Of a stretch of 64,000 bases of DNA, positions 1 to 64,000 are shown one piece after another. The position numbers and the translations under genes are program-made. The notes under the pieces were generated by a model. It searched no databases and was not told the DNA's origin. It saw nothing but the letters and a program-made list of their open reading frames with translations. Position 1 is the stretch's first letter. Every line of letters begins with the position of its first letter. This DNA is from Salsipaludibacter albus (GTDB lineage Bacteria; Actinomycetota; Nitriliruptoria; Nitriliruptorales; Nitriliruptoraceae): positions 62,001-126,000 of the forward strand of contig NZ_JAHOPH010000003.1 in assembly GCF_019798055.1 (NCBI RefSeq), in the 5' to 3' direction.

Positions 1-2
1 AG

Positions 3-508
3 GCCATTCTGGTGAGGAGTTCGTCGACTGTGGCCCGAATGCTGGCCATCGTCCTCGATGTGCGAGTCGAGATGAACCCGCTCCACCAAGACCCGGTCCG
101 TCCGCAGATCGGCCAGCGCGGGTACGTCGTCAACCCGCTTCGCGCTACTCCCTCTGTGAGGCTCGACCCGGACGTTCCGATGTCTGTCCACGAACTGGAA
201 CCGGACGTGCGCTACCGCAGCTGCGGCTTCGAGTACTTGACGGACGGCGATGGCCTGCCTGCGAGAGTCGAGGTCTCTTGGCTCTGATCGAACCCCGAGC
301 TCGCTTCCGTCACCGAGCACAACAACGCACCGCGCCCCTAGGGAGTGCGATCAGCCGGGCACACGGTGGGCACATCATCGCGGTCAGTCTCGGAGGCTTC
401 GCGTCCGGCCCGAACCTCATCCCGCAGGCGGCCAACGTGAACGTGTCCACCTACGCCCGGGTCGAGCACGGATGGCGGCGAGTCGGGGCCGGGGCGATTC
501 GATCGTGA
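3..508 (+). pseudogene. Remnant of a secreted DNA/RNA non-specific endonuclease toxin domain, frameshifted
   Basis: Two adjacent plus-strand frames together resemble the C-terminal part of a polymorphic toxin nuclease. The first (3-287, open to the window edge) ends in a pre-toxin-like stretch reading YLTDGDGLPARVEV. The second (278-508) carries GGHIIAVSLGG, then NLIPQAANVN and Y-x3-E, the layout of Endonuclea_NS_2-type nucleases (GH-I/L...GG...NL-P...N...E). The frames join only by a -1 shift near 278, as if one T were lost. The second frame also stops soon after the last motif, where these domains normally continue. No immunity gene is recognisable nearby. I read it as a broken toxin tip; a sequencing error at 278 would still leave a short product. 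The family call rests on motif resemblance only. Confidence 0.45.
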
Positions 509-521
509 AGACGGACAGCAT

Positions 522-1016
522 CTACCGGTCGCTCAGCTCCATGACGCGCAGGAACATCCAGAGGGCTCGTCCAACGTTCAGGGCCACGAAAACGACCGCC
601 CACATGGCGACCCACCCGAGCCACCCCCACCCGAAGGACGTGTCGACCACCCAGCTCAGCGCCACCAGACCAGTGCCGAGAAGGGCACGGCCGATCGACA
701 TGACCCATGTCTTCGTTAACTTCGTCATGGAGCGCTCGTCGCGCAGGTGTGGGCTGCGGCTCCGAACAAGGCGAGCGATGCTCAGGGCGGCCATTAGAAA
801 GCCGGTGACTGTGGCCAGCCACGTGGCCGACTGCACCATCAGAGTCCTGCGTGAAGCCTCATCGACGACGGCCCACAGGCCGAAGATCCAACTCAGGACG
901 AGCCCCGTGCCAACCGCAACCGTGGCGATGACGAAGTCCCTGCCAGGGCGATCAAGGATTTGCACTCTGACTTGGCGGTTGCCCCAGCGTCCGAGGGCTA
1001 CCGCCAAGAGAACCAT
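522..1016 (-). CDS. Four-helix membrane protein, unknown function
   Basis: This encodes 164 residues with about four hydrophobic helices: roughly 28-50, 60-84, a pair around 105-125, and 130-155. They are separated by short basic loops, so it is an integral membrane protein. I chose the ATG at 1016 because GGAG lies six bases upstream and because earlier starts would run into the upstream gene, which ends at 1051. The 34-bp gap and shared direction suggest one operon with the DUF6731-like gene. No enzymatic motif is visible. Paired with a soluble acidic protein in element cargo it could be a membrane effector of a defence unit, but that is inference from context. The product might equally be a simple membrane partner or immunity protein. 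Confidence 0.7.
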   Translation of the reverse strand: MVLLAVALGRWGNRQVRVQILDRPGRDFVIATVAVGTGLVLSWIFGLWAVVDEASRRTLMVQSATWLATVTGFLMAALSIARLVRSRSPHLRDERSMTKLTKTWVMSIGRALLGTGLVALSWVVDTSFGWGWLGWVAMWAVVFVALNVGRALWMFLRVMELSDR

Positions 1017-1050
1017 TTGGCTCCGTCGAGTGGTCTCTGGCGCTTCCGAC

Positions 1051-1950
1051 CTACTCGTCGTCGCTAGCGAGGATTCGGGCGAGGCGACCATGCTCTGCAT
1101 CATAAGCCCCTTCGATCGCGGAAACAGCATGTGTCCGGAGAACGCTCCGGCTCTCTCCAACGTCCACCTGGATCCGGTGGATCACCAGTTGCTCTAGGAG
1201 GTCGATCGGTTCGGCGCCATCCTCGTAGTCCATTCGCAATTTGGCGCGCTTCACCGTTCCTCGACGCTCGAGAGCGCTGATGAACCGTTGAATCCAGCCC
1301 TCCTCCTTCACCGCCTCGGTCTGGTCGTCGTCGTCATCCCACCAGATCGACATGGAGATCTTCTTCGGGTCGCCCGTCGACCGCCTCGCATGATCCACCA
1401 TTGAGGCGACTCCCGTCGCGTCGTCGTCGTCATCGTCGATCACGGGAAGGAGATCATCCACAGTGATCGAAAGAGACTTCAACTCGTTCCCCTCCTGCAG
1501 CTGCGCAACTACGTCCGGCTCGATCACGGGGTGCAGGGACACCCGGTACGTCTCGGCCGCGAACGACAGATAGCGGCCCAATCCGGCTGAACTGGGACCA
1601 TCAGTGTTGCGGAGCACTGCGACAAGGGGCGCGTCGAACAGCACCAAGTTCGTGCCCTCGCCCAAGCTGCGACCCTCACCGATGGCGTCTTCGAGGCGAG
1701 TTATGTTCCCGTCGTCATCGATGAGCTTGGGGAAGCCGGTGTCTCTGATGCGGTGAACGCGAATCCAACGGCGTCCGTTGATCATGTCAGCGTCTGCGAT
1801 CATCTGAGGTCGAGTGCCGTGCTGACGATCGCCCATCGGTAACCCAACGATCCGATCATGAATGGCCTTGACCTCGGCGGCGGTGCAATAGGGCCGAGTC
1901 TCGGATTCCACGCGGTGAAGGGTGTAGAAGTCGACAGTTGCTTTGGGCAT
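1051..1950 (-). CDS. DUF6731-like soluble protein, candidate defence or phage-interaction protein
   Basis: A 299-residue soluble protein beginning MPKATVDFYTLHRV. A short N-terminal strand of the form VDFYxLH and the overall length recall DUF6731 proteins from phages and mobile elements; that assignment is tentative. Three runs of aspartate are striking: one near residue 80, a DDDDDD run near residue 175 and a DDDDD run near 205. No catalytic motif is apparent. It starts at the ATG at 1950 with no strong Shine-Dalgarno sequence and stops with TAG at 1051, 34 bp before the four-helix membrane protein gene, so the two are probably co-transcribed. Base composition is less GC-rich than the chromosomal genes of this window, in keeping with horizontal cargo. 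Confidence 0.65.
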   Translation of the reverse strand: MPKATVDFYTLHRVESETRPYCTAAEVKAIHDRIVGLPMGDRQHGTRPQMIADADMINGRRWIRVHRIRDTGFPKLIDDDGNITRLEDAIGEGRSLGEGTNLVLFDAPLVAVLRNTDGPSSAGLGRYLSFAAETYRVSLHPVIEPDVVAQLQEGNELKSLSITVDDLLPVIDDDDDDATGVASMVDHARRSTGDPKKISMSIWWDDDDDQTEAVKEEGWIQRFISALERRGTVKRAKLRMDYEDGAEPIDLLEQLVIHRIQVDVGESRSVLRTHAVSAIEGAYDAEHGRLARILASDDE

Positions 1951-2205
1951 CTGGGGGGACCTATCTGTCAGGGCACGCGCACATCCATCGGGGGACGATC
2001 GGCAAACTCAGAGCGAGGATCGGGTGGCCTGATACGCCCCGCACGCCAAGCGCTCCGGAACAGGATCTGAGTCCCAACTAGTGGGGACTCTCGTCACCCG
2101 CCGAGAACTAGGCGTCATGTGCCTCACTGGGGCGGGACCGGCCGCGAAAGTGTCGAGACCCTTTGATCAACCGCTGGGCTGACAGAGGCCCGGATCCCCA
2201 TTTCG

Positions 2206-2300
2206 AGTCGGCGTGGTCCGGTGGCCCGCGGGGTTTGTGGGCCTCGAGTTGTGCCGCGGTCAGCGTCGGGTTGGACCATGACGGCGGCGATCGCACGGTG
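2206..2300. repeat. Imperfect direct repeat, copy A
   Basis: About 95 bp sharing roughly four-fifths identity by eye with positions 2983-3077 in the same orientation. The most conserved cores are TTGTGCCGCGGTCAGCGTC and GGCGGCGATCGCAC. Read leftward, both copies encode a similar peptide (WSNxTLTAAQ), so they may be remnants of one duplicated coding segment. Confidence 0.6.
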
Positions 2301-2982
2301 GGTTGAACCCGCCCGCCCTTCGTCATGCCCAGCCTCCGATCGATGGTCGTCCGGCCGTAGCCCGTTGTCATGCCGGCAGGGTCGGATGATCGAAGTGTCG
2401 GAGTAGGCCGCCCTTGATCGGTCGAGATGGTGGCGCGTGTTGTTTGGCCGTGTTGTCAATCTGCATGCGGGGGCGCAGGTGTTGTGGGCGGCGCAGGCGA
2501 GTCGGCCCCAGCGTGTGGCAGTGTTTACGGGCACACCGATGAGTCTCGGGGCCCTTGAGCACCCAGGCGAGAGTGGCGACACCGGCGGGCTCTCCGAGCT
2601 CTCGTAGGGCCTGTCCGCCAGGGCGGCTCGCTTCTTTGGGGTTCGAGTGCCGACGCATGGCGGGTCAGGCGGCAACGTCGATCATGTGGCGCCTTCGAAC
2701 AGGTAGGCCAAGGCTGGCCTGGTGTAGGCGATGCCGCGGCCTGAGCGGTGGAGCCACTCGACGGTGATCTCCTGGTCGCGCTTGGGGATCATGGAGGAGT
2801 CGAGGTCAGTGGTGCGGACCCGGTGGCGCCCGGACCGGAGCCCATCTGGATTTTGGACTTCGCCGCCGCTCGCGCTGCGTCGTGGCCCGGAGTAGACCCT
2901 CCCCAAGGGCGGCCGTTTGAGAAGGCAGCTGGGTTGGTGGTGTCACCCCCAAAGCACAATCCGGCTGTTGTGGTCTCTTGCT

Positions 2983-3077
2983 AGTCGCCGTGGTCCGCTG
3001 GCTCGCCGGGTGGGCGGGCCTCTGTTGTGCCGCGGTCAGCGTCAGGTTGGACCAGGGCCGGCGGCGATCGCACTGTC
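2983..3077. repeat. Imperfect direct repeat, copy B
   Basis: Second copy of the repeat at 2206-2300, 777 bp away. It lies 61 bp beyond the 3' end of the leftward cell-wall hydrolase gene. A 2-bp deletion relative to copy A sits before the TTGTGCCGCGG core. Confidence 0.6.
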
Positions 3078-3138
3078 GGTGGAGCACTCGTACGTTGCTT
3101 CGTACCAAGCCTCCACTCGATTGTCTGTCTGGAAGTTG

Positions 3139-4200
3139 TCAGTGTTCGTGGGCCAGGTGGAGGTGGTCGCGATGCGCCGCGTCGTGGAAGTGGCCGGGAC
3201 GGTCTTCGAGGTGAGCCCAGGGGGTGCCGACCTCGTTGGGTCGCAGGTCCGGGGGGAGGGTGGAGAGCCAGAGGGTGAGGGTGTAGGCGTCGCGGTTGGT
3301 GTCGGTGACGGGGGTGCCGTTGACGGTGAAGATGTCCATGCCGCGGCCGTACCAGTGGTTGGAGACGGTGCACCCGGGGTAGTTGCCGCCGCCGACGCAT
3401 TTGGAGTGGCCGGTCTGCAGGCTGGTGACGGAGATGGTCCAGCGGTCGGCGGCGCGGGCCATGATGGCCAGGATGCGGTTGTCGATCCGCCGGGCGGTGA
3501 TGTCGTCCCGGCCGCCCTCGTAGATGCTGATCCGGGGATGGCTGAGGACGGTGTCGACCAGGACTGGGTCGCCCGGCCCGGCCGGGGTGGCGGTGGCGTA
3601 GCGGTCAGCCCAGTCGAGAACACGGTCGACGTAGTCCCAAGAGTGGTTGTAGCTATAGATGGCCTGGCGGAGCCGTCCGCGTTGTGCGGCACCGCCGTCA
3701 CACAGCAGGCCGGCGGCGGCGGGGATGGCGTCGTCGGCGTCGTGGGGGTTAGCGATCCCGTCGCCGTCGCCGTCGACACCCATCGAAGCCCACGTCGACG
3801 GGATGAACTGCATCGGCCCGACCGCCCGGTCATACACCACGTCCCCATCGAGCACGCCGCCGTCGGTGTCCCGGATGAGCGCGACCGGACCTAACCCGTC
3901 GAGGGCCACGCCGATGATGCGCGGGGCGATGATCCCGTCGGGTCCGGGTTGGCTGCCGCCGATGCGGCCGTGGTCGGACTCGACCTTCCCGATGGCGGCG
4001 AGCACGCTCCAGGCCAGTCCAGGGCACTGGTCGGCGGCGTGCTGGTAGGCGGCCAGCATCGGTGCGGGGATGTCAGCCAGGGCCTCGCCGGACGGCGACG
4101 CACCCGGGGCGTGGTCGGTGGCGGTGGCGACCACCGCGGCGGGCAGCACGAGGAGTGCGAGCAGCACCAGGGTGGCTGCGGCGACGGCGATCTTGACCAT
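3139..4200 (-). CDS. Conjugation-associated cell-wall hydrolase: lytic transglycosylase plus DD-peptidase-like domain
   Basis: This encodes 353 residues. A hydrophobic segment at 3-25 acts as signal peptide or anchor. A lytic transglycosylase domain (about 45-205) follows, with catalytic Glu74 in AAIGKVESDHG, the GPMQFIPSTW motif and the Asp-rich DGDGDGIANPHDADD loop. The C-terminal domain (about 225-353) has the metallo-DD-peptidase (M15/hedgehog) pattern: SNHWYGRGMD with His282 and Asp289, and DHLHL with His346 and His348. The protein would cut glycan strands and probably stem peptides, opening peptidoglycan for the transfer channel. Start ATG at 4200 follows AGGAG five bases upstream. It lies 11 bp after the NTF2-like gene, so the pair forms an operon divergent from the transfer operon. 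Confidence 0.85.
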   Translation of the reverse strand: MVKIAVAAATLVLLALLVLPAAVVATATDHAPGASPSGEALADIPAPMLAAYQHAADQCPGLAWSVLAAIGKVESDHGRIGGSQPGPDGIIAPRIIGVALDGLGPVALIRDTDGGVLDGDVVYDRAVGPMQFIPSTWASMGVDGDGDGIANPHDADDAIPAAAGLLCDGGAAQRGRLRQAIYSYNHSWDYVDRVLDWADRYATATPAGPGDPVLVDTVLSHPRISIYEGGRDDITARRIDNRILAIMARAADRWTISVTSLQTGHSKCVGGGNYPGCTVSNHWYGRGMDIFTVNGTPVTDTNRDAYTLTLWLSTLPPDLRPNEVGTPWAHLEDRPGHFHDAAHRDHLHLAHEH

Positions 4201-4211
4201 GGAGACTCCTG

Positions 4212-4694
4212 TCAGAACGCGGCGTCGTCGACGAGCCACCGGCCGTCGACGAGCACGACGGCGACGGCGACGGTCTCGAGTCGCACGCCGTTGTCGGTGG
4301 TGCGGTGGACGATGACGTCGGCGAGGACGCGGCCGGGTTGGAGGTCGCGGGTGATCGTGCCTTCCACGGTCACCCGGCCTGTCGAGCCGGTCGTGTGGCG
4401 GGTTGGGGTGAGGAGGGTTGCGGCGAGCCGGTCGGTGGTGAGCTGCTCGAGTGCGTCGAGGTCGTGGGTGGTGTAGAGGGCGGCCGCGAACGCCTCGGCG
4501 GCCGCCAGGGCGGAGTCGAGATCGGCCGGCGCCTGAAGCGTGTCAAGCGCTTCTCGGGCAACTGTGGACGGCGACTCACTGGTCGGAACCGCGGGCGGAT
4601 CAGGCGCGTCGGGACGCAAGCCAATCCAGAGTCCGATGACCGCTGCGACCAGCGCCGCGCCGACGGCCAAGCACCGCAATTCGTGGCCAATCAT
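4212..4694 (-). CDS. Membrane-anchored NTF2/VirB8-like transfer protein
   Basis: A 160-residue protein with one N-terminal transmembrane helix (about 7-27), a Pro/Ser/Ala linker, and a C-terminal domain of about 115 residues. The domain has a helix-helix-sheet pattern ending in strands VTVEGTITRDL, VLADVIVHRTT, TVAVAVVLVDGRWLVDD, which looks like the NTF2-like fold of VirB8/TcpC components of type IV secretion channels. Start ATG at 4694 follows GGGAGG about 11 bases upstream. It is first in a two-gene leftward operon with the peptidoglycan hydrolase. A scaffold role outside the membrane is inferred from topology and neighbours; no specific family is certain. Confidence 0.65.
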   Translation of the reverse strand: MIGHELRCLAVGAALVAAVIGLWIGLRPDAPDPPAVPTSESPSTVAREALDTLQAPADLDSALAAAEAFAAALYTTHDLDALEQLTTDRLAATLLTPTRHTTGSTGRVTVEGTITRDLQPGRVLADVIVHRTTDNGVRLETVAVAVVLVDGRWLVDDAAF

Positions 4695-4885
4695 GGTCGA
4701 TTCCGCCTCCCTTGACCCATTCCGCCGTGCTGTCGGAGCGCTTCGACATCTGGGCCGTGCTGTCAACGCCGGCGCCAGTGTTTATCCACAGCCCCCGAAC
4801 CAGCAGTCCGATCGGTCCGTCTGTGGGCAACCCTTGGCCCATGACCGACCGGCCGACGCGGCCGGTGCCCGAGGCGGAGGACCCC
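4695..4885. promoter_or_regulatory. Divergent promoter region of the transfer operons, with a consensus DnaA box
   Basis: This 191-bp spacer separates the leftward wall-hydrolase operon from the rightward ParA/transfer operon. It contains TTATCCACA at 4782-4790, an exact match to the classical DnaA box, and TTGACA read on the minus strand at 4761-4766, a perfect -35 hexamer for the leftward operon. No matching -10 box is obvious. A rightward start at 4841 is also possible, but the ATG at 4886 has the better ribosome-binding site. Confidence 0.4.
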
Positions 4886-6079
4886 ATGACCAGTTTCGAA
4901 GCCGACAGGGAAGACGTCGTTCCGATCGATGCCCTGGATGACGCCGCGTCGAGGCTGCACGGCAGCGGCGACACGGGGGCGCAGCTGCGGACGGATCCCC
5001 CTCCGGCGCCGCGAGTCGCGTGCAGCGTCCTCACCGGCGCCGCCACGACCGGTGAGCCGACCGAGGCGACCGATCCGCCGCCGGCGGCCTCCGCCCTGCC
5101 ACCCCCGTCAAGCGCGCAGCCCGTGGCGCCGTTGACCGCGGGCGACATCAGCGAGGACCGGCTCCTGGATGACCGGACCTCCGGCCCCGACTCGGGGTGG
5201 CGCCGGGCGGTGCACTGGCTCACCGGCGGGCTCGTCTCGCCGCCGCCGTCCAAGGCGGAGCTGGCCGAACGGGCCGAGATCGCCACGGTGAAGACGCCGG
5301 TGCGGGGCAGCCGGGTGATCGCGGCGGTGTCGACCAAGGGTGGGGTCGGCAAGACCACCACCACGGTCAACCTCGGCCACACCTTCGCGGCCCACCGCGG
5401 CGACCGCGTCGTCGCGCTGGACGGCAACCCCGACGCCGGCTCACTCGGCTACCGCATCCGCAACGAAACCCCTGCCACCGCCGACGACCTGCTCCGCCAG
5501 CTGGATGACGTGTCGCGGTATGCCGACATACGGGCGTTCACCTCCCAGGCCGCATCACGGCTCGAGGTCGTCGCCGCACCGGACGACCCGCGGGCCTCCA
5601 CAGCGCTGGGCGAAGCGGACTACCGGCGGCTGCTGGGCCTGTTGGAGGCGCACTACCAGCTGATCCTGGTGGACTGCGGCACCGGGATCCTCGACGACGC
5701 CACCCGCGGCATCGTCGACCACGCGGACCAACTCGTCGTCGTCACCGCCCCATCGGTCGACGCGGCCCGGGCCACGTCGTTCCTGTTGGACTGGCTCGAA
5801 ACCCACGGCCACGCCGACCTCGTCGCCGACGCCGTCGCCGTGATCAACGCCGCCCCGTCGGGCCGCAACAGCCTGGTCGACCTTGACGAGGTCGAAGCCC
5901 ACTTCGCCGCCCGGTGCCGCACCGTCGTGCGGATCCCGTGGGACCGCCACCTCGCTGCCGGCGCAACCACCGGCCTCGACCTGCTCCACGACACCACCAC
6001 GGCCGCCTACCGGCGTCTGGCGGCCGCCGTTGCTGAAGGGTTCACCCCCACCCCCCGAAAAGGAGAACACCCATGGTGA
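4886..6079 (+). CDS. ParA/MinD-type ATPase heading the transfer operon
   Basis: A 397-residue P-loop ATPase of the ParA/MinD superfamily. The first 140 residues are a Pro/Ala-rich, acidic, probably disordered extension. The ATPase domain starts at about 143 and shows the deviant Walker A KGGVGKTTT (151-159), an LDGNPDAGSLG switch-like region and LILVDCGTG at the Walker B position. Such proteins position plasmids or transfer machinery. No ParB partner is seen next door, which favours a role in conjugation or localisation over classical partition. Start ATG at 4886 follows GGAGGA at ideal spacing; the open frame upstream has no such signal. Its 3' end overlaps the next gene by 7 bp, indicating translational coupling. 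Confidence 0.85.
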   Translation: MTSFEADREDVVPIDALDDAASRLHGSGDTGAQLRTDPPPAPRVACSVLTGAATTGEPTEATDPPPAASALPPPSSAQPVAPLTAGDISEDRLLDDRTSGPDSGWRRAVHWLTGGLVSPPPSKAELAERAEIATVKTPVRGSRVIAAVSTKGGVGKTTTTVNLGHTFAAHRGDRVVALDGNPDAGSLGYRIRNETPATADDLLRQLDDVSRYADIRAFTSQAASRLEVVAAPDDPRASTALGEADYRRLLGLLEAHYQLILVDCGTGILDDATRGIVDHADQLVVVTAPSVDAARATSFLLDWLETHGHADLVADAVAVINAAPSGRNSLVDLDEVEAHFAARCRTVVRIPWDRHLAAGATTGLDLLHDTTTAAYRRLAAAVAEGFTPTPRKGEHPW

Positions 6080-6393
6080 ACACCACGATCCTCACCGACC
6101 TCCCTGCCCGCCTCCTGGGGCAGGTCAATGCCGACCCGGACACCTCCCAGCTGCCCGGCGGCCAGGTGTTGCAGAACCTCACCGACGGGGTGATGGGCTG
6201 GGCCCTGATCCTCGCCCTGGTCGCCCTGCTCGCGTCCTCCGCGGCGTGGGCGCTGGGCGCCAATTCGCAGAACCACCACTACACCACGGCCGGCAAGCGT
6301 GGCGTGATGGTGTCCGGCCTCGCGGCGCTGTTGATCGGTGCGGCGCCGGCGATCATCAACTTCTTCTTCAACTCCGGGACCGGGGTGTCCTGA
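6073..6393 (+). CDS. DUF6112-type small membrane protein, VirB2/TrbC-like
   Basis: 106 residues with two transmembrane helices: about 40-62 (WALILALVALLASSAAWAL) and 78-98 (MVSGLAALLIGAAPAIINFF). The pattern LPGGQVLQNLTDGVMGW, then ALG, then a basic loop, then the second helix ending INFFFNSG matches what I know of DUF6112 proteins, which occur in actinobacterial conjugative elements before TrbL-like genes. By size and topology it resembles VirB2/TrbC pilin-like subunits. Start ATG at 6073 follows AAAAGGAGA and overlaps the ParA stop by 7 bp. Pilin function is inferred, not demonstrated. Confidence 0.75.
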   Translation: MVNTTILTDLPARLLGQVNADPDTSQLPGGQVLQNLTDGVMGWALILALVALLASSAAWALGANSQNHHYTTAGKRGVMVSGLAALLIGAAPAIINFFFNSGTGVS

Positions 6394-6394
6394 C

Positions 6395-7141
6395 ATGGGC
6401 ACCACGACCTGGACCCTGGACCCTGCCCGGCACCGTCGACCGTCTCGTGCTGTCCGCCTCGGCACAGGACTAGTCGCACTGGTGGTTGCGGTTGCGGTCG
6501 GGGTGGCCATCGGCCGGGTGACCGGCGATCCGGGGGGACCGCCCGCCCCGGCCGATGGCCCAACCCTCACCCGCACCGCCCCGTCTGGCCCCGGACCGAC
6601 CCGGACCGTCGACGGCGTCCCGGTCGGCTACACCCGGACCCGTGCCGGCGCCATCGCCGCAGCCGCCAACTACGCCGTCGTGCTGGACAGTCCAGCGGTA
6701 CTTGACGCTGCCAGGGTCGGACCTGCGCTCGACCAGATTGCCACTGATGTGGCCCGAGCTGACCTTCGTGAGCAGTTCGCACGCGCCGCTGCGCTTATCG
6801 AGGAACGGCTGAACCTCGACACCGATCAGCTGGAGTCCTCGGACATCGCGATGCGAAGCGCCCCACTGGGCTACCGCGTTGTCGAGCACACCCCCGACAC
6901 CGCGACGATCGCGGTATGGGGTACCAGCGTCTTCGCAGCGGCCGGTCGTCAAGCAGTCGGGCCCGCTTGGGGCACCACCGAGGTCGGCCTGCATTGGGAG
7001 GCAGGGGACTGGCGAGTCGCCTCCCTTGAGACCACTTCGGGCCCTGTCCCGCCCGAGGCGGGATCGGAAATGGGCGGCGTGGTCGCATCCCAGATCAACC
7101 GCTTCGAGCCGTTCTGGCAGATCCCACCTGTGAAGGAATGA
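6395..7141 (+). CDS. Bitopic membrane protein of the transfer operon
   Basis: A 248-residue protein with a basic N-terminus, one transmembrane helix (about 22-42), a Pro/Gly/Thr-rich linker and an extracytoplasmic domain of about 160 residues. The domain begins VPVGYTRTRAGAIAAAANYAVVLDS and ends in strands including GTTEVGLHWEAGDWRVASLE, a pattern typical of NTF2-like channel proteins. It starts at 6395, one base after the previous stop, and its own stop overlaps the next start (ATGA). This layout matches the anchored proteins between the VirB2-like and VirB6-like genes in actinobacterial transfer operons. It is probably a structural subunit of the channel; no catalytic residues are seen. Confidence 0.7.
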   Translation: MGTTTWTLDPARHRRPSRAVRLGTGLVALVVAVAVGVAIGRVTGDPGGPPAPADGPTLTRTAPSGPGPTRTVDGVPVGYTRTRAGAIAAAANYAVVLDSPAVLDAARVGPALDQIATDVARADLREQFARAAALIEERLNLDTDQLESSDIAMRSAPLGYRVVEHTPDTATIAVWGTSVFAAAGRQAVGPAWGTTEVGLHWEAGDWRVASLETTSGPVPPEAGSEMGGVVASQINRFEPFWQIPPVKE

Positions 7142-8817
7142 ACATGCGCCTTTGGCCTGCCTGTTTCCTCATCATGCTCGTGCTGGTCACCCTCCCCGGA
7201 GGCGTCGCTGGTGCCCAGTCGACGCCGGAGCCATCCCCAGCTGGTCAGCCCACTAGCCCGTCGCCCGACCCAAGCGTGTGCGACATCCCCGGGTGGGGCG
7301 TGGAGAACCTCGCATGTGAGGCCATCACGGGTGCCATTGATGCTGGCGCCGGGGCCGTCGTGGCTGGCGGGGCCAAGGCTGCGCTCGCGGGGATCGTGGA
7401 GTTCGTGATCGACGGGACTGGGTGGCTGCTCGGCCAACTCACTGGCCTGATCGACGGGTCCACCCGGCCTGATGTCACGTCGGGCTGGTTCCGGGGCGCT
7501 TACGGGGATATGGCCGCGATCGCCCTGTTGGGGCTGTTGCCGTTTCTGTTGTTGGCGATCATTCAGGGCATCGTCCGTCAGGACCTCGGGCAGCTGGTGC
7601 GGTCGGCGTTCGTGTTCGTTCCGCTGGCGGCGTTGGGGACCGGTGCTGCTGTGGTGGTGGTGGACATGCTGGTCACGATCACCGATGGGATGTCGAACTG
7701 GATCGGCCGCAATATGGGGTCAGATCTGAACGACTTCGCTACCGGCCTGGGTACCGCGGTCGCTGCGTTGGCGTTGCCGACCGGCGGGGCTGCGGCCGGG
7801 TTCGCGGCGCTGTTGGGGGCGATCGTGGTCGGATTTGCGACGTTTGTGATCTGGCTTGAGCTGGTGTTGCGGCAGGGCGCGATCTACGTGGCGGTGCTGT
7901 TTCTGCCGTTGGGGTTCATGGCGATGGTGTGGCCGGCCACGGCGCATTGGCTGCGGCGGCTTGTGCAGGGGCTGGTTGCGATCATCCTGTCCAAGTTCGT
8001 GATCGTGGCCGTAATGGCGCTGGCCGCGACCGCGTTGGACACCGACGTCGCCACCGATGGCTATGGGGTCGTGGTGGGTGGCGGTGCGCTGCTGTCGCTG
8101 GCTGCGTTGGCGCCGTATGTGCTGTTGCGGTTGATTCCGGTGTTCGATGCGGGGATGACCAGCCAGCTCGAAGGGACGTTGCGTCGGCCGACGGCGGCGG
8201 TGGCGCCGCCGGGTGGTGGCCGCAGCCAGATCGCCCACATGCTCCACCAGCGCCTCGCCAACACGGGCGGCGGGGCCGGACCGACGGTCGCTGCAGCGGG
8301 GGCGGCGGGTGGCGGCCCGAGCGGGTTGATGGGCGCGGTCGGACTGAATGGCGGCAAGCCGGGTGCCGCGGCAGTCGCCGGGGGAGCGGCCGCGGCCGGG
8401 ACGTTGGGTGTGGCGACTGCCGGTGCGAAAGCTGCCCAAGCGGGGCTCGGTACGGCGTCCCAGACCGGTGAGGCGACCGTGTCGAAGGGCACAGAGTCGG
8501 AGTCGAAAGGTCGCCTCCCCCGCGCTGGTGCTTCGGGTGACGTGGCCTCCACGGAGGGTCTGGGCGGGTCGCCTGCCTCGCAGGATGGGCCATCGCACAA
8601 CGGCACCGGCCTCCCGCGACAGGACGGAGTCCGTGGCCCTGCAATCGGTCCTACTCAGCCATCCTTGGCCAACGGTCACCAGCCGTCGACCCCCTCGGGC
8701 AACGACGACCCGCCTCCGGGCCGTCCTCCCGGACCGCCTGGCCCGGGACTCGAACACCTCCGGATCCACCCGCTCGTCGACGAGCCGGGACCTGATCCTG
8801 ATGGGAGGCAGCCATGA
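7138..8817 (+). CDS. TrbL/VirB6-like polytopic channel protein
   Basis: 559 residues with a signal-like N-terminus (about 1-28), a short periplasmic stretch with DPSVCDIPGWGVENLACEA, then about six transmembrane helices between residues 120 and 345. The last 200 residues are Gly/Ala/Pro/Ser-rich and probably disordered in the cytoplasm. This architecture is that of TrbL/VirB6 proteins, which form the inner-membrane part of type IV secretion channels. The start overlaps the preceding stop (ATGA at 7138; ATG at 7144 is equally possible). The stop overlaps the next gene by 4 bp, so the whole stretch is one coupled operon. Confidence 0.8.
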   Translation: MNMRLWPACFLIMLVLVTLPGGVAGAQSTPEPSPAGQPTSPSPDPSVCDIPGWGVENLACEAITGAIDAGAGAVVAGGAKAALAGIVEFVIDGTGWLLGQLTGLIDGSTRPDVTSGWFRGAYGDMAAIALLGLLPFLLLAIIQGIVRQDLGQLVRSAFVFVPLAALGTGAAVVVVDMLVTITDGMSNWIGRNMGSDLNDFATGLGTAVAALALPTGGAAAGFAALLGAIVVGFATFVIWLELVLRQGAIYVAVLFLPLGFMAMVWPATAHWLRRLVQGLVAIILSKFVIVAVMALAATALDTDVATDGYGVVVGGGALLSLAALAPYVLLRLIPVFDAGMTSQLEGTLRRPTAAVAPPGGGRSQIAHMLHQRLANTGGGAGPTVAAAGAAGGGPSGLMGAVGLNGGKPGAAAVAGGAAAAGTLGVATAGAKAAQAGLGTASQTGEATVSKGTESESKGRLPRAGASGDVASTEGLGGSPASQDGPSHNGTGLPRQDGVRGPAIGPTQPSLANGHQPSTPSGNDDPPPGRPPGPPGPGLEHLRIHPLVDEPGPDPDGRQP

Positions 8818-10313
8818 GTGCGGTCGAGCCACGCCGATACGAGTTCGGATCGGCTGCCGAGGACGACACGTTGATCGCCGGGCTGAGGGCCGGCCAGGTC
8901 GCCGTCATCGTCGTCGCCCTTCTGCTCGCCGTCATGACGATCCGTCGGGCCACCAACACTGCCGGGCTGGGCGTGGCGCTGGCGATCGTCGGGTCGGCGG
9001 CGGTTGCGGCGTTCTGGCACATCGGCGGCCGCACCGTCGAGCAGTGGATCCCGATCGGCGCCCGCTGGCTCGCCCGGCTCGTCACCGGCAAGACCCGCCA
9101 CCTGTCGACGTTGCCGCTGTTGGGCGAGACCGATGACGGCAAACCCAACCTGCCACCCGACACCCTCACCGGCGTCGAGATCCTCTCTGCCCCGATCAGC
9201 GGGCAGTCCGGCCGGACGGTGGGGGTGGTGTGTGACCGCAAGACGGGCGTGTACGCGGCGGTGTTGGCGGTGCGGGGGCGCAGCTTCCAGTTGGCCGACA
9301 CTCCCGAGAAGCAACGCCGCCTGGCCGGCTGGGGCGCGGTGCTTGCAGGGTTGGCGCGGGCGTCGTCACCGATCCACCGGCTGCAGTGGGTCGAACGCAC
9401 CGTCCCCGACGACGGCGACGCGATGGGCCGCTACCTCGCCCGCACCGTCGCCGTCGACACCGGCCACCCCTCCCTCGCGTCGTACCTCGAGCTGGTCGAC
9501 CAAGGTGGCCCCGCCGCCCCCCAGCACGAGACCTTCCTGGTCGTGTCCATCTCCACCCTCAAGGCCCGCCGGCAGGTCAAGCAGGCCGGCGGCGGCGACT
9601 CCGGCGCCGTCGCCGTCCTGCTCCGGGAAGTGTCCGCACTGCGACGCCGGCTGCCGTCAGCCGAGGTCCTCGTCGACGGGCTCCTGCCACCCCGCATGGT
9701 CGCTGCCGCGATGCGGACCGCGTTCGACCCGCACGCCCGCATCGGCATGGCCCGCCGCGCCGCGGCAGCTGACGACGAGGCAGGGACGGATCCGGCGAAC
9801 GCCTGGCCGCTGGCGACCGAGACGGCATGGGGGTCGTATCGGTCGGGGCCGGTGGTGCATGCGACCTACTGGGTGGCGCACTGGCCCCGCACCGCCGTCG
9901 GCGCCGACTTCCTCGCCCCCCTCCTGCTCGGCACCGGCGGGATGCGCACCATCGCGTTGACCATGGAACCGGTCTCGCCGCTCAAGGCGCACCGGCAGGT
10001 CGAACAGCAGGTCGTCAAGACCATGGCCGACGAAGAACTCCGCGCCAAGGCTGGGTTCACGTTCACCGCCCGCCGCCGCCGCGCCCAGGAAGCCGTGTCC
10101 CGACGCGAACAGGAACTGGCGGACGGACATGCCGACTACCGCGTCGCCGGCTACGTCACCGTCACCGCCCAAGACGATGGCGAGCTCGAGGGGGCGTGTG
10201 GGGAGCTGGAGCAGGCCGCTCAGCAGTCCCACCTCGAGGTCCGCCGGCTGTACGGGCAGCAGGACGTCGCGTTCACCTGGACCCTCCCGCTCGCACGAGG
10301 GCTGGGATCGTGA
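8814..10313 (+). CDS. PrgI/SCO6880-family transfer protein
   Basis: 499 residues. Two adjacent membrane helices (about 28-45 and 50-68) near the N-terminus follow a short YEFGSAAEDDTLIAGL segment, the PrgI-like part. A large soluble region follows without nucleotide-binding motifs. Actinobacterial SCO6880 proteins have this organisation and always sit before the VirB4-like ATPase gene. The soluble region is thought to correspond to the N-terminal half of classical VirB4. Start ATG at 8814 overlaps the TrbL-like stop, and its stop overlaps the GTG of the ATPase gene. It probably forms an inner-membrane assembly platform with that ATPase. Confidence 0.8.
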   Translation: MSAVEPRRYEFGSAAEDDTLIAGLRAGQVAVIVVALLLAVMTIRRATNTAGLGVALAIVGSAAVAAFWHIGGRTVEQWIPIGARWLARLVTGKTRHLSTLPLLGETDDGKPNLPPDTLTGVEILSAPISGQSGRTVGVVCDRKTGVYAAVLAVRGRSFQLADTPEKQRRLAGWGAVLAGLARASSPIHRLQWVERTVPDDGDAMGRYLARTVAVDTGHPSLASYLELVDQGGPAAPQHETFLVVSISTLKARRQVKQAGGGDSGAVAVLLREVSALRRRLPSAEVLVDGLLPPRMVAAAMRTAFDPHARIGMARRAAAADDEAGTDPANAWPLATETAWGSYRSGPVVHATYWVAHWPRTAVGADFLAPLLLGTGGMRTIALTMEPVSPLKAHRQVEQQVVKTMADEELRAKAGFTFTARRRRAQEAVSRREQELADGHADYRVAGYVTVTAQDDGELEGACGELEQAAQQSHLEVRRLYGQQDVAFTWTLPLARGLGS

Positions 10314-11569
10314 GGGCCGGGGCGGGGGCGCATCGGGTGTCGACGGCGCATCTGCAGGCGGCGTATCCGTTCGTGTCCGAAGGCGGCCTCGGCGGCGAGG
10401 GCGTCTACATCGGCCGCGAAGTCCTCGGTGGGGCGTTCTGCTACGACCCCTGGGTGCTATACCGACGCGGGGTGTTGACGAATCCGAACATGCTGGTCGC
10501 CGGCCAAGTCGGCCGCGGCAAGTCGTCGTTCGTCAAGACCTACCTGTGGCGCCAACAGGTCTTCGGCCGCCGCGCCTGGATCATCGACCCCAAAGGCGAA
10601 TACGGCCCCCTCGCTGCGGCCTGCGGAATCGATCCGATCCGCATCGGGCCAGGCTTGCCCGTCCGCCTGAACCCGCTCGCACCCACTGCCGAGACCGTCG
10701 ACCGCGCCGCCGTCGACCGCGCCGCCGTCGACCGCCGGCGGATCTCGCTGCTCACGTCGCTCGCCGCCTCCTCGCTCGGGCGCACACTTCAGCCCGAGGA
10801 ACAGACCGCGGTCGAGCTCGCGGTTACCACCGCAGCCGGCACACACGGCGACGAGCTGGTGTTGCCGCAGGTTGTGGATGCGTTGTTGTGGCCCGACGAC
10901 GACACCGCCGCCCAGGTCGCCTCCGACGCCGACGCGTTTGCCCAGGCCGGCCGTCAGGTCGCCCTCGAGCTGCGGCGGCTGTGTCAGGGCGACCTGGCCG
11001 GGATGTTCGACGGCCCCACCACGGCCGGGATCGACCTCGACGCCCCCGTGGTGGTGTTGGACCTGTCGGCGTTGTATGGGTCGGACGCGCTCGGGCTGTT
11101 GATGCTGTGCGCGACCGCATGGCTGCAAGCCTCCCTCCAGGCACACGATCACGAGGACCGGCTGATCTTGGTGATCGACGAGGCCTGGGCGATCCTGCGC
11201 CACCTCGAGATCGCCCGCTGGCTGCAAGCCTCCTGGAAACTGTCGCGGCAGTATGGGGTGGCAAACATCGCCGTCGTCCACCGCCTGTCCGACCTCACCG
11301 CCGCCGGCGCGCACGGCTCTGAACAGGTCGCCCTCGCCCAAGGCCTGCTCGCCGACTCCGAGACCCGCGTCGTCTACGGCCAATCCCCGGCCGAAACCGA
11401 CCGCGCTACCGATCTGCTCGGCCTGACCGACGTCGAGGCCGACATCCTGTCCGAACTGGGCCGCGGCGTCGGCCTGTGGCGGGTCGGCGCCCGCTCCTTC
11501 CTCGTCGAACACGTCCTCGGGCACACCACCGAGCGGGTGATCGTCGACACCGACGCCAGAATGGGTTGA
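10310..11569 (+). CDS. VirB4-like transfer ATPase
   Basis: A 419-residue P-loop ATPase with Walker A GQVGRGKSS (65-73) and Walker B LILVIDEAW (285-293), plus the IIDPKGEYGPLA segment typical of VirB4/HerA-type conjugation ATPases. It is about half the length of VirB4 of Gram-negative systems. The missing N-terminal half is probably supplied by the preceding SCO6880-family protein, whose stop overlaps this GTG start (GTGA). An exact 15-bp tandem duplication at about 10699-10733 gives AVDRAAVDRAAVDRR at residues 129-143, in a loop away from the catalytic motifs. It would energise channel assembly or substrate transfer at the cytoplasmic face. Confidence 0.85.
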   Translation: MRAGAGAHRVSTAHLQAAYPFVSEGGLGGEGVYIGREVLGGAFCYDPWVLYRRGVLTNPNMLVAGQVGRGKSSFVKTYLWRQQVFGRRAWIIDPKGEYGPLAAACGIDPIRIGPGLPVRLNPLAPTAETVDRAAVDRAAVDRRRISLLTSLAASSLGRTLQPEEQTAVELAVTTAAGTHGDELVLPQVVDALLWPDDDTAAQVASDADAFAQAGRQVALELRRLCQGDLAGMFDGPTTAGIDLDAPVVVLDLSALYGSDALGLLMLCATAWLQASLQAHDHEDRLILVIDEAWAILRHLEIARWLQASWKLSRQYGVANIAVVHRLSDLTAAGAHGSEQVALAQGLLADSETRVVYGQSPAETDRATDLLGLTDVEADILSELGRGVGLWRVGARSFLVEHVLGHTTERVIVDTDARMG

Positions 11570-11572
11570 CGG

Positions 11573-13234
11573 ATGGCCACTTCGACCGCGCCCACGTCCC
11601 GGCCGCCGAAGCCCGGGCGGATGTCCCCGCTCGAACTGGTCGTTCTCTCGACCCTTGGTGTAGTGGTCGGCGCCACCGCACTCGTGTGGACCACCGCGCA
11701 AGTGTCTGCGAAGGTCTGGTTGGGGGAGTCGCCGCAACTGGGGCTTGTCGACACCGTCCCCGTCCTGCTCGCTCTGGTCGACAGTCCCGGTGATCCGGCC
11801 GCGGCGTTCCCATCTGAAACCGCCGTACTCGTTCCCGGACCTGTTCCGTTCTGGACCACCCTCGCACTGCTGCTCCTCGTCCCACTGGCGGTGGCGATCG
11901 TGTTCCTTCAGTGGCGCATCCGCCGCCGACCCCCCGAAGTCGACACGTCGGCCCGGTGGGCCACCACCAAGGACCTCAAGCCACTCATCGTCAAGAGGCC
12001 CACCCCGGGCAGGCTCACCCTCGGCACCGCCCACGGCAGGTTGTTGGCGGCCGAGCCGGGCCACTCCCTGATCGTCATGGGACCCACCCAGTCCGGCAAG
12101 ACCTCCGGCCTGGCCATTCCTGCCATCCTCGAATGGGACGGCCCCGTCCTCGCGACCTCGGTCAAGACTGACCTGCTCGACGACACGATCACCACTCGCC
12201 TCGACCGCGGCGATGTGTGGATCTACGACCCCACGGACACGGTCGCCGACTTCCCATCTGCTACGTGGTCCGCTCTGGCCGAATCGACAACCTGGCAGGG
12301 CGCGCTGCGAACCGCGACCTGGCTCACCGACGCCGCGCGCGACGGCGGCTTCCACGATGCCGACTTCTGGTACGCCAACGCCGCCAAACTCCTCGCTCCC
12401 ATGTTGTACGCGGCAGCCACCTCCGGCCGCACCATGACCGACGTCGTCCGGTGGGTCGACGTGCAGGAACAGCCCGAGGTCGACCTTGAACTCGAGGTCG
12501 CCGGGAACCCCGACGCCATCGCCGCGTTCGCCGCCTCAACCGGCCGCGAGGACCGTGCCCGCTCGTCCGTCTACACCACCGCAGAAACCATCCTCCGAGC
12601 CTTCGCCGACCCCGCCGTCGCACGCTCCTCGACGACCAGCGAGATCGACCCGGCCCGGCTTCTCGACGGCGGCAGCCACACCCTGTACGTGTCCGCACCC
12701 ATCCACGAACAGGCCCGGCTCCGACCGCTGTTCACCGCCCTCATCCAGTCCGTGCTCACCGCGGCCTACGACCGCGCCGCCGGTCGTAGTCGGCTCGACC
12801 CGCCCCTGCTGGTCGTGCTCGACGAAGCCGCCAACATCGCCCCCCTTCCCGACCTCGCCCAACTCGCCTCGACCGCCGCCGGACTGGGCATCCAGCTGGT
12901 GACGGTGTGGCAGGACCGCGCCCAGATCGCCCACCGCTACGGCGCTTCAGCCGCCACCGTGGTCAACAACCACCGCGCCAAGCTCGTCCTCGGCGGCGTG
13001 GCAGACACCGCCACCACCGGCGACGTCGCCCAACTGGTCGGTGAGACCGACGTGGCCCGACACTCCACGAGCACCGATGCCGACGGCCGAGTAACAGCCA
13101 CTGAGGCGACACAGACACAGCTGCTTGCGTCGGCCTCGATGATCCGCACCATGCGACCCTTCGAGGGCCTGCTGGTGTACGGAAGCTTGCCGCCCGCCCG
13201 CCTGCGACTGCGGCCCTGGTTCGAGGGCCGATGA
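11573..13234 (+). CDS. VirD4/TraG-type coupling protein
   Basis: A 553-residue type IV coupling protein. Two transmembrane helices (about 20-42 and 93-113) precede the hexameric ATPase domain, with Walker A GPTQSGKTS (170-178) and Walker B LLVVLDEAANI near residue 405. A TraG/TraD-like region containing LGIQLVTVWQDRAQI follows. It would recruit the relaxase-DNA complex and pump DNA into the channel. Start ATG lies 3 bp after the ATPase stop, so it closes the transfer operon. Downstream the element switches to cargo (a restriction enzyme). Confidence 0.9.
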   Translation: MATSTAPTSRPPKPGRMSPLELVVLSTLGVVVGATALVWTTAQVSAKVWLGESPQLGLVDTVPVLLALVDSPGDPAAAFPSETAVLVPGPVPFWTTLALLLLVPLAVAIVFLQWRIRRRPPEVDTSARWATTKDLKPLIVKRPTPGRLTLGTAHGRLLAAEPGHSLIVMGPTQSGKTSGLAIPAILEWDGPVLATSVKTDLLDDTITTRLDRGDVWIYDPTDTVADFPSATWSALAESTTWQGALRTATWLTDAARDGGFHDADFWYANAAKLLAPMLYAAATSGRTMTDVVRWVDVQEQPEVDLELEVAGNPDAIAAFAASTGREDRARSSVYTTAETILRAFADPAVARSSTTSEIDPARLLDGGSHTLYVSAPIHEQARLRPLFTALIQSVLTAAYDRAAGRSRLDPPLLVVLDEAANIAPLPDLAQLASTAAGLGIQLVTVWQDRAQIAHRYGASAATVVNNHRAKLVLGGVADTATTGDVAQLVGETDVARHSTSTDADGRVTATEATQTQLLASASMIRTMRPFEGLLVYGSLPPARLRLRPWFEGR

Positions 13235-13432
13235 GCACTCGGCTCGCGTCTGGGCCGACTCGGAGAAGGGCTTGCCGACACCTGGCGGCTTCTTCCCTGA
13301 TGACGTCACGCCACTGCTCAGCGAGCAGTGACGGGTGCACCAGGGACTCGCCTCACCGTCGACCATCGGTCGCCTCGGGCTTCTATCGGACTCTACGCTT
13401 CCGGCCTAAGACGACCGTGGGAAGATCTAGAC

Positions 13433-16400
13433 TTGGGTGTCTCTGCAGTTCTTGACCAGATCCGGGCGACGGCCACCAGCGAGTACGACAAAGGCGCTGC
13501 CTTCGAGCGGATGATGGCCTCGGCCTTTCGACTTGATCGGACATACCGAGAGCGCTTCGAGAAGGTCTGGTTGTGGGCGGACTGGCCCGACCGCCCGGGG
13601 TTAGATCTGGGCATCGATCTCGTGGCGAGGACCAGTGACGGTGGACTGATCGCGATCCAGTGCAAGTTCTACGCAGCAGAGCACCAAATCACCAAGTCTG
13701 ACATCGACAGCTTCTTCACCGAGAGCGGTCGACAACACCTCATAGACGGTGTCCTGCGCGGTTTCGACGAGCGCATCATCGTCGCGACTAGCGACCAGTG
13801 GTCGACCAACGCTGAAGGGTCACTCGACAACCAGACCATCCCTGTTATCCGTATCGGGGTTGACGAACTCGACCAGATGACCATCGACTGGGATGCGTTC
13901 GATCCTGGCAGCCCGTCGGATCTCGTTCCAACAGCGCGCCACGAGTTGCGGCCGCACCAGACAACGGCCGTCGACAAAGTCCGGTCGGGCTTCTCGTCTT
14001 CGGACCGCGGGCAGCTCGTGATGGCTTGCGGCACTGGAAAGACGTTCACGAGCCTGCGAATTGCCGAAGAACATGCCGGTAAGGGGGCGACGGTGCTATT
14101 TCTGGCTCCGTCGATCGCGCTGATATCCCAGACTCTGAAGGAGTGGACGGCCCAGACGAAGACCCCGATCCGTCCCTTCGCGATCTGCTCGGACACCACG
14201 GCCGGCAGACCGGTGGAGGGCGAGCTCGGCACGCCCTATGACCTGGCGGTTCCACCGACCACAGACGCGGCCGCACTTCAACAAGCCACCGCGCACACAC
14301 CTCGAGACGACGCCATGACGGTGATCTTCTCGACGTACCAATCCATCGCCGTCGCCGCAGACCTGCAAGCTGCGACCGGCCTCACCTTCGACCTGGTGGT
14401 GTGCGACGAGGCTCACCGCACTGCCGGTACCACCGAGGCTGGCGAGGACGCGACCGCGTTCGTCACAGTGCATGACAACGAGCTGATCCCAGCAGCCAAG
14501 CGGTTGTACATGACCGCCACGCCGAGGGTCTACAAGCCGGCAGCCAAGACCGACGCGACCGAACACGACGTGATCGTGGCGTCCATGGACGACCCGGAGG
14601 TGTTCGGTCCGGAGTTCCACCGGCTCGGGTTCGGCCAAGCCGTCTCGCTCGGGCTGCTAGCTGACTACCGAGTCCTCATCATGACGGTCGGTGAGGACGC
14701 GATCAGCGAGTCCTTCCAAGACCTGCTCTCGACCGACGGGAATCTGAATCTGCCGGACGTCGCCAAGATCGTGGGCTGCCTGGCCGGGCTCGGGAAGCGT
14801 CGTGGCGTCGGCGCAGGGGCGTTCAGCGGCCTAGACGAGCCGATGCGCCGTGCCGTGGCGTTCTGGTCCACCATCGCAGAGTCGCAGCAGTTCGCGGAAC
14901 AGTTCGACCTGGTCGCCGAACGCTACGTGGAGATGCAGGAGGAGGAGGGCCGCGAAGTCATCGACCTGCGCGTGCCAACGCGGCACGTCGACGGCACCAC
15001 CAATATCCGTGCGCGACGCTCCGACATCCGATGGCTCAAAGGCGACCCGGCCGACGACGAGTGCCGCGTGCTCACCAACGCCAAGTGCCTGACCGAGGGC
15101 GTCGACGTCCCGGCGCTGGACGCCGTCATGTTCCTCAAACCCAAACGATCCACGGTCGACATCGTCCAGGCCGTCGGCCGCGTGATGCGCAAACCGCCGG
15201 GCAAGCAGATGGGCTACATCATCCTGCCCGTTGTAGTCCCGACCGGCCAGTCTGCCGAGACCGTGCTGGAGTCCAACACCGACTACGACGTCGTCTGGTC
15301 GGTGCTCCAAGCCCTCCGCAGCCACGACGAGCGGTTCAACAGCTACATCAACCGCATCCAGTACCTGTCGGACTCCCCCTCGGAAGACCCGGACAACCCG
15401 ATCCAGATCGTTGACGTCGACGCCGACCTCGGCACGGACGATGACAGCGCGAGCCAGCTCACCTTCGGTGGATTCTCGTGGCAGGACTGGACAGCAGCGA
15501 TTTACACCCGAATCGTCAAGAAGGTCGGCACCCGCGGCTACTGGGAGGACTGGGCAGCCGACGTCGCCGACATCGCACGTCGACACCACCAACGAATCCT
15601 CGACATCCTCAACCAACAGCCCGAGGCCAACGAAGCCTTCGCAGGATTCCTGGCCGGACTGCGCGTCAACCTCAACGGCGACATCTCACAGGACGACGCC
15701 ATCGCCATGCTGTCGCAGCACCTCATTACCGCGCCCATCTTCGAAGCACTGTTCGACTCCAGCAGCTTCGCTCTAACCAACCCGGTCTCGCAGGCCATGG
15801 CTGAGATCACGTCGGTCCTCGACCAGTACAGCCTCGACACCGAGACCGCGTCGCTGGATCGCTTCTACGACTCCGTGCGGCAGCGCGTCGAAGGGATCCC
15901 GCCTCAAGACGGCGCGGCCCGCCAACGCATCATCAAGGATCTCTACGGACGCTTCTTCGCCAACGCCTTCCCCGAGACCGCCAAGTCACTGGGCATCGTC
16001 TACACGCCAATTGAGATCGTCGACTTCATCCTCCGAGCCGCCGAAGCCGTCCTCGCCGAACACTTCGACGGCGCATCCATGTCCGACGAGGGCGTTCATG
16101 TTCTCGACCCGTTCACCGGAACCGGGACGTTCCTCGCCCGTCTGCTCCGATCAGGCATCATTCAGCCCAGCGACCTGGCCCGAAAGTTTGCGAACGAGCT
16201 CCACGCCAACGAAATCCTGCTGCTGGCCTACTACATCGCCGCCGTCAACATCGAGACGACCTACCAGCAGATCGTGGACTCCGAGGAGTACACACCGTTC
16301 CCCGGCGTCGTCCTGACCGACACCTTCGCCATGGCCGAAGGCAACGTCGCCCTCACGCTCGACGTCTTCCCGATCAACAGCGACCGCGCACAGAAGCAAC

Positions 16401-18274
16401 GCGAACTCGACATCCGCGTCATCGTCGGCAACCCCCCTTACTCGGCGACCGGCAACCTCGCCTACCCGGCCCTAGACAAACTGATCGCCGACACCTACGT
16501 CGCCAAGTCGGCCGGCACTCGGTTCGGCTCGGTCTACGACGCCTACATCCGAGCCATCAGATGGGCCTCACAGCGCGTGCTCGACTCGACTCTGGGGGGC
16601 GTGGTGGCCTTCGTCACCAACGGCGGCTTCATCGACTCCAACGTCATGGACGGGCTGCGTCTGACCCTTGCCGACGAGTTCCACCACGTCTACGTCTACA
16701 ACCTGCGCGGCAACCAACGCACTGCTGGCGAGCTATCACGAAAGGAGGGTGGAAAGGTCTTCGGCAGCGGCAGTCGCAACACCGTGGCCATCACCCTCCT
16801 GGTCTCGCTTCCGGGAGACCCTCCACCGGACGGCGCCCAGATCCACTACATCGACATCGGCGACTACCTAAGCAGAACAGACAAGCTTCGCATCTTGGAC
16901 AACAATCTCCGGCCTCAGGGCGCTGCCCAGGCAAAGCTGGCCGACCTCCCGTGGACACCCATCGAACCCAACGCCTATGGCGACTGGATCAACCAGCGGT
17001 CAGCGAAATTCGAGGACTTAGTCCCGCTTCACGACGACGATGAAGGTTCGATATTCGCGATCAGGTCACACGGCCTGAAGTCGAATCGAGACGCCTGGAA
17101 CTACAACTCCTCCGAGCAGGGAGTCAGGACGAACGTCGAGCGCATGCTCGCTCACTACAACGACCAGGTCACGGCATTCGCTCAAGCGCACCCAAACCTC
17201 ACCGGAACGCAGTCGAAGCGCGCGAAGATCGCGAAAGCGACGGTCGATCGAGACCCCACCAAGTTCAGTTGGGACCGAGCTGACTACAAGCGCCTCGTGG
17301 ACGGCCAGACCTACAGCATGGACGACGCCGTGCTGCAGCCGGCCATGTACAGACCGTTCGTTTCAAGACACGCAAACTCAGGTCGGCTGCTGAACAACAC
17401 CGTCTACAAGCAGCCGCGGATCTTCCCGTCCGCAGAGACGGCCAATCTAGCGATCGGGGTGCTGGAACCCGGGGGGAGCGCTCCCTTTACGGCCCTCATG
17501 GTCGATCGGCTCCCCGACGACAAGCTGGCTGGCGCTGGCAACGCCATGCAGTTCCTGCCCCGCTGGATCTATCCCGACAGGGATGTCGCCTCGACCGACC
17601 AGACCGAACCGGGCAGCCGTCGAGACGGGGTGACCAACCACGCCCACGAGCTGTTCCAAGTAGCCGATCCCGACATCACCAAGGACGACATCTTCTTCAT
17701 CGTGTACGCCATCCTCCACCACCCGCAATACCGCGACACCTTCGCCAACGACGTCGCTAGATCACTGGCACGAATCCCCGTCCCCGACAAGCCCACCACA
17801 CTTCGCGCTCTTGGCGAGGCGGGACGCCAGCTCGCGTCGCTGCATGTCAGTTACGACGACGTGCAACCCTGGCCCAAGCTCACCATCGACCGAAGAGACG
17901 ACTTCGATCAAGCCAACCGCGACCACCTGCGCATCACGAAGATGCGCTATGCCAAGAAGCCCAACCCGAGCGACCCAGGCGGCCGAAAGATCGATGACAA
18001 GTCGGTGCTCGTCTACAACCCGTGGATCACCATCCGCGGCATCCCCGAGCGCGCCCATCATTACCGGTTGGGGTCACGCTCCGCGCTGGACTGGGTCGTT
18101 GATCAGCAGCGAGTCAGGACATACACGAAGTCCGGCATCACAAACGACCCGAACGACTCGGCTGACGAGCACGACGACCCTAGCTATCTGCTGAACCTGA
18201 TCGGTCGAGTCGTCACCGTGTCAATGCAGACACTCGACGTCATCGAGGGTCTCCCAGACCTGGAGATGGAGTAG
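13433..18274 (+). CDS. Type ISP single-polypeptide restriction-modification enzyme
   Basis: One chain of about 1,610 residues carrying all restriction-modification functions in Type ISP (LlaGI/LlaBIII-like) order. First comes an Mrr-like PD-(D/E)xK nuclease (GLDLGIDLVA...AIQCKFY, around 13595-13670). Then a superfamily 2 helicase (Walker A ACGTGKT at about 14025, DEAH at about 14406, VQAVGRVMRKP at about 15170). Then a gamma-type adenine methyltransferase (DPFTGTGTF at about 16108, NPPYSA at about 16431), and last a C-terminal target-recognition region. It should translocate on DNA, cut unmethylated sites and methylate one strand. I favour the TTG at 13433 (GGAAG eight bases upstream, and homologous N-termini start near LDQIRATATSEYDKG); a GTG at 13328 would add 35 unusual residues. 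Lower GC than the flanking transfer genes suggests separately acquired cargo. Confidence 0.9.
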   Translation: MGVSAVLDQIRATATSEYDKGAAFERMMASAFRLDRTYRERFEKVWLWADWPDRPGLDLGIDLVARTSDGGLIAIQCKFYAAEHQITKSDIDSFFTESGRQHLIDGVLRGFDERIIVATSDQWSTNAEGSLDNQTIPVIRIGVDELDQMTIDWDAFDPGSPSDLVPTARHELRPHQTTAVDKVRSGFSSSDRGQLVMACGTGKTFTSLRIAEEHAGKGATVLFLAPSIALISQTLKEWTAQTKTPIRPFAICSDTTAGRPVEGELGTPYDLAVPPTTDAAALQQATAHTPRDDAMTVIFSTYQSIAVAADLQAATGLTFDLVVCDEAHRTAGTTEAGEDATAFVTVHDNELIPAAKRLYMTATPRVYKPAAKTDATEHDVIVASMDDPEVFGPEFHRLGFGQAVSLGLLADYRVLIMTVGEDAISESFQDLLSTDGNLNLPDVAKIVGCLAGLGKRRGVGAGAFSGLDEPMRRAVAFWSTIAESQQFAEQFDLVAERYVEMQEEEGREVIDLRVPTRHVDGTTNIRARRSDIRWLKGDPADDECRVLTNAKCLTEGVDVPALDAVMFLKPKRSTVDIVQAVGRVMRKPPGKQMGYIILPVVVPTGQSAETVLESNTDYDVVWSVLQALRSHDERFNSYINRIQYLSDSPSEDPDNPIQIVDVDADLGTDDDSASQLTFGGFSWQDWTAAIYTRIVKKVGTRGYWEDWAADVADIARRHHQRILDILNQQPEANEAFAGFLAGLRVNLNGDISQDDAIAMLSQHLITAPIFEALFDSSSFALTNPVSQAMAEITSVLDQYSLDTETASLDRFYDSVRQRVEGIPPQDGAARQRIIKDLYGRFFANAFPETAKSLGIVYTPIEIVDFILRAAEAVLAEHFDGASMSDEGVHVLDPFTGTGTFLARLLRSGIIQPSDLARKFANELHANEILLLAYYIAAVNIETTYQQIVDSEEYTPFPGVVLTDTFAMAEGNVALTLDVFPINSDRAQKQRELDIRVIVGNPPYSATGNLAYPALDKLIADTYVAKSAGTRFGSVYDAYIRAIRWASQRVLDSTLGGVVAFVTNGGFIDSNVMDGLRLTLADEFHHVYVYNLRGNQRTAGELSRKEGGKVFGSGSRNTVAITLLVSLPGDPPPDGAQIHYIDIGDYLSRTDKLRILDNNLRPQGAAQAKLADLPWTPIEPNAYGDWINQRSAKFEDLVPLHDDDEGSIFAIRSHGLKSNRDAWNYNSSEQGVRTNVERMLAHYNDQVTAFAQAHPNLTGTQSKRAKIAKATVDRDPTKFSWDRADYKRLVDGQTYSMDDAVLQPAMYRPFVSRHANSGRLLNNTVYKQPRIFPSAETANLAIGVLEPGGSAPFTALMVDRLPDDKLAGAGNAMQFLPRWIYPDRDVASTDQTEPGSRRDGVTNHAHELFQVADPDITKDDIFFIVYAILHHPQYRDTFANDVARSLARIPVPDKPTTLRALGEAGRQLASLHVSYDDVQPWPKLTIDRRDDFDQANRDHLRITKMRYAKKPNPSDPGGRKIDDKSVLVYNPWITIRGIPERAHHYRLGSRSALDWVVDQQRVRTYTKSGITNDPNDSADEHDDPSYLLNLIGRVVTVSMQTLDVIEGLPDLEME

Positions 18275-18517
18275 CGAGAAGCCGAACCGTGCTGGGAGGC
18301 TCGGCAGAACGGCCCGGCACCTCATCGTCGAAGCAGGTGATAGGGCTTGGTCGCCATCCAACATGAACTGCCAACCCTAACGACCCTTGGGCTTCTTGGC
18401 CCGATCGGAGCGGTCGCAAGCCAGAGCGACGAGGTCGTGGCCTTCCAGTTGTACTTCGTACGCCTCTACCGCGGCTGAGTTCTCGGCGGATCGTCTCACC
18501 CCGTGGACTTGCCGTCG

Positions 18518-19630
18518 TCAGTCTCCGACCAACCTCAGGTGCCGTTCGCCGGATTTGGAAGTGGCCGCTCGGGGAGGGATGTCCCCGCCCACCGGAGTCA
18601 AGGCCAGCCCAAATACAACTTTGTCCAGTTCGGCGACGGGAATCTGCAGGGTTTCGGCCACATGCGTACGTCCCAGTTGCTCGTCAGCTAGAGAACCGAA
18701 GACCTTGAGCAGCACCTGTGATGACTCGCGTTGCATGCCGTTGGGCTCGGTTTTCCTAAACCCCTGCTCGCTCAATTCGATGTAGACAGATCGGTACTGC
18801 CAGTCACTCAGCAGACCAAGGTCGTGCATTCTGTAGGCAAGCGCAGCAGCTGAAACACCCCAGCGCCGCTTGTCCTGAATGAGGTGCGACAGTCGAGCCC
18901 CCGCGCGAGCCTCTGCCAAGACACTGCCACGGGGCATCAGGAATGCCGATCCAAACCGCTTTGCCTCTGTCTCAGCGGCCCGACCCCTAGGCCGGTCATG
19001 CCCCCAGTGCAGGACCAGATGACCCAGCTCGTGGGCGGCATCCATGCGGCTTCGCTCTGCAGTCTTGAGCGTGTTCAAGAAGACGTAGGGCAATCCATCG
19101 CTGTTCCAGAACGAGTAAGCATCAATTTCAGCGCACTCGTCAGCCAACGAAAAGACCCGTGTGCCATGGGCCTCGAGGAGATGAATCATGTTCGACACGG
19201 GACGCTGACCTAGGCCCCACTCCTGACGGACCGCCTCAGCCGCTGTCTCGGGATCGACCCCGGTGAGCTTTGGCACATCGATGCTTGGAAGTACGAACTG
19301 GTCATCGATCCAGGTTGCCAGGGAACTCGCGTACCAGGCTGAGGCGAACGCTTGCTTCTGCTGTCGCGCCGTAAGGGTTGAGAGGGCACGAAAGCTTGCG
19401 GCAGCCAACCGAGGTTCGGGAAGGTCCGGTCCGGTGAAGTAACTCTCCGGAAAACCCAACGCTTCTGCGAGCCTCCGCACGGTCTCGCTGCTGGGTTCCT
19501 GGTCGGCGTTGTCACTCTCGTAGGCGGACAGGCTCCGTGTCGAGACGCCGGCGGCCTCTGCGAGCGCACGCTTCGTCATCCCTCGCCTCTCGCGGGCGAG
19601 AGCCAGGCGGATTGGACTGAACCTCGGCAA
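18518..19630 (-). CDS. XRE-family regulator with ImmA/IrrE metallopeptidase domain
   Basis: 370 residues. An N-terminal helix-turn-helix of the XRE/Cro type covers about 6-60 (TKRALAEAAGVSTRSLSAYE). The ImmA/IrrE-type zinc peptidase domain has HELGH at 200-204 with downstream acidic residues. A C-terminal domain of about 90 residues follows. In ICEBs1 and Deinococcus, ImmA/IrrE proteases cleave repressors; fused XRE-ImmA proteins are usually autoregulators of mobile-element or toxin modules. It lies 33 bp after the 234-residue gene in the same direction, so they form an operon. A perfect 6-bp palindrome in the upstream promoter is a plausible operator. It could control element activation or be the antidote part of a two-gene module. 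Confidence 0.85.
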   Translation of the reverse strand: MPRFSPIRLALARERRGMTKRALAEAAGVSTRSLSAYESDNADQEPSSETVRRLAEALGFPESYFTGPDLPEPRLAAASFRALSTLTARQQKQAFASAWYASSLATWIDDQFVLPSIDVPKLTGVDPETAAEAVRQEWGLGQRPVSNMIHLLEAHGTRVFSLADECAEIDAYSFWNSDGLPYVFLNTLKTAERSRMDAAHELGHLVLHWGHDRPRGRAAETEAKRFGSAFLMPRGSVLAEARAGARLSHLIQDKRRWGVSAAALAYRMHDLGLLSDWQYRSVYIELSEQGFRKTEPNGMQRESSQVLLKVFGSLADEQLGRTHVAETLQIPVAELDKVVFGLALTPVGGDIPPRAATSKSGERHLRLVGD

Positions 19631-19663
19631 AGTGTGTCCCCGTACAGTTTGCGCTTTGGCTTG

Positions 19664-20368
19664 TCAGGCTCGCCGGCGGATGTCAATGTCGACGTCGTCG
19701 ACATCCTCGGCTGCGAGTGGGGCATCCTCAGAGAACGGCTCCGGCAGGTGCGGGATCGGCGACAGGATGATGCGCTGTTGCCAGCCGGTCACCCGACCCG
19801 TTTCATCCATGTTGACCGGCAGGGACAGCTCAACGCGGATCTCCTCGGCCTCGTCATCGACGTAGTGCAGCAGCAGCCAAGTACGCACCCCCTCATCGGG
19901 TAGAGCGCGAGGGCTCGGGAACTGCTCCGCGACCATCTCGAACAGCGAGAGCTGGTTCTTCGCAGTGCGCGATCGCGTCAGTGGGCCTTTGGTCGTCCGG
20001 GTGGCGACGACTTCACTGGCACGACCGGTCGCCGCGTTGCCGGCCGCCACGGCAATCGCGTCCTGGCCGGTCGGGCTGATGACTGTGGCGTAGTTGGATG
20101 CATTGTTGGACTGCCATTTGGCAGCCACGAGTCGGTCGCGTAGCGCGCGGACGATCTTGCCCCACGCGATGATCCCCGGCACCGAGGGGGGCTCATGGAG
20201 CGTGCAACTGAACGCGTGACGCAGCCCCCACTCAGCGGACTCGAGCAGCAGGGACTCTGTCAACCCCAGTGCGGCAAGAGCGGCGGCCGTCTCCTGCCCC
20301 TCGTGGATCACGGTCGTGTCGACAGCCTGCGGGTGACTGATTCCCATCATGATCCTCATCTCACACAC
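19664..20368 (-). CDS. Hypothetical partner of the XRE/ImmA protein
   Basis: A predicted soluble protein of about 230 residues. The centre has basic and Thr/Ser-rich stretches and the C-terminus is acidic before ending DIRRRA. A run of alpha-beta pattern (GVRTWLLLHYVDDEAEEIRV, then VELSLPVNM) suggests a globular domain, but I recognise no family or catalytic motif. Several starts are possible: 20368, or ATG codons at 20359, 20350 and 20347. GAGAGG sits about nine bases before 20359. It is first in the operon with the XRE/ImmA gene. It may be the regulated partner, for example a toxin or phage-response protein; that is context-based inference. Confidence 0.6.
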   Translation of the reverse strand: MCEMRIMMGISHPQAVDTTVIHEGQETAAALAALGLTESLLLESAEWGLRHAFSCTLHEPPSVPGIIAWGKIVRALRDRLVAAKWQSNNASNYATVISPTGQDAIAVAAGNAATGRASEVVATRTTKGPLTRSRTAKNQLSLFEMVAEQFPSPRALPDEGVRTWLLLHYVDDEAEEIRVELSLPVNMDETGRVTGWQQRIILSPIPHLPEPFSEDAPLAAEDVDDVDIDIRRRA

Positions 20369-20406
20369 GCCTCTCGGCCCAGAACGGTTCCCGGCTACGG
20401 CGCTTC

Positions 20407-20435
20407 GCGTTACGGTACCTCACATGAGGTCGCAA
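20407..20435 (-). promoter_or_regulatory. Candidate promoter and palindromic operator of the XRE/ImmA operon
   Basis: Read on the minus strand: a -35-like TTGCGA (20435-20430), a 17-base spacer, and a weak -10-like TAACGC (20412-20407), about 40 bases before the first start codons. The spacer contains the perfect palindrome ACCTCA-CA-TGAGGT (20417-20430). A dimeric XRE repressor bound there would block RNA polymerase, which suggests autoregulation by the operon's own helix-turn-helix protein. Confidence 0.45.
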
Positions 20436-20894
20436 AACCCGCAACCTCAACCCACGGCCAAGGAGTCGGGCCGTCGAGGAGCGAAGTGACGTGCTAGCAG
20501 AAGGGCATGCCGCCACCTAGCTCAGGTCCAGCCTTGACGAGTGTTCATGGGACCTGTTCGGCCCCCAGCGGTGCGGCTTCGAAGGAGCTCGCGGAGTAGG
20601 TCGCCGGTCGCTTCCTGGTGAGCGGCATTCCTGGGGACGGAAGGCGGCGGTCCAAGAATTGAGTCGTGCGACACGTTGAATCGGTGCCGGTAGTCCAGGA
20701 GGACGTGCCGGATCAACGACGGGCAGCGATGTGTCGACCAAGCCGTGGCCATGCACGGCACTAGTCCGACGTGATCTACCGCCCGATGCCTGCCGATCAC
20801 CGGCACGAGCACACGGCCCGGGATGGACAGAAAGAGACGTCCCCGAGGCATCCGTGACCGCCCTCAGCCCCCAGTCGGCTCTTCCTTCCCGCCA
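20436..20894. other. Spacer between cargo and mobilisation operons, no convincing gene
   Basis: About 460 bp with two overlapping leftward frames (20522-20851, 109 codons; 20517-20756, 79 codons). Neither has a recognisable domain or clear ribosome-binding site. The longer frame contains a mildly protein-like stretch (SLIRHVLLDYRHRFNVSHDS) and could be a fragment of a decayed gene. I see no terminator or other structure. Confidence 0.4.
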
Positions 20895-21803
20895 TCAACG
20901 CTCAAGAGCGTGGCTGCGGTCGGGAGAGATGGCAAGGTCTGAGTTGTTCCGTCGGAGCTGTTGCTGGATGGCTTGCGTGAGTCGGGCGACCTCGCTGCGG
21001 GCTTCCTGCTGCTCTTGGTTTGTCGGGAGTGGGCCAAGTGCGGCGTCGCCTTCGACTTGGTAGCACTGCCGGTACTCCTCGATAGCGTCGCGCGCTGAGT
21101 CCCACTGAAGTCGCTGCCAGGTGTTGTGGGCGGGTGGTTGACCGAGGAGCTTGGTGACGTATAGCGGTGGCGCTTCCAGGCTGTGCTTGGTGGCCTCGAC
21201 CTGCTCACGGTGGGAGACCCGGGTTTGCAGGTCCGCAACTTCGCGGTCGAGTTCGGCAAGGCGGCTGGCGTGCCTAGACGTGGAGGATCCGGCCTCGCGT
21301 TCTGCGACATGCCCCGCCTCAACGATGTCGCGCTCTCGTTCCACCCACTCGAGGAGACCTCGAAGGTCGGACTGGGCCGAGCGTTCGACGTGTCGCGCGA
21401 GCGGCCGCTGGGGAACACGTTGCAGTTCGGACACGGCGAGCTGTCCGTCGCGGCCGGTTGTGAGCTGCAGAAGGATGGCGCTCCAGCGGTCGTGTTGTTC
21501 CCGGGCGGTGAGCGATGCGTGGATGCGGCCGTCGGCGTAGCGGGTGAGCTGGGGGGTGCCGATGTCGCGTGGGTGTACGGGTCCACCGTGGGGGAAGACA
21601 CGGCGGGGGTTCAGTTGGATTTGGCGCTGTGCTGCCGGGGTGAGGTAGGGGGCGAGATGCTGGGGCGGGCGCAGTCCCCGTTCGACCTCGAGGTGGAGGC
21701 GGACGAGGCTGCCGATGACCTCGACGATCTGGTCGTCGGTCAGGTGGCGTGCGTCGGCGCGGGCGGGCTGGTCCGCGAGGGCTGCTGCCGGTGCCGGGGT
21801 CAT
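20895..21803 (-). CDS. Rv3235-like protein carrying a relaxase-type C-terminal module
   Basis: A 302-residue soluble protein. The N-terminal part (about 18-110) has the pattern LVRLHLEVERGLRPPQHLAP, resembling the Rv3235 family (DUF6459). The middle is a coiled-coil-like Arg/Glu-rich helix (about 135-195). The C-terminal 90 residues (PLYVTKLLGQPP, W...A-x2-AIEEYRQCY, ALGPLP) align by eye with the tail of the adjacent relaxase (LTSTFGPRPD, W...AIEHYRTTW, PLGPRP). I chose the ATG at 21803 because AAAGGAG sits six bases before it; the frame upstream overlaps the relaxase. It lies 13 bp after the relaxase stop, as last gene of the replication-mobilisation operon. It may be an accessory subunit of the relaxosome. 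Confidence 0.7.
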   Translation of the reverse strand: MTPAPAAALADQPARADARHLTDDQIVEVIGSLVRLHLEVERGLRPPQHLAPYLTPAAQRQIQLNPRRVFPHGGPVHPRDIGTPQLTRYADGRIHASLTAREQHDRWSAILLQLTTGRDGQLAVSELQRVPQRPLARHVERSAQSDLRGLLEWVERERDIVEAGHVAEREAGSSTSRHASRLAELDREVADLQTRVSHREQVEATKHSLEAPPLYVTKLLGQPPAHNTWQRLQWDSARDAIEEYRQCYQVEGDAALGPLPTNQEQQEARSEVARLTQAIQQQLRRNNSDLAISPDRSHALER

Positions 21804-21816
21804 GGCAGCTCCTTTG

Positions 21817-24800
21817 TCAGGCTCGGCGACGGGCGGGGAGGTCGCGCACGGGTGTTGGGTCGTGGACGTCACGGTCCGGCTGACGGTGGGCGTCGGGGAG
21901 TTGCGACGCGATCGCGTCGTGGGCACGTCGTTGGGTCAGGTCGGATGGCCGGGGGCCGAGAGGGGTTCGTGGGTCGTCGATGCCCCAGGTGGTGCGGTAG
22001 TGCTCGATCGCGGTGACGAGGGCGGTCCACCCGTTGCGCTCGGCCGGCGTGTCCGGGCGCGGCCCAAATGTGCTGGTCAGGTGGTCGGAGAGTTCGTGGC
22101 CAGCAGCGACTGATCGGAGGTGGGCACGGCGGCCGAGCTCCTGGTCGACGTCCTCGAAGGCCTCCAAGAGGTCCGATAGCTCGTGTGAGGACTCCGGGTG
22201 GGCGAGTCCGCTTGCGACCTCTGCGAGGTGCCGCTCGGTCATCTCCAGTGCCGCCTGGACCCGCGCGGTCTCGTCGGGGTTGGGCCGGCGCCGCCAGCGG
22301 CTTGGCGGCTTGGCCTCGAGCGCGTCGAGCTGCTGGGCCAGTTCGTCCACTCGGGCCGTGAGCTCGTGGTGGCGGGCCTCGACTTGGTCGTGGTTCGGTG
22401 TCGGCTCGGTCCGGGCGGCTTGGAGTAGCCGAGTGCGCAGTTGGTCGTGCACGGCCTGCAGGTCGTGGTCGTCGCGGCCTGTGAAGTCCTGGCCGGTGTG
22501 GTCGAGCGCAAGGTGTTGGCCTTGGGAGCGACGTAGCCGGGCGGCCAACCTCCGGGCTGCGTCACCCGTAGCCCCGAGGACGGTGTCGTGGCCGGCTGGG
22601 TCCGGGATCGGGTCGGCGACGATGTAGAGGTGGTTTTGGTGGCGGCCGCGGGACAGGGCGACGTAGCCCCACTCGCGGTACATCGCGTCGGAGCCGAGGA
22701 TCCAGGTGGCGTCGGTGGTGAGGCCTTGGGCCTTGTGGCCGGTGATGGCGTAGGCGTGGTCGACGTGCCCGGCGTCGAGGTAGCTGGCCGGCAAATCGAC
22801 GGGCCGGTTGCCGACGTCGATTCGGATGGTCAGGGTGCGGGCCGCTTCGTCAACGCTCTCGACTTTCCCGCGGGTGCCGTTGACGACGTCGAGGCGGCGG
22901 TCGTTGCGCAGGCACACGATCCGGTCGCCGGCCTGAAACGTGCTGCCCCCGACGTCGAGCTCGGGGCCGGTGAGTTCGCCGTCGGCGGCCATCCGAGTCC
23001 GGGCGCGGGTGTTGAGGTCGTCGACGTCGGTCCGGCGCAGGGCGACCATGACGCCGTCGAGGTCGTGTTCGGTGCGGGCGTGCCACCAGTCGGACACGAG
23101 TTGTTCGCGGGCGGCGTCGACGGTCTCGCCGATGTGGATGCGGCCGGCGGCGTGGTAGGCGGACAGTCCGGTGGTGGGGTCGCCGTTGCGGAGGTGGTCG
23201 AGGGCGTCGCGTTCCCAGCCGGCGGACTGGCGGCGGTTGTCGGACAGCTCGATCACGTGCAGTCGGTTGGCGAGTCCGCGGAGGAGCCCGCCCGCGTCGA
23301 TCTCGGGCAGCTGGTAGGGATCGCCGACGAGGACGACCTTGGCGTTGGCCGTGGCGGCGGCGTCGAGGAGGCGGGCGAGCTTGCGGGTGCCGACCATCCC
23401 AGCCTCATCCACCACCAGGACACTGTTCGGTGCGAGCCCGCCGTGGTGGGGGTGTTCGACGTCGGCGAGGAGCCGGTCGATGGTGTAGCTGTCGATCCCG
23501 GCGCCGGTTTCGAGCTCGAGGGCGGCGCGGGCGGCCAGAGCGGTGCCGATGACGCGCCGTCCGGAGGCGTGCCAGGCGGCGCGGGCGGCGTCGAGGGCGT
23601 AGGTCTTGCCGGCGCCGGCCTTGCCGATCACGACCTCGATCCCGGCTCCGGATCCGGTGAGGCGGCGGACCATGGCGGCCTGTTCGCCGGCGATGGACGG
23701 TCGGTCGGCCAGCACCCGATCCACCGTTGCGTCGTCGACGATCGCGACGCCGGCGCTGATGCGGGTTGTGGACTGGTGGACGAGGCGTTGTTCGAGGGCG
23801 AGCAGGTCGGGGGTGGAGTAGCGGGTGTCGTCCGGCAGGGCCGCCACTGCGGTGCCGTCGGGTCGGCGGATCACGTCGCGCGACGACAGCAGCTGCACCG
23901 TGCCGTCGGGCTGGTCCAGCGCCACGACGCCGCCCGCCTCGTCGTCCAGCAGCACGTCGGCAAGGCGCTCGACACGGCCGATGGGGGAGCCGTCGGGAAG
24001 CTGTTGGCACCAGGCCCGCAGGACGTCTCGCCGGGTGAACGTCGAGGCACGAGCCGTCAACCCGTCCGGTCCGAGCAGCTCGTCTGCGACGCCGGCCAGT
24101 CGGTCGCCGGCGACCGGCTCGAGGACCCGGCTGTGGACGATGGCGGAGAGCTCGGCGGGGTCGAACCCGAGCTGAGTGGCCTGGTCCGCCCAGCGGTCGC
24201 GGAGGGTGGCCTGGTCGGGGAGGTCGGCCTTCGATTCGCGGGTCTCGAGTGTGGCGATCTGGGCGGCGCGGGCAGAGGTCTCTCCGCGTCGTTCCATGAG
24301 GTCGAGGATCTCGGCGCGGCGCTGGGAGAACGCCTCGATCACCTCGCGGGGCACGCCGGTCAGATCCGCGGTGCCGTTGGTGACTGGGGTCCAGGCGACG
24401 CCGAGGGTGCGGGTGAGGTGGTCGCGGAGGTGGGCTTGGTAGAGGTAGCCGGCGGTCTTGGCATGGGCATACAGACGTCGTGAATCGACGGTGCGCCACT
24501 GGCCGTCGTCGGCGGCCTGGGCGAGGTTGGCGACCAGGACGTGGGTGTGCAGCAGCGGGTCCCCGGCCCGGGAGGTGCGGTGCATGAACGCCGCAGCAAC
24601 TGCCCCCGTGGTCGGGACCCGTTCGGCGCCGCCGCGGCCGCGGCGGGTCCAGACGGCTTCGCGTTCGAGGTAGCCCACCGCGGCTTCGATTGCGTCGTCG
24701 TGGGCTTGGCGGACCTGGTCGGCGACGTCGTCGTCGCCGAGCCCATACAACAGGGACACCGACTTCGGAGCACGGAAGGTCAGGTCGAACCCGGGCACGG

Positions 24801-25032
24801 TCCGCTGCCGCTGCGCCAACAGCGGCGCATCATCAGCCGGGTCTCGGCCACCCAGCACGGTCCGCAGTTGCTCCGGCGTCACACGTCCTGACAGGCCGAG
24901 GGTGTCGGCGCCGCCGCCGAGCCAGCGGCCGGGGAGCTCGCCGTGGCCGAAGTAGTACTCCTCCACGCCGTCGGCGACCGTGGCGAGGTAGTAGTCCTCG
25001 CCGCCGGGGGCCATGCGACCGATGTTCAGCAT
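21817..25032 (-). CDS. MobF-family relaxase-helicase (TraA/TrwC type)
   Basis: 1,071 residues. The relaxase domain (1-300) has N-terminal tyrosines (DYYLATV, then EEYYFGH) and the three-histidine metal site in MHRTSRAGDPLLHTHVLVAN (about 151, 162, 164). A RecD-like superfamily 1 helicase follows, with Walker A GKAGAGKT (about 470-477) and DEAG (about 542-545), and later AYAITGHKAQGLT and EWGYVALSRGR. The tail (about 830-1071) is helical and charged. It would nick oriT, attach covalently to the strand and unwind DNA for transfer. The ATG at 25032 overlaps the upstream TGA (TGATG); a GTG at 25035 is the alternative. No oriT is obvious from inspection. Confidence 0.92.
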   Translation of the reverse strand: MLNIGRMAPGGEDYYLATVADGVEEYYFGHGELPGRWLGGGADTLGLSGRVTPEQLRTVLGGRDPADDAPLLAQRQRTVPGFDLTFRAPKSVSLLYGLGDDDVADQVRQAHDDAIEAAVGYLEREAVWTRRGRGGAERVPTTGAVAAAFMHRTSRAGDPLLHTHVLVANLAQAADDGQWRTVDSRRLYAHAKTAGYLYQAHLRDHLTRTLGVAWTPVTNGTADLTGVPREVIEAFSQRRAEILDLMERRGETSARAAQIATLETRESKADLPDQATLRDRWADQATQLGFDPAELSAIVHSRVLEPVAGDRLAGVADELLGPDGLTARASTFTRRDVLRAWCQQLPDGSPIGRVERLADVLLDDEAGGVVALDQPDGTVQLLSSRDVIRRPDGTAVAALPDDTRYSTPDLLALEQRLVHQSTTRISAGVAIVDDATVDRVLADRPSIAGEQAAMVRRLTGSGAGIEVVIGKAGAGKTYALDAARAAWHASGRRVIGTALAARAALELETGAGIDSYTIDRLLADVEHPHHGGLAPNSVLVVDEAGMVGTRKLARLLDAAATANAKVVLVGDPYQLPEIDAGGLLRGLANRLHVIELSDNRRQSAGWERDALDHLRNGDPTTGLSAYHAAGRIHIGETVDAAREQLVSDWWHARTEHDLDGVMVALRRTDVDDLNTRARTRMAADGELTGPELDVGGSTFQAGDRIVCLRNDRRLDVVNGTRGKVESVDEAARTLTIRIDVGNRPVDLPASYLDAGHVDHAYAITGHKAQGLTTDATWILGSDAMYREWGYVALSRGRHQNHLYIVADPIPDPAGHDTVLGATGDAARRLAARLRRSQGQHLALDHTGQDFTGRDDHDLQAVHDQLRTRLLQAARTEPTPNHDQVEARHHELTARVDELAQQLDALEAKPPSRWRRRPNPDETARVQAALEMTERHLAEVASGLAHPESSHELSDLLEAFEDVDQELGRRAHLRSVAAGHELSDHLTSTFGPRPDTPAERNGWTALVTAIEHYRTTWGIDDPRTPLGPRPSDLTQRRAHDAIASQLPDAHRQPDRDVHDPTPVRDLPARRRA

Positions 25033-25823
25033 CACCGATCACCCCCGCCGGAGGCGTCACCGGAGCCGTCACGGCGGGGGTGTGCATCCCCCGGTGCCAG
25101 TCTGTGTGGTTGCTTCTGGAGGTCGGACGGAACGTCCGTGTAGTGGTCCTCGTAGTTGGGGGTCTGCGTGGTCACTGGGGTGACCTCGCTGTGGAGCTCC
25201 TCGAGGTGTTGGAGCTCTGGTGGGTCGTCGTCGAGGACGACGATCTCGGTGTTGATGTGGGTGGTGCATCGTTGGCCTGGCTCCTCGACGTGTTGGCTGC
25301 AGATGCATCGGGGTGTCCACACTTGCGTGGCGGTCGGGTCGGTCAGCAGGTCGAGGTGACGTCCGGGCTGGCAGTACACGCACTTGCACGCGACGTCGTC
25401 GACCAGGCGTGTCCGGTAGGCGTTGGGGCAGCCGACGGCCCGGCGGCGAGCCGCGTCGGCTTCGCGACGCTCACGGGCCCGGCGGTTGGCCTCGGCCAGC
25501 GACACCAGGGTGCGTTCGTGCTCGGGGTCGATGTAGCTGCTGAGCAGGTTCGGCTTGCCGGCCGGGGCGGTCCCGGTGTTCGCGCCGGCGAACGCCACCC
25601 GCTGTTGCGCGACCAGCTCGCCGTGCGTGCCCGGTGTCCCCGCGACCGCGGAGGCCTCGACCACGACGCCCAGCCGTGCGGTGGCGGCCGCGACCCGCTC
25701 GGCGACCCGGCGGGCGCGCCGGTGTGCGGTCTCGACCCGGGTGCCGCCGGCGACGGTGTAGGTGACCGCGACGGTGTAGGTCGCGGCGTTGCGGAACTCA
25801 TCGGTCTCGTGGGGCGCGGTCAT
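25032..25823 (-). CDS. Cys-rich accessory protein of the mobilisation operon
   Basis: 263 residues, function unknown. The N-terminal part has repeated strands (TYTVAVTYTVAGG) and an Arg/Ala-rich helix at about 110-130. The centre holds a cysteine cluster that could bind zinc: CKCVYC near 146-151, then CICSQH and a further Cys and His (about 173-190). The tail is acidic, then Gly/Asp-rich. It overlaps the gene before it by ATGA and the relaxase gene by TGATG, so it is made together with both. A DNA-binding or relaxosome accessory role is plausible from position and the possible zinc site, but I recognise no family. Confidence 0.65.
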   Translation of the reverse strand: MTAPHETDEFRNAATYTVAVTYTVAGGTRVETAHRRARRVAERVAAATARLGVVVEASAVAGTPGTHGELVAQQRVAFAGANTGTAPAGKPNLLSSYIDPEHERTLVSLAEANRRARERREADAARRRAVGCPNAYRTRLVDDVACKCVYCQPGRHLDLLTDPTATQVWTPRCICSQHVEEPGQRCTTHINTEIVVLDDDPPELQHLEELHSEVTPVTTQTPNYEDHYTDVPSDLQKQPHRLAPGDAHPRRDGSGDASGGGDR

Positions 25824-26254
25824 GGCCGACCCCCCGAGGTCGAGGCCGTGGCTGGGTCGTGGCCGGGGGATGCCAGGACGACATCGGCCAGGTCGACGAG
25901 TTCGCCGATCAGGTCGCGGGCGAGCTCACGCACCGTGGCGCGGATGTCGCCGCCCCCGTTGACCGCGGCCTCGTGGATCGCGCCGGCCAGCTCGAACAGC
26001 CGCCGCAGCTGCGGCGCGTACTCGGCGCCGGGCGTGTCCCCGTCGGGGTCCACCAGGTGGAGCCGTCCAGACCGCTCGGGGTAGGTGCGCCGGTAGGTCT
26101 CGATCGCACCCCACACGAGCTGGTAGGCGACGTAGTGGTCGAAGGGCACCCGCAGCTCGTCGGCGACGTAGGCGTCGGCGTCTCCCTGCGGGATGCCCTC
26201 GGCGATCGCGAGCTGTTCGATCGCTGCGAGGGTGGGTTCGTGGTCGTGGTTCAT
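25820..26254 (-). CDS. Small acidic helical protein between initiator and relaxase genes
   Basis: 144 residues, acidic and predominantly helical (repeated segments such as LRRLFELAGAIHEAAV and VRELARDLIGELVDLADVVLAS). There are no membrane segments or catalytic motifs. Start ATG at 26254 has GGAG six bases upstream and overlaps the stop of the initiator-like gene (ATGA). Its stop overlaps the start of the Cys-rich protein gene in the same way. Function unknown; it may adapt or regulate the replication or mobilisation complex. Confidence 0.6.
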   Translation of the reverse strand: MNHDHEPTLAAIEQLAIAEGIPQGDADAYVADELRVPFDHYVAYQLVWGAIETYRRTYPERSGRLHLVDPDGDTPGAEYAPQLRRLFELAGAIHEAAVNGGGDIRATVRELARDLIGELVDLADVVLASPGHDPATASTSGGRP

Positions 26255-27771
26255 CTCGGCTCCAAGCTGCGCGAGGCGGTCGTCGTGCGTTCGGTGGTCG
26301 GGGTGTCGAGGTCTGGCAGGAGACGCGCCACACGGGCCCTCAGCGGCGCCGCGGGGCCGGTCTGGGTAGGTGGCTCGGGCAGGGACTCCTCGACGCCAGG
26401 GGGACGGCTGGCCGGTCCGGAGGACCCGCGAGAGCCGGGCGCTGGCGTGGGGTCGCCTGCCAGGAGGCGGGGGAGGAGGTCGGCGAGCGGCGCACCCGGA
26501 TCCGCACGGTGGGCGGCGACGGCCCAGCCGACGATCTGGGCGGTGGCCACCGGGACCGACCGGCGTCCGACCACGCCGGCCAGCGGTGACGTGTGGACCT
26601 CGAGGGCTCGGGCCAGCTGGTCGTTGTCGAGCGCGCCGGACACGGCGGCTTCCCATCGCGTGCTGCGATCGAGCTGGCGATCCTCCCGCTGACGAGCGAG
26701 GCGCCGAAGGGCCCCGTCCCGGGCCCGCAAGCGCCGGGCCTTCCGCTCACTGCGCAGCTGCTCGGCGGCCTGGGAGACGTCCCAGCCGTCACGGATCGCG
26801 GTGACCACCCACCCCGCTGGACTGCGGGCCTCGGTGACCTCGACGGCGTCCAGCACGTCGACGACCTGGGCGACCGGATGCGCGGCGATCAGCGACCGCG
26901 CCTGGCCGTCCGCGACGCCCACGCTGACGAGCCGCTCGATCAACTCAGCGTGTTCGCCCGGGTCTCCCTCGAGCTCGTGTGACGAGTCCAGGTCGGTCGG
27001 GTCGTCCGCGACCGCGGAGGAGAAGTCCTGCTCAGGCTCACCGAGACGGCTGGTCGGCGGCGGCTCGTCGTTCGATTCGCGCGCGGTCTGTTGTTGTTCT
27101 TCTTCTCCAACAACAACTTCTCTGTTATGTCGCAAATCACGGTGTCGCGTGGATTGCGACACGGTGGACGGCACCGTGTCGCAAGAATTGCGACACGGTC
27201 TGGAAACGTCGTCTGTGGACGATTCAGCCCGATCTGTGGATTCGGCCGCAGAGTTATCCACAGTTGCGGGATTGTGGGTTGACGAGACGTCATGGGAGTT
27301 GTCCACAGCCGCGCGATTGGGGGTTGACGCCGCAGTGGCGCCCGACGGTGGGGTGTGGGTGAACCGCTCCAGGCACGCTGACGGGTCCAGCACGTAGCGC
27401 GACGCGGCGTACATCCCCGAGCCCGCCTCGCGGTGCTCCTCGTGCAGCACGAACCCGTGGTCGCGCAGCCGCCCGAGGTGCTTGGTGACGGTGTTGTTCG
27501 CCAGACCGAGGTTGTCGGCCAGGCGGCGGACGTTGGTCTCGGCGACCAGCCTTCCTGCGTCGTCGAGCCGGGCGTCCAGGGCGATGTCTTCCAGGATCGC
27601 CCACGCGATCGGGCCGACGGCACGCTTGACGGCGCGCGACGAGGGGAAGACCTTGGCGAAGGGTTCGGCGCGGCCGATGATGCGGCCGTCGGACAGCACC
27701 CGGCCGAACTCCTGGCCGAACGCGACGATGTCGCGTGCCTGCAGGCCCCGGTCAGCTCCGTCGGCGGTCAT
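26251..27771 (-). CDS. Winged-helix replication initiator-like protein with the origin inside its gene
   Basis: 506 residues. The N-terminal domain (about 40-130) contains a winged helix (NVRRLADNLGLANNTVTKHL, then a wing ending MYAASRYVLD) preceded by a conserved-looking helical region. Residues about 150-265 are low-complexity, and the DNA encoding them carries iterons and DnaA boxes. The C-terminal part (270-506) is helical, with a basic stretch SERKARRLRARDGALRRLAR. The plan (DNA-binding N-terminus, origin in the middle of the gene) parallels the lambda O protein and many theta plasmid initiators. It opens the leftward operon that ends with the relaxase genes. A role as transcriptional regulator instead of initiator cannot be excluded. 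Confidence 0.65.
   Translation of the reverse strand: MTADGADRGLQARDIVAFGQEFGRVLSDGRIIGRAEPFAKVFPSSRAVKRAVGPIAWAILEDIALDARLDDAGRLVAETNVRRLADNLGLANNTVTKHLGRLRDHGFVLHEEHREAGSGMYAASRYVLDPSACLERFTHTPPSGATAASTPNRAAVDNSHDVSSTHNPATVDNSAAESTDRAESSTDDVSRPCRNSCDTVPSTVSQSTRHRDLRHNREVVVGEEEQQQTARESNDEPPPTSRLGEPEQDFSSAVADDPTDLDSSHELEGDPGEHAELIERLVSVGVADGQARSLIAAHPVAQVVDVLDAVEVTEARSPAGWVVTAIRDGWDVSQAAEQLRSERKARRLRARDGALRRLARQREDRQLDRSTRWEAAVSGALDNDQLARALEVHTSPLAGVVGRRSVPVATAQIVGWAVAAHRADPGAPLADLLPRLLAGDPTPAPGSRGSSGPASRPPGVEESLPEPPTQTGPAAPLRARVARLLPDLDTPTTERTTTASRSLEPR
27090..27307. other. Probable replication origin (oriV) nested in the initiator-like gene
   Basis: Within 220 bp: a 9-bp perfect inverted repeat GTTGTTGTT/AACAACAAC (27090-27098, 27109-27117) in an AT-richer patch; three copies of the 11-mer TTGCGACACGG (27154-27164 direct, 27174-27184 inverted, 27188-27198 direct), the last two forming a palindrome with a 3-bp centre; a partial copy TGTCGCAA (27129-27136); and DnaA boxes TTATCCACA (27254-27262) and TTGTCCACA (27299-27307), with two weaker inverted boxes at 27214-27222 and 27235-27243. 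The encoded peptide here is low-complexity, consistent with selection on DNA sequence. Confidence 0.65.
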
Positions 27772-28029
27772 GGCGCGACCGCGGCTCGAGCTCTCTCCGG
27801 AGGTCGGTCCCGACCCGGTGGCCAGGCCAGTCGAGGCAGGTCTCCGAAACGTCGATCGCCTGACTGGGGGTCAGACGATTCGGGCCGTTCTGGGTACACG
27901 AGAGGTACACGCGAGAGGCTGGATTCGGCATGCAGGCACCGGCGTCGCCTGACTTTCTGCGACGAGTTTTCCCTGCTCAGCGGCATGTTCCGACCCGGCC
28001 CACCGGGTGCCGCAACGGCCCTGTTCCGA
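27772..28029. other. Left arm of the attachment region and upstream region of the initiator operon
   Basis: No gene of its own is apparent. It must hold the promoter of the leftward replication-mobilisation operon, though no strong hexamers are evident. Two GGTACACG repeats lie at 27893-27900 and 27904-27911, exactly one helical turn apart. A leftward frame from the integrase remnant stays open across this stretch and ends overlapping the initiator ATG at 27771. Confidence 0.5.
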
Positions 28030-28071
28030 CTACGGATCAGGCGGCCGGGGGTTCGAATCCCTCCCAGCGCG
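28030..28071 (+). tRNA. 3' half of tRNA-Arg(ACG), attachment core; gene incomplete
   Basis: The sequence runs from a CTACGGA anticodon loop (anticodon ACG) through TCAGG, a variable loop, a T-arm GGGGG-TTCGAAT-CCCTC, and an acceptor strand CCAGCGC plus discriminator G; CCA is not encoded. The 5' half (D-arm and matching GCGCTGG acceptor strand) is absent upstream, where unrelated sequence begins close to the anticodon stem. Partial tRNA 3' ends of this kind are typical integration cores of tyrosine-integrase elements. It is not a functional tRNA gene as it stands. Confidence 0.8.
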
Positions 28072-28076
28072 CAACG

Positions 28077-28103
28077 CGAATCCGGCCCCCGGGGCCGGAT
28101 TCG
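28077..28103 (+). terminator. Strong hairpin after the tRNA-Arg fragment
   Basis: CGAATCCGGCCCC (28077-28089) and GGGGCCGGATTCG (28091-28103) are perfectly complementary around one central base, so about 11 pairs can form with a short loop, followed by CCGTTTCGGG. It directly follows the tRNA 3' end and could be the native tRNA terminator. The U-tract is weak. Confidence 0.55.
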
Positions 28104-28310
28104 CCGTTTCGGGCTTCGGGCCCGTTGCCGTCGAAGACGCCGGGTACGCCTCGGGTCACGACTGCGGGATCTCGGGCCGCTCCCGGGTACACGAATCCGC
28201 CCGATGGGTACACATTTCGCGGCAGGTCGACCGGGGCATGGGGCCGGGTCGTCGATGTTCAGGAGCGTCCGTCTGGGGGTGGAGTCGGTGTCTTCCGGGG
28301 GTGCAGGTGC

Positions 28311-28520
28311 CGGGGGCTCACGGTGGGCCCGGAGGACTCGTGCGACGTGCTGTGCTGCCTTGGCCTGCATGCCCGGGAGGACGTGGCTGTAGACGTCGAG
28401 CGTGAACGCGGTCGAGTGGTGACCGAGCCGCTCGGAGACGATCTTGGGGTTCACGCCTGCCTGCAGCCACAGGGTCGCCGTTGTGTGCCGGAGATCGTGG
28501 AGGCGACAGAGTCGACCGGG
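28311..28520 (-). pseudogene. C-terminal remnant of a tyrosine integrase
   Basis: Leftward frame encoding the catalytic end of a phage-type tyrosine recombinase: LHDLRHTTATLWLQAG (catalytic Arg-His), VSERLGHHS (second His) and LDVYSHVLPGM (the nucleophilic Tyr within VYSH). Everything upstream of CRLHDLRH is missing; the frame runs into unrelated sequence at about 28510-28525, next to the 3' end of a lacI pseudogene. The frame has no stop after the recombinase part and stays open through the tRNA core to 27768, where it meets the initiator start codon. Without its N-terminal two-thirds it cannot be an active integrase. Confidence 0.8.
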
Positions 28521-28560
28521 AAACCGGGGAGAGGCGGGGTGGTCTCCCGTTGCCGTGCCG

Positions 28561-29438
28561 TCAGGGCGTGCTGGGCGGTGGCTCGTGCGAGGCGCGCAGG
28601 ACCGGGCGGCACGGCGCGCGGTGGACGGGTTCAGGATCACCCGTTCCGTCCAGGAGGTCCAGCAGCCGCAGGACCGCCCATCGGCCCATGGCCTCGTCGC
28701 GCAGCGCCATGGTCGTGAGGGGCGGATCCATCCCCTCGGCCAGGGCCTCCTGGTCGTCGAACCCGACGATGGAGATGTCGCCGGGGATGGTCAGTCCGCG
28801 TGCCCGGATGGCCTGGTAGGCCCCGCTGGCGATGCGATCGTTGAAGCAGAACACGGCCGTCGGAGGATTTGTCGAGGTCGAGCAACCGACCCACGGCCGT
28901 GCGCCCGCCGACCGGGGTGATCGGGTCGTCGGTGTACACGACCAGGTCGGGGTCCGGCTCTAGTCCGACTTCGGCGAGCGCCCGGTGGTAGCCCTCCAGG
29001 CGCAGCGTCGCTGCGGGGACGTCGTGGTCGTCGTTGATGAACCCGATCCGGCGGTGGCCGGCGGCGGTCAGCAGGGCAGTGGCGTCATGGCCCCCGACCT
29101 CGTCGTCCGGGACGATCGCGGACACCCGACGGTGCGGGTCCCACGCATCGAGCAGCACGACCGGGGTGTCGGACAGGTCGGGTGTCGTCTGTTGCCCGGT
29201 GGAACAACGCTCCGAAGACCAGGCCGTCGACGCGGCGGTCGCGGAGTGCCTCGACCGCGTCCACCTCCCGTTCGGGGTCACCCTCGGTGTTGGCCACCAG
29301 CAGCATCTACCCGCGCTCCTGCTTGGCGACCGAGCGGACGCGCCGCTGGGTGTCCTCGGCGAGCCTCGTCTCCCTGTTGTCGAGCATCAGGGAGACAGTG
29401 GTCTTGGAGACACCCGCGACCCGTGCCACGTCCGCCAT
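28561..29438 (-). pseudogene. LacI-family sugar regulator, inactivated by one nonsense and two frameshift mutations
   Basis: The pieces of a LacI/GalR repressor lie in order on the minus strand. First is the helix-turn-helix MADVARVAGVSKTTVSLML from the ATG at 29438, ending at an in-frame TAG at 29307. Next is VANTEGDPEREVDAVEALRD in the same frame, then a frameshift near 29190-29210 into PVVLLDAWDPHRRVSAIVPDD...GHRRIGFIND. A second shift near 28865 leads into AVFCFNDRIASGAYQAIRARG...IVGFDDQE, down to the TGA at 28561. Three independent lesions make sequencing error unlikely. It neighbours a fructoside-type hydrolase and a permease remnant, so it once controlled a sugar operon. Confidence 0.85.
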
Positions 29439-29511
29439 GGTGACCCGTTGCCCCGCAGAGGCGGGATCCGTTCTGAAGGCGTCGTGGGCCCCTGTCGACG
29501 ACGTCCCTCCG

Positions 29512-30447
29512 TCAGGCAAGGTAGGAGGCCAGCGGGGTGGGGTCGGTGAGCGTGAGGTGATCCGGTCCTGGTCGGTTGACGAAGCCAAGCACCTGCAGCA
29601 CGCCGTCGCGGTCCCGCACGACCTTGTTGCTGTACGTCCCCGGAAGGCCCAGTGGCCGCATGTCGGTGAGGTCGACCGGGCCCAGCGGTCCGCCCATCGG
29701 GACGACGAAGCTGCCGCTGGTGACGTCCGGGCTGCGCCGATCGGGGCGAAGGACGTCCGGGTCGTAGCTGAACACGAGCGCGTGCCGACCCTTGGACTCC
29801 GGCGCGAGGTCCACGACCTGGGGGACCTCGAGGTGGCCAAGGCCGGAGGCGGCCGTCAGGGGAGCGCCCACCTCCCACCGGACGAGGTCGCGGGAGTGGG
29901 CACGCCCGATCACGCCGGCTCCGGTCGTGGGGCCATCGGGCACCCGGGCGGTGATCAGTGCATGGAAGCCGTCATCGTCCGGGTCGACCATGACCCAGGG
30001 ATCGCGCCACGCGAGGTCGTGCCACCGCGTGTCGTCGGACAGTTCGTACCAGCGCGAGTCCGCCTCGATGACGGGGTTGTCCGGATGCCTGGTCCAGGTG
30101 GCGAGGTCCGGCGAGGTCGCGAGCCCGATCCGTTGGACCAACCCGTCCTCGGCACGGCTGCAGGCCGTGTAGAGCATGGCCCAGCCGCCCCGGGGATCGG
30201 CGACCACCGACCCGGTCCACAGCGCGAGGTCGTCCCAGTTACCGGGCGCGGCCGGGACGAGCACATCGCCGTGGGGTGTCCAGGTGTGGAGGTCGTGCGA
30301 CGTGGCGTGGGCGATGGCGGCGTTGAAGTGGCGCAGGTCCGGATCGCCCAGCGAACGCGGCGCCCGCAGGTGGAACAGGTGGTAGGTGTCGCCGTCGTCG
30401 GCGAGCCAGAAGTCCCAGATCCAGTGGTCGTCGAGCCGGAACGTCAC
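29512..30447 (-). CDS. Glycoside hydrolase, GH32/GH68-like five-bladed propeller
   Basis: A 311-residue protein without signal peptide. It starts VTFRLDDHWIWDFWLADDGD and continues TYHLFHLRAPRSLGDPDLRH. These are features of beta-fructosidase/levansucrase-type five-bladed propellers, with the DFW acid near the N-terminus as likely nucleophile and a WRDPWVM segment matching the RDP motif. I chose the GTG at 30447; no in-frame ATG exists, and the longer frame runs into a permease remnant. It sits between that remnant and a dead lacI gene, so its induction and sugar supply are probably compromised. The substrate is probably a fructoside, but that is unproven. Confidence 0.75.
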   Translation of the reverse strand: MTFRLDDHWIWDFWLADDGDTYHLFHLRAPRSLGDPDLRHFNAAIAHATSHDLHTWTPHGDVLVPAAPGNWDDLALWTGSVVADPRGGWAMLYTACSRAEDGLVQRIGLATSPDLATWTRHPDNPVIEADSRWYELSDDTRWHDLAWRDPWVMVDPDDDGFHALITARVPDGPTTGAGVIGRAHSRDLVRWEVGAPLTAASGLGHLEVPQVVDLAPESKGRHALVFSYDPDVLRPDRRSPDVTSGSFVVPMGGPLGPVDLTDMRPLGLPGTYSNKVVRDRDGVLQVLGFVNRPGPDHLTLTDPTPLASYLA

Positions 30448-30488
30448 GTCGTGACCCCAGCCGCTCGATGCATCGTCGGTTCCATTCG

Positions 30489-30611
30489 TCAGCCCTTGAC
30501 GCCCGAGGATGCCACGCCCTGGACGAAATAGCGCTGGCCCAGGAGGATGGTGAGCAACGTGAACGACGAGACGAACATGTAGACCGCGAACTTCCGAGAC
30601 CGGCTGCTCAT
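30489..30611 (-). pseudogene. C-terminal remnant of a MalG-type sugar ABC permease
   Basis: A 40-codon leftward frame ends in FTLLTILLGQRYFVQGVASS followed by GVKG and a stop. This is the characteristic C-terminus of MalG/carbohydrate ABC permeases (QRYFVQG...G-VKG). The rest of the permease is missing: upstream lies only a non-homologous gap before the divergent beta-lactamase-like gene. It shows that a sugar ABC transporter once preceded the glycoside hydrolase gene. Confidence 0.75.
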
Positions 30612-30666
30612 CTACGTTTCGGCTGGCGATCACGAGAGTGCGCGCATCGAGAATGGATCGGGTGGC

Positions 30667-31911
30667 ATGGACAGCGTGATCGCGGACGAGCTGGGTTCCG
30701 TCGTCGCCGAGGGCGAGCTGACGGGTGCCGTCACGATCCTCTGGCAGGACGGCCGCGTCGTGGACGCGTCGACCGTCGGCTGGCAGGACGCGGTCGGTGG
30801 AGAGGCCATGCGCCGGGACACGCTGTTCCGCATCGCGTCGATGACCAAGCCGATCACCTCGACCGTGGCACTGATGCTGCACGAGGAGGGCCGCTTCGCA
30901 CTGGACGACCCCATCACCCAGTGGGCGCCAGAGATGACGAACCTGCGCGTGCTCCAGGGCGGCACGGGTTCACCCGCGGATGCTGTCGCGGCGCGGCGGG
31001 ACATCACGTTCGGTGACCTGCTGACCCATCGTTCCGGGATCACCTACGCCGAGTTCCAGCACGGGACGTTCGCCGAGGACTACGCGGCCGCACTGGGCAG
31101 GCACATCGACAACGAGCTCACGCCAGACGAGTGGGTCGAGCGGCTGGGCGGCCTGCCGCTGGTCGACCAGCCGGGCAGCAACTTCCACTACGGGCACTCC
31201 ACCGACCTGCTTGGGTTCCTGGTCGCGCGGATGGAGGACGCGCCGCTCGCGGACGTGTTCGACCGACGGCTGCTGGATGCACTCGGGATGACCGACACCG
31301 GCTTCACCCTCACCGCGGAGCAGGAGACGCGACGTGCAGCCGACCACGGCTTCGACGACGATGGCCACCCGGTCGTGCTGGACGAGGTCCCCAACGGTCA
31401 CGCGCTTGCCCGCCGTCCACCCGGGCTGACCTGGGTCTCCGGCGGGCAGGGCCTGTGGTCCACCGCCGACGACTTCCTGACCTTCGCCCGCATGTTCGTC
31501 GGGGACGGCGCGGTGGACGGCGTCCGGCTCCTGCGACCGGACACGCTGGCGCTGATGACCTCCAACCACCTCACCGAGCACCAGCGCGCCATGGCCGAGA
31601 TGCTGGGCAGGCACCTCTTCTCGACGGGTCACGGCTACGGACTGGGCGTCGCGGTCGTCACCGACCCCGAGCGCGCGGATCCCACCGTGTGCGGGGGCGG
31701 GGTCGGCGCCGTCGGGTGGCCCGGCGCCTACGGAAGTTGGTGGCAGGCGGATCCCGACGACCGCTCCGTCATGGTCCTGCTGACCCACAACATGGTCACC
31801 CTCGACCAGCTGTCACAGGGCGTCGGCTTCGGCGCCTGGGACGCGATCACGCGATTCCAGTCGGTCGGATCCGCCATGCTCGCCGCCCAGGGCGGACAGG
31901 GAGGATCCTGA
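30667..31911 (+). CDS. Serine beta-lactamase/esterase-like hydrolase (class C fold)
   Basis: A 414-residue cytoplasmic protein (no signal peptide) of the beta-lactamase-related serine hydrolase family. The SxxK motif is SMTK (58-61), a YGHS motif near residue 175 stands at the Tyr-x-Asn position, and PGLTWVSGGQGLWSTADDF is typical of the EstB/class C-like group. Such proteins are more often esterases or peptidases than true beta-lactamases. A strong hairpin follows 40 bp after the stop. The gene is divergent from the decayed sugar operon; I see no operon partners. Confidence 0.85.
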   Translation: MDSVIADELGSVVAEGELTGAVTILWQDGRVVDASTVGWQDAVGGEAMRRDTLFRIASMTKPITSTVALMLHEEGRFALDDPITQWAPEMTNLRVLQGGTGSPADAVAARRDITFGDLLTHRSGITYAEFQHGTFAEDYAAALGRHIDNELTPDEWVERLGGLPLVDQPGSNFHYGHSTDLLGFLVARMEDAPLADVFDRRLLDALGMTDTGFTLTAEQETRRAADHGFDDDGHPVVLDEVPNGHALARRPPGLTWVSGGQGLWSTADDFLTFARMFVGDGAVDGVRLLRPDTLALMTSNHLTEHQRAMAEMLGRHLFSTGHGYGLGVAVVTDPERADPTVCGGGVGAVGWPGAYGSWWQADPDDRSVMVLLTHNMVTLDQLSQGVGFGAWDAITRFQSVGSAMLAAQGGQGGS

Positions 31912-31952
31912 GGCAGCGAGCGTCCCCTCGTCAGCCCTTCGCGACCGCCCGG

Positions 31953-31976
31953 CCCGACCCCGTCGAGGGGGTCGGG
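31953..31976. terminator. Bidirectional hairpin terminator
   Basis: CCCGACCCC (31953-31961) pairs with GGGGTCGGG (31968-31976) around a 6-base loop. It lies between the convergent beta-lactamase-like gene (ends 31911) and the beta-helix protein gene (ends 32005), so it probably stops transcription from both sides. There is no T-run, as is common in high-GC actinobacteria. Confidence 0.6.
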
Positions 31977-32004
31977 CTCGGGGGTCCCGCGGCGGTGCAG
32001 TGGC

Positions 32005-33231
32005 TCAGTCGGTGCCGTACGCGGCGGTCCACTCGGCCACCGCGTCGTCCCAGACCGCGCGGTCCCGGGTGATGGTGAAGCACTCCTCGGGCAGCTCGCC
32101 GGGGAAGTCCCCCTCACCGAGCCACACGACCACGTTGTTCGAGCAGGTCTCGAGGTACTCCTCGGGCACCAGCAGTTCACCATCGGTGGGTGCCTGGTCG
32201 ACCCGGAACACGTTGTCGTACACCGACAGGTTCGGGGCCAGCCCGATCTTGTCCCACTTGAAGAACTTGCCGTGGCCGGGGGCGTCGCCCTTGTAGACGG
32301 TCGGCATGGGCTGCAGCCGGATCAGCGAGCGGCGGATCGTCCACTCGTTGCCACGCCCGTCCGACTCCGGGTCGGCCGACGACCGACGCGCGCTCAGGGC
32401 CGTGTAGCACCCGTCCAGGAACGAGTCCTCGAGGACCCCGGTGTGCAGCGCGTCGTTCTCGATGCAGTCGTCGCGGATGAAGCTGAGGTGGAGTCGGCGC
32501 AGGACGAAGTTCGACGCCTCGTCCTTGAGGTTGATGGCGTCACCCTGGTTGTGCATGCGCAGGTCCAGCAGGGTGAAGTCCGGTGCGTAGATCGAGAACC
32601 CTGCCCGGTCGTGCATCTGGTCCCACGTGTCCGAGTCCGGGTAGCGACCGTCCACGGTCCCGCCCTGCCAGCACATGTCGGCGGCCGTGCCGATGCGGAT
32701 GGGGTCGTCGCCGACCTCGATCCAGCTGGCCGTCCTCGCGTCGACGCTGGTGGGGACCTCGATGTCGCGGTCGTGCCAACGGTCGGTCTGGGCACCGGAG
32801 ATGGTCACGACGCGACGATCCGTGGGGCATCCCTCGAGGTTCGGGGGCGGGTCGGTCGGGTCCGGGTCGACGGGGGGCTCGGTCGGGTCCGGGTCGACGG
32901 GAGGATCGGTCGGGTCCGGGTCGACCGGCGGGTCCGTGGGGTCCGGGTCGACCGGGGGATCGGTGGGATCCGGCTCGGTCGGCTCCGCCGTCGGGCTCGG
33001 ATCGGGATCCGGATCCGGGGTCGGGTCCGGATCCTGCGGCTGGTCGCACTTGGGATGGTCGGGCCGGGTGGCGCAGTGGTCCTTGCCGCCCTTGCCCTTG
33101 TCGGGCGGGGCCAGCGCCAGGCCGGCGACGACCACCAGGATGGCCAGCAGCAGGGGGAGGAGGCGTCGGCGGACCGTGGACCGCCTGCCGTCGTGGTCGG
33201 GGGGTGGGGTGGGGGGTTTCGCGGGCGACAT
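32005..33231 (-). CDS. Secreted right-handed beta-helix protein with Asp-Pro repeat linker
   Basis: 408 residues. The N-terminus is basic with a hydrophobic segment (about 23-42) acting as signal peptide or anchor. A long linker (about 65-135) has repeated PDPTDPPVD units encoded by 30-bp DNA repeats. The C-terminal domain (about 140-408) has short strands with parallel beta-helix character (FSIYAPDFTLLDLRMHNQGD, then LRRLHLSFIRDDCIENDALH), as in pectate lyase-like proteins. It has Cys residues that may pair outside the cell. Start ATG at 33231 follows GAGGA at good spacing. No catalytic residues can be assigned, so it may be a polysaccharide-binding or -degrading surface protein. Confidence 0.75.
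   Translation of the reverse strand: MSPAKPPTPPPDHDGRRSTVRRRLLPLLLAILVVVAGLALAPPDKGKGGKDHCATRPDHPKCDQPQDPDPTPDPDPDPSPTAEPTEPDPTDPPVDPDPTDPPVDPDPTDPPVDPDPTEPPVDPDPTDPPPNLEGCPTDRRVVTISGAQTDRWHDRDIEVPTSVDARTASWIEVGDDPIRIGTAADMCWQGGTVDGRYPDSDTWDQMHDRAGFSIYAPDFTLLDLRMHNQGDAINLKDEASNFVLRRLHLSFIRDDCIENDALHTGVLEDSFLDGCYTALSARRSSADPESDGRGNEWTIRRSLIRLQPMPTVYKGDAPGHGKFFKWDKIGLAPNLSVYDNVFRVDQAPTDGELLVPEEYLETCSNNVVVWLGEGDFPGELPEECFTITRDRAVWDDAVAEWTAAYGTD
32849..32980. repeat. 30-bp tandem repeats encoding a Pro/Asp linker
   Basis: About four and a half copies of a 30-bp unit containing GGTCGGGTCCGGGTCGACCG, with small variations. They encode repeated DPTDPPVDP on the minus strand. It is a coding repeat in the beta-helix protein gene and likely to vary in copy number. 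Confidence 0.8.
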
Positions 33232-33518
33232 CGTGGTCCTCGGGTAGGTCCACCCGAGCACGCGGCAGCCGCACCCCCCCGGGTGTCGGGCTCGCCCGAC
33301 GTGCTCCACCACGGTCCCGAGGGAAAGCGGTTCGAGGGACATTAGCCCCTTGCGGAACGGCCTCGACCGTGTTCGGCACTGTCCGAAGGCCCCGGCCCTT
33401 GGCCACGCGTTGCGTGACCGCCGTGGATGCCGAGCCACCCGGGCACATCAGACGGTTCGTCGCACCCACTGGGGGCAGACGGCCCCGAGGCCACGGCGCC
33501 AAGTCTTCGTCGACTCGC

Positions 33519-34103
33519 TCACCCCTGCGGGTCGAGCTCGCCCTCGAAGTCGGGGACCGGGCGCTGGTCCGCCTCCTCCTGGGTCGCAGCCACGCCGTTG
33601 TCCTCGATGTCGTCGATCAGCCACGACATCTCCTTGATCTCCCTGCGCTGGGCCCGGATGATCTCGTCGGCCAGCTCACGGACCCGGACGTCGTCGATGT
33701 TCGCACGCTCGCTGGTCAGGATCGCGATCGAGTGGTGCGGGATCATCCCTCCCATGTAGGCATCGTCGTCCACCAGCACCTGGGCGCGCGACATCCACAG
33801 CGCCCCTGCACCGAGCACGATCGCCAACCCGATGACCAGCAGGTTGAGCCGCACGTTGCGATACATCATCGACCACATGAAGCCCAGCATCACCAACGCC
33901 ATCGCGGCACCCATCAGCACGGCCATGTAGACGCGCTCCTGGCTCCACCGCACGTGGTCCAGCTGGAACACGTTGGTGTAGGTCAGCGCGAACATCACCA
34001 CCGTCGACGTCAGGATCATCGCGCCGAAGCGGAGGTACTGGCGGACCTCGCCGCTGCGGTCCTGGCGGTCTCGGTGTCCCTGCGACACCTGGCTGGTGTC
34101 CAT
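33519..34103 (-). CDS. DUF305-domain membrane protein
   Basis: 194 residues. Three hydrophobic helices (about 28-48, 56-80 and 84-105) precede a ferritin-like DUF305 domain with MGGMIPHHSIAILTSERANI, then VRELADEIIRAQRREIKEMS. The paired His in MIPHH and the regularly spaced Met and His are typical of DUF305 proteins, which are often linked to copper or metal handling. Start ATG at 34103 follows AAGGACGAGAAC with good spacing. It is divergent from the small DUF6766-like gene, with a shared 190-bp promoter region. Confidence 0.85.
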   Translation of the reverse strand: MDTSQVSQGHRDRQDRSGEVRQYLRFGAMILTSTVVMFALTYTNVFQLDHVRWSQERVYMAVLMGAAMALVMLGFMWSMMYRNVRLNLLVIGLAIVLGAGALWMSRAQVLVDDDAYMGGMIPHHSIAILTSERANIDDVRVRELADEIIRAQRREIKEMSWLIDDIEDNGVAATQEEADQRPVPDFEGELDPQG

Positions 34104-34293
34104 GTTCTCGTCCTTTCCCGACTCGTCAGGGGGCACGTCCAGTGGTATCGAACGGCGCGTGGACGCGTCGTCCGAACGGTCGGGCGGACGGTGGGGGCCC
34201 CGCCGCGTCGGTCCGGGGGACAGGGGTCGGAGGGACGAGGCGGACTCGTGGCATGCAGGCCTACGGTGGGTCGATTCGGCCGACGGAGACATC

Positions 34294-34614
34294 ATGGCTT
34301 TCTTCCCGAGCGGCAGCCACCGGTGGGCCAGCCACCAGAGCTGGTGGGTCCGTCACTCGCTCAGCCTCGTGCTGGTCGCCATCCTGGTCGTCCAGACACT
34401 CGCCTTCCACCTCTCGGAGGTGCCGGACTGGGTGGCCGACCAGCAGGTCCACGGGGGATCGACCGCCCTGTGGCCCGCCTACTGGCTGCACTTCTCGGCC
34501 GAGTGGTTCGTGTCGGTACTGGCCGACACGTACGGCGCGTTGCTGCTGGTCCTGCTGACCAAGTGGTTCTACGAGCAGGGCAGTCAGGAGTCCAACGACG
34601 CCGGCGACGACTGA
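34294..34614 (+). CDS. Small DUF6766-like membrane protein
   Basis: 106 residues with two transmembrane helices (about 21-38 and 72-93). The pattern WWVRHSLSLVLVAILVVQTL, then HF-x2-EWF, then a helix ending KWFYEQGSQES matches DUF6766 proteins as I know them (a similar N-terminal N/H-SL helix, and C-terminal YQKGS-ES). Function unknown. Start ATG at 34294 has GGAG five bases upstream; the longer frame to the left has no such site. Confidence 0.75.
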   Translation: MAFFPSGSHRWASHQSWWVRHSLSLVLVAILVVQTLAFHLSEVPDWVADQQVHGGSTALWPAYWLHFSAEWFVSVLADTYGALLLVLLTKWFYEQGSQESNDAGDD

Positions 34615-34783
34615 CGACATGAGCCGAGCGGTCGATTCCTCCGGGCTCTCCGGCTATCATGCATGCCGCCTGTGGAGCTCCACGACCCCGTCCAGGCACG
34701 ATCCAGACATCGGTTCGCACGGACTCCGGACCCCGGTCCGTCGCGTGGCCCGACGTGGGCCACCTGACGAAAGGCCTGACCGC

Positions 34784-35500
34784 ATGGTCGACCAGCACGC
34801 GCTCGTTGGCGCCTTCGAGGACTTCGCGGACGCCACCCTCCACGCCTACGACATCGGCGAGATGCTCTACCGGGTCACCGACCAGGTCGTCGAGGTCCTC
34901 GACATCGACGGGGCCGGGGTCTCCCTGGCACGCGGTGGCGAGGCCCTGCAGTTCGTGACGGCCACCGACCGGCGCGCCGCCACGATCGAGGACGCGCAAC
35001 TGTCCGAGCGCGAGGGGCCCTGCCAGCAGGCGTTCCACGACGGCAAGCAGGTCGCCGTGGGTGACCTCGAAGAGGACTGCCCGTGGCCGGACTACGGCCG
35101 CGCCGCCCTCGACCGCGGGATCCGCGCCGTGGCCGGGCTGCCGATGCCGGTCGGCCGGGACCGCATCGGGGCGATGGACCTGTACCGGGCCGCCCCCGGC
35201 CCCTGGACCGACGAGGAGTTGCGCGTCGCCCAACTGCTCGCGGACATGGCCTCCGGCTACATCCTCAACAACATGGAACTGTCCGAGTCCCGCTCACTGA
35301 CGATGCAGCTGCAGGAGGCGCTCGACAGCCGGGTGGTCATCGAGCAGGCCAAGGGCATGATCTCCGGTCGCAGCGACATGTCGCCCAACGAGGCCTTCGA
35401 GCTGCTCCGGCGTCATGCCCGATCCACCGGCACGCGACTCCACGACCTGTGCCGAGGGGTCGTGGACGGCGACGTCACCCCGGCCGACCTGCACGCCTGA
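34784..35500 (+). CDS. GAF-ANTAR transcription antitermination regulator
   Basis: 238 residues: a GAF sensor domain (about 10-150, including REGPCQQAFHDGKQVAVGDL) followed by an ANTAR RNA-binding domain (about 165-230, LQEALDSRVVIEQAKGMISG and then DMSPNEAFELLRRHAR). ANTAR proteins bind paired hairpins in nascent RNA and allow transcription to proceed. GAF-ANTAR fusions are common in actinobacteria, where they respond to redox, light or small ligands. Start ATG at 34784 follows AAAGG nine bases upstream. No target hairpin pair is evident nearby. Confidence 0.9.
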   Translation: MVDQHALVGAFEDFADATLHAYDIGEMLYRVTDQVVEVLDIDGAGVSLARGGEALQFVTATDRRAATIEDAQLSEREGPCQQAFHDGKQVAVGDLEEDCPWPDYGRAALDRGIRAVAGLPMPVGRDRIGAMDLYRAAPGPWTDEELRVAQLLADMASGYILNNMELSESRSLTMQLQEALDSRVVIEQAKGMISGRSDMSPNEAFELLRRHARSTGTRLHDLCRGVVDGDVTPADLHA

Positions 35501-35579
35501 GTCCGGGCTCCACTCCGCCTGTCGTCGCGTCGCCGGGCACGGGTGCGCCGATTCCTGCCGCCGGACCGCCGCGACGCGG

Positions 35580-36047
35580 TCAGGAGGTGGAGACGCGCAC
35601 GACGACGACGGGTCCGGCCCACGGGTCCAGCTCCTCGCGGTCGATGACCACCGAGTCCCAGTCCACCGCGTCGAGGTCCTCCCAGGTGCGGACGTAGCCC
35701 GAGACCGGCTGGCCGTCGACCGGCCGGCCTCCTGTCCACTCGCCGACGACCGTGGCGCGGAAGTCCCATGCGACCCCGTGCTCGGCGACGTGGGCCTCGG
35801 CGCTGTCCATGTCCTCCACGCCCCACACCACCTCGACCCGGGCCGGCGAGCCGGTGCCGACGGTCGTGCCCTCGGCCTCGATGCGCCCGAGCTCCTCGGC
35901 CCCCGCTGGTGGTTCCAGCAGCGGCAGCTCCCGCAGGGTCGCCACCTGCCCGCCGACCGATCCGCACGCGGCCAGGAGCGCCGCGGCCATCCCGGCCACG
36001 AGCATGCGCGTCACGATGGGGACCCGTCGCCCCGGGGCCGTCCGCAT
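35580..36047 (-). CDS. Small lipoprotein, unknown function
   Basis: 155 residues with a lipoprotein signal: basic start (MRTAPGRRVPIVTR), hydrophobic stretch, then lipobox LAAC with Cys at about 28. The mature part is acidic with Trp-containing strands (VEVVWGVEDM and WDFRATVVGEW) and ends in VVVVRVSTS. No known domain is recognised. Start ATG at 36047 follows GAGGG. It is divergent from the polymerase-domain gene with a 153-bp spacer. Confidence 0.75.
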   Translation of the reverse strand: MRTAPGRRVPIVTRMLVAGMAAALLAACGSVGGQVATLRELPLLEPPAGAEELGRIEAEGTTVGTGSPARVEVVWGVEDMDSAEAHVAEHGVAWDFRATVVGEWTGGRPVDGQPVSGYVRTWEDLDAVDWDSVVIDREELDPWAGPVVVVRVSTS

Positions 36048-36200
36048 GGCACCGCCCTCGCCGTCGTCCGCACCGCTGTCGTCGCCCGCGATGCTAGGCA
36101 GCCGACGACCTCGCAGCCCCCAACGGCCGGCCGGCCCCTCACCGCGGTCCCCGGGGCCGGGCCCTGTCGTCGGTCGGGGGCCGGCGCTAGCGTCCAGCGC

Positions 36201-37223
36201 ATGGCCAAGAACGAGCACGGTGACCCGGTGGAGCTCGACGCCGGTGTCCGGACGGTGACGATCACCAGCCCGGACAAGGTGATGTTCCCCACCCACGGCC
36301 AGACCAAGCTCGACCTGGCCCGCTTCTACCTCGCCGTGGCCGAGCCGTTGATGAACGCCACCCGTGACCGCCCGGTCCTGCTCCAGCGTCATCCCAACGG
36401 GGTGCGTGGCAAGAGCTTCTACCAGAAGCGGGTCCCCGACTCGGCCCCCGACTGGTTGACGACCACGACCGTGTCCACGGTCAACGGCACCGAGTCCCGG
36501 GCCCTGGTGATCGCCGACATCGCCCACGTGCTGTGGGCGGTCAACATGGGCTGCCTGGGGCTGCACGTGTGGCCGTTCCGGGCCAGCGAGCCCCACGACG
36601 CCGACGAGTTGCGGATCGACCTTGACCCGTCGCCGGGCACCACCTTCGACATGGTGCGCGAGACCGCGGCCGAGGTGCGTGACTTCCTGGCCGACGAGGG
36701 CATCACCGCCTGGCCCAAGACCACCGGCTCCAAGGGGCTGCACGTCTACGTCCGGGTCGAGCCCGGCTGGGACTCCTACGACGTCCGCCGTGCGGCGGTC
36801 GTCGTGGCACGCGAGATGGAGCGTCGTCGCCCCGACCTCGCCACCGACAAGTGGTGGAAGGAGGAGCGTGGCGAGCGGATCTTCGTCGACTTCAACCAGA
36901 ACGCCCCGCACAAGAACGTGTTCGGTGCCTGGTGCGCCCGCCCCCGGGTCGGCGCGCAGGTCTCGACCCCCTTCTCGTGGGACGAATTGGCCACGATCGA
37001 CCCCGAGGTGCTGACCCTCGCGACCGTGCCGGACCGGGTCGCCGAGGACGGCGATCCCTGGGCCGGGATCGACGACGCGCCCCAGTCGATCGCGTCACTG
37101 GTCGAGCGCTTCCACGCCGACCTGGCCGACGGCATCCCCGACGCGCCGTGGCCGCCGGTCTATCCCAAGCAGCCCGACGAGGCCCCCCGCGTCGCGCCCA
37201 GCCGGGCCCGCACGGACCCCTGA
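36201..37223 (+). CDS. Stand-alone LigD-type DNA polymerase/primase (PolDom)
   Basis: A 340-residue archaeo-eukaryotic primase-like polymerase domain as found in LigD. The metal-binding acids are in RIDLDPSPG (Asp140 and Asp142), followed by TTGSKGLHVYVRV with the catalytic-site SKGLH motif and the C-terminal region KNVFGAWCARPRVGAQVSTP. No ligase or nuclease domain is fused, so it resembles the stand-alone Prim-Pol enzymes of mycobacteria that fill gaps in break or excision repair, often with ribonucleotides. Neither ku nor a ligase gene is adjacent. Start ATG at 36201 lies in the divergent spacer with the lipoprotein gene. Confidence 0.9.
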   Translation: MAKNEHGDPVELDAGVRTVTITSPDKVMFPTHGQTKLDLARFYLAVAEPLMNATRDRPVLLQRHPNGVRGKSFYQKRVPDSAPDWLTTTTVSTVNGTESRALVIADIAHVLWAVNMGCLGLHVWPFRASEPHDADELRIDLDPSPGTTFDMVRETAAEVRDFLADEGITAWPKTTGSKGLHVYVRVEPGWDSYDVRRAAVVVAREMERRRPDLATDKWWKEERGERIFVDFNQNAPHKNVFGAWCARPRVGAQVSTPFSWDELATIDPEVLTLATVPDRVAEDGDPWAGIDDAPQSIASLVERFHADLADGIPDAPWPPVYPKQPDEAPRVAPSRARTDP

Positions 37224-37286
37224 CCCGACGCCGGGTTCGGGGCGATGCCCACCGGGGTCCGGGACGGCGTCTGTAGGCTCGGGACC

Positions 37287-39428
37287 ATGTCGTCCACCTC
37301 CGCCCGCGCCCTGTACCTGGCGGCCGTCGAGCCGCAGTCGGGGAAGTCGCTCGTCGCCCTGGGACTGATGGAGGTCCTCAGCCGGCGGGTCGGTCGGCTG
37401 GGCTACTTCCGCCCGGTCGTCACCGGCGACGACGACCACCGCGTCGCGCTGATGCGGGAGCGCTACCAGCTGGACGGCCGCGCCGCGTACGCGTGGACCG
37501 ACGAGCAGGTCGACTCGCTGCTGGCCGAGGGCCGCGAGGACGAGGTCGTCAAGGGCGTCATCGAGGCCTACCGCCAGCTCGCCGCCGAGTGCCGGTTCGT
37601 CGTCATCGAGGGCAGCGACCAGACCGGCACCCGCTCCGCCCTGGAGTTCGAGTTCAACGCCCGGCTCGCCAGCAACCTCGGCGCGTCGGTGGTCGCCGTG
37701 CTGCACGGCCAGGGCCAGGAGCCTCGGGAGGTCGCCGAGCACGCGCGCCTGACCCAGCGGATGCTGGCCGACGAGGGCGTGACGACCACCGCGATCGTGG
37801 TGAACCGGGCCGCGCGCGACGACCTCGACGAGCTGCGCGAGGCCCTGGGCCAGCTGGACGTGGTCACCTCCGCCGTGCCGGAGCACCCCGTGCTCGGCAT
37901 GCCGACCCACGGCGAGGTCGTCGCCGCGCTCGGGGCACGCGAGGTCGTCGTCGGTCCGCTGGACTCCGAGGTGCCCGTGACGTCGGTCAAGGTGGCGGCC
38001 ATGTCGCTGCCGAACCTGCTGAGCCGGCTGGAGGACGGCGCCCTGGTGATCGCCCCCGGCGACCGCCCGGACGTGCTGGTCGGCGTCCTCGCCAGCCGGC
38101 TGTCCGACACCCAGCCCGACGTCGCCGGGCTGATCCTGTCCGGTGGGCTCGACCCGGCCCCCGAGATCCTCGACCTGCTCGCCGGGCTGGGCGGGGTCCC
38201 GATGCCGATCCACGCCGTCGACACCGACACCTACGACACGGCCGAGGCGGTGTCCCGGGTGTCCGGGGTGATCCGCACGTCCTCGGGACGCAAGATCGCG
38301 ACCGCGCTCGGCCTGTTCGAGGAGCACGTCGACGTCGACGCCCTCCTCGACCGGCTGGAGGTGGCGCGCTCGGACCGGGTCACCCCGATGATGTTCGAGT
38401 TCGACCTGATCGAGCGGGCCCGGCAGGACCGCCGCCACATCGTCCTGCCCGAGGGCACCGACGGTCGCGTGCTGCGAGCCGCCTCGCTGCTGCGCGCCCG
38501 CAACGTGGTCGACCTGACCGTCCTGGGCGATCCGGAGGACGTCCGCCGGGCCGCCTCCGCGGCCGGGGCCGAGCTCGACGACATCCGGATCGTGGACCCG
38601 GCGACGTCCGAGGACCGCCACCGCTACGCCCGGGCCTACGTCGAGGCCCGTTCCCACAAGGGCATGGTCCTGGACCGCGCCGAGGAGGTGATGGGTGACG
38701 TCAGCTACTTCGGGACGATGATGGTCCACCTCGGCGACGCCGACGGGATGGTCAGCGGTGCCGCCCACACCACCGCCCACACCATCCGGCCCGCCTTCGA
38801 GTTCGTGGGCACGCGCGAGGGCGTGTCCAGCGTGTCCAGCGTGTTCCTGATGTGCCTGCCGGACCGGGTGCTGGTCTACGGCGACTGCGCGATCATCCCG
38901 AACCCGACCCCCGAGCAGCTCGCCGACATCGCGGTGTCGTCGGCGGCCACGGCGCGGATGTTCGGCATCGAGCCGGCCGTCGCGATGCTGTCGTACTCGA
39001 CCGGGACCTCGGGTGCGGGCGAGGACGTCGACCGGGTCACCGAGGCGACCCGCCTGGCCCGCGAGGCCGCCCCCGACCTCGCGATCGAGGGACCGATCCA
39101 GTACGACGCGGCGGTCGACGCGGGCGTCGGGCGCAAGAAGCTCCCGGAGTCGTCGGTCGCCGGTCACGCCACGGTGTTCGTCTTCCCCGACCTCAACACG
39201 GGCAACAACACCTACAAGGCCGTGCAGCGCTCGGCCGGCGCGATCGCGATCGGACCGGTGCTGCAGGGCCTGCGCAAGCCGGTCAACGACCTGTCGCGGG
39301 GGTGCCTGGTCGACGACATCGTCAACACCGTCGCGATCACCGCCATCCAGGCCCAGGAGGCCGACGCGACGGGGGACGCCACGGGGGACGAGGCCGGGGA
39401 CGCGGCCGGGCATCCGGCGACCCCATGA
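37287..39428 (+). CDS. pta: Phosphate acetyltransferase, long form
   Basis: A 713-residue Pta converting acetyl-CoA and phosphate to acetyl phosphate. It has an N-terminal P-loop domain (EPQSGKSLVALGLM near 10-25), a central DRTGG-like domain (about 215-330), and the C-terminal catalytic PTA/PTB domain (about 375-695) including LPEGTDGRVLRAASLL and MVSGAAHTTAHTIRP. This is the long regulatory form found in actinobacteria and enterobacteria. The last codons overlap the ackA start by 4 bp (ATGA), so the two enzymes are translationally coupled. The extreme C-terminus has an Ala/Gly/Asp-rich repeat tail (DATGDATGDEAGDAAG). Confidence 0.95.
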   Translation: MSSTSARALYLAAVEPQSGKSLVALGLMEVLSRRVGRLGYFRPVVTGDDDHRVALMRERYQLDGRAAYAWTDEQVDSLLAEGREDEVVKGVIEAYRQLAAECRFVVIEGSDQTGTRSALEFEFNARLASNLGASVVAVLHGQGQEPREVAEHARLTQRMLADEGVTTTAIVVNRAARDDLDELREALGQLDVVTSAVPEHPVLGMPTHGEVVAALGAREVVVGPLDSEVPVTSVKVAAMSLPNLLSRLEDGALVIAPGDRPDVLVGVLASRLSDTQPDVAGLILSGGLDPAPEILDLLAGLGGVPMPIHAVDTDTYDTAEAVSRVSGVIRTSSGRKIATALGLFEEHVDVDALLDRLEVARSDRVTPMMFEFDLIERARQDRRHIVLPEGTDGRVLRAASLLRARNVVDLTVLGDPEDVRRAASAAGAELDDIRIVDPATSEDRHRYARAYVEARSHKGMVLDRAEEVMGDVSYFGTMMVHLGDADGMVSGAAHTTAHTIRPAFEFVGTREGVSSVSSVFLMCLPDRVLVYGDCAIIPNPTPEQLADIAVSSAATARMFGIEPAVAMLSYSTGTSGAGEDVDRVTEATRLAREAAPDLAIEGPIQYDAAVDAGVGRKKLPESSVAGHATVFVFPDLNTGNNTYKAVQRSAGAIAIGPVLQGLRKPVNDLSRGCLVDDIVNTVAITAIQAQEADATGDATGDEAGDAAGHPATP

Positions 39429-40621
39429 GGGTCCTGGTCCTCAACACCGGGAGCTCGTCGGTCAAGTACGAGGTGTTCACGCGCTCCGACGCCGCCGGCG
39501 ACCTGTCGTCGGTGGTGTCCGGACTGGTCGAGGGCGTCGGCGAGACGTCCGGCGCCGTGCACGTGACCCCGGCGGGTGGCGCGACCGAGACCGAGGAGCG
39601 TCCCGTCGCCGACCACGACGCCGCCCTCGGGCTGGTCGTGGACGCGCTGGCCCGCACCGGTGCCGACGAGGACCTGGTGGCGGTCGGCCACCGGGTGGTG
39701 CACGGCGGCGAGGACTTCACCGCACCGACCCTGCTGACCGACGAGGTGGTCGCGCGCATCGACGAGCTCGCGCCACTCGCCCCGCTGCACAACCCCCCGG
39801 CCGTGGCCGGCATCCGGGTCGCCCGCCGTCGCTGGGGCGACCTGCCACACGTGGCCGTGTTCGACACGGCGTTCCACACCACGATGCCCCCCGCCGTGTA
39901 CCGCTACGCCGTGCCCGAGGACTGGTACCGCGAGCACGGCGTCCGGCGCTTCGGCTTCCACGGGACGTCGCACCGCTACGTCGCAGGCGCGGCCGCCCGG
40001 TTCCTGGACCAGCCGCTGGAGGACCTGCGCCTGGTCACCCTCCACCTGGGCAACGGCGCATCGGCGTGCGCGATCGCCGGTGGTCGCTCCGTCGACACCT
40101 CGATGGGGTTGTCCCCGCTGGCCGGGCTGGTGATGGGCACCCGGTCGGGTGACCTCGACCCGGGCGTGGTCTTCCACCTCGTCCGCGGAGGCACCGACCT
40201 CGCCGAGGTCGAGCGGGTCCTCAACCGAGCGTCCGGACTGGTCGGGCTGGGGGGCGCCAACGACGTGCGGGTCCTGCGGTCCGCCGCGGCCGACGGGGAC
40301 GGCGACGCCCGGCTCGCCCTGGACGTGATGACCCGGCGGATCCGCCAGTACGTCGGTGCCTACCTGGCCGAGCTCGGGGGCCTGGACGCGCTGGTGTTCA
40401 CGGCCGGCATCGGCGAGCACGACGCGGCGACCCGTGCCGAGGTGGTCGAGCCGCTGGGCCACCTGGGGCTGCGACTGGACCCGGAGGCCAACGGCCACGC
40501 CGACGCCGGCGACGGCCCGGTGCGGATCAGCCCGCCGGGGGTGACCCCGGCCGTGCTGGTCGTGGCGACGGCCGAGGAGGCCACGATCGCCGCCGACACC
40601 CTGGCCATCGTCGAAACCTGA
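39425..40621 (+). CDS. ackA: Acetate kinase
   Basis: A 398-residue acetate kinase of the ASKHA fold, making ATP from acetyl phosphate. It has the N-terminal VLVLNTGSSSVKYEVF, GHRVVHGGEDF, the catalytic region FDTAFHTTMPP with Asp and HRYVAG, HLGNGASACAI, and FTAGIGEHDAATR near the C-terminus. Length and motifs are full. It is coupled to pta through a 4-bp overlap, giving the reversible acetate overflow pathway. Confidence 0.97.
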   Translation: MRVLVLNTGSSSVKYEVFTRSDAAGDLSSVVSGLVEGVGETSGAVHVTPAGGATETEERPVADHDAALGLVVDALARTGADEDLVAVGHRVVHGGEDFTAPTLLTDEVVARIDELAPLAPLHNPPAVAGIRVARRRWGDLPHVAVFDTAFHTTMPPAVYRYAVPEDWYREHGVRRFGFHGTSHRYVAGAAARFLDQPLEDLRLVTLHLGNGASACAIAGGRSVDTSMGLSPLAGLVMGTRSGDLDPGVVFHLVRGGTDLAEVERVLNRASGLVGLGGANDVRVLRSAAADGDGDARLALDVMTRRIRQYVGAYLAELGGLDALVFTAGIGEHDAATRAEVVEPLGHLGLRLDPEANGHADAGDGPVRISPPGVTPAVLVVATAEEATIAADTLAIVET

Positions 40622-40689
40622 GACATCGGTCCGAGGACGATCGTTACCGTTGGGCGCGGGACTTCGACCGCGACCCGGGGGACCACTGC

Positions 40690-41271
40690 GTGACGGCGCA
40701 CGTCTGGTACGCCGCCTACGGCTCCAACTGTGACGACGATCGCTTCGCCTGCTACCTGCGGGGCGGGCGACCGCGGGGCTCGACCCGGGACCACGTCGGG
40801 TGTCGGGACACGACCGCCCCGACCGCCACGACCGTCCTCGACCTGCCCCATGCGTTGTACTTCGGGGGCTGGTCGCCGTACTGGCGTGGCGCGGTCGCGT
40901 TCCTCGACCCGATGCCCGACCCGGACGTGCGCACGTTCGCGGTCGCCCGCCGGATCACCGTCGAGCAGTTCGCCGACGTCGTCGCCCAGGAGTGTGGCGA
41001 CGACGAGCTGGGACGGGTCGTGTCGCTGGAGGCGGTGGCGTCCCACGGGCGCCACGACCTCGAGGGCCACTACGGCACGGTGCTGGGCCTCGGCCAGCAC
41101 GAGGGCGAGCCGGTGGTGACCTGCACCAGCGCGGTGGCGCGCGAGGTCGGCGACCCCGCGCCGGCCTACCTCGACACGATCCGTCGAGGCCTCGGCCGGT
41201 TCCACGCCCCCGACGTGCTGGACCCCTACCTCGCCGGGCTGTCCCGGGTGTCCCAGACCGTCGGCGCCTGA
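40690..41271 (+). CDS. Gamma-glutamylcyclotransferase-fold protein
   Basis: A 193-residue protein starting with the WYAAYGSNC motif, which forms the substrate loop of the gamma-glutamylcyclotransferase/AIG2 fold. In Streptomyces-type genomes such proteins are often labelled histone deacetylase in error. The GTG start at 40690 has GGGGGA upstream. The usual catalytic Glu is not obvious by eye: the candidate in DDELGRVVSLEAVAS is uncertain. It lies after ackA in the same direction with a 68-bp gap and may be transcribed separately. Confidence 0.7.
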   Translation: MTAHVWYAAYGSNCDDDRFACYLRGGRPRGSTRDHVGCRDTTAPTATTVLDLPHALYFGGWSPYWRGAVAFLDPMPDPDVRTFAVARRITVEQFADVVAQECGDDELGRVVSLEAVASHGRHDLEGHYGTVLGLGQHEGEPVVTCTSAVAREVGDPAPAYLDTIRRGLGRFHAPDVLDPYLAGLSRVSQTVGA

Positions 41272-41353
41272 CCGTCGGCGCCCGGCCGCACGGGCTCCCG
41301 GGCCCGCGTCGCCGCCGACCGTGGCATCCTCGGGCGAGACCACGGAGCGCGCC

Positions 41354-42904
41354 ATGCCAGACGACCCCACGTCCACCGACGACACCGGATCGGCCACGAG
41401 CGGCTGGACGCCGCCGGCCTCCGCCGAGGTCCACGAGACCTGGCCCGGCCCGGACGGACCGGTGGCGGTCACGACCCGGGCGGAGTGGATCGTCCTGCGT
41501 GAGGAGGACCGACCGGTCGCCGAACTGTTCTCGGTGGCATGCACGGCCGACGACGCCGGCGCGGACCGACCGGTGACCTTCGTCTTCAACGGCGGCCCCG
41601 GGGCGTCCTCGGCCTACCTCCACCTCGGGGCGCTGGGTCCCCGACGGGTCGCGTTCGCCGCCGACGGGACCCTGTTGCCACCACCCAGCCGACTGGTCGA
41701 CAACACCGAGTCGTGGCTCGCCTTCACCGACCTGGTGTTCGTGGATCCCGTCGGGACCGGGTTCAGCCGCGTGGTCGACCACGGCACGACCCGCGAGCCG
41801 AATGCACCGAACGGCTCTGCGGCGTCGGGCCAACGGGACAAGGACGACCCGAAGCCCGACCCCAAGGCCTTCTTCGGGGTCAAGCGGGACCTGGAGTCGC
41901 TCGGCGAGTTCGTGACGCGCTGGCTGTCGACCCACGAGCGCTGGTCGTCACCGGTGCTGATCGCGGGCGAGAGCTACGGCGGGTTCCGCGCGGCCAAGCT
42001 GGTGCGGTCGCTGCCCGAGACCTGGGGGGTCGGGCTGAGCGGGGCGATCCTGATCTCGCCGGCCATGGAGTTCGCCACGCTCGACCCCACCGACTACGAC
42101 GTGCTCCCCTGGGTCGACCTGCTGCCGACCATGGCCGCCGCGGCCGCCCACCACGGCCGGTCCCGTGCCTTCGACCGGGACACCCCGCTGGACGACGTGC
42201 TGGCCGGTGCCCGCGAGTTCGCCACCGGGCCCCTGCTCACGGCCCTGGTGCGCGGCGCGTCGATGCCGGCCGACGACCGTGACGAGGTGCTCGGCCGGCT
42301 GGCCGACCTGCTGGGACTGGACGCCGCCTTGGTCAGCCGGGCCGAAGGTCGCATCTCCATGGAGGTGTTCGCCCGCGAACTGCTGCGTGACGAGGGACGA
42401 CGGCTGGCGCTCTACGACGCCTCGCAGTGGGTCCGCGACCCGTTCCCCGACCGCGACAGCTTCGGCGGTCCCGACCCCAGCCTGATGGGCATCGGCCGGG
42501 TCTACGCCGCCGGGATCAACCAGCGCCTGCGGGGCGAGATCGGGGTCGAGACCGACCGGCCCTACGAGCTGCTGAGCTACGACGTCAACGAGTCGTGGAA
42601 GGTCGACCTTGACAACCGCCATGGCCTGGACGGGCCGATCGGCGCCACCGACGACCTGCGCTACGGGATGGCGCTGGACCCGTCGGTCCAGGTCCTGGTG
42701 ACCCATGGGTACTACGACCTGGTCACGCCGTTCCACGCGTCGGACCGGCTCCGGGACCTGATGCGGCTGGACCCGGACACGGCCGCCCGGGTCCACCTCC
42801 AGCACTTCCCGGGCGGGCACATGTTCTACGGCTGGGACGCCAGTCGGCGGGACTTCCGTGACCTCGTCGCCGGCTTCTACGACGACGCGGTCCGGCTGGA
42901 CTGA
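41354..42904 (+). CDS. Serine carboxypeptidase-like protein (peptidase S10)
   Basis: A 516-residue alpha/beta hydrolase of the S10 family. It has FVFNGGPGASSAYLH (oxyanion region), FVDPVGTGFSR, the nucleophile motif GESYGGF with Ser207, VLVTHGYYDLVTPFH carrying the likely catalytic Asp, and FPGGHMFY carrying the catalytic His near the C-terminus. It lacks a signal peptide, as do many bacterial S10 homologues. An insert rich in Lys/Asp/Pro (about 160-175, DKDDPKPDPKAFF) precedes the FGVKRDLESL segment. Start ATG at 41354 has GGAG six bases upstream. Confidence 0.9.
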   Translation: MPDDPTSTDDTGSATSGWTPPASAEVHETWPGPDGPVAVTTRAEWIVLREEDRPVAELFSVACTADDAGADRPVTFVFNGGPGASSAYLHLGALGPRRVAFAADGTLLPPPSRLVDNTESWLAFTDLVFVDPVGTGFSRVVDHGTTREPNAPNGSAASGQRDKDDPKPDPKAFFGVKRDLESLGEFVTRWLSTHERWSSPVLIAGESYGGFRAAKLVRSLPETWGVGLSGAILISPAMEFATLDPTDYDVLPWVDLLPTMAAAAAHHGRSRAFDRDTPLDDVLAGAREFATGPLLTALVRGASMPADDRDEVLGRLADLLGLDAALVSRAEGRISMEVFARELLRDEGRRLALYDASQWVRDPFPDRDSFGGPDPSLMGIGRVYAAGINQRLRGEIGVETDRPYELLSYDVNESWKVDLDNRHGLDGPIGATDDLRYGMALDPSVQVLVTHGYYDLVTPFHASDRLRDLMRLDPDTAARVHLQHFPGGHMFYGWDASRRDFRDLVAGFYDDAVRLD

Positions 42905-42936
42905 CTCCGCACGCGGTGCCCGGCCGGGGGCAGGCG

Positions 42937-43929
42937 TCAGGCCGGCTCGGCCGGGAGGTCGAACAGGGGGAACCACCGGTCGGTCTCGAGGAACGACTCG
43001 ATGCCGGCGACCTCGCCGTCGCGGATGGTCAGGACGTGCAACGCCCAGGGGGAGTGGCCGCCCTCGGGGTCGGCGCGCCACTGGGCGACCGCCGGCATGC
43101 CGTTGGCAGCGACCAGGCGCAGCTTCGAGCCACGGCAGCCCGCTCCCGGTCCCTCCATCCAGGCACGGACCTGGTCGCGACCCTGGATCCAGAAGTCCCA
43201 CGGTGGCATCGACTGGGTGGCGTCCTCGTGGAGCAGCTCCTCGAACGCGTCGAGGTCGTAGCGCTCGAAGGCGTCGAGGTAGCGGTCGAGCAGGCGACGC
43301 TGCTCGTCGTCGGACGGCGTGTAGAGGTCGCCGGCGTCGAGTTCCCGGTCGGCGAGGGTCGCCCGGGCCCGCTGCAGTGCACTGTTGACGGCGGGGACGG
43401 AGGTGTCGAGCAGTTCGGCGACGTCGAGGGCCGGCCAGCCCAGGACCTCGCGCAGGATCAGCACGGCGCGCTGCTTGGGTGGCAGGACCTGCAGCGCCGC
43501 GATCAGGGCCAGGCGCAGGGTCTCGCGCACGACCGCCCGGGTCGCCGGGTCGGCGTCGTCGGGGACCACGCGACCGTCCGGCATCGGCTCGACCCAGCCG
43601 TGGGCCGGGGTGGGGTCGCCGAACCGGTCGTGCACGGTCGAGGCCGGCCCGAGGTCCATCGGCAGCGCCCGCCGCGGTCGCTGGCGCAGGTGGTCGATGC
43701 AGCGATTGGTGGCGATCCGGTACAGCCACGTGCGCAGCGACGACCGCCCCTGGAAGTCGGGCAGTGCCTGCCACGCACGCAGCAGGACCTCCTGCACGAC
43801 GTCCTCGGCCTCGGTCGACGAGCCGAGCATCCGGTAGCAGTAGCCGGTCAGCTCGCGCCGGTACTGCTCGAGGTCGGCCGGCCGGGGGAGGTGGGCCGAG
43901 GCGGGCGGGGTGAGGGCGGTGTCGGTCAT
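42937..43929 (-). CDS. ECF sigma factor with C-terminal SnoaL-like domain (SigG/TIGR02960 type)
   Basis: 330 residues. Region 2 (YCYRMLGSSTEAEDVVQEVL, with RTWLYRIATNRCIDHLR) and region 4 (LPPKQRAVLILREVLGWPAL, with VAELLDTSVPAVNSALQRAR) define an ECF sigma factor. The C-terminal 115 residues (LLDRYLDAFERYDLDAF, SMPPWDFWIQGRD) form a SnoaL/NTF2-like domain that typically controls sigma activity in place of an anti-sigma factor. No anti-sigma gene is adjacent, in keeping with this type. It is divergent from a quinone oxidoreductase gene whose upstream region has an ECF-type promoter, so that gene is a likely target. Confidence 0.9.
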   Translation of the reverse strand: MTDTALTPPASAHLPRPADLEQYRRELTGYCYRMLGSSTEAEDVVQEVLLRAWQALPDFQGRSSLRTWLYRIATNRCIDHLRQRPRRALPMDLGPASTVHDRFGDPTPAHGWVEPMPDGRVVPDDADPATRAVVRETLRLALIAALQVLPPKQRAVLILREVLGWPALDVAELLDTSVPAVNSALQRARATLADRELDAGDLYTPSDDEQRRLLDRYLDAFERYDLDAFEELLHEDATQSMPPWDFWIQGRDQVRAWMEGPGAGCRGSKLRLVAANGMPAVAQWRADPEGGHSPWALHVLTIRDGEVAGIESFLETDRWFPLFDLPAEPA

Positions 43930-44073
43930 CGTGGGTCCCGGATCGTGGTCCCGTGGGATGGCTGCACGATACGCCTCCCCCGCGAACGCTGCGACGACCG
44001 TCGGACACTGACCGACCGCGAGACGACGCGTGACCGGCCCCGAGGCAGACCCCCACCGTTCGTCCTCCCGACC

Positions 44074-44098
44074 GGAACACCTGCGATCGAGACCCGTT
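44074..44098 (+). promoter_or_regulatory. ECF-type promoter GGAAC-N16-CGTT
   Basis: GGAAC at 44074-44078 and CGTT at 44095-44098, separated by exactly 16 bases, match the general ECF sigma promoter pattern. It lies about 30 bp before the start of the quinone oxidoreductase gene and points towards it, in the spacer shared with the divergent ECF sigma gene. Which sigma factor uses it is inferred from position. Confidence 0.6.
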
Positions 44099-44128
44099 CG
44101 CACTGGTGACACAACCCAGGAGGCAGGC

Positions 44129-45070
44129 ATGGCCGTGCGACGAGTTGTCGGAGTGACCGAGTTCGGTGGACCCGAGGCCCTGGAGGTGCACCGGGTCGCC
44201 CAGGTCGACCCGGCACCGAGCGACGTGGTCGTCGCGGTGCGCGCCGCGGCGGTGAACCCGACCGACACGGGCCTGCGTTCGGGGAAGTACGGCGACTTCG
44301 ACTGGGACCCGCCGTACGTGCCCGGGATGGACGCCGCGGGCCGGGTCGTGGCCATCGGTGCCGACGTGGACGGGCTGTCCATCGGTGACGAGGTCATGGC
44401 AGCCGTGGCACCTGCGCGTCCGGCCGGCGGGGCCTACACCGACCTGCTGACGGTCCCGGCCGCGCAGGTCATCGCGATCCCCGACGGTGCCAGCGTCGAG
44501 GAGGCCGCGACCTTGCCGATGAACGGGATCACGGCCAAGATCGCCCTGGACGCGCTGGACCTGGCCGAGGGCGAGACGTTCGCCGTGCTCGGCGCCGCCG
44601 GCCAGCTCGGCAGCCTCGCCATCCCGTTGGCGAAGAACCGGGGCCTGCGGGTGGTGGCGGACGCCGCGCCCGAGGACGCCGACCTGGTGCGGTCCTTCGG
44701 GGCCGACGAGGTCGTGGCTCGCGGGGACGACGTCGGTGCGGCGGTGCAGTCCGCCACGGACGGCGGGGCCGACGGGGTGTTGAACGCATCCCTGCAGGAC
44801 GACCAGGCCCTGGCGGCGGTCCGCGCCGGCGGCGGGATCGCGGCCGTGCGTGCGTTCGACGCCACGCCCGGGGACGACGTCGAGGTCCACCGGATCTCGG
44901 TGTTCGACCACCTCGACGATCGTGCTGCGCTGGAGGAGCTGCGGACGCTGGCCGACTCGGGCGACATCCAGCTGCGGGTCGCCGGGACCCACGCGCCCGA
45001 GGAGGCCGCCGAGGCCCACCGACGCCTCGCCGAGGGTGGCGTGCGCGGGCGCCTGCTCATCCTGTTCTGA
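44129..45070 (+). CDS. NADPH:quinone oxidoreductase-like zinc-independent medium-chain dehydrogenase
   Basis: A 313-residue MDR-family protein. It has a GroES-like N-terminal domain (EFGGPEALEV, then VNPTDTGLRSGKY) and a Rossmann domain with LGAAGQLGSLAIPLAK. It lacks the zinc-ligand cysteines, as expected for quinone reductase-type members that reduce quinones or enones with NADPH. Start ATG at 44129 has AGGAGG five bases upstream. A GGAAC-N16-CGTT promoter precedes it, and the divergent ECF sigma factor is the obvious candidate regulator; detoxification of reactive carbonyls or quinones would fit. Confidence 0.85.
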   Translation: MAVRRVVGVTEFGGPEALEVHRVAQVDPAPSDVVVAVRAAAVNPTDTGLRSGKYGDFDWDPPYVPGMDAAGRVVAIGADVDGLSIGDEVMAAVAPARPAGGAYTDLLTVPAAQVIAIPDGASVEEAATLPMNGITAKIALDALDLAEGETFAVLGAAGQLGSLAIPLAKNRGLRVVADAAPEDADLVRSFGADEVVARGDDVGAAVQSATDGGADGVLNASLQDDQALAAVRAGGGIAAVRAFDATPGDDVEVHRISVFDHLDDRAALEELRTLADSGDIQLRVAGTHAPEEAAEAHRRLAEGGVRGRLLILF

Positions 45071-45094
45071 GATCGCCGTCGGCCGCGCGCGGTC

Positions 45095-45469
45095 CTAGCG
45101 GGCGCAGTCGATGCAGGTGGTCGTCGACGGACGGGCCAGGAGCCGCTCGACGCCGATCGGCTCACCGCATTCCATGCAGGTGCCGAACGTCGGGTCGTCG
45201 GCGAGCCGCTGGCGTGCCTCGCCGACGTGCTCGAGGTCGGTGCGGGCCTTGTCCAGCAATGCCTGGGCCTGGGCCCGCTCGAACCCGATCGTCGCGCCGT
45301 CGGGGTCGTGCTCGTCGTCGATGTTGGTCTCGCGACCGGACTCGACGAGCTCGGCGATCGTGCGTTCGAGGGCGGCGATGCGCTCCGTGATGCGGTCGTG
45401 GTCCTCGGCCAGGCGCTCGTCGATCACCTGCCGGTCGTCGCGGGTGGGGAGCGGAGAATCGACTGGCAT
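45095..45469 (-). CDS. DksA/TraR-type zinc-finger protein
   Basis: A 124-residue protein with a long N-terminal coiled coil (about 15-85, ERIAALERTIAELVES) and a C-terminal C4 zinc finger CMECGEP...CIDC. This is the architecture of DksA/TraR/RbpA-like proteins that reach into the RNA polymerase secondary channel. Starts at 45478 and 45469 are both possible; the spacing from AGGA favours 45469. It converges on the quinone oxidoreductase gene with only 24 bp between stops. Confidence 0.85.
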   Translation of the reverse strand: MPVDSPLPTRDDRQVIDERLAEDHDRITERIAALERTIAELVESGRETNIDDEHDPDGATIGFERAQAQALLDKARTDLEHVGEARQRLADDPTFGTCMECGEPIGVERLLARPSTTTCIDCAR

Positions 45470-45662
45470 TCGCGTCATCCTGCCGTACGGAGGAATCGGC
45501 AACGATATCCCGCCGTGCCGGGGGTGCAACCCCACCCCGCACAACGCGGCGAACCCGACGCTGGACCGTCGCGGTGACACCCGGGACCGGGCCCGGCGGG
45601 CAGACGTGCGGCGACCCCGGCACGGTCGAGCGTGCCGGGGCCGCCGCGGTGTCACACGTGGG

Positions 45663-45839
45663 TCAGGTGGTGGCCTCGGACGGCATCATCGACGTCATCT
45701 CGGAGCCCATCTCGCTGGCCTCGTCGGTCGCCGTGTCCTCCGTCGCGGCGTCGTCGGTGTCCCCGTCGTCGCTGCCACATCCGGCGGCCAGGAAGGCCGT
45801 GGCGGCAAGGGTGGCTGCCAGGATCTTTCGTGCGCGCAT
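45663..45839 (-). CDS. Small lipoprotein
   Basis: 58 residues: basic start (MRARKI), hydrophobic stretch, lipobox AAGC with Cys at 21, then a Ser/Asp/Glu/Thr-rich acidic tail with several Met near the end (SEMGSEMTSMMPS). It is probably a cell-surface lipopeptide of unknown role. Start ATG at 45839 has AGGA six bases upstream. It stands alone; the 220 bp to its right hold no evident gene. Confidence 0.65.
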   Translation of the reverse strand: MRARKILAATLAATAFLAAGCGSDDGDTDDAATEDTATDEASEMGSEMTSMMPSEATT

Positions 45840-46062
45840 GGTGGTTCCTCGTGGTGGTCGCCGCGGTCGGACGGCGGGGGGGACGGCCGTGCCGGTGGGC
45901 GCGACCGCTCGTGCGCGTCGGGCGGCAGGCCGCGCGACGCGACCAACTATCGCGATCGTTGGTGGTGGTGTCAACCTGGCGCGACCACCGTGGTGCGCTG
46001 GGCGGACGGGTGCGTGCGAACACGTCGCCGTCCGCGCGCCCGCGTGGCGTGGTGGATCGCCG

Positions 46063-47187
46063 TCAGGAGGCCGTCGCAGCCGTGCCCTCCGTGGACAGCA
46101 GGACCACCACGTCGTCGGGCCGCAGGCCCAGCGTGTCACGTCGCCCCGGCGCACCCGGCCCGGCCAGGACCTGTCGCGCGCCCGCGAGCGTGGCCGCGCC
46201 GCTGGGGCCCGACGACACGCCGTGATCGCCCAGGTCGTCCGACGCCGCGCGTGCCTGGTCGTCGCCGACCGTGCAGGCCGCGTCCAGCCCGGCGTGCAGC
46301 ACCGGCCAGCCCAGGGCAGACGGCGTCCCGCAGTTCAGCCCGGCCATGACGGTGTCCTGCGTCGCCACCGTGGTCCGCTCGTCCTTCCGCAGGCTGGCCA
46401 GGACACACGCCGCCGACGTCGGCTCGACGGCCAGCACCGCGGGGGCGCGCGTCCCCGGCCCACGGCTGCGGGCGTGGGTGACGACGGCCTGCGCCAGGGA
46501 TCCCACGCCGACCGGGACGACGAGGAGTCCCGGGGCGGGCAGCCCACGCGCGGCGAGCTGGTCGTCGACCTCCTCCAGCATGGTCGCGTAGCCCTCGACG
46601 ATCCGGGCCGGCACGCGGGTGTAGCCCTCCCAGGCCGTGTCCTGGACCAGCGCGCCGTCGGGCAGGTCGCGGGCGAGGTCGGCCGCTCGCCCGACCGTGG
46701 TGTCGTAGTCGACGTCCAGCACCTCGACCCGCGCGCCCTCGCGCTCGATCGCGCTGATCGCCCCGGCCGGGACGGTGGACGGCGCAAGGATCGTGGCGGG
46801 GAGGTCGAGGTCGGACGCGAGCCGGGCCACGGCGCGGCCGTGGTTGCCGTCGGTCGCCGTGACCAGGTGCACGGGGTGGTCGTGGGCAACGGCACGGACC
46901 CGGTCCCAGGTCAGTGCGTCGGGGGACAGTCCGGCCCGCGTCGCGACCACGTCCGCGATCGCCCACGAGGCCCCGAGGACCTTGAACGACGGCAGTCCGA
47001 ACCGCGACGACTCGTCCTTGACCACGACGGTGCCGACGTCCAGCTCGGCGGCCAGGTCGGGCAGGTCGACCAGGGGAGTGGCCGCGTGGTCCGGCAGGCT
47101 CTCGTGGAAGGCCCGGACGGCGCCGGGCGGGGGATCGCAGGTCCAGTGGCGGGCGTCGGGACGGGCGAACCAGGCAGGTGAGGACAT
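46063..47187 (-). CDS. PLP-dependent diaminopropionate ammonia-lyase-like enzyme
   Basis: A 374-residue fold-type II PLP enzyme. The lysine motif is SRFGLPSFKVLGASW, with the Schiff-base Lys in SFK; ATDGNHGRAVA is the phosphate/substrate loop, and VPVGVGSLAQAV is the Gly-rich PLP loop. The wording around the lysine (KDES-RFGLPSFK) is typical of 2,3-diaminopropionate ammonia-lyase (DpaL) and distinguishes it from threonine dehydratase. It lacks neighbours that would confirm the substrate. Its start ATG at 47187 has no clear Shine-Dalgarno sequence. Confidence 0.8.
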   Translation of the reverse strand: MSSPAWFARPDARHWTCDPPPGAVRAFHESLPDHAATPLVDLPDLAAELDVGTVVVKDESSRFGLPSFKVLGASWAIADVVATRAGLSPDALTWDRVRAVAHDHPVHLVTATDGNHGRAVARLASDLDLPATILAPSTVPAGAISAIEREGARVEVLDVDYDTTVGRAADLARDLPDGALVQDTAWEGYTRVPARIVEGYATMLEEVDDQLAARGLPAPGLLVVPVGVGSLAQAVVTHARSRGPGTRAPAVLAVEPTSAACVLASLRKDERTTVATQDTVMAGLNCGTPSALGWPVLHAGLDAACTVGDDQARAASDDLGDHGVSSGPSGAATLAGARQVLAGPGAPGRRDTLGLRPDDVVVLLSTEGTAATAS

Positions 47188-47380
47188 GGCGCCATGATGC
47201 CCGTCGGTCCGGTCGCGCGTCGGTCGCGCCTGGGTCGCGGCGTCGGTCGCCCGCCGATCGAGGTCCCGTCCGGGCCGTCCCGGTCCCGTCCGGACCGTCC
47301 CGTCGCCACACTGGGACCCGACACGTCGAGCGGAAGGCTGCACGATCACTGCGCCGCGTCCTGCGTCCTCCACCGGACCG

Positions 47381-48481
47381 GTGCGCCGTCCGGACGAGGA
47401 CTCGGCGGTCGCCCCGGAGATGGTCGTCGGCGGCGACGGGCATCGTCCGCGGCATCCCGGCGGCCCCGGTCCGGAGCCCTCGGGTCGTTGGCGCACCCGA
47501 ACCCTGGTCGTCGCGCTCGTGGTCGTGGTGGCCGCCGGGGCCACGGTCCTGGTCGTGTCGCGACGTGGCGCCGGCCTGGTCGCGCCGGACGTGGCCGCAC
47601 CACTGCCGGGAGTGCCGCAGGCCCAGGTCGTCGAGCGCTGGACGCGGCCCGTGGACCGCCCGGTCAGCGACCTGGTCGTCGTCGGCGACACGGTGGTGCT
47701 GGTCGAGCTCGCCCCGCTGCGCCAGGGGCTCGCGGCTGGCGTGCTGCTGACCGCGCTCGATGGCCGCGACGGGAGCCCACGCTGGCAACGACGCGTGCCG
47801 GGCCGGTCACTGGTCGTGCTGTCGGACGGCCGAGGTGGTCGGGGGGTCATCGACGTCGCGTCGGCCTTCGACGTCCCGTCGACCGTGCGCGGCCTCGCCC
47901 TCGCCGACGGCGCGGAGACCTGGTCGTGGCCGGCCAATGGGGCGCGACGGATCGGCTGGGACCGGTCGGGTGCGGTGGTGATCGTCGGGGAGTCCTGCGT
48001 CACGTTGGAGGAGGACGGTCCCGACGTGGGGTCCGGGACGACGGACGCACGGACGTGTGACGAGGCGGGTCGGCCCCTGCTGGACGTGGTGGCTGCGCTG
48101 GGTGACCGGTCCTGGCGGGTGCACGGCGACCCGGACGGCCGCCGGGTGGACGGGCGGTCGGCCAGGCTGGTGGTCGAGGCCTCGGACGGGCGGGTCGTGG
48201 GATCGCTCCCCGGGTCGGACCGCGTCGTCCTGGACGCGTTCGACGACCGGCCGCTGGGCGGTCAGCTGACGACGGCGGGCCTGCTCGTGGCCGGACCGGC
48301 CGACTCCCTGGGTGGTGACGGTGGTCAGCACGCGCTCGGCCTGCTCACCGTGCCGGAGCTGCGTCCCCGCTGGATCGCGCCGGTCGTGGCGCCGGCCGAG
48401 CGCGTGGCGTCCAGCCCGTCGCTGGTCGCCGTGCTGACGCGGTCCGACGACGGCCGGGCGCGGCTGGCGGTCCTGCGGTGA
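47381..48481 (+). CDS. Membrane-anchored PQQ/beta-propeller-like protein
   Basis: 366 residues with a GTG start at 47381. An N-terminal Pro/Gly-rich cytoplasmic part is followed by one transmembrane helix (about 40-60) and a large extracytoplasmic domain. The domain contains repeats of the type LLTALDGRDGSPRWQRRVPG and LALADGAETWSW, typical of PQQ-like beta-propeller blades. No cofactor-binding residues are evident. It is likely a surface-exposed binding or sensory protein of unknown ligand. It converges with the PfpI gene. Confidence 0.7.
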   Translation: MRRPDEDSAVAPEMVVGGDGHRPRHPGGPGPEPSGRWRTRTLVVALVVVVAAGATVLVVSRRGAGLVAPDVAAPLPGVPQAQVVERWTRPVDRPVSDLVVVGDTVVLVELAPLRQGLAAGVLLTALDGRDGSPRWQRRVPGRSLVVLSDGRGGRGVIDVASAFDVPSTVRGLALADGAETWSWPANGARRIGWDRSGAVVIVGESCVTLEEDGPDVGSGTTDARTCDEAGRPLLDVVAALGDRSWRVHGDPDGRRVDGRSARLVVEASDGRVVGSLPGSDRVVLDAFDDRPLGGQLTTAGLLVAGPADSLGGDGGQHALGLLTVPELRPRWIAPVVAPAERVASSPSLVAVLTRSDDGRARLAVLR

Positions 48482-48517
48482 CCCGCCCGGTTCCGACGCC
48501 CGACCGTGGTGTCCGGG

Positions 48518-49081
48518 TCAGCTGCCGGCGGCGGCCAGCATCTTCACCAGCTCGCGGTTGAACGCGGGGAGGTCGTCGGGGTTGCGGCTGGTCACGAGGC
48601 GCCCGTCCACGACGACCTCCTCGTCCACCCAGTCCGCCCCGGCGTTGGACAGGTCGGTGCGCAGGCTCGGCCACGACGTCATCCGTCGACCGTCGACCAC
48701 GCCGGCCTCCACCAGCGTCCACGGCGCATGGCAGATCGCGGCCACCGGCCGGTCCTGCCGGACGAACGCGCCGATGAAGGCAACCGCGTCGTCGTGCATC
48801 CGCAGGTTGTCCGGGTTGGCGACACCGCCCGGCAGGACCAGCGCGTCGTAGTCGTCGGGGTCGGCGTCGGCGAAGGTGACGTCGACGTCGAACGTGTCGG
48901 CCTTGTCGAGGTGCTCGAAGGCCTGGACCGTGCCGGACTCCGGAGCGATCAGGCGTGGCGTGCCGCCGGCGTCCTCGACGGCCTGCCACGGCGAGGTCAG
49001 CTCGACCTGCTCGATGCCCTCGTTGGCGACGGCGAACGCGACGACCGTCCCGGAAAGGTCGGTGCTCGGGGTGCTGCTCAC
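48518..49081 (-). CDS. DJ-1/PfpI-family type 1 glutamine amidotransferase-like protein
   Basis: A 187-residue class I glutamine amidotransferase-like protein of the PfpI/YhbO group. The nucleophile elbow is AAICHAPWTL with Cys117 followed by His118, and VLPGGVANPDNLR is typical of the family. Such proteins act as protein/glyoxal repair enzymes or stress chaperones. I chose the GTG at 49081 because GAGAGG lies six bases upstream; the longer leftward frame has no such signal. Confidence 0.88.
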   Translation of the reverse strand: MSSTPSTDLSGTVVAFAVANEGIEQVELTSPWQAVEDAGGTPRLIAPESGTVQAFEHLDKADTFDVDVTFADADPDDYDALVLPGGVANPDNLRMHDDAVAFIGAFVRQDRPVAAICHAPWTLVEAGVVDGRRMTSWPSLRTDLSNAGADWVDEEVVVDGRLVTSRNPDDLPAFNRELVKMLAAAGS

Positions 49082-49354
49082 GATGTGCCTCTCGATCGGT
49101 GGACCTTCCACCGTACGAAGCATCCATGGGGCCACGTCCCCCCCGTTCGCCCACCCGCCGATCGGCCGGGGAGCGGGATGGCGAGACCCGTGTCGTCCGC
49201 CCATCGCGCACCTCGGGGCCAACCCGGTCCGTCGGGGCCGCTCGGACGGGGCCCGACCGACCGGGGGCAGTAGCGTGACCCGTCCGGACCCGCCAATGGG
49301 GGTGGGCTCCGAGTCGATGACCCGGGTTCGCGGGTCGATGGGGAGGAACGCGCA

Positions 49355-51085
49355 ATGCAACACATCCAGACTGGGTCGAAGACGACCATGCGATCAGGGA
49401 TCGTGCTGGCCCTGGCCGCACTGGTCCTGGCACTGGTGGCCACCGCGCCGCCGACCGAGGCCGGGCCGAAGGGGGTCGACTTCACGCTGACCGTCCTGCA
49501 CAACAACGACGGCGAGTCCGACTTGCTCGCCAGTTCCGAGGACACCGATCCCGGGGCAGGGACGATCAGCCGGTTCGGGTGGCTGCTCGACGACCTTCGC
49601 GACGACGCGTTGGCCGGCCCGACCAAGGCCCGTGGCAAGACCGGCGTGATCGCCATCACGGCCGGGGACAACTTCCTGGCCAGCCCCGAGTGGCAGGCGA
49701 GCCTCGACAAGGGCGTCCCGTTCTACGACGCGATCGCCCTGGACCACATCGGCTACGACGCGTTCACCATCGGCAACCACGAGTTCGACTTCGGACCCGA
49801 GGTCCTGGCCGACTTCATCAACAGCTTCTCGGGTGGCGACGTCTTCCTGAGCGCCAACCTCGACTTCTCCGACGAGCCCTCGTTGCAGGCGCTGGTCGAC
49901 GAGGGTCGGATCCGGCCCAGCATCGTCGTCAAGGAGCGTGGCGAGCGCATCGGCATCGTCGGGGCGACCACCCCGGAGCTCGACGAGGTCACCAGTCCCG
50001 GTGACGTCGAGGTCGACGAGGACGTCGCAGGCGCCGTGCAGGACGAGGTCGATCGCCTGACCGCGATGGGCATCGACAAGATCCTGCTGTCCAGCCATCT
50101 CCAGGACATCGACAACGAGCTCGCGCTCGTGACCGAGCTGAACGACGTGGACGCCGTCATCGGCGGCGGCGGTGGCGAGGACATCGCCGGCAACTATCCG
50201 CTGACGGCCGTGGACGCCGACGGGACCACCGTGCCGGTCGTGACCGTGCCCGGTGACTACTTCGACGTCGGGCGTCTCGTGCTCGAGTTCGACAAGGCCG
50301 GCCACGTCATCGGCTACGGCGGTGCACTCGAGCCCGTCACCTCCGACCTCCCGCAGGACCCGTACCTGGTCGAGCAGGTCGAGGAGCCCGTGAGCGCCTA
50401 CCTCGCCGAGCTGGCCGACACCATCATCGCGACCAGCGAGGTCGGGCTGAACGGGATCCGCAACGACGTGCGGTCGCGCGAGACCAACGTCGGCAACCTG
50501 ATGACCGACGGCTTCCTGGCCACCGGGACCGCGCTCGCCGCCGAGTACGGCGTGCCCGAGCCGCAGGTCGCGCTGCAGAACGGTGGCGGGATCCGCAACG
50601 ACTCGATCATCGGGCCGGGCGAGATCAGCCTGCTCGACACGTTCGACATCGCGCCGTTCACCAACTTCGTCGCGGTGATCCCGGACGTCGCACCCGCCGA
50701 CCTGCTCGCCGCGGTCGAGCACGGCCTGTCCGGCCTGCCGAGCGCCGCCGGCTCGTTCGGCCAGTGGGGCGGGCTGACCATCACCTACGACGTGGCCGAG
50801 CCGGCCGGGTCGCGGGTCGTGGACATCGTCCTCGACGACGGCACGGTCGTGGTCGACGACGGCGTCGTGGTCAGCTCCGAGCCGATCACCATCGCCACGA
50901 TCGACTTCCTGGCCCAGGGCCAGGACGGCTACGACATGCTCGAGTCCTACGACTTCACCCGCGTGGGCGTGTCGTACCAGCAGTCGCTGGCGGACTACCT
51001 CGAGCAGCTCGGCACGATCACGGCGGCGGAGTACGCCGACCCCGTCGCGCCGGGCGACCGCGATCGCATCATCCCGGTGTCGTAG
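49355..51085 (+). CDS. Secreted 5'-nucleotidase/UshA-type metallophosphoesterase
   Basis: 576 residues with a Sec signal peptide (MRSGIVLALAALVLALVATA, after a short leader). The N-terminal calcineurin-like domain has TVLHNNDGES, TAGDNFLASPE, TIGNHEFDFG and SSHLQDID; the C-terminal 5'-nucleotidase domain has ETNVGNLMTDGF, the substrate motif QNGGGIRND and a late GQDGYDML. It hydrolyses nucleotides or related phosphoesters outside the cytoplasm. The N-terminal HNNDG replaces the usual HTND of UshA. Start ATG at 49355 has GGAGGA upstream, and a 13-bp-stem hairpin follows the stop. Confidence 0.92.
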   Translation: MQHIQTGSKTTMRSGIVLALAALVLALVATAPPTEAGPKGVDFTLTVLHNNDGESDLLASSEDTDPGAGTISRFGWLLDDLRDDALAGPTKARGKTGVIAITAGDNFLASPEWQASLDKGVPFYDAIALDHIGYDAFTIGNHEFDFGPEVLADFINSFSGGDVFLSANLDFSDEPSLQALVDEGRIRPSIVVKERGERIGIVGATTPELDEVTSPGDVEVDEDVAGAVQDEVDRLTAMGIDKILLSSHLQDIDNELALVTELNDVDAVIGGGGGEDIAGNYPLTAVDADGTTVPVVTVPGDYFDVGRLVLEFDKAGHVIGYGGALEPVTSDLPQDPYLVEQVEEPVSAYLAELADTIIATSEVGLNGIRNDVRSRETNVGNLMTDGFLATGTALAAEYGVPEPQVALQNGGGIRNDSIIGPGEISLLDTFDIAPFTNFVAVIPDVAPADLLAAVEHGLSGLPSAAGSFGQWGGLTITYDVAEPAGSRVVDIVLDDGTVVVDDGVVVSSEPITIATIDFLAQGQDGYDMLESYDFTRVGVSYQQSLADYLEQLGTITAAEYADPVAPGDRDRIIPVS

Positions 51086-51119
51086 GGACGACCGCGACCG
51101 GCGCGCGCCGGACGATGGT

Positions 51120-51149
51120 GGAGGGCCGACCCCGACGGGTCGGCCCTCC
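51120..51149. terminator. Strong hairpin terminator after the 5'-nucleotidase gene
   Basis: GGAGGGCCGACCC (51120-51132) pairs perfectly with GGGTCGGCCCTCC (51137-51149) around a 4-base loop CGAC. It lies between the 5'-nucleotidase stop and the convergent topoisomerase gene (ends 51166) and probably serves both. Confidence 0.8.
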
Positions 51150-51165
51150 GTCGTCGGGGCAACCT

Positions 51166-52212
51166 TCAGGCGTCGTCGGCCAGGAGGCGGGCGATGGCGG
51201 ACTCGTCACGATCCAGCCACGTCCGGGCGCGGGCCCGCGCGAAGCGCTCGGGCAGCTCGCCCGCGTGGAACGCCCGTGGCACGGCCGGGTGCACGTAGCT
51301 CTCCCGGGCGACGTCGCGCGTGTTGTTGAGGCGGTCCGCGGCCGCGTCGAACCCGACCAGCACCAGCCGGTCCAGGTCGTCGTCGGGCGCCACCTCCAGG
51401 TCGGCCAGGGCACGGCCGGCGGCCACGGTGCCACCCCACACCCGGAAGTCCCGGGCGCTCCAGGGCTGGTCGGTGACCGACTCCAGCCAGCCGTTGACGT
51501 CGGCGGAGTCCACGTGGCGGGTGCCGCGGTCGTCCTCCCAGGTGAACAGGCGCTCGTCGGACCGCTCGGCGCAGGCAGACACGGCCCGGGCGAGCCGCCG
51601 ATCGGCGACGGAGAGCTCGTGGCGGGCCCCGCCCTTGCCGACGAAGTCGAAGCTGACGCTGGCCGTGGTCGCCTCGACGTGGTCCGTGCGCAACGTGGTG
51701 AGCCCGAACGACTCGTGCTCGGTCACGGACTCCGGGTTGCCGATCCGCACCAGGGTCTCGTCCAGCAGGGCGACGACCAGTGCCAGCACCCGCAGGCGTG
51801 GGTCGCTGCGCTGGCGCAACCCGCTGTCGACCGCGTCACGGACCAGCGCGAGTGCCTCGGGGAAGGCGGCCAGGCGGGCGTACTTCGCCTCGTTGCGGGC
51901 CACCCGCCAGGCCGGGTGGTAGAGGTGCTGCTTGCGACCGGCGTCGTCACGTCCGGTCGCCTGGACGTGTCCGTCCGGATCGGTGCAGATCCACACGTCG
52001 GTCCAGGCCGGGGGCACGACCAGCTCGGCCATCCGGGTCTTCGTGGCGTCGTCGGTCAGCCACTCGCCGTCGGGACCGCGGTAGGCGAACCCGGTGCCAC
52101 GCCGGACCCGGGTGATCCCGGGCTCGTCGTCGTCGACGTGGCGCAGTCCGGCCGCCCGGGCCGTGACCTCGGGGTCCTCCATCGTGACGTCGTCGCGGTT
52201 GCCAGCGGACAC
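51166..52212 (-). CDS. DNA topoisomerase IB (eukaryotic/poxvirus type)
   Basis: A 348-residue type IB topoisomerase that relaxes supercoils through a 3'-phosphotyrosine. It has an N-terminal domain with GITRVRRGTGFAYRGPDG, PPAWTDVWICTDPDGHVQ, and GRKQHLYHP; the catalytic domain has VRIGNPESVTEHESFGLTTL, FVGKGG with the catalytic Lys, DFRVWGGTV with Arg, and the active-site Tyr in NNTRDVARESYVHPAV. I favour GTG at 52212 (GGGAG upstream); ATG at 52182 lacks a ribosome-binding site. Topo IB is patchily present in bacteria and its role is mostly accessory. Confidence 0.9.
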   Translation of the reverse strand: MSAGNRDDVTMEDPEVTARAAGLRHVDDDEPGITRVRRGTGFAYRGPDGEWLTDDATKTRMAELVVPPAWTDVWICTDPDGHVQATGRDDAGRKQHLYHPAWRVARNEAKYARLAAFPEALALVRDAVDSGLRQRSDPRLRVLALVVALLDETLVRIGNPESVTEHESFGLTTLRTDHVEATTASVSFDFVGKGGARHELSVADRRLARAVSACAERSDERLFTWEDDRGTRHVDSADVNGWLESVTDQPWSARDFRVWGGTVAAGRALADLEVAPDDDLDRLVLVGFDAAADRLNNTRDVARESYVHPAVPRAFHAGELPERFARARARTWLDRDESAIARLLADDA

Positions 52213-52367
52213 GAGTTCGGTCTCCCGTGCGGAGTGGTCGGGTCGACGGCAGACGATAGGGCGCCTCGGGTGGTCCGTTCGCCCGGACGCGGGGGACCCC
52301 GAACGTGACCCGCGTCGGGGTGGGGCGGGCTCGCGGAGGTGCCGGTCCCGGGGGATAGGCTGCGGCA

Positions 52368-55070
52368 ATGGCCATCCCGTCCCTGCGCGTGTCGATCGGG
52401 CTCGCCGTCGGGGTGGTGGCGGCAGTCGTCCTTGCCGTCGTGCTCCTGTCCGGTCCGCCCGATCCCGTCGCCACGTCCGTGCGCATCCCGGTGGCCGACG
52501 ACGTCACGCTCGACGCGACCCTGTGGATCCCCGACGGCGTCGGTCCCGAGTCCCCGGCCTCGGCGGTGCTGGTCGCCCACGGGTTCGGCGGGTCCCGGGA
52601 CAGCGTCGCGGACGACGCCCGGGCGCTGGCGGCCCGCGGGCACGTCGTCCTCGCCTGGTCGGCGCGTGGGTTCGGGGGCTCGGGTGGCCGCATCGGGCTG
52701 AACGACCCCGACGCCGAGATCGCCGACGTGTCGGTCCTGGTGGACTGGCTCGCGGAACGGCCGGAGGTCGTCGCCGACGGGCCCGGCGACCCGCGCGTGG
52801 GCATGACCGGCGCCAGCTACGGCGGTGGCGCGACGCTCCTCGCGGGAGCAGCCGACGACCGCATCGACGCGCTCGTGCCGATCAGCGCGTGGCACTCGCT
52901 GGCGGACTCGCTGTCGCCCAACGCGGCCGGCACGACCACCGGCGTGCTCAAGCAGCAGTGGGTGAGCCTGCTGTTCGCCACGGGCTCGACGCCGGGTGGC
53001 CTGGGAGGCCTGCTGGGTCCGGCCGCCACGGCCCCCCCGGACGCCGCCGCCGGTCCCGGTGGGCCGCTCGACGCCGTCGCGGGCGCGTGCGGGCCGTTCG
53101 ATCCCCGGCTGTGCGCCGCCTACGCGGCCAGTGCCGAGGCCGGGCGGCTCACCGACGAGGCCGAGGACCTGTTGCGACGGGCCGACCTCGTCGACCGCCT
53201 CGCCGACGTCACCGCACCGACCCTGGTGGTGCACGCCCGGGGCGACACGCTGTTCCCCCTGTCGGAGTCGGTCGCCAACGCCACCGGCATCGCCGCCACA
53301 GGCACCCCGGTCGCCCTGCGCTGGCTGCCGGGTGGCCACGACCTCGGCTCTGCCGAGGGCAACACCGCCCGGGTGCGGACCCTGGTCGGCGACTGGCTCG
53401 ACCGGTGGCTGGACGACCAGCCGGTCGACACCGGACCCGTCTTCGCGTCCGTGGCGCGCAGCCCCGGGGCCGACCGCACGGCCGACGAGCTGGTGCCGGT
53501 CGCCGTCACCGACACGCTGGCCGCGTCCGCCGACGGTCGGCTCGTCACGACCGGGGACGCCCAGTCCGGCGAGCGCTCGTGGATCACCCCGCCCGGTGGC
53601 GTGCCGGCGGCCCTGACCAGCCTCCCGGGTGGCGGTGCCCTGGGCGAACTGTTGCCGCCGACCGACCTGCCGGGCCAGCACGTCGCCTTCCAGACCGAGC
53701 CGCTGACAACCGACCTGGAGGTGCTCGGCGCGCCCACCCTGGCGTTGGACCTGGACACGTCGGGCGACGAGGTCGTGCTCTTCGCCAAGTTGCTGGACGT
53801 GGCACCCGACGGCTCGGTGACCCTGCCCCAGCAGGCGGTCGCGCCGGTCCGGCTGGGCGACCTCCCTGCCAGTGCCACGATCGCCCTGCCGACGCTGGAC
53901 CACACGTTCGCCGCTGGCCACCGCGTTCGGCTGGTCCTGGCCGCCACCGACCAGGCCTACGCCAACCCCCGCGCGACGGCCGTCACCACGGCGACCGTCG
54001 GTGCGGGCGCGACCCTGGCCGTGCCCACCGTGGCCGGACCGGTCCCCGACGGCACGGCGTTGGCGCTGGCCCTGGCCGCGGTGGCTGGCCTGGTGGTGCT
54101 GGGGACCGTGCTGGTGCTGGTCGCACGTCGCCGCCGGACCACCCACGAGGTCGCGGTCGATCCGGGCCAACCCGCCGTGGTCGTGTCGGGCCTGCGCAAG
54201 ACCTACGCCAGCGGGTTCGTCGCCGTCGACGGGATCGACCTCGAGGTCGGGACGGGCCAGGTGTTCGGCCTGCTCGGTCCGAACGGTGCGGGCAAGACCA
54301 CCACCCTGCGGATGCTGCTCGGCCTGGTTGCGCCCACCGCCGGCGAGGTGCGCCTGCTCGGGCACCGGGTGTCGTTCGGCCATCCCGTGCTGCGCCACGT
54401 CGGGGCGCTGGTCGAGGGTCCGGGGTTCGCCCCCTACCGCTCGGGCCGGGACAACCTCCTGGACTGGTGGCGGGCCGGGAGTCGGCCGCTCGCCGAGGCA
54501 CACCTCGACCGGGCGCTGGAGGTCGCGGCCCTCGGCGACGCCGTGGATCGCCCGGTGGGGGAGTACTCGCACGGGATGCGCCAGCGGCTCGCCATCGCCC
54601 AGGCGATGCTGGGCGACCCACCGCTGCTGGTCCTGGACGAGCCCACGGACGGCCTCGATCCCGGCCAGATCCGCGGCATGCGTGACCTGTTGTCCGGGCT
54701 GGCCACGGAGGGGCGGACCGTGCTGGTCTCGAGCCACCTGCTGGCCGAGGTCGAGCAGGTCTGCACCCACGCGGCCGTCCTGGTGTCCGGCCGGGTCGTG
54801 GCGGCCGGCCCGGTCGCCGAACTGGCCGGCGCGACCCGCAGTGTCGAGGTGCGCGCGGTCGACGAGGCGGGCGCGGAGGCGGTCCTGGTCGACCTGCTGG
54901 GCCGACCGAGGGTGCAGCGCCAGGGGTCGGGCCTGGTGGCCGACCTCGACGGCCGTCCGTCCGAGGAGGTCGTCGCCGCCCTGGTGGCGGCCGGCGTCGG
55001 GCTGCAGTCGGTCACGCCACGGCGCCGGCTCGAGGACGCCTTCCTGCAACTGGTGGAGGCCGGACGATGA
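52368..55070 (+). CDS. Fusion of an S15/CocE-type serine hydrolase with an ABC-transporter ATPase
   Basis: 900 residues. A transmembrane helix (about 9-27) leads into an alpha/beta hydrolase of the Xaa-Pro dipeptidyl-peptidase S15/CocE type (about 35-560), with nucleophile motif GASYGGG (Ser150), then a His-containing GGHDLGS and a jelly-roll-like C-terminal domain. A second hydrophobic helix (about 564-586) precedes a full ABC ATPase: GLLGPNGAGKTTTL (about 630-643), SHGMRQRL signature, LLVLDEPTDGLDP Walker B. The membrane helices suggest hydrolase outside, ATPase inside. The stop overlaps the permease start (ATGA), so all three activities form one exporter. It may process and export the same substrate. 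Confidence 0.88.
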   Translation: MAIPSLRVSIGLAVGVVAAVVLAVVLLSGPPDPVATSVRIPVADDVTLDATLWIPDGVGPESPASAVLVAHGFGGSRDSVADDARALAARGHVVLAWSARGFGGSGGRIGLNDPDAEIADVSVLVDWLAERPEVVADGPGDPRVGMTGASYGGGATLLAGAADDRIDALVPISAWHSLADSLSPNAAGTTTGVLKQQWVSLLFATGSTPGGLGGLLGPAATAPPDAAAGPGGPLDAVAGACGPFDPRLCAAYAASAEAGRLTDEAEDLLRRADLVDRLADVTAPTLVVHARGDTLFPLSESVANATGIAATGTPVALRWLPGGHDLGSAEGNTARVRTLVGDWLDRWLDDQPVDTGPVFASVARSPGADRTADELVPVAVTDTLAASADGRLVTTGDAQSGERSWITPPGGVPAALTSLPGGGALGELLPPTDLPGQHVAFQTEPLTTDLEVLGAPTLALDLDTSGDEVVLFAKLLDVAPDGSVTLPQQAVAPVRLGDLPASATIALPTLDHTFAAGHRVRLVLAATDQAYANPRATAVTTATVGAGATLAVPTVAGPVPDGTALALALAAVAGLVVLGTVLVLVARRRRTTHEVAVDPGQPAVVVSGLRKTYASGFVAVDGIDLEVGTGQVFGLLGPNGAGKTTTLRMLLGLVAPTAGEVRLLGHRVSFGHPVLRHVGALVEGPGFAPYRSGRDNLLDWWRAGSRPLAEAHLDRALEVAALGDAVDRPVGEYSHGMRQRLAIAQAMLGDPPLLVLDEPTDGLDPGQIRGMRDLLSGLATEGRTVLVSSHLLAEVEQVCTHAAVLVSGRVVAAGPVAELAGATRSVEVRAVDEAGAEAVLVDLLGRPRVQRQGSGLVADLDGRPSEEVVAALVAAGVGLQSVTPRRRLEDAFLQLVEAGR

Positions 55071-55876
55071 GGACCGAGTTGTGGCGCCAGCTCGCCCGCC
55101 GTCGGACCCAGTTCGCCTGGCTGGGCACGGCCCTGGTGCCCGTGATCATCGTGGTCATCCTGGTGCTCAACGGCGGTGGCGACGGGGACGGCAACGGCAA
55201 CGGGGACCCGACCGGGCTGTTCTCGCTGGCCACGGCGTCGGGGCTGAACTTCGCGCTGGTGGCGGTCGCCGCCATGAGCGGGTTCCTGCTGCCGGTCGTC
55301 GTCGCCCTGTTCGCCGGCGACAGCGTGTCGTCCGACGCCGGCTGGGGCAGCCTGCGCTACCTGTTGGCCCGCCCGGTGGGTCGGTCGAGGCTGCTGGGGC
55401 GCAAGCTCGCCGTGGCCGTGCTGCTCGGGCTCGTGGCCGTCGCCATCGTGCCGCTCGTCGGGGCGGTGGCCGGCACCATCGCGTGGGGCTGGGGGGCGGT
55501 GCAGACCCCGTTCGGGACCCTGCCGGTCGGCACCGCCGTGCCGCGGCTGGTCGCGATCACGGCCTACGTCGCCTGGTCGACGGCCTGGGTCGCCGCCCTG
55601 GCGCTGTGGCTGTCCACCGTCACCGACGCCCCGGTCGGTGCCGTCGCCAGCACGATCGTGATCGTCATCGTGGTCCAGATCCTCGACGCGATCACCGCGC
55701 TGGGCGACATCCGTCGGTGGCTGCCGGTGCACGAGTCCACGGCCTGGGTCGCCCTGCTCGACACGCCGGCCCGGACCGACGAGCTCGCACGAGGTGTCCT
55801 GTTGCAGGTGCCGTGGGTCGTCGTCTTCCTCGCCCTGGCCTTCTGGTGGTTCCGTCGCAAGGACGTCCTGTCCTGA
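55067..55876 (+). CDS. ABC-2-type permease of the hydrolase-ATPase exporter
   Basis: 269 residues with about six transmembrane helices, starting MRTELWRQLARRRTQFAWLG. The EL-R region before the first helix, the loop GDSVSSDAGWGSLRYLLARPV (a coupling helix) and the C-terminal helix ending WWFRRKDVLS are typical of ABC-2 exporters. Start ATG at 55067 overlaps the stop of the fusion ATPase gene, so both subunits are made in a fixed ratio. Substrate unknown. Confidence 0.88.
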   Translation: MRTELWRQLARRRTQFAWLGTALVPVIIVVILVLNGGGDGDGNGNGDPTGLFSLATASGLNFALVAVAAMSGFLLPVVVALFAGDSVSSDAGWGSLRYLLARPVGRSRLLGRKLAVAVLLGLVAVAIVPLVGAVAGTIAWGWGAVQTPFGTLPVGTAVPRLVAITAYVAWSTAWVAALALWLSTVTDAPVGAVASTIVIVIVVQILDAITALGDIRRWLPVHESTAWVALLDTPARTDELARGVLLQVPWVVVFLALAFWWFRRKDVLS

Positions 55877-55974
55877 CGGCCCGAAGGACCCGGTGGAAGG
55901 GGCCACCTCGGCACCTGTGCCGACTGGTCCGGTCCCGCACCCTCTAGCATGACGCCACCGAGAGAGGCGCCGCG

Positions 55975-56679
55975 ATGCGACGGTCCGACGACACCTTCCT
56001 GGTCGTGGTCGGCACGATCGTGGGCATCGTCGCCGTCGGCCTCATGATCGCCGGGGTGGCGGTCCTGCTGGTCGGCTCGCTCGGCTCCGAGGACGGCTGG
56101 TTCGAGGGCCCCCCGGTCAGCCTGTCCACTGACGGCAGTGCGGTCCGCACCGAGCGCCTCTCGCTGGGCGCCAACCCGGGTCCGTGGTTCCCCGACGGCG
56201 GGGCGGTCCGCCAGCGCGTCACGATCACGCCCAGCTCGCCCGACGAGCCGGTGTTCGTCGGTGTCGCCCAGTCCGAGGACGTCGATCGCTGGCTGGCGGA
56301 CAGCGGGTACACGACGGTCCTCGGGGTCGACGGTGACGGCCGGACCGAGGTCGAGGTCGTCGAGGGGGCGAGGTCGCCCGCGCCGCCGGGCGACCAGGAC
56401 TTCTGGGAGGTGTCGGCCAGCGGCACCAGCCCCACCGCCATCATCTGGGACACGCGGTTCGGCACCTGGGAACTGGTGGTCGCCAACGCCGACGGCAGCG
56501 CGGACGTCGCCGTCGCCGCCGAGGGCCAGGTGCGGCTGCGGCTGGCCGGCCAGGTCGGTTGGACGATGGTCGCGGCCGCCGTGGTGGTGGGCCTCGTGGC
56601 CCTGGTGATGCTCCTGACGGCGTTCCGCCACCGCCGTCGAGACGCCCGCATCGAGCGGCGGGAGGCCGCGCTCCACTGA
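55975..56679 (+). CDS. Two-helix membrane protein with an extracytoplasmic domain
   Basis: 234 residues with transmembrane helices at about 9-32 and 190-215 flanking an acidic extracytoplasmic domain (PGPWFPDGGAVRQRVTITPS, then VFVGVAQSEDVDRWL), and a basic C-terminal tail (RHRRRDARIERREAAL). Proteins of this layout are common in actinobacteria but the function is unknown; no signalling or enzymatic motif is evident. It lies 98 bp after the exporter permease gene, separated by a weak 7-bp inverted repeat (55908-55923), and may be independent. Confidence 0.75.
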   Translation: MRRSDDTFLVVVGTIVGIVAVGLMIAGVAVLLVGSLGSEDGWFEGPPVSLSTDGSAVRTERLSLGANPGPWFPDGGAVRQRVTITPSSPDEPVFVGVAQSEDVDRWLADSGYTTVLGVDGDGRTEVEVVEGARSPAPPGDQDFWEVSASGTSPTAIIWDTRFGTWELVVANADGSADVAVAAEGQVRLRLAGQVGWTMVAAAVVVGLVALVMLLTAFRHRRRDARIERREAALH

Positions 56680-56745
56680 TCCCGGGGTCGGAAGACACCG
56701 GGAAGCGGGTCCCCGCCGGGCGAGACGATGCGCGTGCGTGCTCGG

Positions 56746-58410
56746 TCAGTCCGGGTCGACGTGGCGGGCAGCCCACGCCGCCGCCGCAGTCCGGGAGTCC
56801 ACTCCCAGCGCCTGGAGGATGTTTCCGACGTGGTCCTCGACCGTCCGCGGGCTCAGGTGCAGTCGATCGGCCACCTGTGCGTTGGACAGGCCCTCCGACA
56901 CAAGGGTCAGCACCTCCTGCTGCCGGGCCGTCAGGACGTCGTCGGTGCGCGGCTGGGGTCGCCCGGACTCCCCCAGGCTGCGCAGCAACCGGCCGGCACG
57001 GTCGGCGTCGGCGGCACCCAGTCGCGCGAGGCCGTCCAGTGCGTGGCGAGCGTGCTCGCGGGCCAGTTCGGGCTCCCCCGGCGTGAGCCACGTGGCGTAC
57101 TCCAACCGGGCCACGCCCAGCTCCCATGGAAGTCCGGCCGTGGCCAGGGCTGACAGTGCGGCCCCGAAACTCGGCGAAGGGTCGTCACCGCTGGCCACGG
57201 CGATCCGGGCCGCAGCCAGTGACGACCGACCCAGCACCGCCGGGTGGCCGGTCGTCGCCGCGAGTCGCTCGAGACGGTCGTGGAGCCCACGGGCCTCCTC
57301 CCCATGACCACTGGCGAGCTGGGCGACGATCGCGAGTTCGACCAGTCCGGTGTCGGCCAGGGTGGCGGTCTCGGGCACGGCGCGGACCACCACGTCGCGC
57401 GCGACTGCTGGGCGCCCTCGGGACAGTGCCAATCGGCCGCGGGGCAGGGCCATGGCAGGATGGTCTTCGAAGCCGGCCATCAGTCGCGCGGCCTGCTCCA
57501 ACCTGCCCTGTCGGATCCGCAGGTCGGCCAGTCGGGCCGTCGGCTCGACGAAGCTGGGCCGGTAGGAGCGTGAGAAGACGTCGCGGGCCTCCTCGAAGGC
57601 CAGTGCCGCCTCCTCCCAACGTCCAGCCGACGTCAGCACGCCACCCCAGTGGGTCCGGCAGATGCCACGGATCGGTCGCTCACCCGTGGTCGTGACGTAG
57701 CCGTCGACCGTGTCCAGCCACTGCTCGGCCCGATGGACCTCGCCGACCAACTCGCAGGCATGGAACAGCGTGCACCAGATCTCACCGACCGCCCACGGGT
57801 CGTCCACCAGTCCCGCCGTCGCGGCTGCCACGGCCTCGTCCAGCAGCGCCATGCCTCGTTCCACCCGGCCCTGCTCGACCTCGGCCTGGCCGAGGTAGGC
57901 GAGTGCGTCGAACTCCAACGCAGGATCGTCGAAGCGGCGGCCCAGCTCGACGGCCCGCGTCGCTCGTCGGTGGCGGACGGCCGGATCCGCGCTGATGCAG
58001 GCCCGGAAGACCTCCACCCAGCCGGTCTCCCGGCAGGGGGCGCCGTGCCGGTCGAGCATGCGGTGTGCGTGGCCGACCCAGGCCTGCATCGCCGCCCCGT
58101 CGCCGTTGACCAGCGCGTGCAGTTGCGCGAGGTGGATGGCCACCCCGGCCGCCGCGCGGGCGTTCCCGGCCTCGCGGTGCTCGCGATGCGAGGTGGCGAG
58201 CAGGTCGAGCGCCTCGGCATGGTGGCCCTGCCAGTAGCGGGCCTTGCCGAGGCCCTCGAGCGCGTCCGGCCCCGGCCGTCGCTGCCGCGCCTCGGCGAAG
58301 GCCCGTTCGGCCGCCACCCAGTCGGCCGCCTGCAGGGCCGCGCGACCCCGTGCGACCAACTGGTCCCGTGCGGGCACCGGATCGTCGTCGGCTGCGGGTG
58401 TCGGACGCAT
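56746..58410 (-). CDS. LuxR-family regulator with TPR-like helical repeats
   Basis: 554 residues. The N-terminal 470 residues are all-helical with TPR-like units (for example ALEGLGKARYWQGHHAEALD and PTARLADLRIRQGRLEQAAR). The C-terminal domain (about 488-545) is a LuxR helix-turn-helix (LTARQQEVLTLVSEGLSN, RLHLSPRTVEDHVGNIL). No ATPase domain is visible, so it is not a MalT/LAL-type protein. It is divergent from a methyltransferase gene across a 191-bp spacer, which makes that gene a natural target. Confidence 0.85.
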   Translation of the reverse strand: MRPTPAADDDPVPARDQLVARGRAALQAADWVAAERAFAEARQRRPGPDALEGLGKARYWQGHHAEALDLLATSHREHREAGNARAAAGVAIHLAQLHALVNGDGAAMQAWVGHAHRMLDRHGAPCRETGWVEVFRACISADPAVRHRRATRAVELGRRFDDPALEFDALAYLGQAEVEQGRVERGMALLDEAVAAATAGLVDDPWAVGEIWCTLFHACELVGEVHRAEQWLDTVDGYVTTTGERPIRGICRTHWGGVLTSAGRWEEAALAFEEARDVFSRSYRPSFVEPTARLADLRIRQGRLEQAARLMAGFEDHPAMALPRGRLALSRGRPAVARDVVVRAVPETATLADTGLVELAIVAQLASGHGEEARGLHDRLERLAATTGHPAVLGRSSLAAARIAVASGDDPSPSFGAALSALATAGLPWELGVARLEYATWLTPGEPELAREHARHALDGLARLGAADADRAGRLLRSLGESGRPQPRTDDVLTARQQEVLTLVSEGLSNAQVADRLHLSPRTVEDHVGNILQALGVDSRTAAAAWAARHVDPD

Positions 58411-58601
58411 GGCCCCATCATGCCACGTGCCCCGTGTCGGTCCATCCCGGATCACACGGGTGGGAGCATGTGCGGTCCGGGTCGCGGGGCCGATCCCCGT
58501 GGTTCCACGGATGCATCGCCGTCCCCTCCAACTGCATGATGGAACCACCACGTCGGGGCCGCGCCCCGCCGACACGACAGGTGCCGATCCGCGAGGACCC
58601 C

Positions 58602-59486
58602 ATGACCGACGCGACCACCGTCCAGGCCCCGGACGACCCCGGACACGCCCAGGATCCCCGTGCCGCCGCTCGAGCCGACCCGGCAGCATCGACTGCCGGC
58701 TGGCAGCTCGACGACGACGCTGCCCGCGCCTACCAGCACCACCTCGTGCCGGCCATCTTCGACCGGCTCGCCCGTCGCCTGGTCGAGGTCGCGGAGGTTG
58801 CCCCGGGCGACCGCGTGCTCGACGTCGCCTGCGGGACCGGCGTGGTCGCCCGCGCTGCAGGCCGCGTCGTCGGGGACAGTGGTCGGGTCGTGGGCGTGGA
58901 CGTCAACGAGTCCATGCTGGCCACGGCTCGGGCACTGGACGACGGCATCACCTACCTGGCCGGAATCGCCGAGTCCCTGCCGGTCGGCGACGACCAGGTG
59001 GACGTCGTGACCTGTCAGCAGGCCCTCCAGTTCCTGCCCGATCCTGTCGCGGCCGTCGCGGAGATGCGCCGGGTCGCGGTGCCGGGCGGGCGCGTGGCCT
59101 TCAGCGTGCTGCGTGGCCTGGCAGCCAACCCCGTGTACGAGGTGTTCCGGTCGGCGCTCGAGCGCCACGCCGGTGCGGAGGCAGGGCGGATGATCGCGTC
59201 ACCCTTCGGCGGGGGCGACGGCGAGGCCCTGCGCGAGACCGCGCTGGCTGCGGGCCTCGAGCAGGTCACGGTGCGCATCGCCGTGGACGAGGAGCGGTTC
59301 CCCTCGGTGTCCGACTTCGTCCACCACGAGGCCGCCAGTTCCCCGCTCGCGGTCGAGTTGGCGCGCCTCGACGAGGGCCGTCGCACCGCCCTGGTCGACG
59401 ACCTGGAGTCCCGCCTCGCCTCCCACCAGGACGATCTCGGCCTCGTCTTCGCCAACGAGACGTGGATCGTGACCGCGCGGGCCTGA
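58602..59486 (+). CDS. SAM-dependent class I methyltransferase
   Basis: A 294-residue Rossmann-fold methyltransferase. Motif I is VLDVACGTGVVARAA, then VVGVDVNESML as the acidic loop after strand 2, and VVTCQQALQFLPDP as motif II/IV. The region YQHHLVPAIFDRLARRL at the start is typical of UbiE/Methyltransf_11-type enzymes. Substrate is unknown. Start ATG at 58602 has GAGGA upstream. It is divergent from the LuxR-type gene and probably regulated by it. Confidence 0.85.
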   Translation: MTDATTVQAPDDPGHAQDPRAAARADPAASTAGWQLDDDAARAYQHHLVPAIFDRLARRLVEVAEVAPGDRVLDVACGTGVVARAAGRVVGDSGRVVGVDVNESMLATARALDDGITYLAGIAESLPVGDDQVDVVTCQQALQFLPDPVAAVAEMRRVAVPGGRVAFSVLRGLAANPVYEVFRSALERHAGAEAGRMIASPFGGGDGEALRETALAAGLEQVTVRIAVDEERFPSVSDFVHHEAASSPLAVELARLDEGRRTALVDDLESRLASHQDDLGLVFANETWIVTARA

Positions 59487-59580
59487 GCGATGGGCACGGG
59501 CCGACGTCCGGTGTTCGCCACGGGCACCCGCCTCCTACGATCGTCCGTCCGATCGTTCGGGTCGTCCCGGGAGGTGGCAG

Positions 59581-60474
59581 GTGCAGCAGATCGTCCCCGA
59601 AGTCGGCCTGTCCGCCGATCCCGTCCATGGTGAGGGCCCGATCTGGGACGCCCGGAACGGCTGGCTGCACTGGGTCGACGTGACCGGTGGGGTCGTCCAC
59701 ACCCTCGACCTCGCGACCGGCCGGGACCGATCCCTGGTGCTGGACCAGATGGTCGGCGCAGTCGCCCTGCGTGAGGCCGGTGGCCTGGCGGTCGCCGGGG
59801 AGCGAGGCTTCGGGCTGCTGGACCACGACGACCTGGTCCGGGACGGCACGATCGACCTCCCCCTGGTCGCCGAGGTCGTCGGTGACCCGACGATGCGCTT
59901 CAACGACGGGGAGTGCGACCCGTCCGGCCGGTTCTGGGCCGGGGCCATGGCCAAGGAGGCGACCCCGGGTCGTGGCCGGGTCCACCGGCTCGATCCCGAC
60001 CGCACGTCCGAGCAGGTGCTGGCCGGGATGACGGTTCCCAACGGCATGTCGTGGTCCGACGACGGCGCGACGCTGCTGCTGGCGGACTCGGCCTCGACGT
60101 CGGTCGACCTGGTGGACGTGGAGGTGGCCACCGGTGGCGTGCTGGGCCGGCGACCCCACCTGCGCCTGCACGACGGACCCGGCGTGCCCGACGGCATCAC
60201 GACCGATGCCGAGGGCGGGACCTGGGTGGCGCACTACGCGGGGGGCGAGGTCCGCCGGTACCTGTCCGACGGCCGGGTCGACCGGATCGTCGAGCTGCCG
60301 GTCTCCAAGCCGACCAGCTGCTGCTTCGCGGGCGACGACCTCGACCAGTTGTGGATCTCCACGACCTCCGAGGAGCTCGACCAGGACGAGCGACGGGCCC
60401 AGCCGCACGCCGGGTCGCTGTTCGTGTGCGAGCCCGGCGTCGTCGGCCGCCAGCCGTTCCGCTTCGCGGGATGA
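59581..60474 (+). CDS. SMP-30/gluconolactonase-family protein
   Basis: A 297-residue six-bladed beta-propeller of the SMP-30/gluconolactonase/LRE group. The pattern GEGPIWDARNGWLHWVD gives a metal-binding Glu. RFNDGECDPSGRFWAGAM gives a conserved Asn-Asp, VPNGMSWSDDGATLLLADS another Asn, and GVPDGITTDAEGGTWVA a conserved Asp. It would hydrolyse a sugar lactone. GTG at 59581 follows GGGAGG at good spacing. It converges with the PLP gene, with only a 10-bp gap between stops. Confidence 0.88.
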   Translation: MQQIVPEVGLSADPVHGEGPIWDARNGWLHWVDVTGGVVHTLDLATGRDRSLVLDQMVGAVALREAGGLAVAGERGFGLLDHDDLVRDGTIDLPLVAEVVGDPTMRFNDGECDPSGRFWAGAMAKEATPGRGRVHRLDPDRTSEQVLAGMTVPNGMSWSDDGATLLLADSASTSVDLVDVEVATGGVLGRRPHLRLHDGPGVPDGITTDAEGGTWVAHYAGGEVRRYLSDGRVDRIVELPVSKPTSCCFAGDDLDQLWISTTSEELDQDERRAQPHAGSLFVCEPGVVGRQPFRFAG

Positions 60475-60484
60475 CGGTCGGAGG

Positions 60485-61660
60485 TCAGACCGCGGCCAGG
60501 GCCTGGTCCAGGTCGGCCAGCAGGTCGGCGGCGTCCTCGATGCCGACCGAGTAGCGCACCAGCCCCTCGGGGATCCCCGCGATCGCACGTTCGTCGTCGG
60601 TCAGCTCGACGTGGCTGGTCGTGGCCGGGGGGCCGGCGATCGTCTCGACCTGGCCGAGGTTGGCGGCGAGGTAGGCGTAGCGCAGGTTGCCCAGCACGGT
60701 CTCCACGGCGGGGAACCCACCCTCGACCGCGAAGCTGAGCATCCCGCCGAAGCCGTCCATCTGCCGCGTGGCGACGTCGTGGTGGGGGTGGGTCGGCAGG
60801 CCCGGGTAGTTGACCGCCGTCACCTTGGGGTGGGTGGCGAGGTGCTGGGCGACGGCCAGCGCGGTCTCGTTCTGGCGCTCGACCCGCAGTCCGAGGGTCT
60901 TGAGGCTGCGCAGCATCAGGGCGGCCACCTGCGGGTCCATGCCGGTCCCGATGATCTCGCGCAGTCCGTAGATGCGCTCGACCAGGGCCTTCGAGCCGAC
61001 GGCCACGCCACCCAGCACGTCGCCGTGGCCACCCAGGAACTTCGAGGCCGAGTGCAGCACCACGTCGGCGCCCAGCGTCACCGGGCGGGTGTTGATCGGC
61101 GTGGCGAACGTGTTGTCGACCACGGTCACGGCACCGACCTCGGCGGCCGCGCCGGCGAGCCGCTGCAGGTCGAGCACCTTGCAGGTCGGGTTCGTCGGCG
61201 ACTCGAGGTAGAGCAGGTCGCAGCCCGCCCGGACCTGTTCCTCGATCGCCTCGTGGTCGTCGGTGTCGAGGACGTCGCACTCCACGCCCCACGCCGGCAG
61301 GATCTCGGTGAACAGCAGGTAGGTGCCCCCGTAGGTGTCCTTGACGGTGACGACCCGGTCGCCCGGACGCAGCAGTGCCTGCAGGGTGGTGAAGATCGCG
61401 GCCATGCCGGTCCCGAAGCTGGTGCCGGCCTCGGCCTCCTCCAGCGCCGCGACCTTGGCCTCGAAGTGGTCGGTCGTCGGGTTGGAGTTGCGGGCGTAGA
61501 TGTGGCCCTCGGCCTCGCCCAGCGCGACCGCCCGCCACGAGGCAACGTCGGGGTAGGCGAAGGCCGAGTTGGCCACGATCGGCGGGACCACGCTGCGGGT
61601 CGTGGGGTCGACCTCCTCGGTGAGGTGGACGGACTTCGTCGAGGGTCCGGGCGTGGTCAT
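60485..61660 (-). CDS. Cystathionine gamma-synthase/lyase-family PLP enzyme
   Basis: A 391-residue Cys/Met-metabolism PLP enzyme. The PLP-lysine motif is [17 protein letters not shown] with Lys in SASK, together with [28 protein letters not shown] and YLESPTNPT. The Ser-Ala-Ser-Lys motif and [14 protein letters not shown] near the end are typical of MetB/MetC/methionine gamma-lyase types; the exact reaction cannot be settled by eye. Start ATG at 61660 has no strong Shine-Dalgarno. A 380-bp spacer with three hairpin repeats separates it from the divergent glycerol kinase gene. Confidence 0.88.
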
Positions 61661-61773
61661 GCTGGCTCTTCCGCGATGGCTGGGACACGAGGAACGGCCC
61701 TCGCGGGGCCGGACCGCGCAGTCTACGCCTCCCACCCGTCCGCCGGCACGACGCCCCCCGGGGGTCGGCCTCG

Positions 61774-61962
61774 AGCGGGTGCAATCCGGTGCGGGTTCCG
61801 CTCGGTCCTGCACCCGCTGGCGACCTGCCGTGCACCAATCCGTCGAGCGGGTGCATTCCGGTGCGGGTTCCGCTCGGTCCTGCACCCGCTGACGAACTCC
61901 CATGCGTCGATCCGTCGAGCGGGTGCACTTCGGTGCGGGTTCCGCTCGGTCCTGCACCCGCT
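61774..61962. repeat. Three tandem 72-bp-period repeats, each with a long hairpin
   Basis: Three units start at 61774, 61846 and 61918, exactly 72 bp apart. In each, AGCGGGTGCA pairs with TGCACCCGCT 25 bp later (61774-61783/61809-61818, 61846-61855/61881-61890, 61918-61927/61953-61962), enclosing a conserved segment with a smaller GCGG-GTT-CCGC hairpin. The 27-28 bp between units is not conserved apart from a CGTCGAG lead-in before units 2 and 3. The block sits between the divergent PLP enzyme and glycerol kinase genes. Confidence 0.85.
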
Positions 61963-62039
61963 CGGAGGGGTCGCCCGGCCGGGGGCCGCCTACGGTGGCG
62001 CTCGGTCCCAACACGGCACGGACGACAGGACGACACGGC

Positions 62040-63560
<1,521 letters not shown>

Positions 63561-63664
63561 CGTTGTCCCCCGAACTCTCCTCGAGCGTGATGGCCTGGTG
63601 CACCAGTCTGCGGTGATCGGTCACGCTCGGTGGTGGGGGTTCAGGGCGCGGGGGCGGTTCGCGA

Positions 63665-64000
63665 TCAGGACCAGCCGCGGGTGTCCTGGGGGCGCAGCGG
63701 CTCGCCGGCCTCGGCCCTGGCGACAAGCGAGGCCGGGGGCGTGAAGCGGTCGCCCCAGCGGTCGGCCAGTTCCTTGCAGCGGGCCACGAACCCGGTGGTG
63801 CCGCCCGGGTAGCCGTCGACGTACTGGGCGACGCCACCGGTCCACGCCGGGAACCCGATCCCGAAGATCGAGCCGATGTTGGCGTCCGGGAAGGTCTCGA
63901 TCACGCCCTCGTCGAGGCACTTCACGGTCTCGAGCGCCTCGGCGAACAGCATCCGCTCCTGCAGGTCGACCAGCAGCGCGTCGTCATCGTCCCGGCGGTG
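63665..64000 (-). CDS. C-terminal end of a fatty-acid oxidation multifunctional protein (FadB/FadJ-like), 5' end outside the window
   Basis: At least 112 codons read leftward into the window. The product contains RMLFAEALETVKCLDEGVIE, then GSIFGIGFPAWTGGVAQYVD and CKELADRWGDRFTP near the end. These are hallmarks of the C-terminal 3-hydroxyacyl-CoA dehydrogenase domain of FadB/FadJ-type enzymes (the IGFP.W.GG loop). The N-terminal enoyl-CoA hydratase part lies beyond the right edge. Confidence 0.88.
   Translation of the reverse strand, partial: HRRDDDDALLVDLQERMLFAEALETVKCLDEGVIETFPDANIGSIFGIGFPAWTGGVAQYVDGYPGGTTGFVARCKELADRWGDRFTPPASLVARAEAGEPLRPQDTRGWS

Follow-up and report, generated by a model that had tools for sequence, protein, structure and literature searches.

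The tRNA-Arg(ACG) attachment site described here is very probably a chimeric internal attachment site produced by tandem accretion, in which an older related element would have been followed by a second integration via the same core and by later deletion of the old element. The site lies in a window of 64,000 nucleotides from Salsipaludibacter albus, corresponding to positions 62001-126000 of contig C23 in a 4.25-Mb genome of 79 contigs (G000); coordinates without a prefix refer to this window. Two different arms meet at its core: the P' arm of the resident element lies to the left, and to the right lies a diverged P arm with the integrase end of a second element. Site-specific tandem accretion of this kind, followed by decay, is ordinary, and the stacking of mobile elements is already known; the site would record how one tRNA gene was invaded twice in succession by conjugative elements that are close relatives.

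The core (28028-28073, plus strand) matches the intact tRNA-Arg(ACG) exactly over 46 bp, which extend from its anticodon loop to its 3' end. The initial annotation had placed a tRNA-Arg(ACG) 3' half, as a 42-bp core, at 28030-28071; this half is indeed present, but slightly longer than proposed. No tRNA was found in the window by ARAGORN. To the left of the core lies the right arm of the element, or P' side (27893-27910, plus strand), with two GGTACAC sites that are 11 bp apart and located 135 and 124 bp ahead of the start of the core. A P'-side motif follows (27967-27989, plus strand), and from this motif to the core the flank resembles that of the sister element in G001, the single other genome of the genus in the comparison; a pattern search gives only this one P'-side motif at tRNA-Arg and no second. 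To the right, the core is followed by a terminator-like hairpin with 14-bp perfect arms (28076-28104, plus strand), which is part of another copy of the left end of the element, and by four plus-strand arm sites. Two of these four have decayed according to the alignment, reading GGTACGC and GGTCAC (28143-28159) in place of the GGTACAC present at the intact left end and in G001, and the other two, GGTACACG and GGTACACA, which are 21 bp apart (28186-28213), appear as intact arm sites of the older element. The GGTACAC repeats are found exactly where they had been reported (27893, 27904, 28186 and 28207), with spacings of 11 and 21 bp that amount to about one and two helical turns, as had been claimed.

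Over the window as a whole, GGTACAC is not enriched, with 6 copies against a mean of 3.62 in shuffled sequences and at least 6 copies in 15 of 100 shuffles. Its copies are nevertheless clustered: of the ten present in 90 kb of the contig, eight are no more than 190 bp away from a tRNA-Arg core, four of them right of the intact tRNA and four around the window core, and two lie elsewhere. A rough Poisson estimate for a stretch of 200 bp gives a probability of about 6e-5 for at least two copies and 7e-10 for at least four. Out of 48 core places in loci from 29 of the 35 genomes of the family, the window site is the only one with GGTACAC in the same orientation on both sides of the core.

The left side of the site belongs to an element of 40.3 kb, the right 28 kb of which occupy positions 1-28027 of the window, the left 12.3 kb (C23:49700-62000) lying outside it. 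The element is bounded by two identical 46-bp direct-repeat cores at C23:49700 and C23:90028, which are 40,328 bp apart. Both a relaxase and a coupling protein are encoded between these cores, and an integrase and a probable excisionase adjoin one att site (attL). The relaxase is a MOBF-type relaxase-helicase, TrwC (21817-25035, minus strand; Pfam TrwC 5e-87, AAA_30 3e-56), and the coupling protein is a type IV coupling protein of the TraG/TrwB family (11573-13234, plus strand; Pfam T4SS-DNA_transf 7e-38, TraG-D_C 1e-22). With regard to mating-pair genes, the two identified are a candidate VirB4/TraC-like ATPase (9827-11569, plus strand; Pfam AAA_10 3.7e-8, with a weaker TraG P-loop match) and a transglycosylase-like protein (3139-4239). 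By this gene set, the resident is predicted to be a T4SS-type integrative conjugative element. It also carries defence-type cargo (13328-18274 and 18518-19630 in the window; L009:16008-18834), including a UvrD-like helicase with DUF2290 and a type ISP restriction-modification enzyme, just past which, on the opposite strand, lies an HTH-IrrE protein (PADLOC RmrA). A protein of 1294 aa encoded inside the element (L010:989-4873) has a weak NACHT match and no PADLOC match.

An intact tRNA-Arg(ACG), immediately preceded by a tRNA-Ser, lies 12.3 kb left of the window (C23:49669-49744, equivalent to L009 13670-13745). A whole-genome search with the 701-bp site returned only one other strong match, at C23:49700-50183, with 89% identity. 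The order to the right of the intact tRNA is a hairpin resembling that of the window (L009 13746-13781), four GGTACAC sites at +117, +128, +161 and +182 from the core start, an integrase gene and an HTH_17 gene. The integrase is an intact tyrosine integrase of 423 aa, oriented towards the tRNA, with arm-binding, SAM-like and catalytic domains, and its start is overlapped by the stop of the gene for a 71-aa HTH_17 protein, the probable excisionase. The initial annotation had advised looking leftward for the other element end, where an intact tRNA-Arg(ACG), a second copy of the core and a full integrase gene are all found; a left junction free of GGTACAC repeats, which it had named as grounds for taking the right-hand repeats as coincidence, does not exist, the repeats being complete there. 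In the phage collection no record reached at least 60% identity, and the plasmid collection held five records at 60-80%, with none above 34% among the ten matches listed; the integrases in both collections were mostly distant.

This left junction bears on how the window site was formed. Of the readings offered initially, that of two elements in tandem with the right one mostly deleted is borne out by the intact tRNA, the full integrase and the GGTACAC array on the left, together with a right arm that is a diverged second copy. The initial annotation had also considered that a break in an element's integrase gene had been the point of integration, as only the C-terminus of an integrase adjoins the right arm; the resident element has a complete integrase at attL, so that a separate N-terminal half is not needed, and this route has next to no probability. 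An unrecombined attP, in which a circular or plasmid form would have been integrated or assembled by another route while keeping both native arms around one core, would account for the two arms that do flank one core here. Nevertheless, it is highly improbable, given that a proper attL with an intact tRNA is present elsewhere on the same contig and that the arms come from two different elements, the one on the right being a copy that is about 10% diverged from the resident's own attL arm and cut inside the integrase.

The second copy of the element left end, seen directly right of the window core, comprises the terminator, the arm and an integrase C-terminus, with 89.5% identity over 484 bp. 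The suggestion that only the catalytic C-terminus of a tyrosine integrase lies next to the right arm agrees with an open frame on the minus strand (28272-28511) that covers residues 340-419, lacks the N-terminal 339 residues and has 90% amino acid identity to the intact integrase (tblastn, 7.6e-34). We take this frame to be a remnant of the older element, cut at about codon 340 of the integrase. In its first 47 codons 9 differ from the intact gene, all synonymously, and over 76 codons 18 differ, of which 6 change the amino acid (dN 0.037, dS 0.233, dN/dS about 0.16). The pattern indicates two functional integrases that diverged, with truncation afterwards.

These substitutions also weigh against the right-hand copy being a duplicated attL of the present element that arose when copies of a single element in a tandem array recombined and that has drifted since then. 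Such a duplicate would belong to the same family and have the same layout, as the copy does at 89% identity, but the integrase differences are mostly synonymous (0 of 9 non-synonymous in the first 47 codons), a bias that a drifting stump would not show. Divergence this deep requires a separate functional history, and a duplicated attL is improbable. Because the differences are mainly synonymous, the stump appears to come from a separate, once functional related element. A whole-genome search gives two cores, both on C23, and thus, in the absence of a third core, the stump is not a complete cis-mobilizable element.

Homology to the integrase stops at 28506-28511, and directly past this broken end lies a decayed gene for a LacI-family regulator (28570-29510, minus strand), with tblastn matches in three frames, frameshifts and an internal stop. 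Next to it is a gene for a GH32-type glycosidase (29512-30882, minus strand; Pfam Glyco_hydro_32N), which belongs to neither element and is 79% identical to its G001 counterpart. In G001, contig C121 carries an intact LacI orthologue together with GH32 and a gene for a sugar transporter; a tRNA-Arg search of that genome gave no match on this contig. A native LacI gene at the tRNA flank is not supported, the LacI gene right of the tRNA in G024 being only 30% identical to the G001 orthologue. The most economical reading of the broken end is a deletion that started within the old integrase and reached the end of the LacI gene; the join at about 28507, where the integrase stump meets the LacI side, may also be a misassembly.

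Under tandem accretion, a close relative of the present element would first have occupied tRNA-Arg(ACG), and a second element with a nearly identical integrase would then have entered via the same tRNA core. On the left (attL), the new element would then have its integrase end beside the intact tRNA, and its right arm would be joined through the core to the old integrase end. A deletion would subsequently have removed the old element except for its first 480 bp or so, cutting its integrase at codon 340 or thereabouts and joining it to the decaying LacI gene. Both junctions, the intact integrase and the diverged second copy can be read off directly, as can the mostly synonymous divergence of the remnant and the two-core count; the order of the two integrations is inferred. 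The integrase presumably binds the GGTACAC sites, and the present element can probably still excise between attL and the chimeric site.

In G001, the left flank of the core resembles the P'-arm side of the window, with 84% identity over 147 bp including the core, and to its right no GGTACAC is found in the 260 bp compared, which run into other DNA; the G001 site is thus predicted to be a plain attR. Since the G001 P' arm, in the left flank of the core, contains no GGTACAC, the role of the 27893/27904 pair is read solely from its motif, spacing and place. The G001 integrase is more distant (76% amino acid identity), and four arm sites are located right of the G001 tRNA at distances identical to those at the intact left end. 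The 11-bp pair starts 73-74 bp past the core in three genomes (G000, G001 and G017) and 61 bp past it in G019, the motif being GGTACAC in G000 and G001 and GGTCAC in G017 and G019. A related integrase on contig C9 of the window genome is accompanied by TGATACAC twice at 11 bp (L011:4101-4260). Close to this arm lies the P'-side motif TTTCCCCTGCTGAGCGGCATGTT, which G000 has at two places alone, here and at the window site; the stretch between the TGATACAC sites of C9 and the P'-side motif showed no tRNA core. Spacing that stays almost constant while the motif changes is as expected of integrase arm sites, and suggests that arm-type sites may be recognisable as a pair 11 bp apart, lying a nearly fixed distance from the core, despite changes of motif.

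The chromosomal right flank of the window site differs from that of G001, which was not found in the window genome apart from a 183-bp piece on another contig. ORF-based blastp gave no shared right flank between the tRNA sites of relatives and the contig; a tblastx search with the same flanks returned only noise from high GC and was dropped.

Several known systems are similar to the arrangement proposed here. A route of decay followed by accretion has been described for ICEs and IMEs in the ICE-CIME model (PMC5704250), where a new element likewise lies beside a decayed one via a shared core at a gene 3' end, with a chimeric internal att site; unlike that case, the old element here is a stump without a distal att site and not a complete CIME. 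With regard to CIME features, the stump has neither a distal att site nor functional integrase or transfer genes, its integrase being reduced to residues 340-419. In Streptomyces, accretion of AICEs and defective AICEs at tRNA-Arg is reported in PMC9513070, with a shared target, several elements and a trace of an ancient one, although those elements use TraB and the resident here has a T4SS-type set with a TrwC relaxase and a coupling protein. Going solely by the nearest named relatives of the integrase, the host here would also seem to belong to a different actinobacterial class, Acidimicrobiia. Tandem AICEs are also described in Frankia and S. avermitilis, including Fean6303 with three direct repeats at tRNA-Arg (PMC3218068). 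These resemble the window site in their repeated tRNA 3' ends and in offering alternative left ends for one right end, but they are largely complete, and excision was shown for those of Frankia.

Beyond the genus, a search with the tRNA pair gave matches in 34 of the 35 genomes of the family, and many of these genomes have additional tRNA-Arg 3' halves, of which several stand in tandem on a single contig. Cassettes of 1.8-8 kb lie between tRNA-Arg(ACG) 3' halves in L055, L057, L058, L060-L062, L064-L069, L072 and L074. Out of the 48 core places, 43 were used for the comparison of solo cores (23) with full tRNAs (20), leaving out L091, L092 and L094, which have 4-7 mismatches, and L082 and L083, where the contig ends at the tRNA; a further core in G006, near L055 17433, is too diverged for the pattern. 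An TTCGCTCAGTT arm site was found 25-45 bp left of 14 of the 23 solo cores and of none of the 20 full tRNAs. In L078 and L081, TTCGCTCAGTT-like sites 29 bp apart are located right of tRNA-Arg, followed in L081 by ordinary-looking chromosomal genes.

The units often open with an ORF of 132-166 aa that resembles the N-terminal DNA-binding part of a tyrosine integrase and has no catalytic domain; Pfam detected Phage_int_M in two of the five short ones tested, the others being recognised by alignment only. A regular expression for the catalytic motif gave no integrase at the solo cores of other genera, and in G011 a full-length integrase of 362 aa (L090) occupies the same place as the fragments. 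The N-terminal pieces show dN/dS values of 0.37-0.68 in nine pairs with at least 50% amino acid identity, and several copies are frameshifted; given this weak constraint and the frameshifts, a conserved N-only integrase is not claimed. The window genome contains no cassette unit with such an N-terminal fragment.

Cassette stretches common to different genera reach 86-94% nucleotide identity in the closest cases, over 0.9-1.8 kb, and 70-85% in others, against 84-87% for rpoB in the six pairs measured. Identity as high as that of rpoB or above it points to recent transfer between genera. Integrase-defective cassettes appear to pass between genera at the tRNA-Arg hotspot, which, if they are moved in trans, would be a little-studied route of gene exchange. 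A broader possibility, which we regard as doubtful, is that the tRNA-Arg(ACG) 3' half serves as a family-wide cassette platform, in which full-length integrases would act in trans on units headed by an integrase fragment with the arm- and core-binding part, much as integron cassettes are moved, a tRNA half being the recombination site; the window junction would then be the conjugative-element version, with a chimeric site usable by later arrivals. Among the publications listed on genomic islands and tRNA in Acidimicrobiia and on Ilumatobacter integrases, none appears to report such cassettes, judging by their titles and the opening lines of their abstracts. The ssrA island arrays of Dehalococcoides (PMC3146451) are bounded by repeats of an RNA-gene 3' end, with about half of the islands devoid of an integration module; they resemble the family-wide tRNA-Arg cassettes as islands between such repeats and differ in using a serine recombinase and tmRNA, unlike the tyrosine integrase fragments and tRNA-Arg found here. 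A protein of 478-511 aa recurs in the cassettes (L055:10440-11876, L065:1113-2549, L066:17948-19423, L067:675-2210 and L076:3141-4652), with weak ATPase and MarR-like matches and, for the L055 copy, a PADLOC match to PDC-S27 (3e-12); the DNA of its gene is about 78-89% identical between genera.
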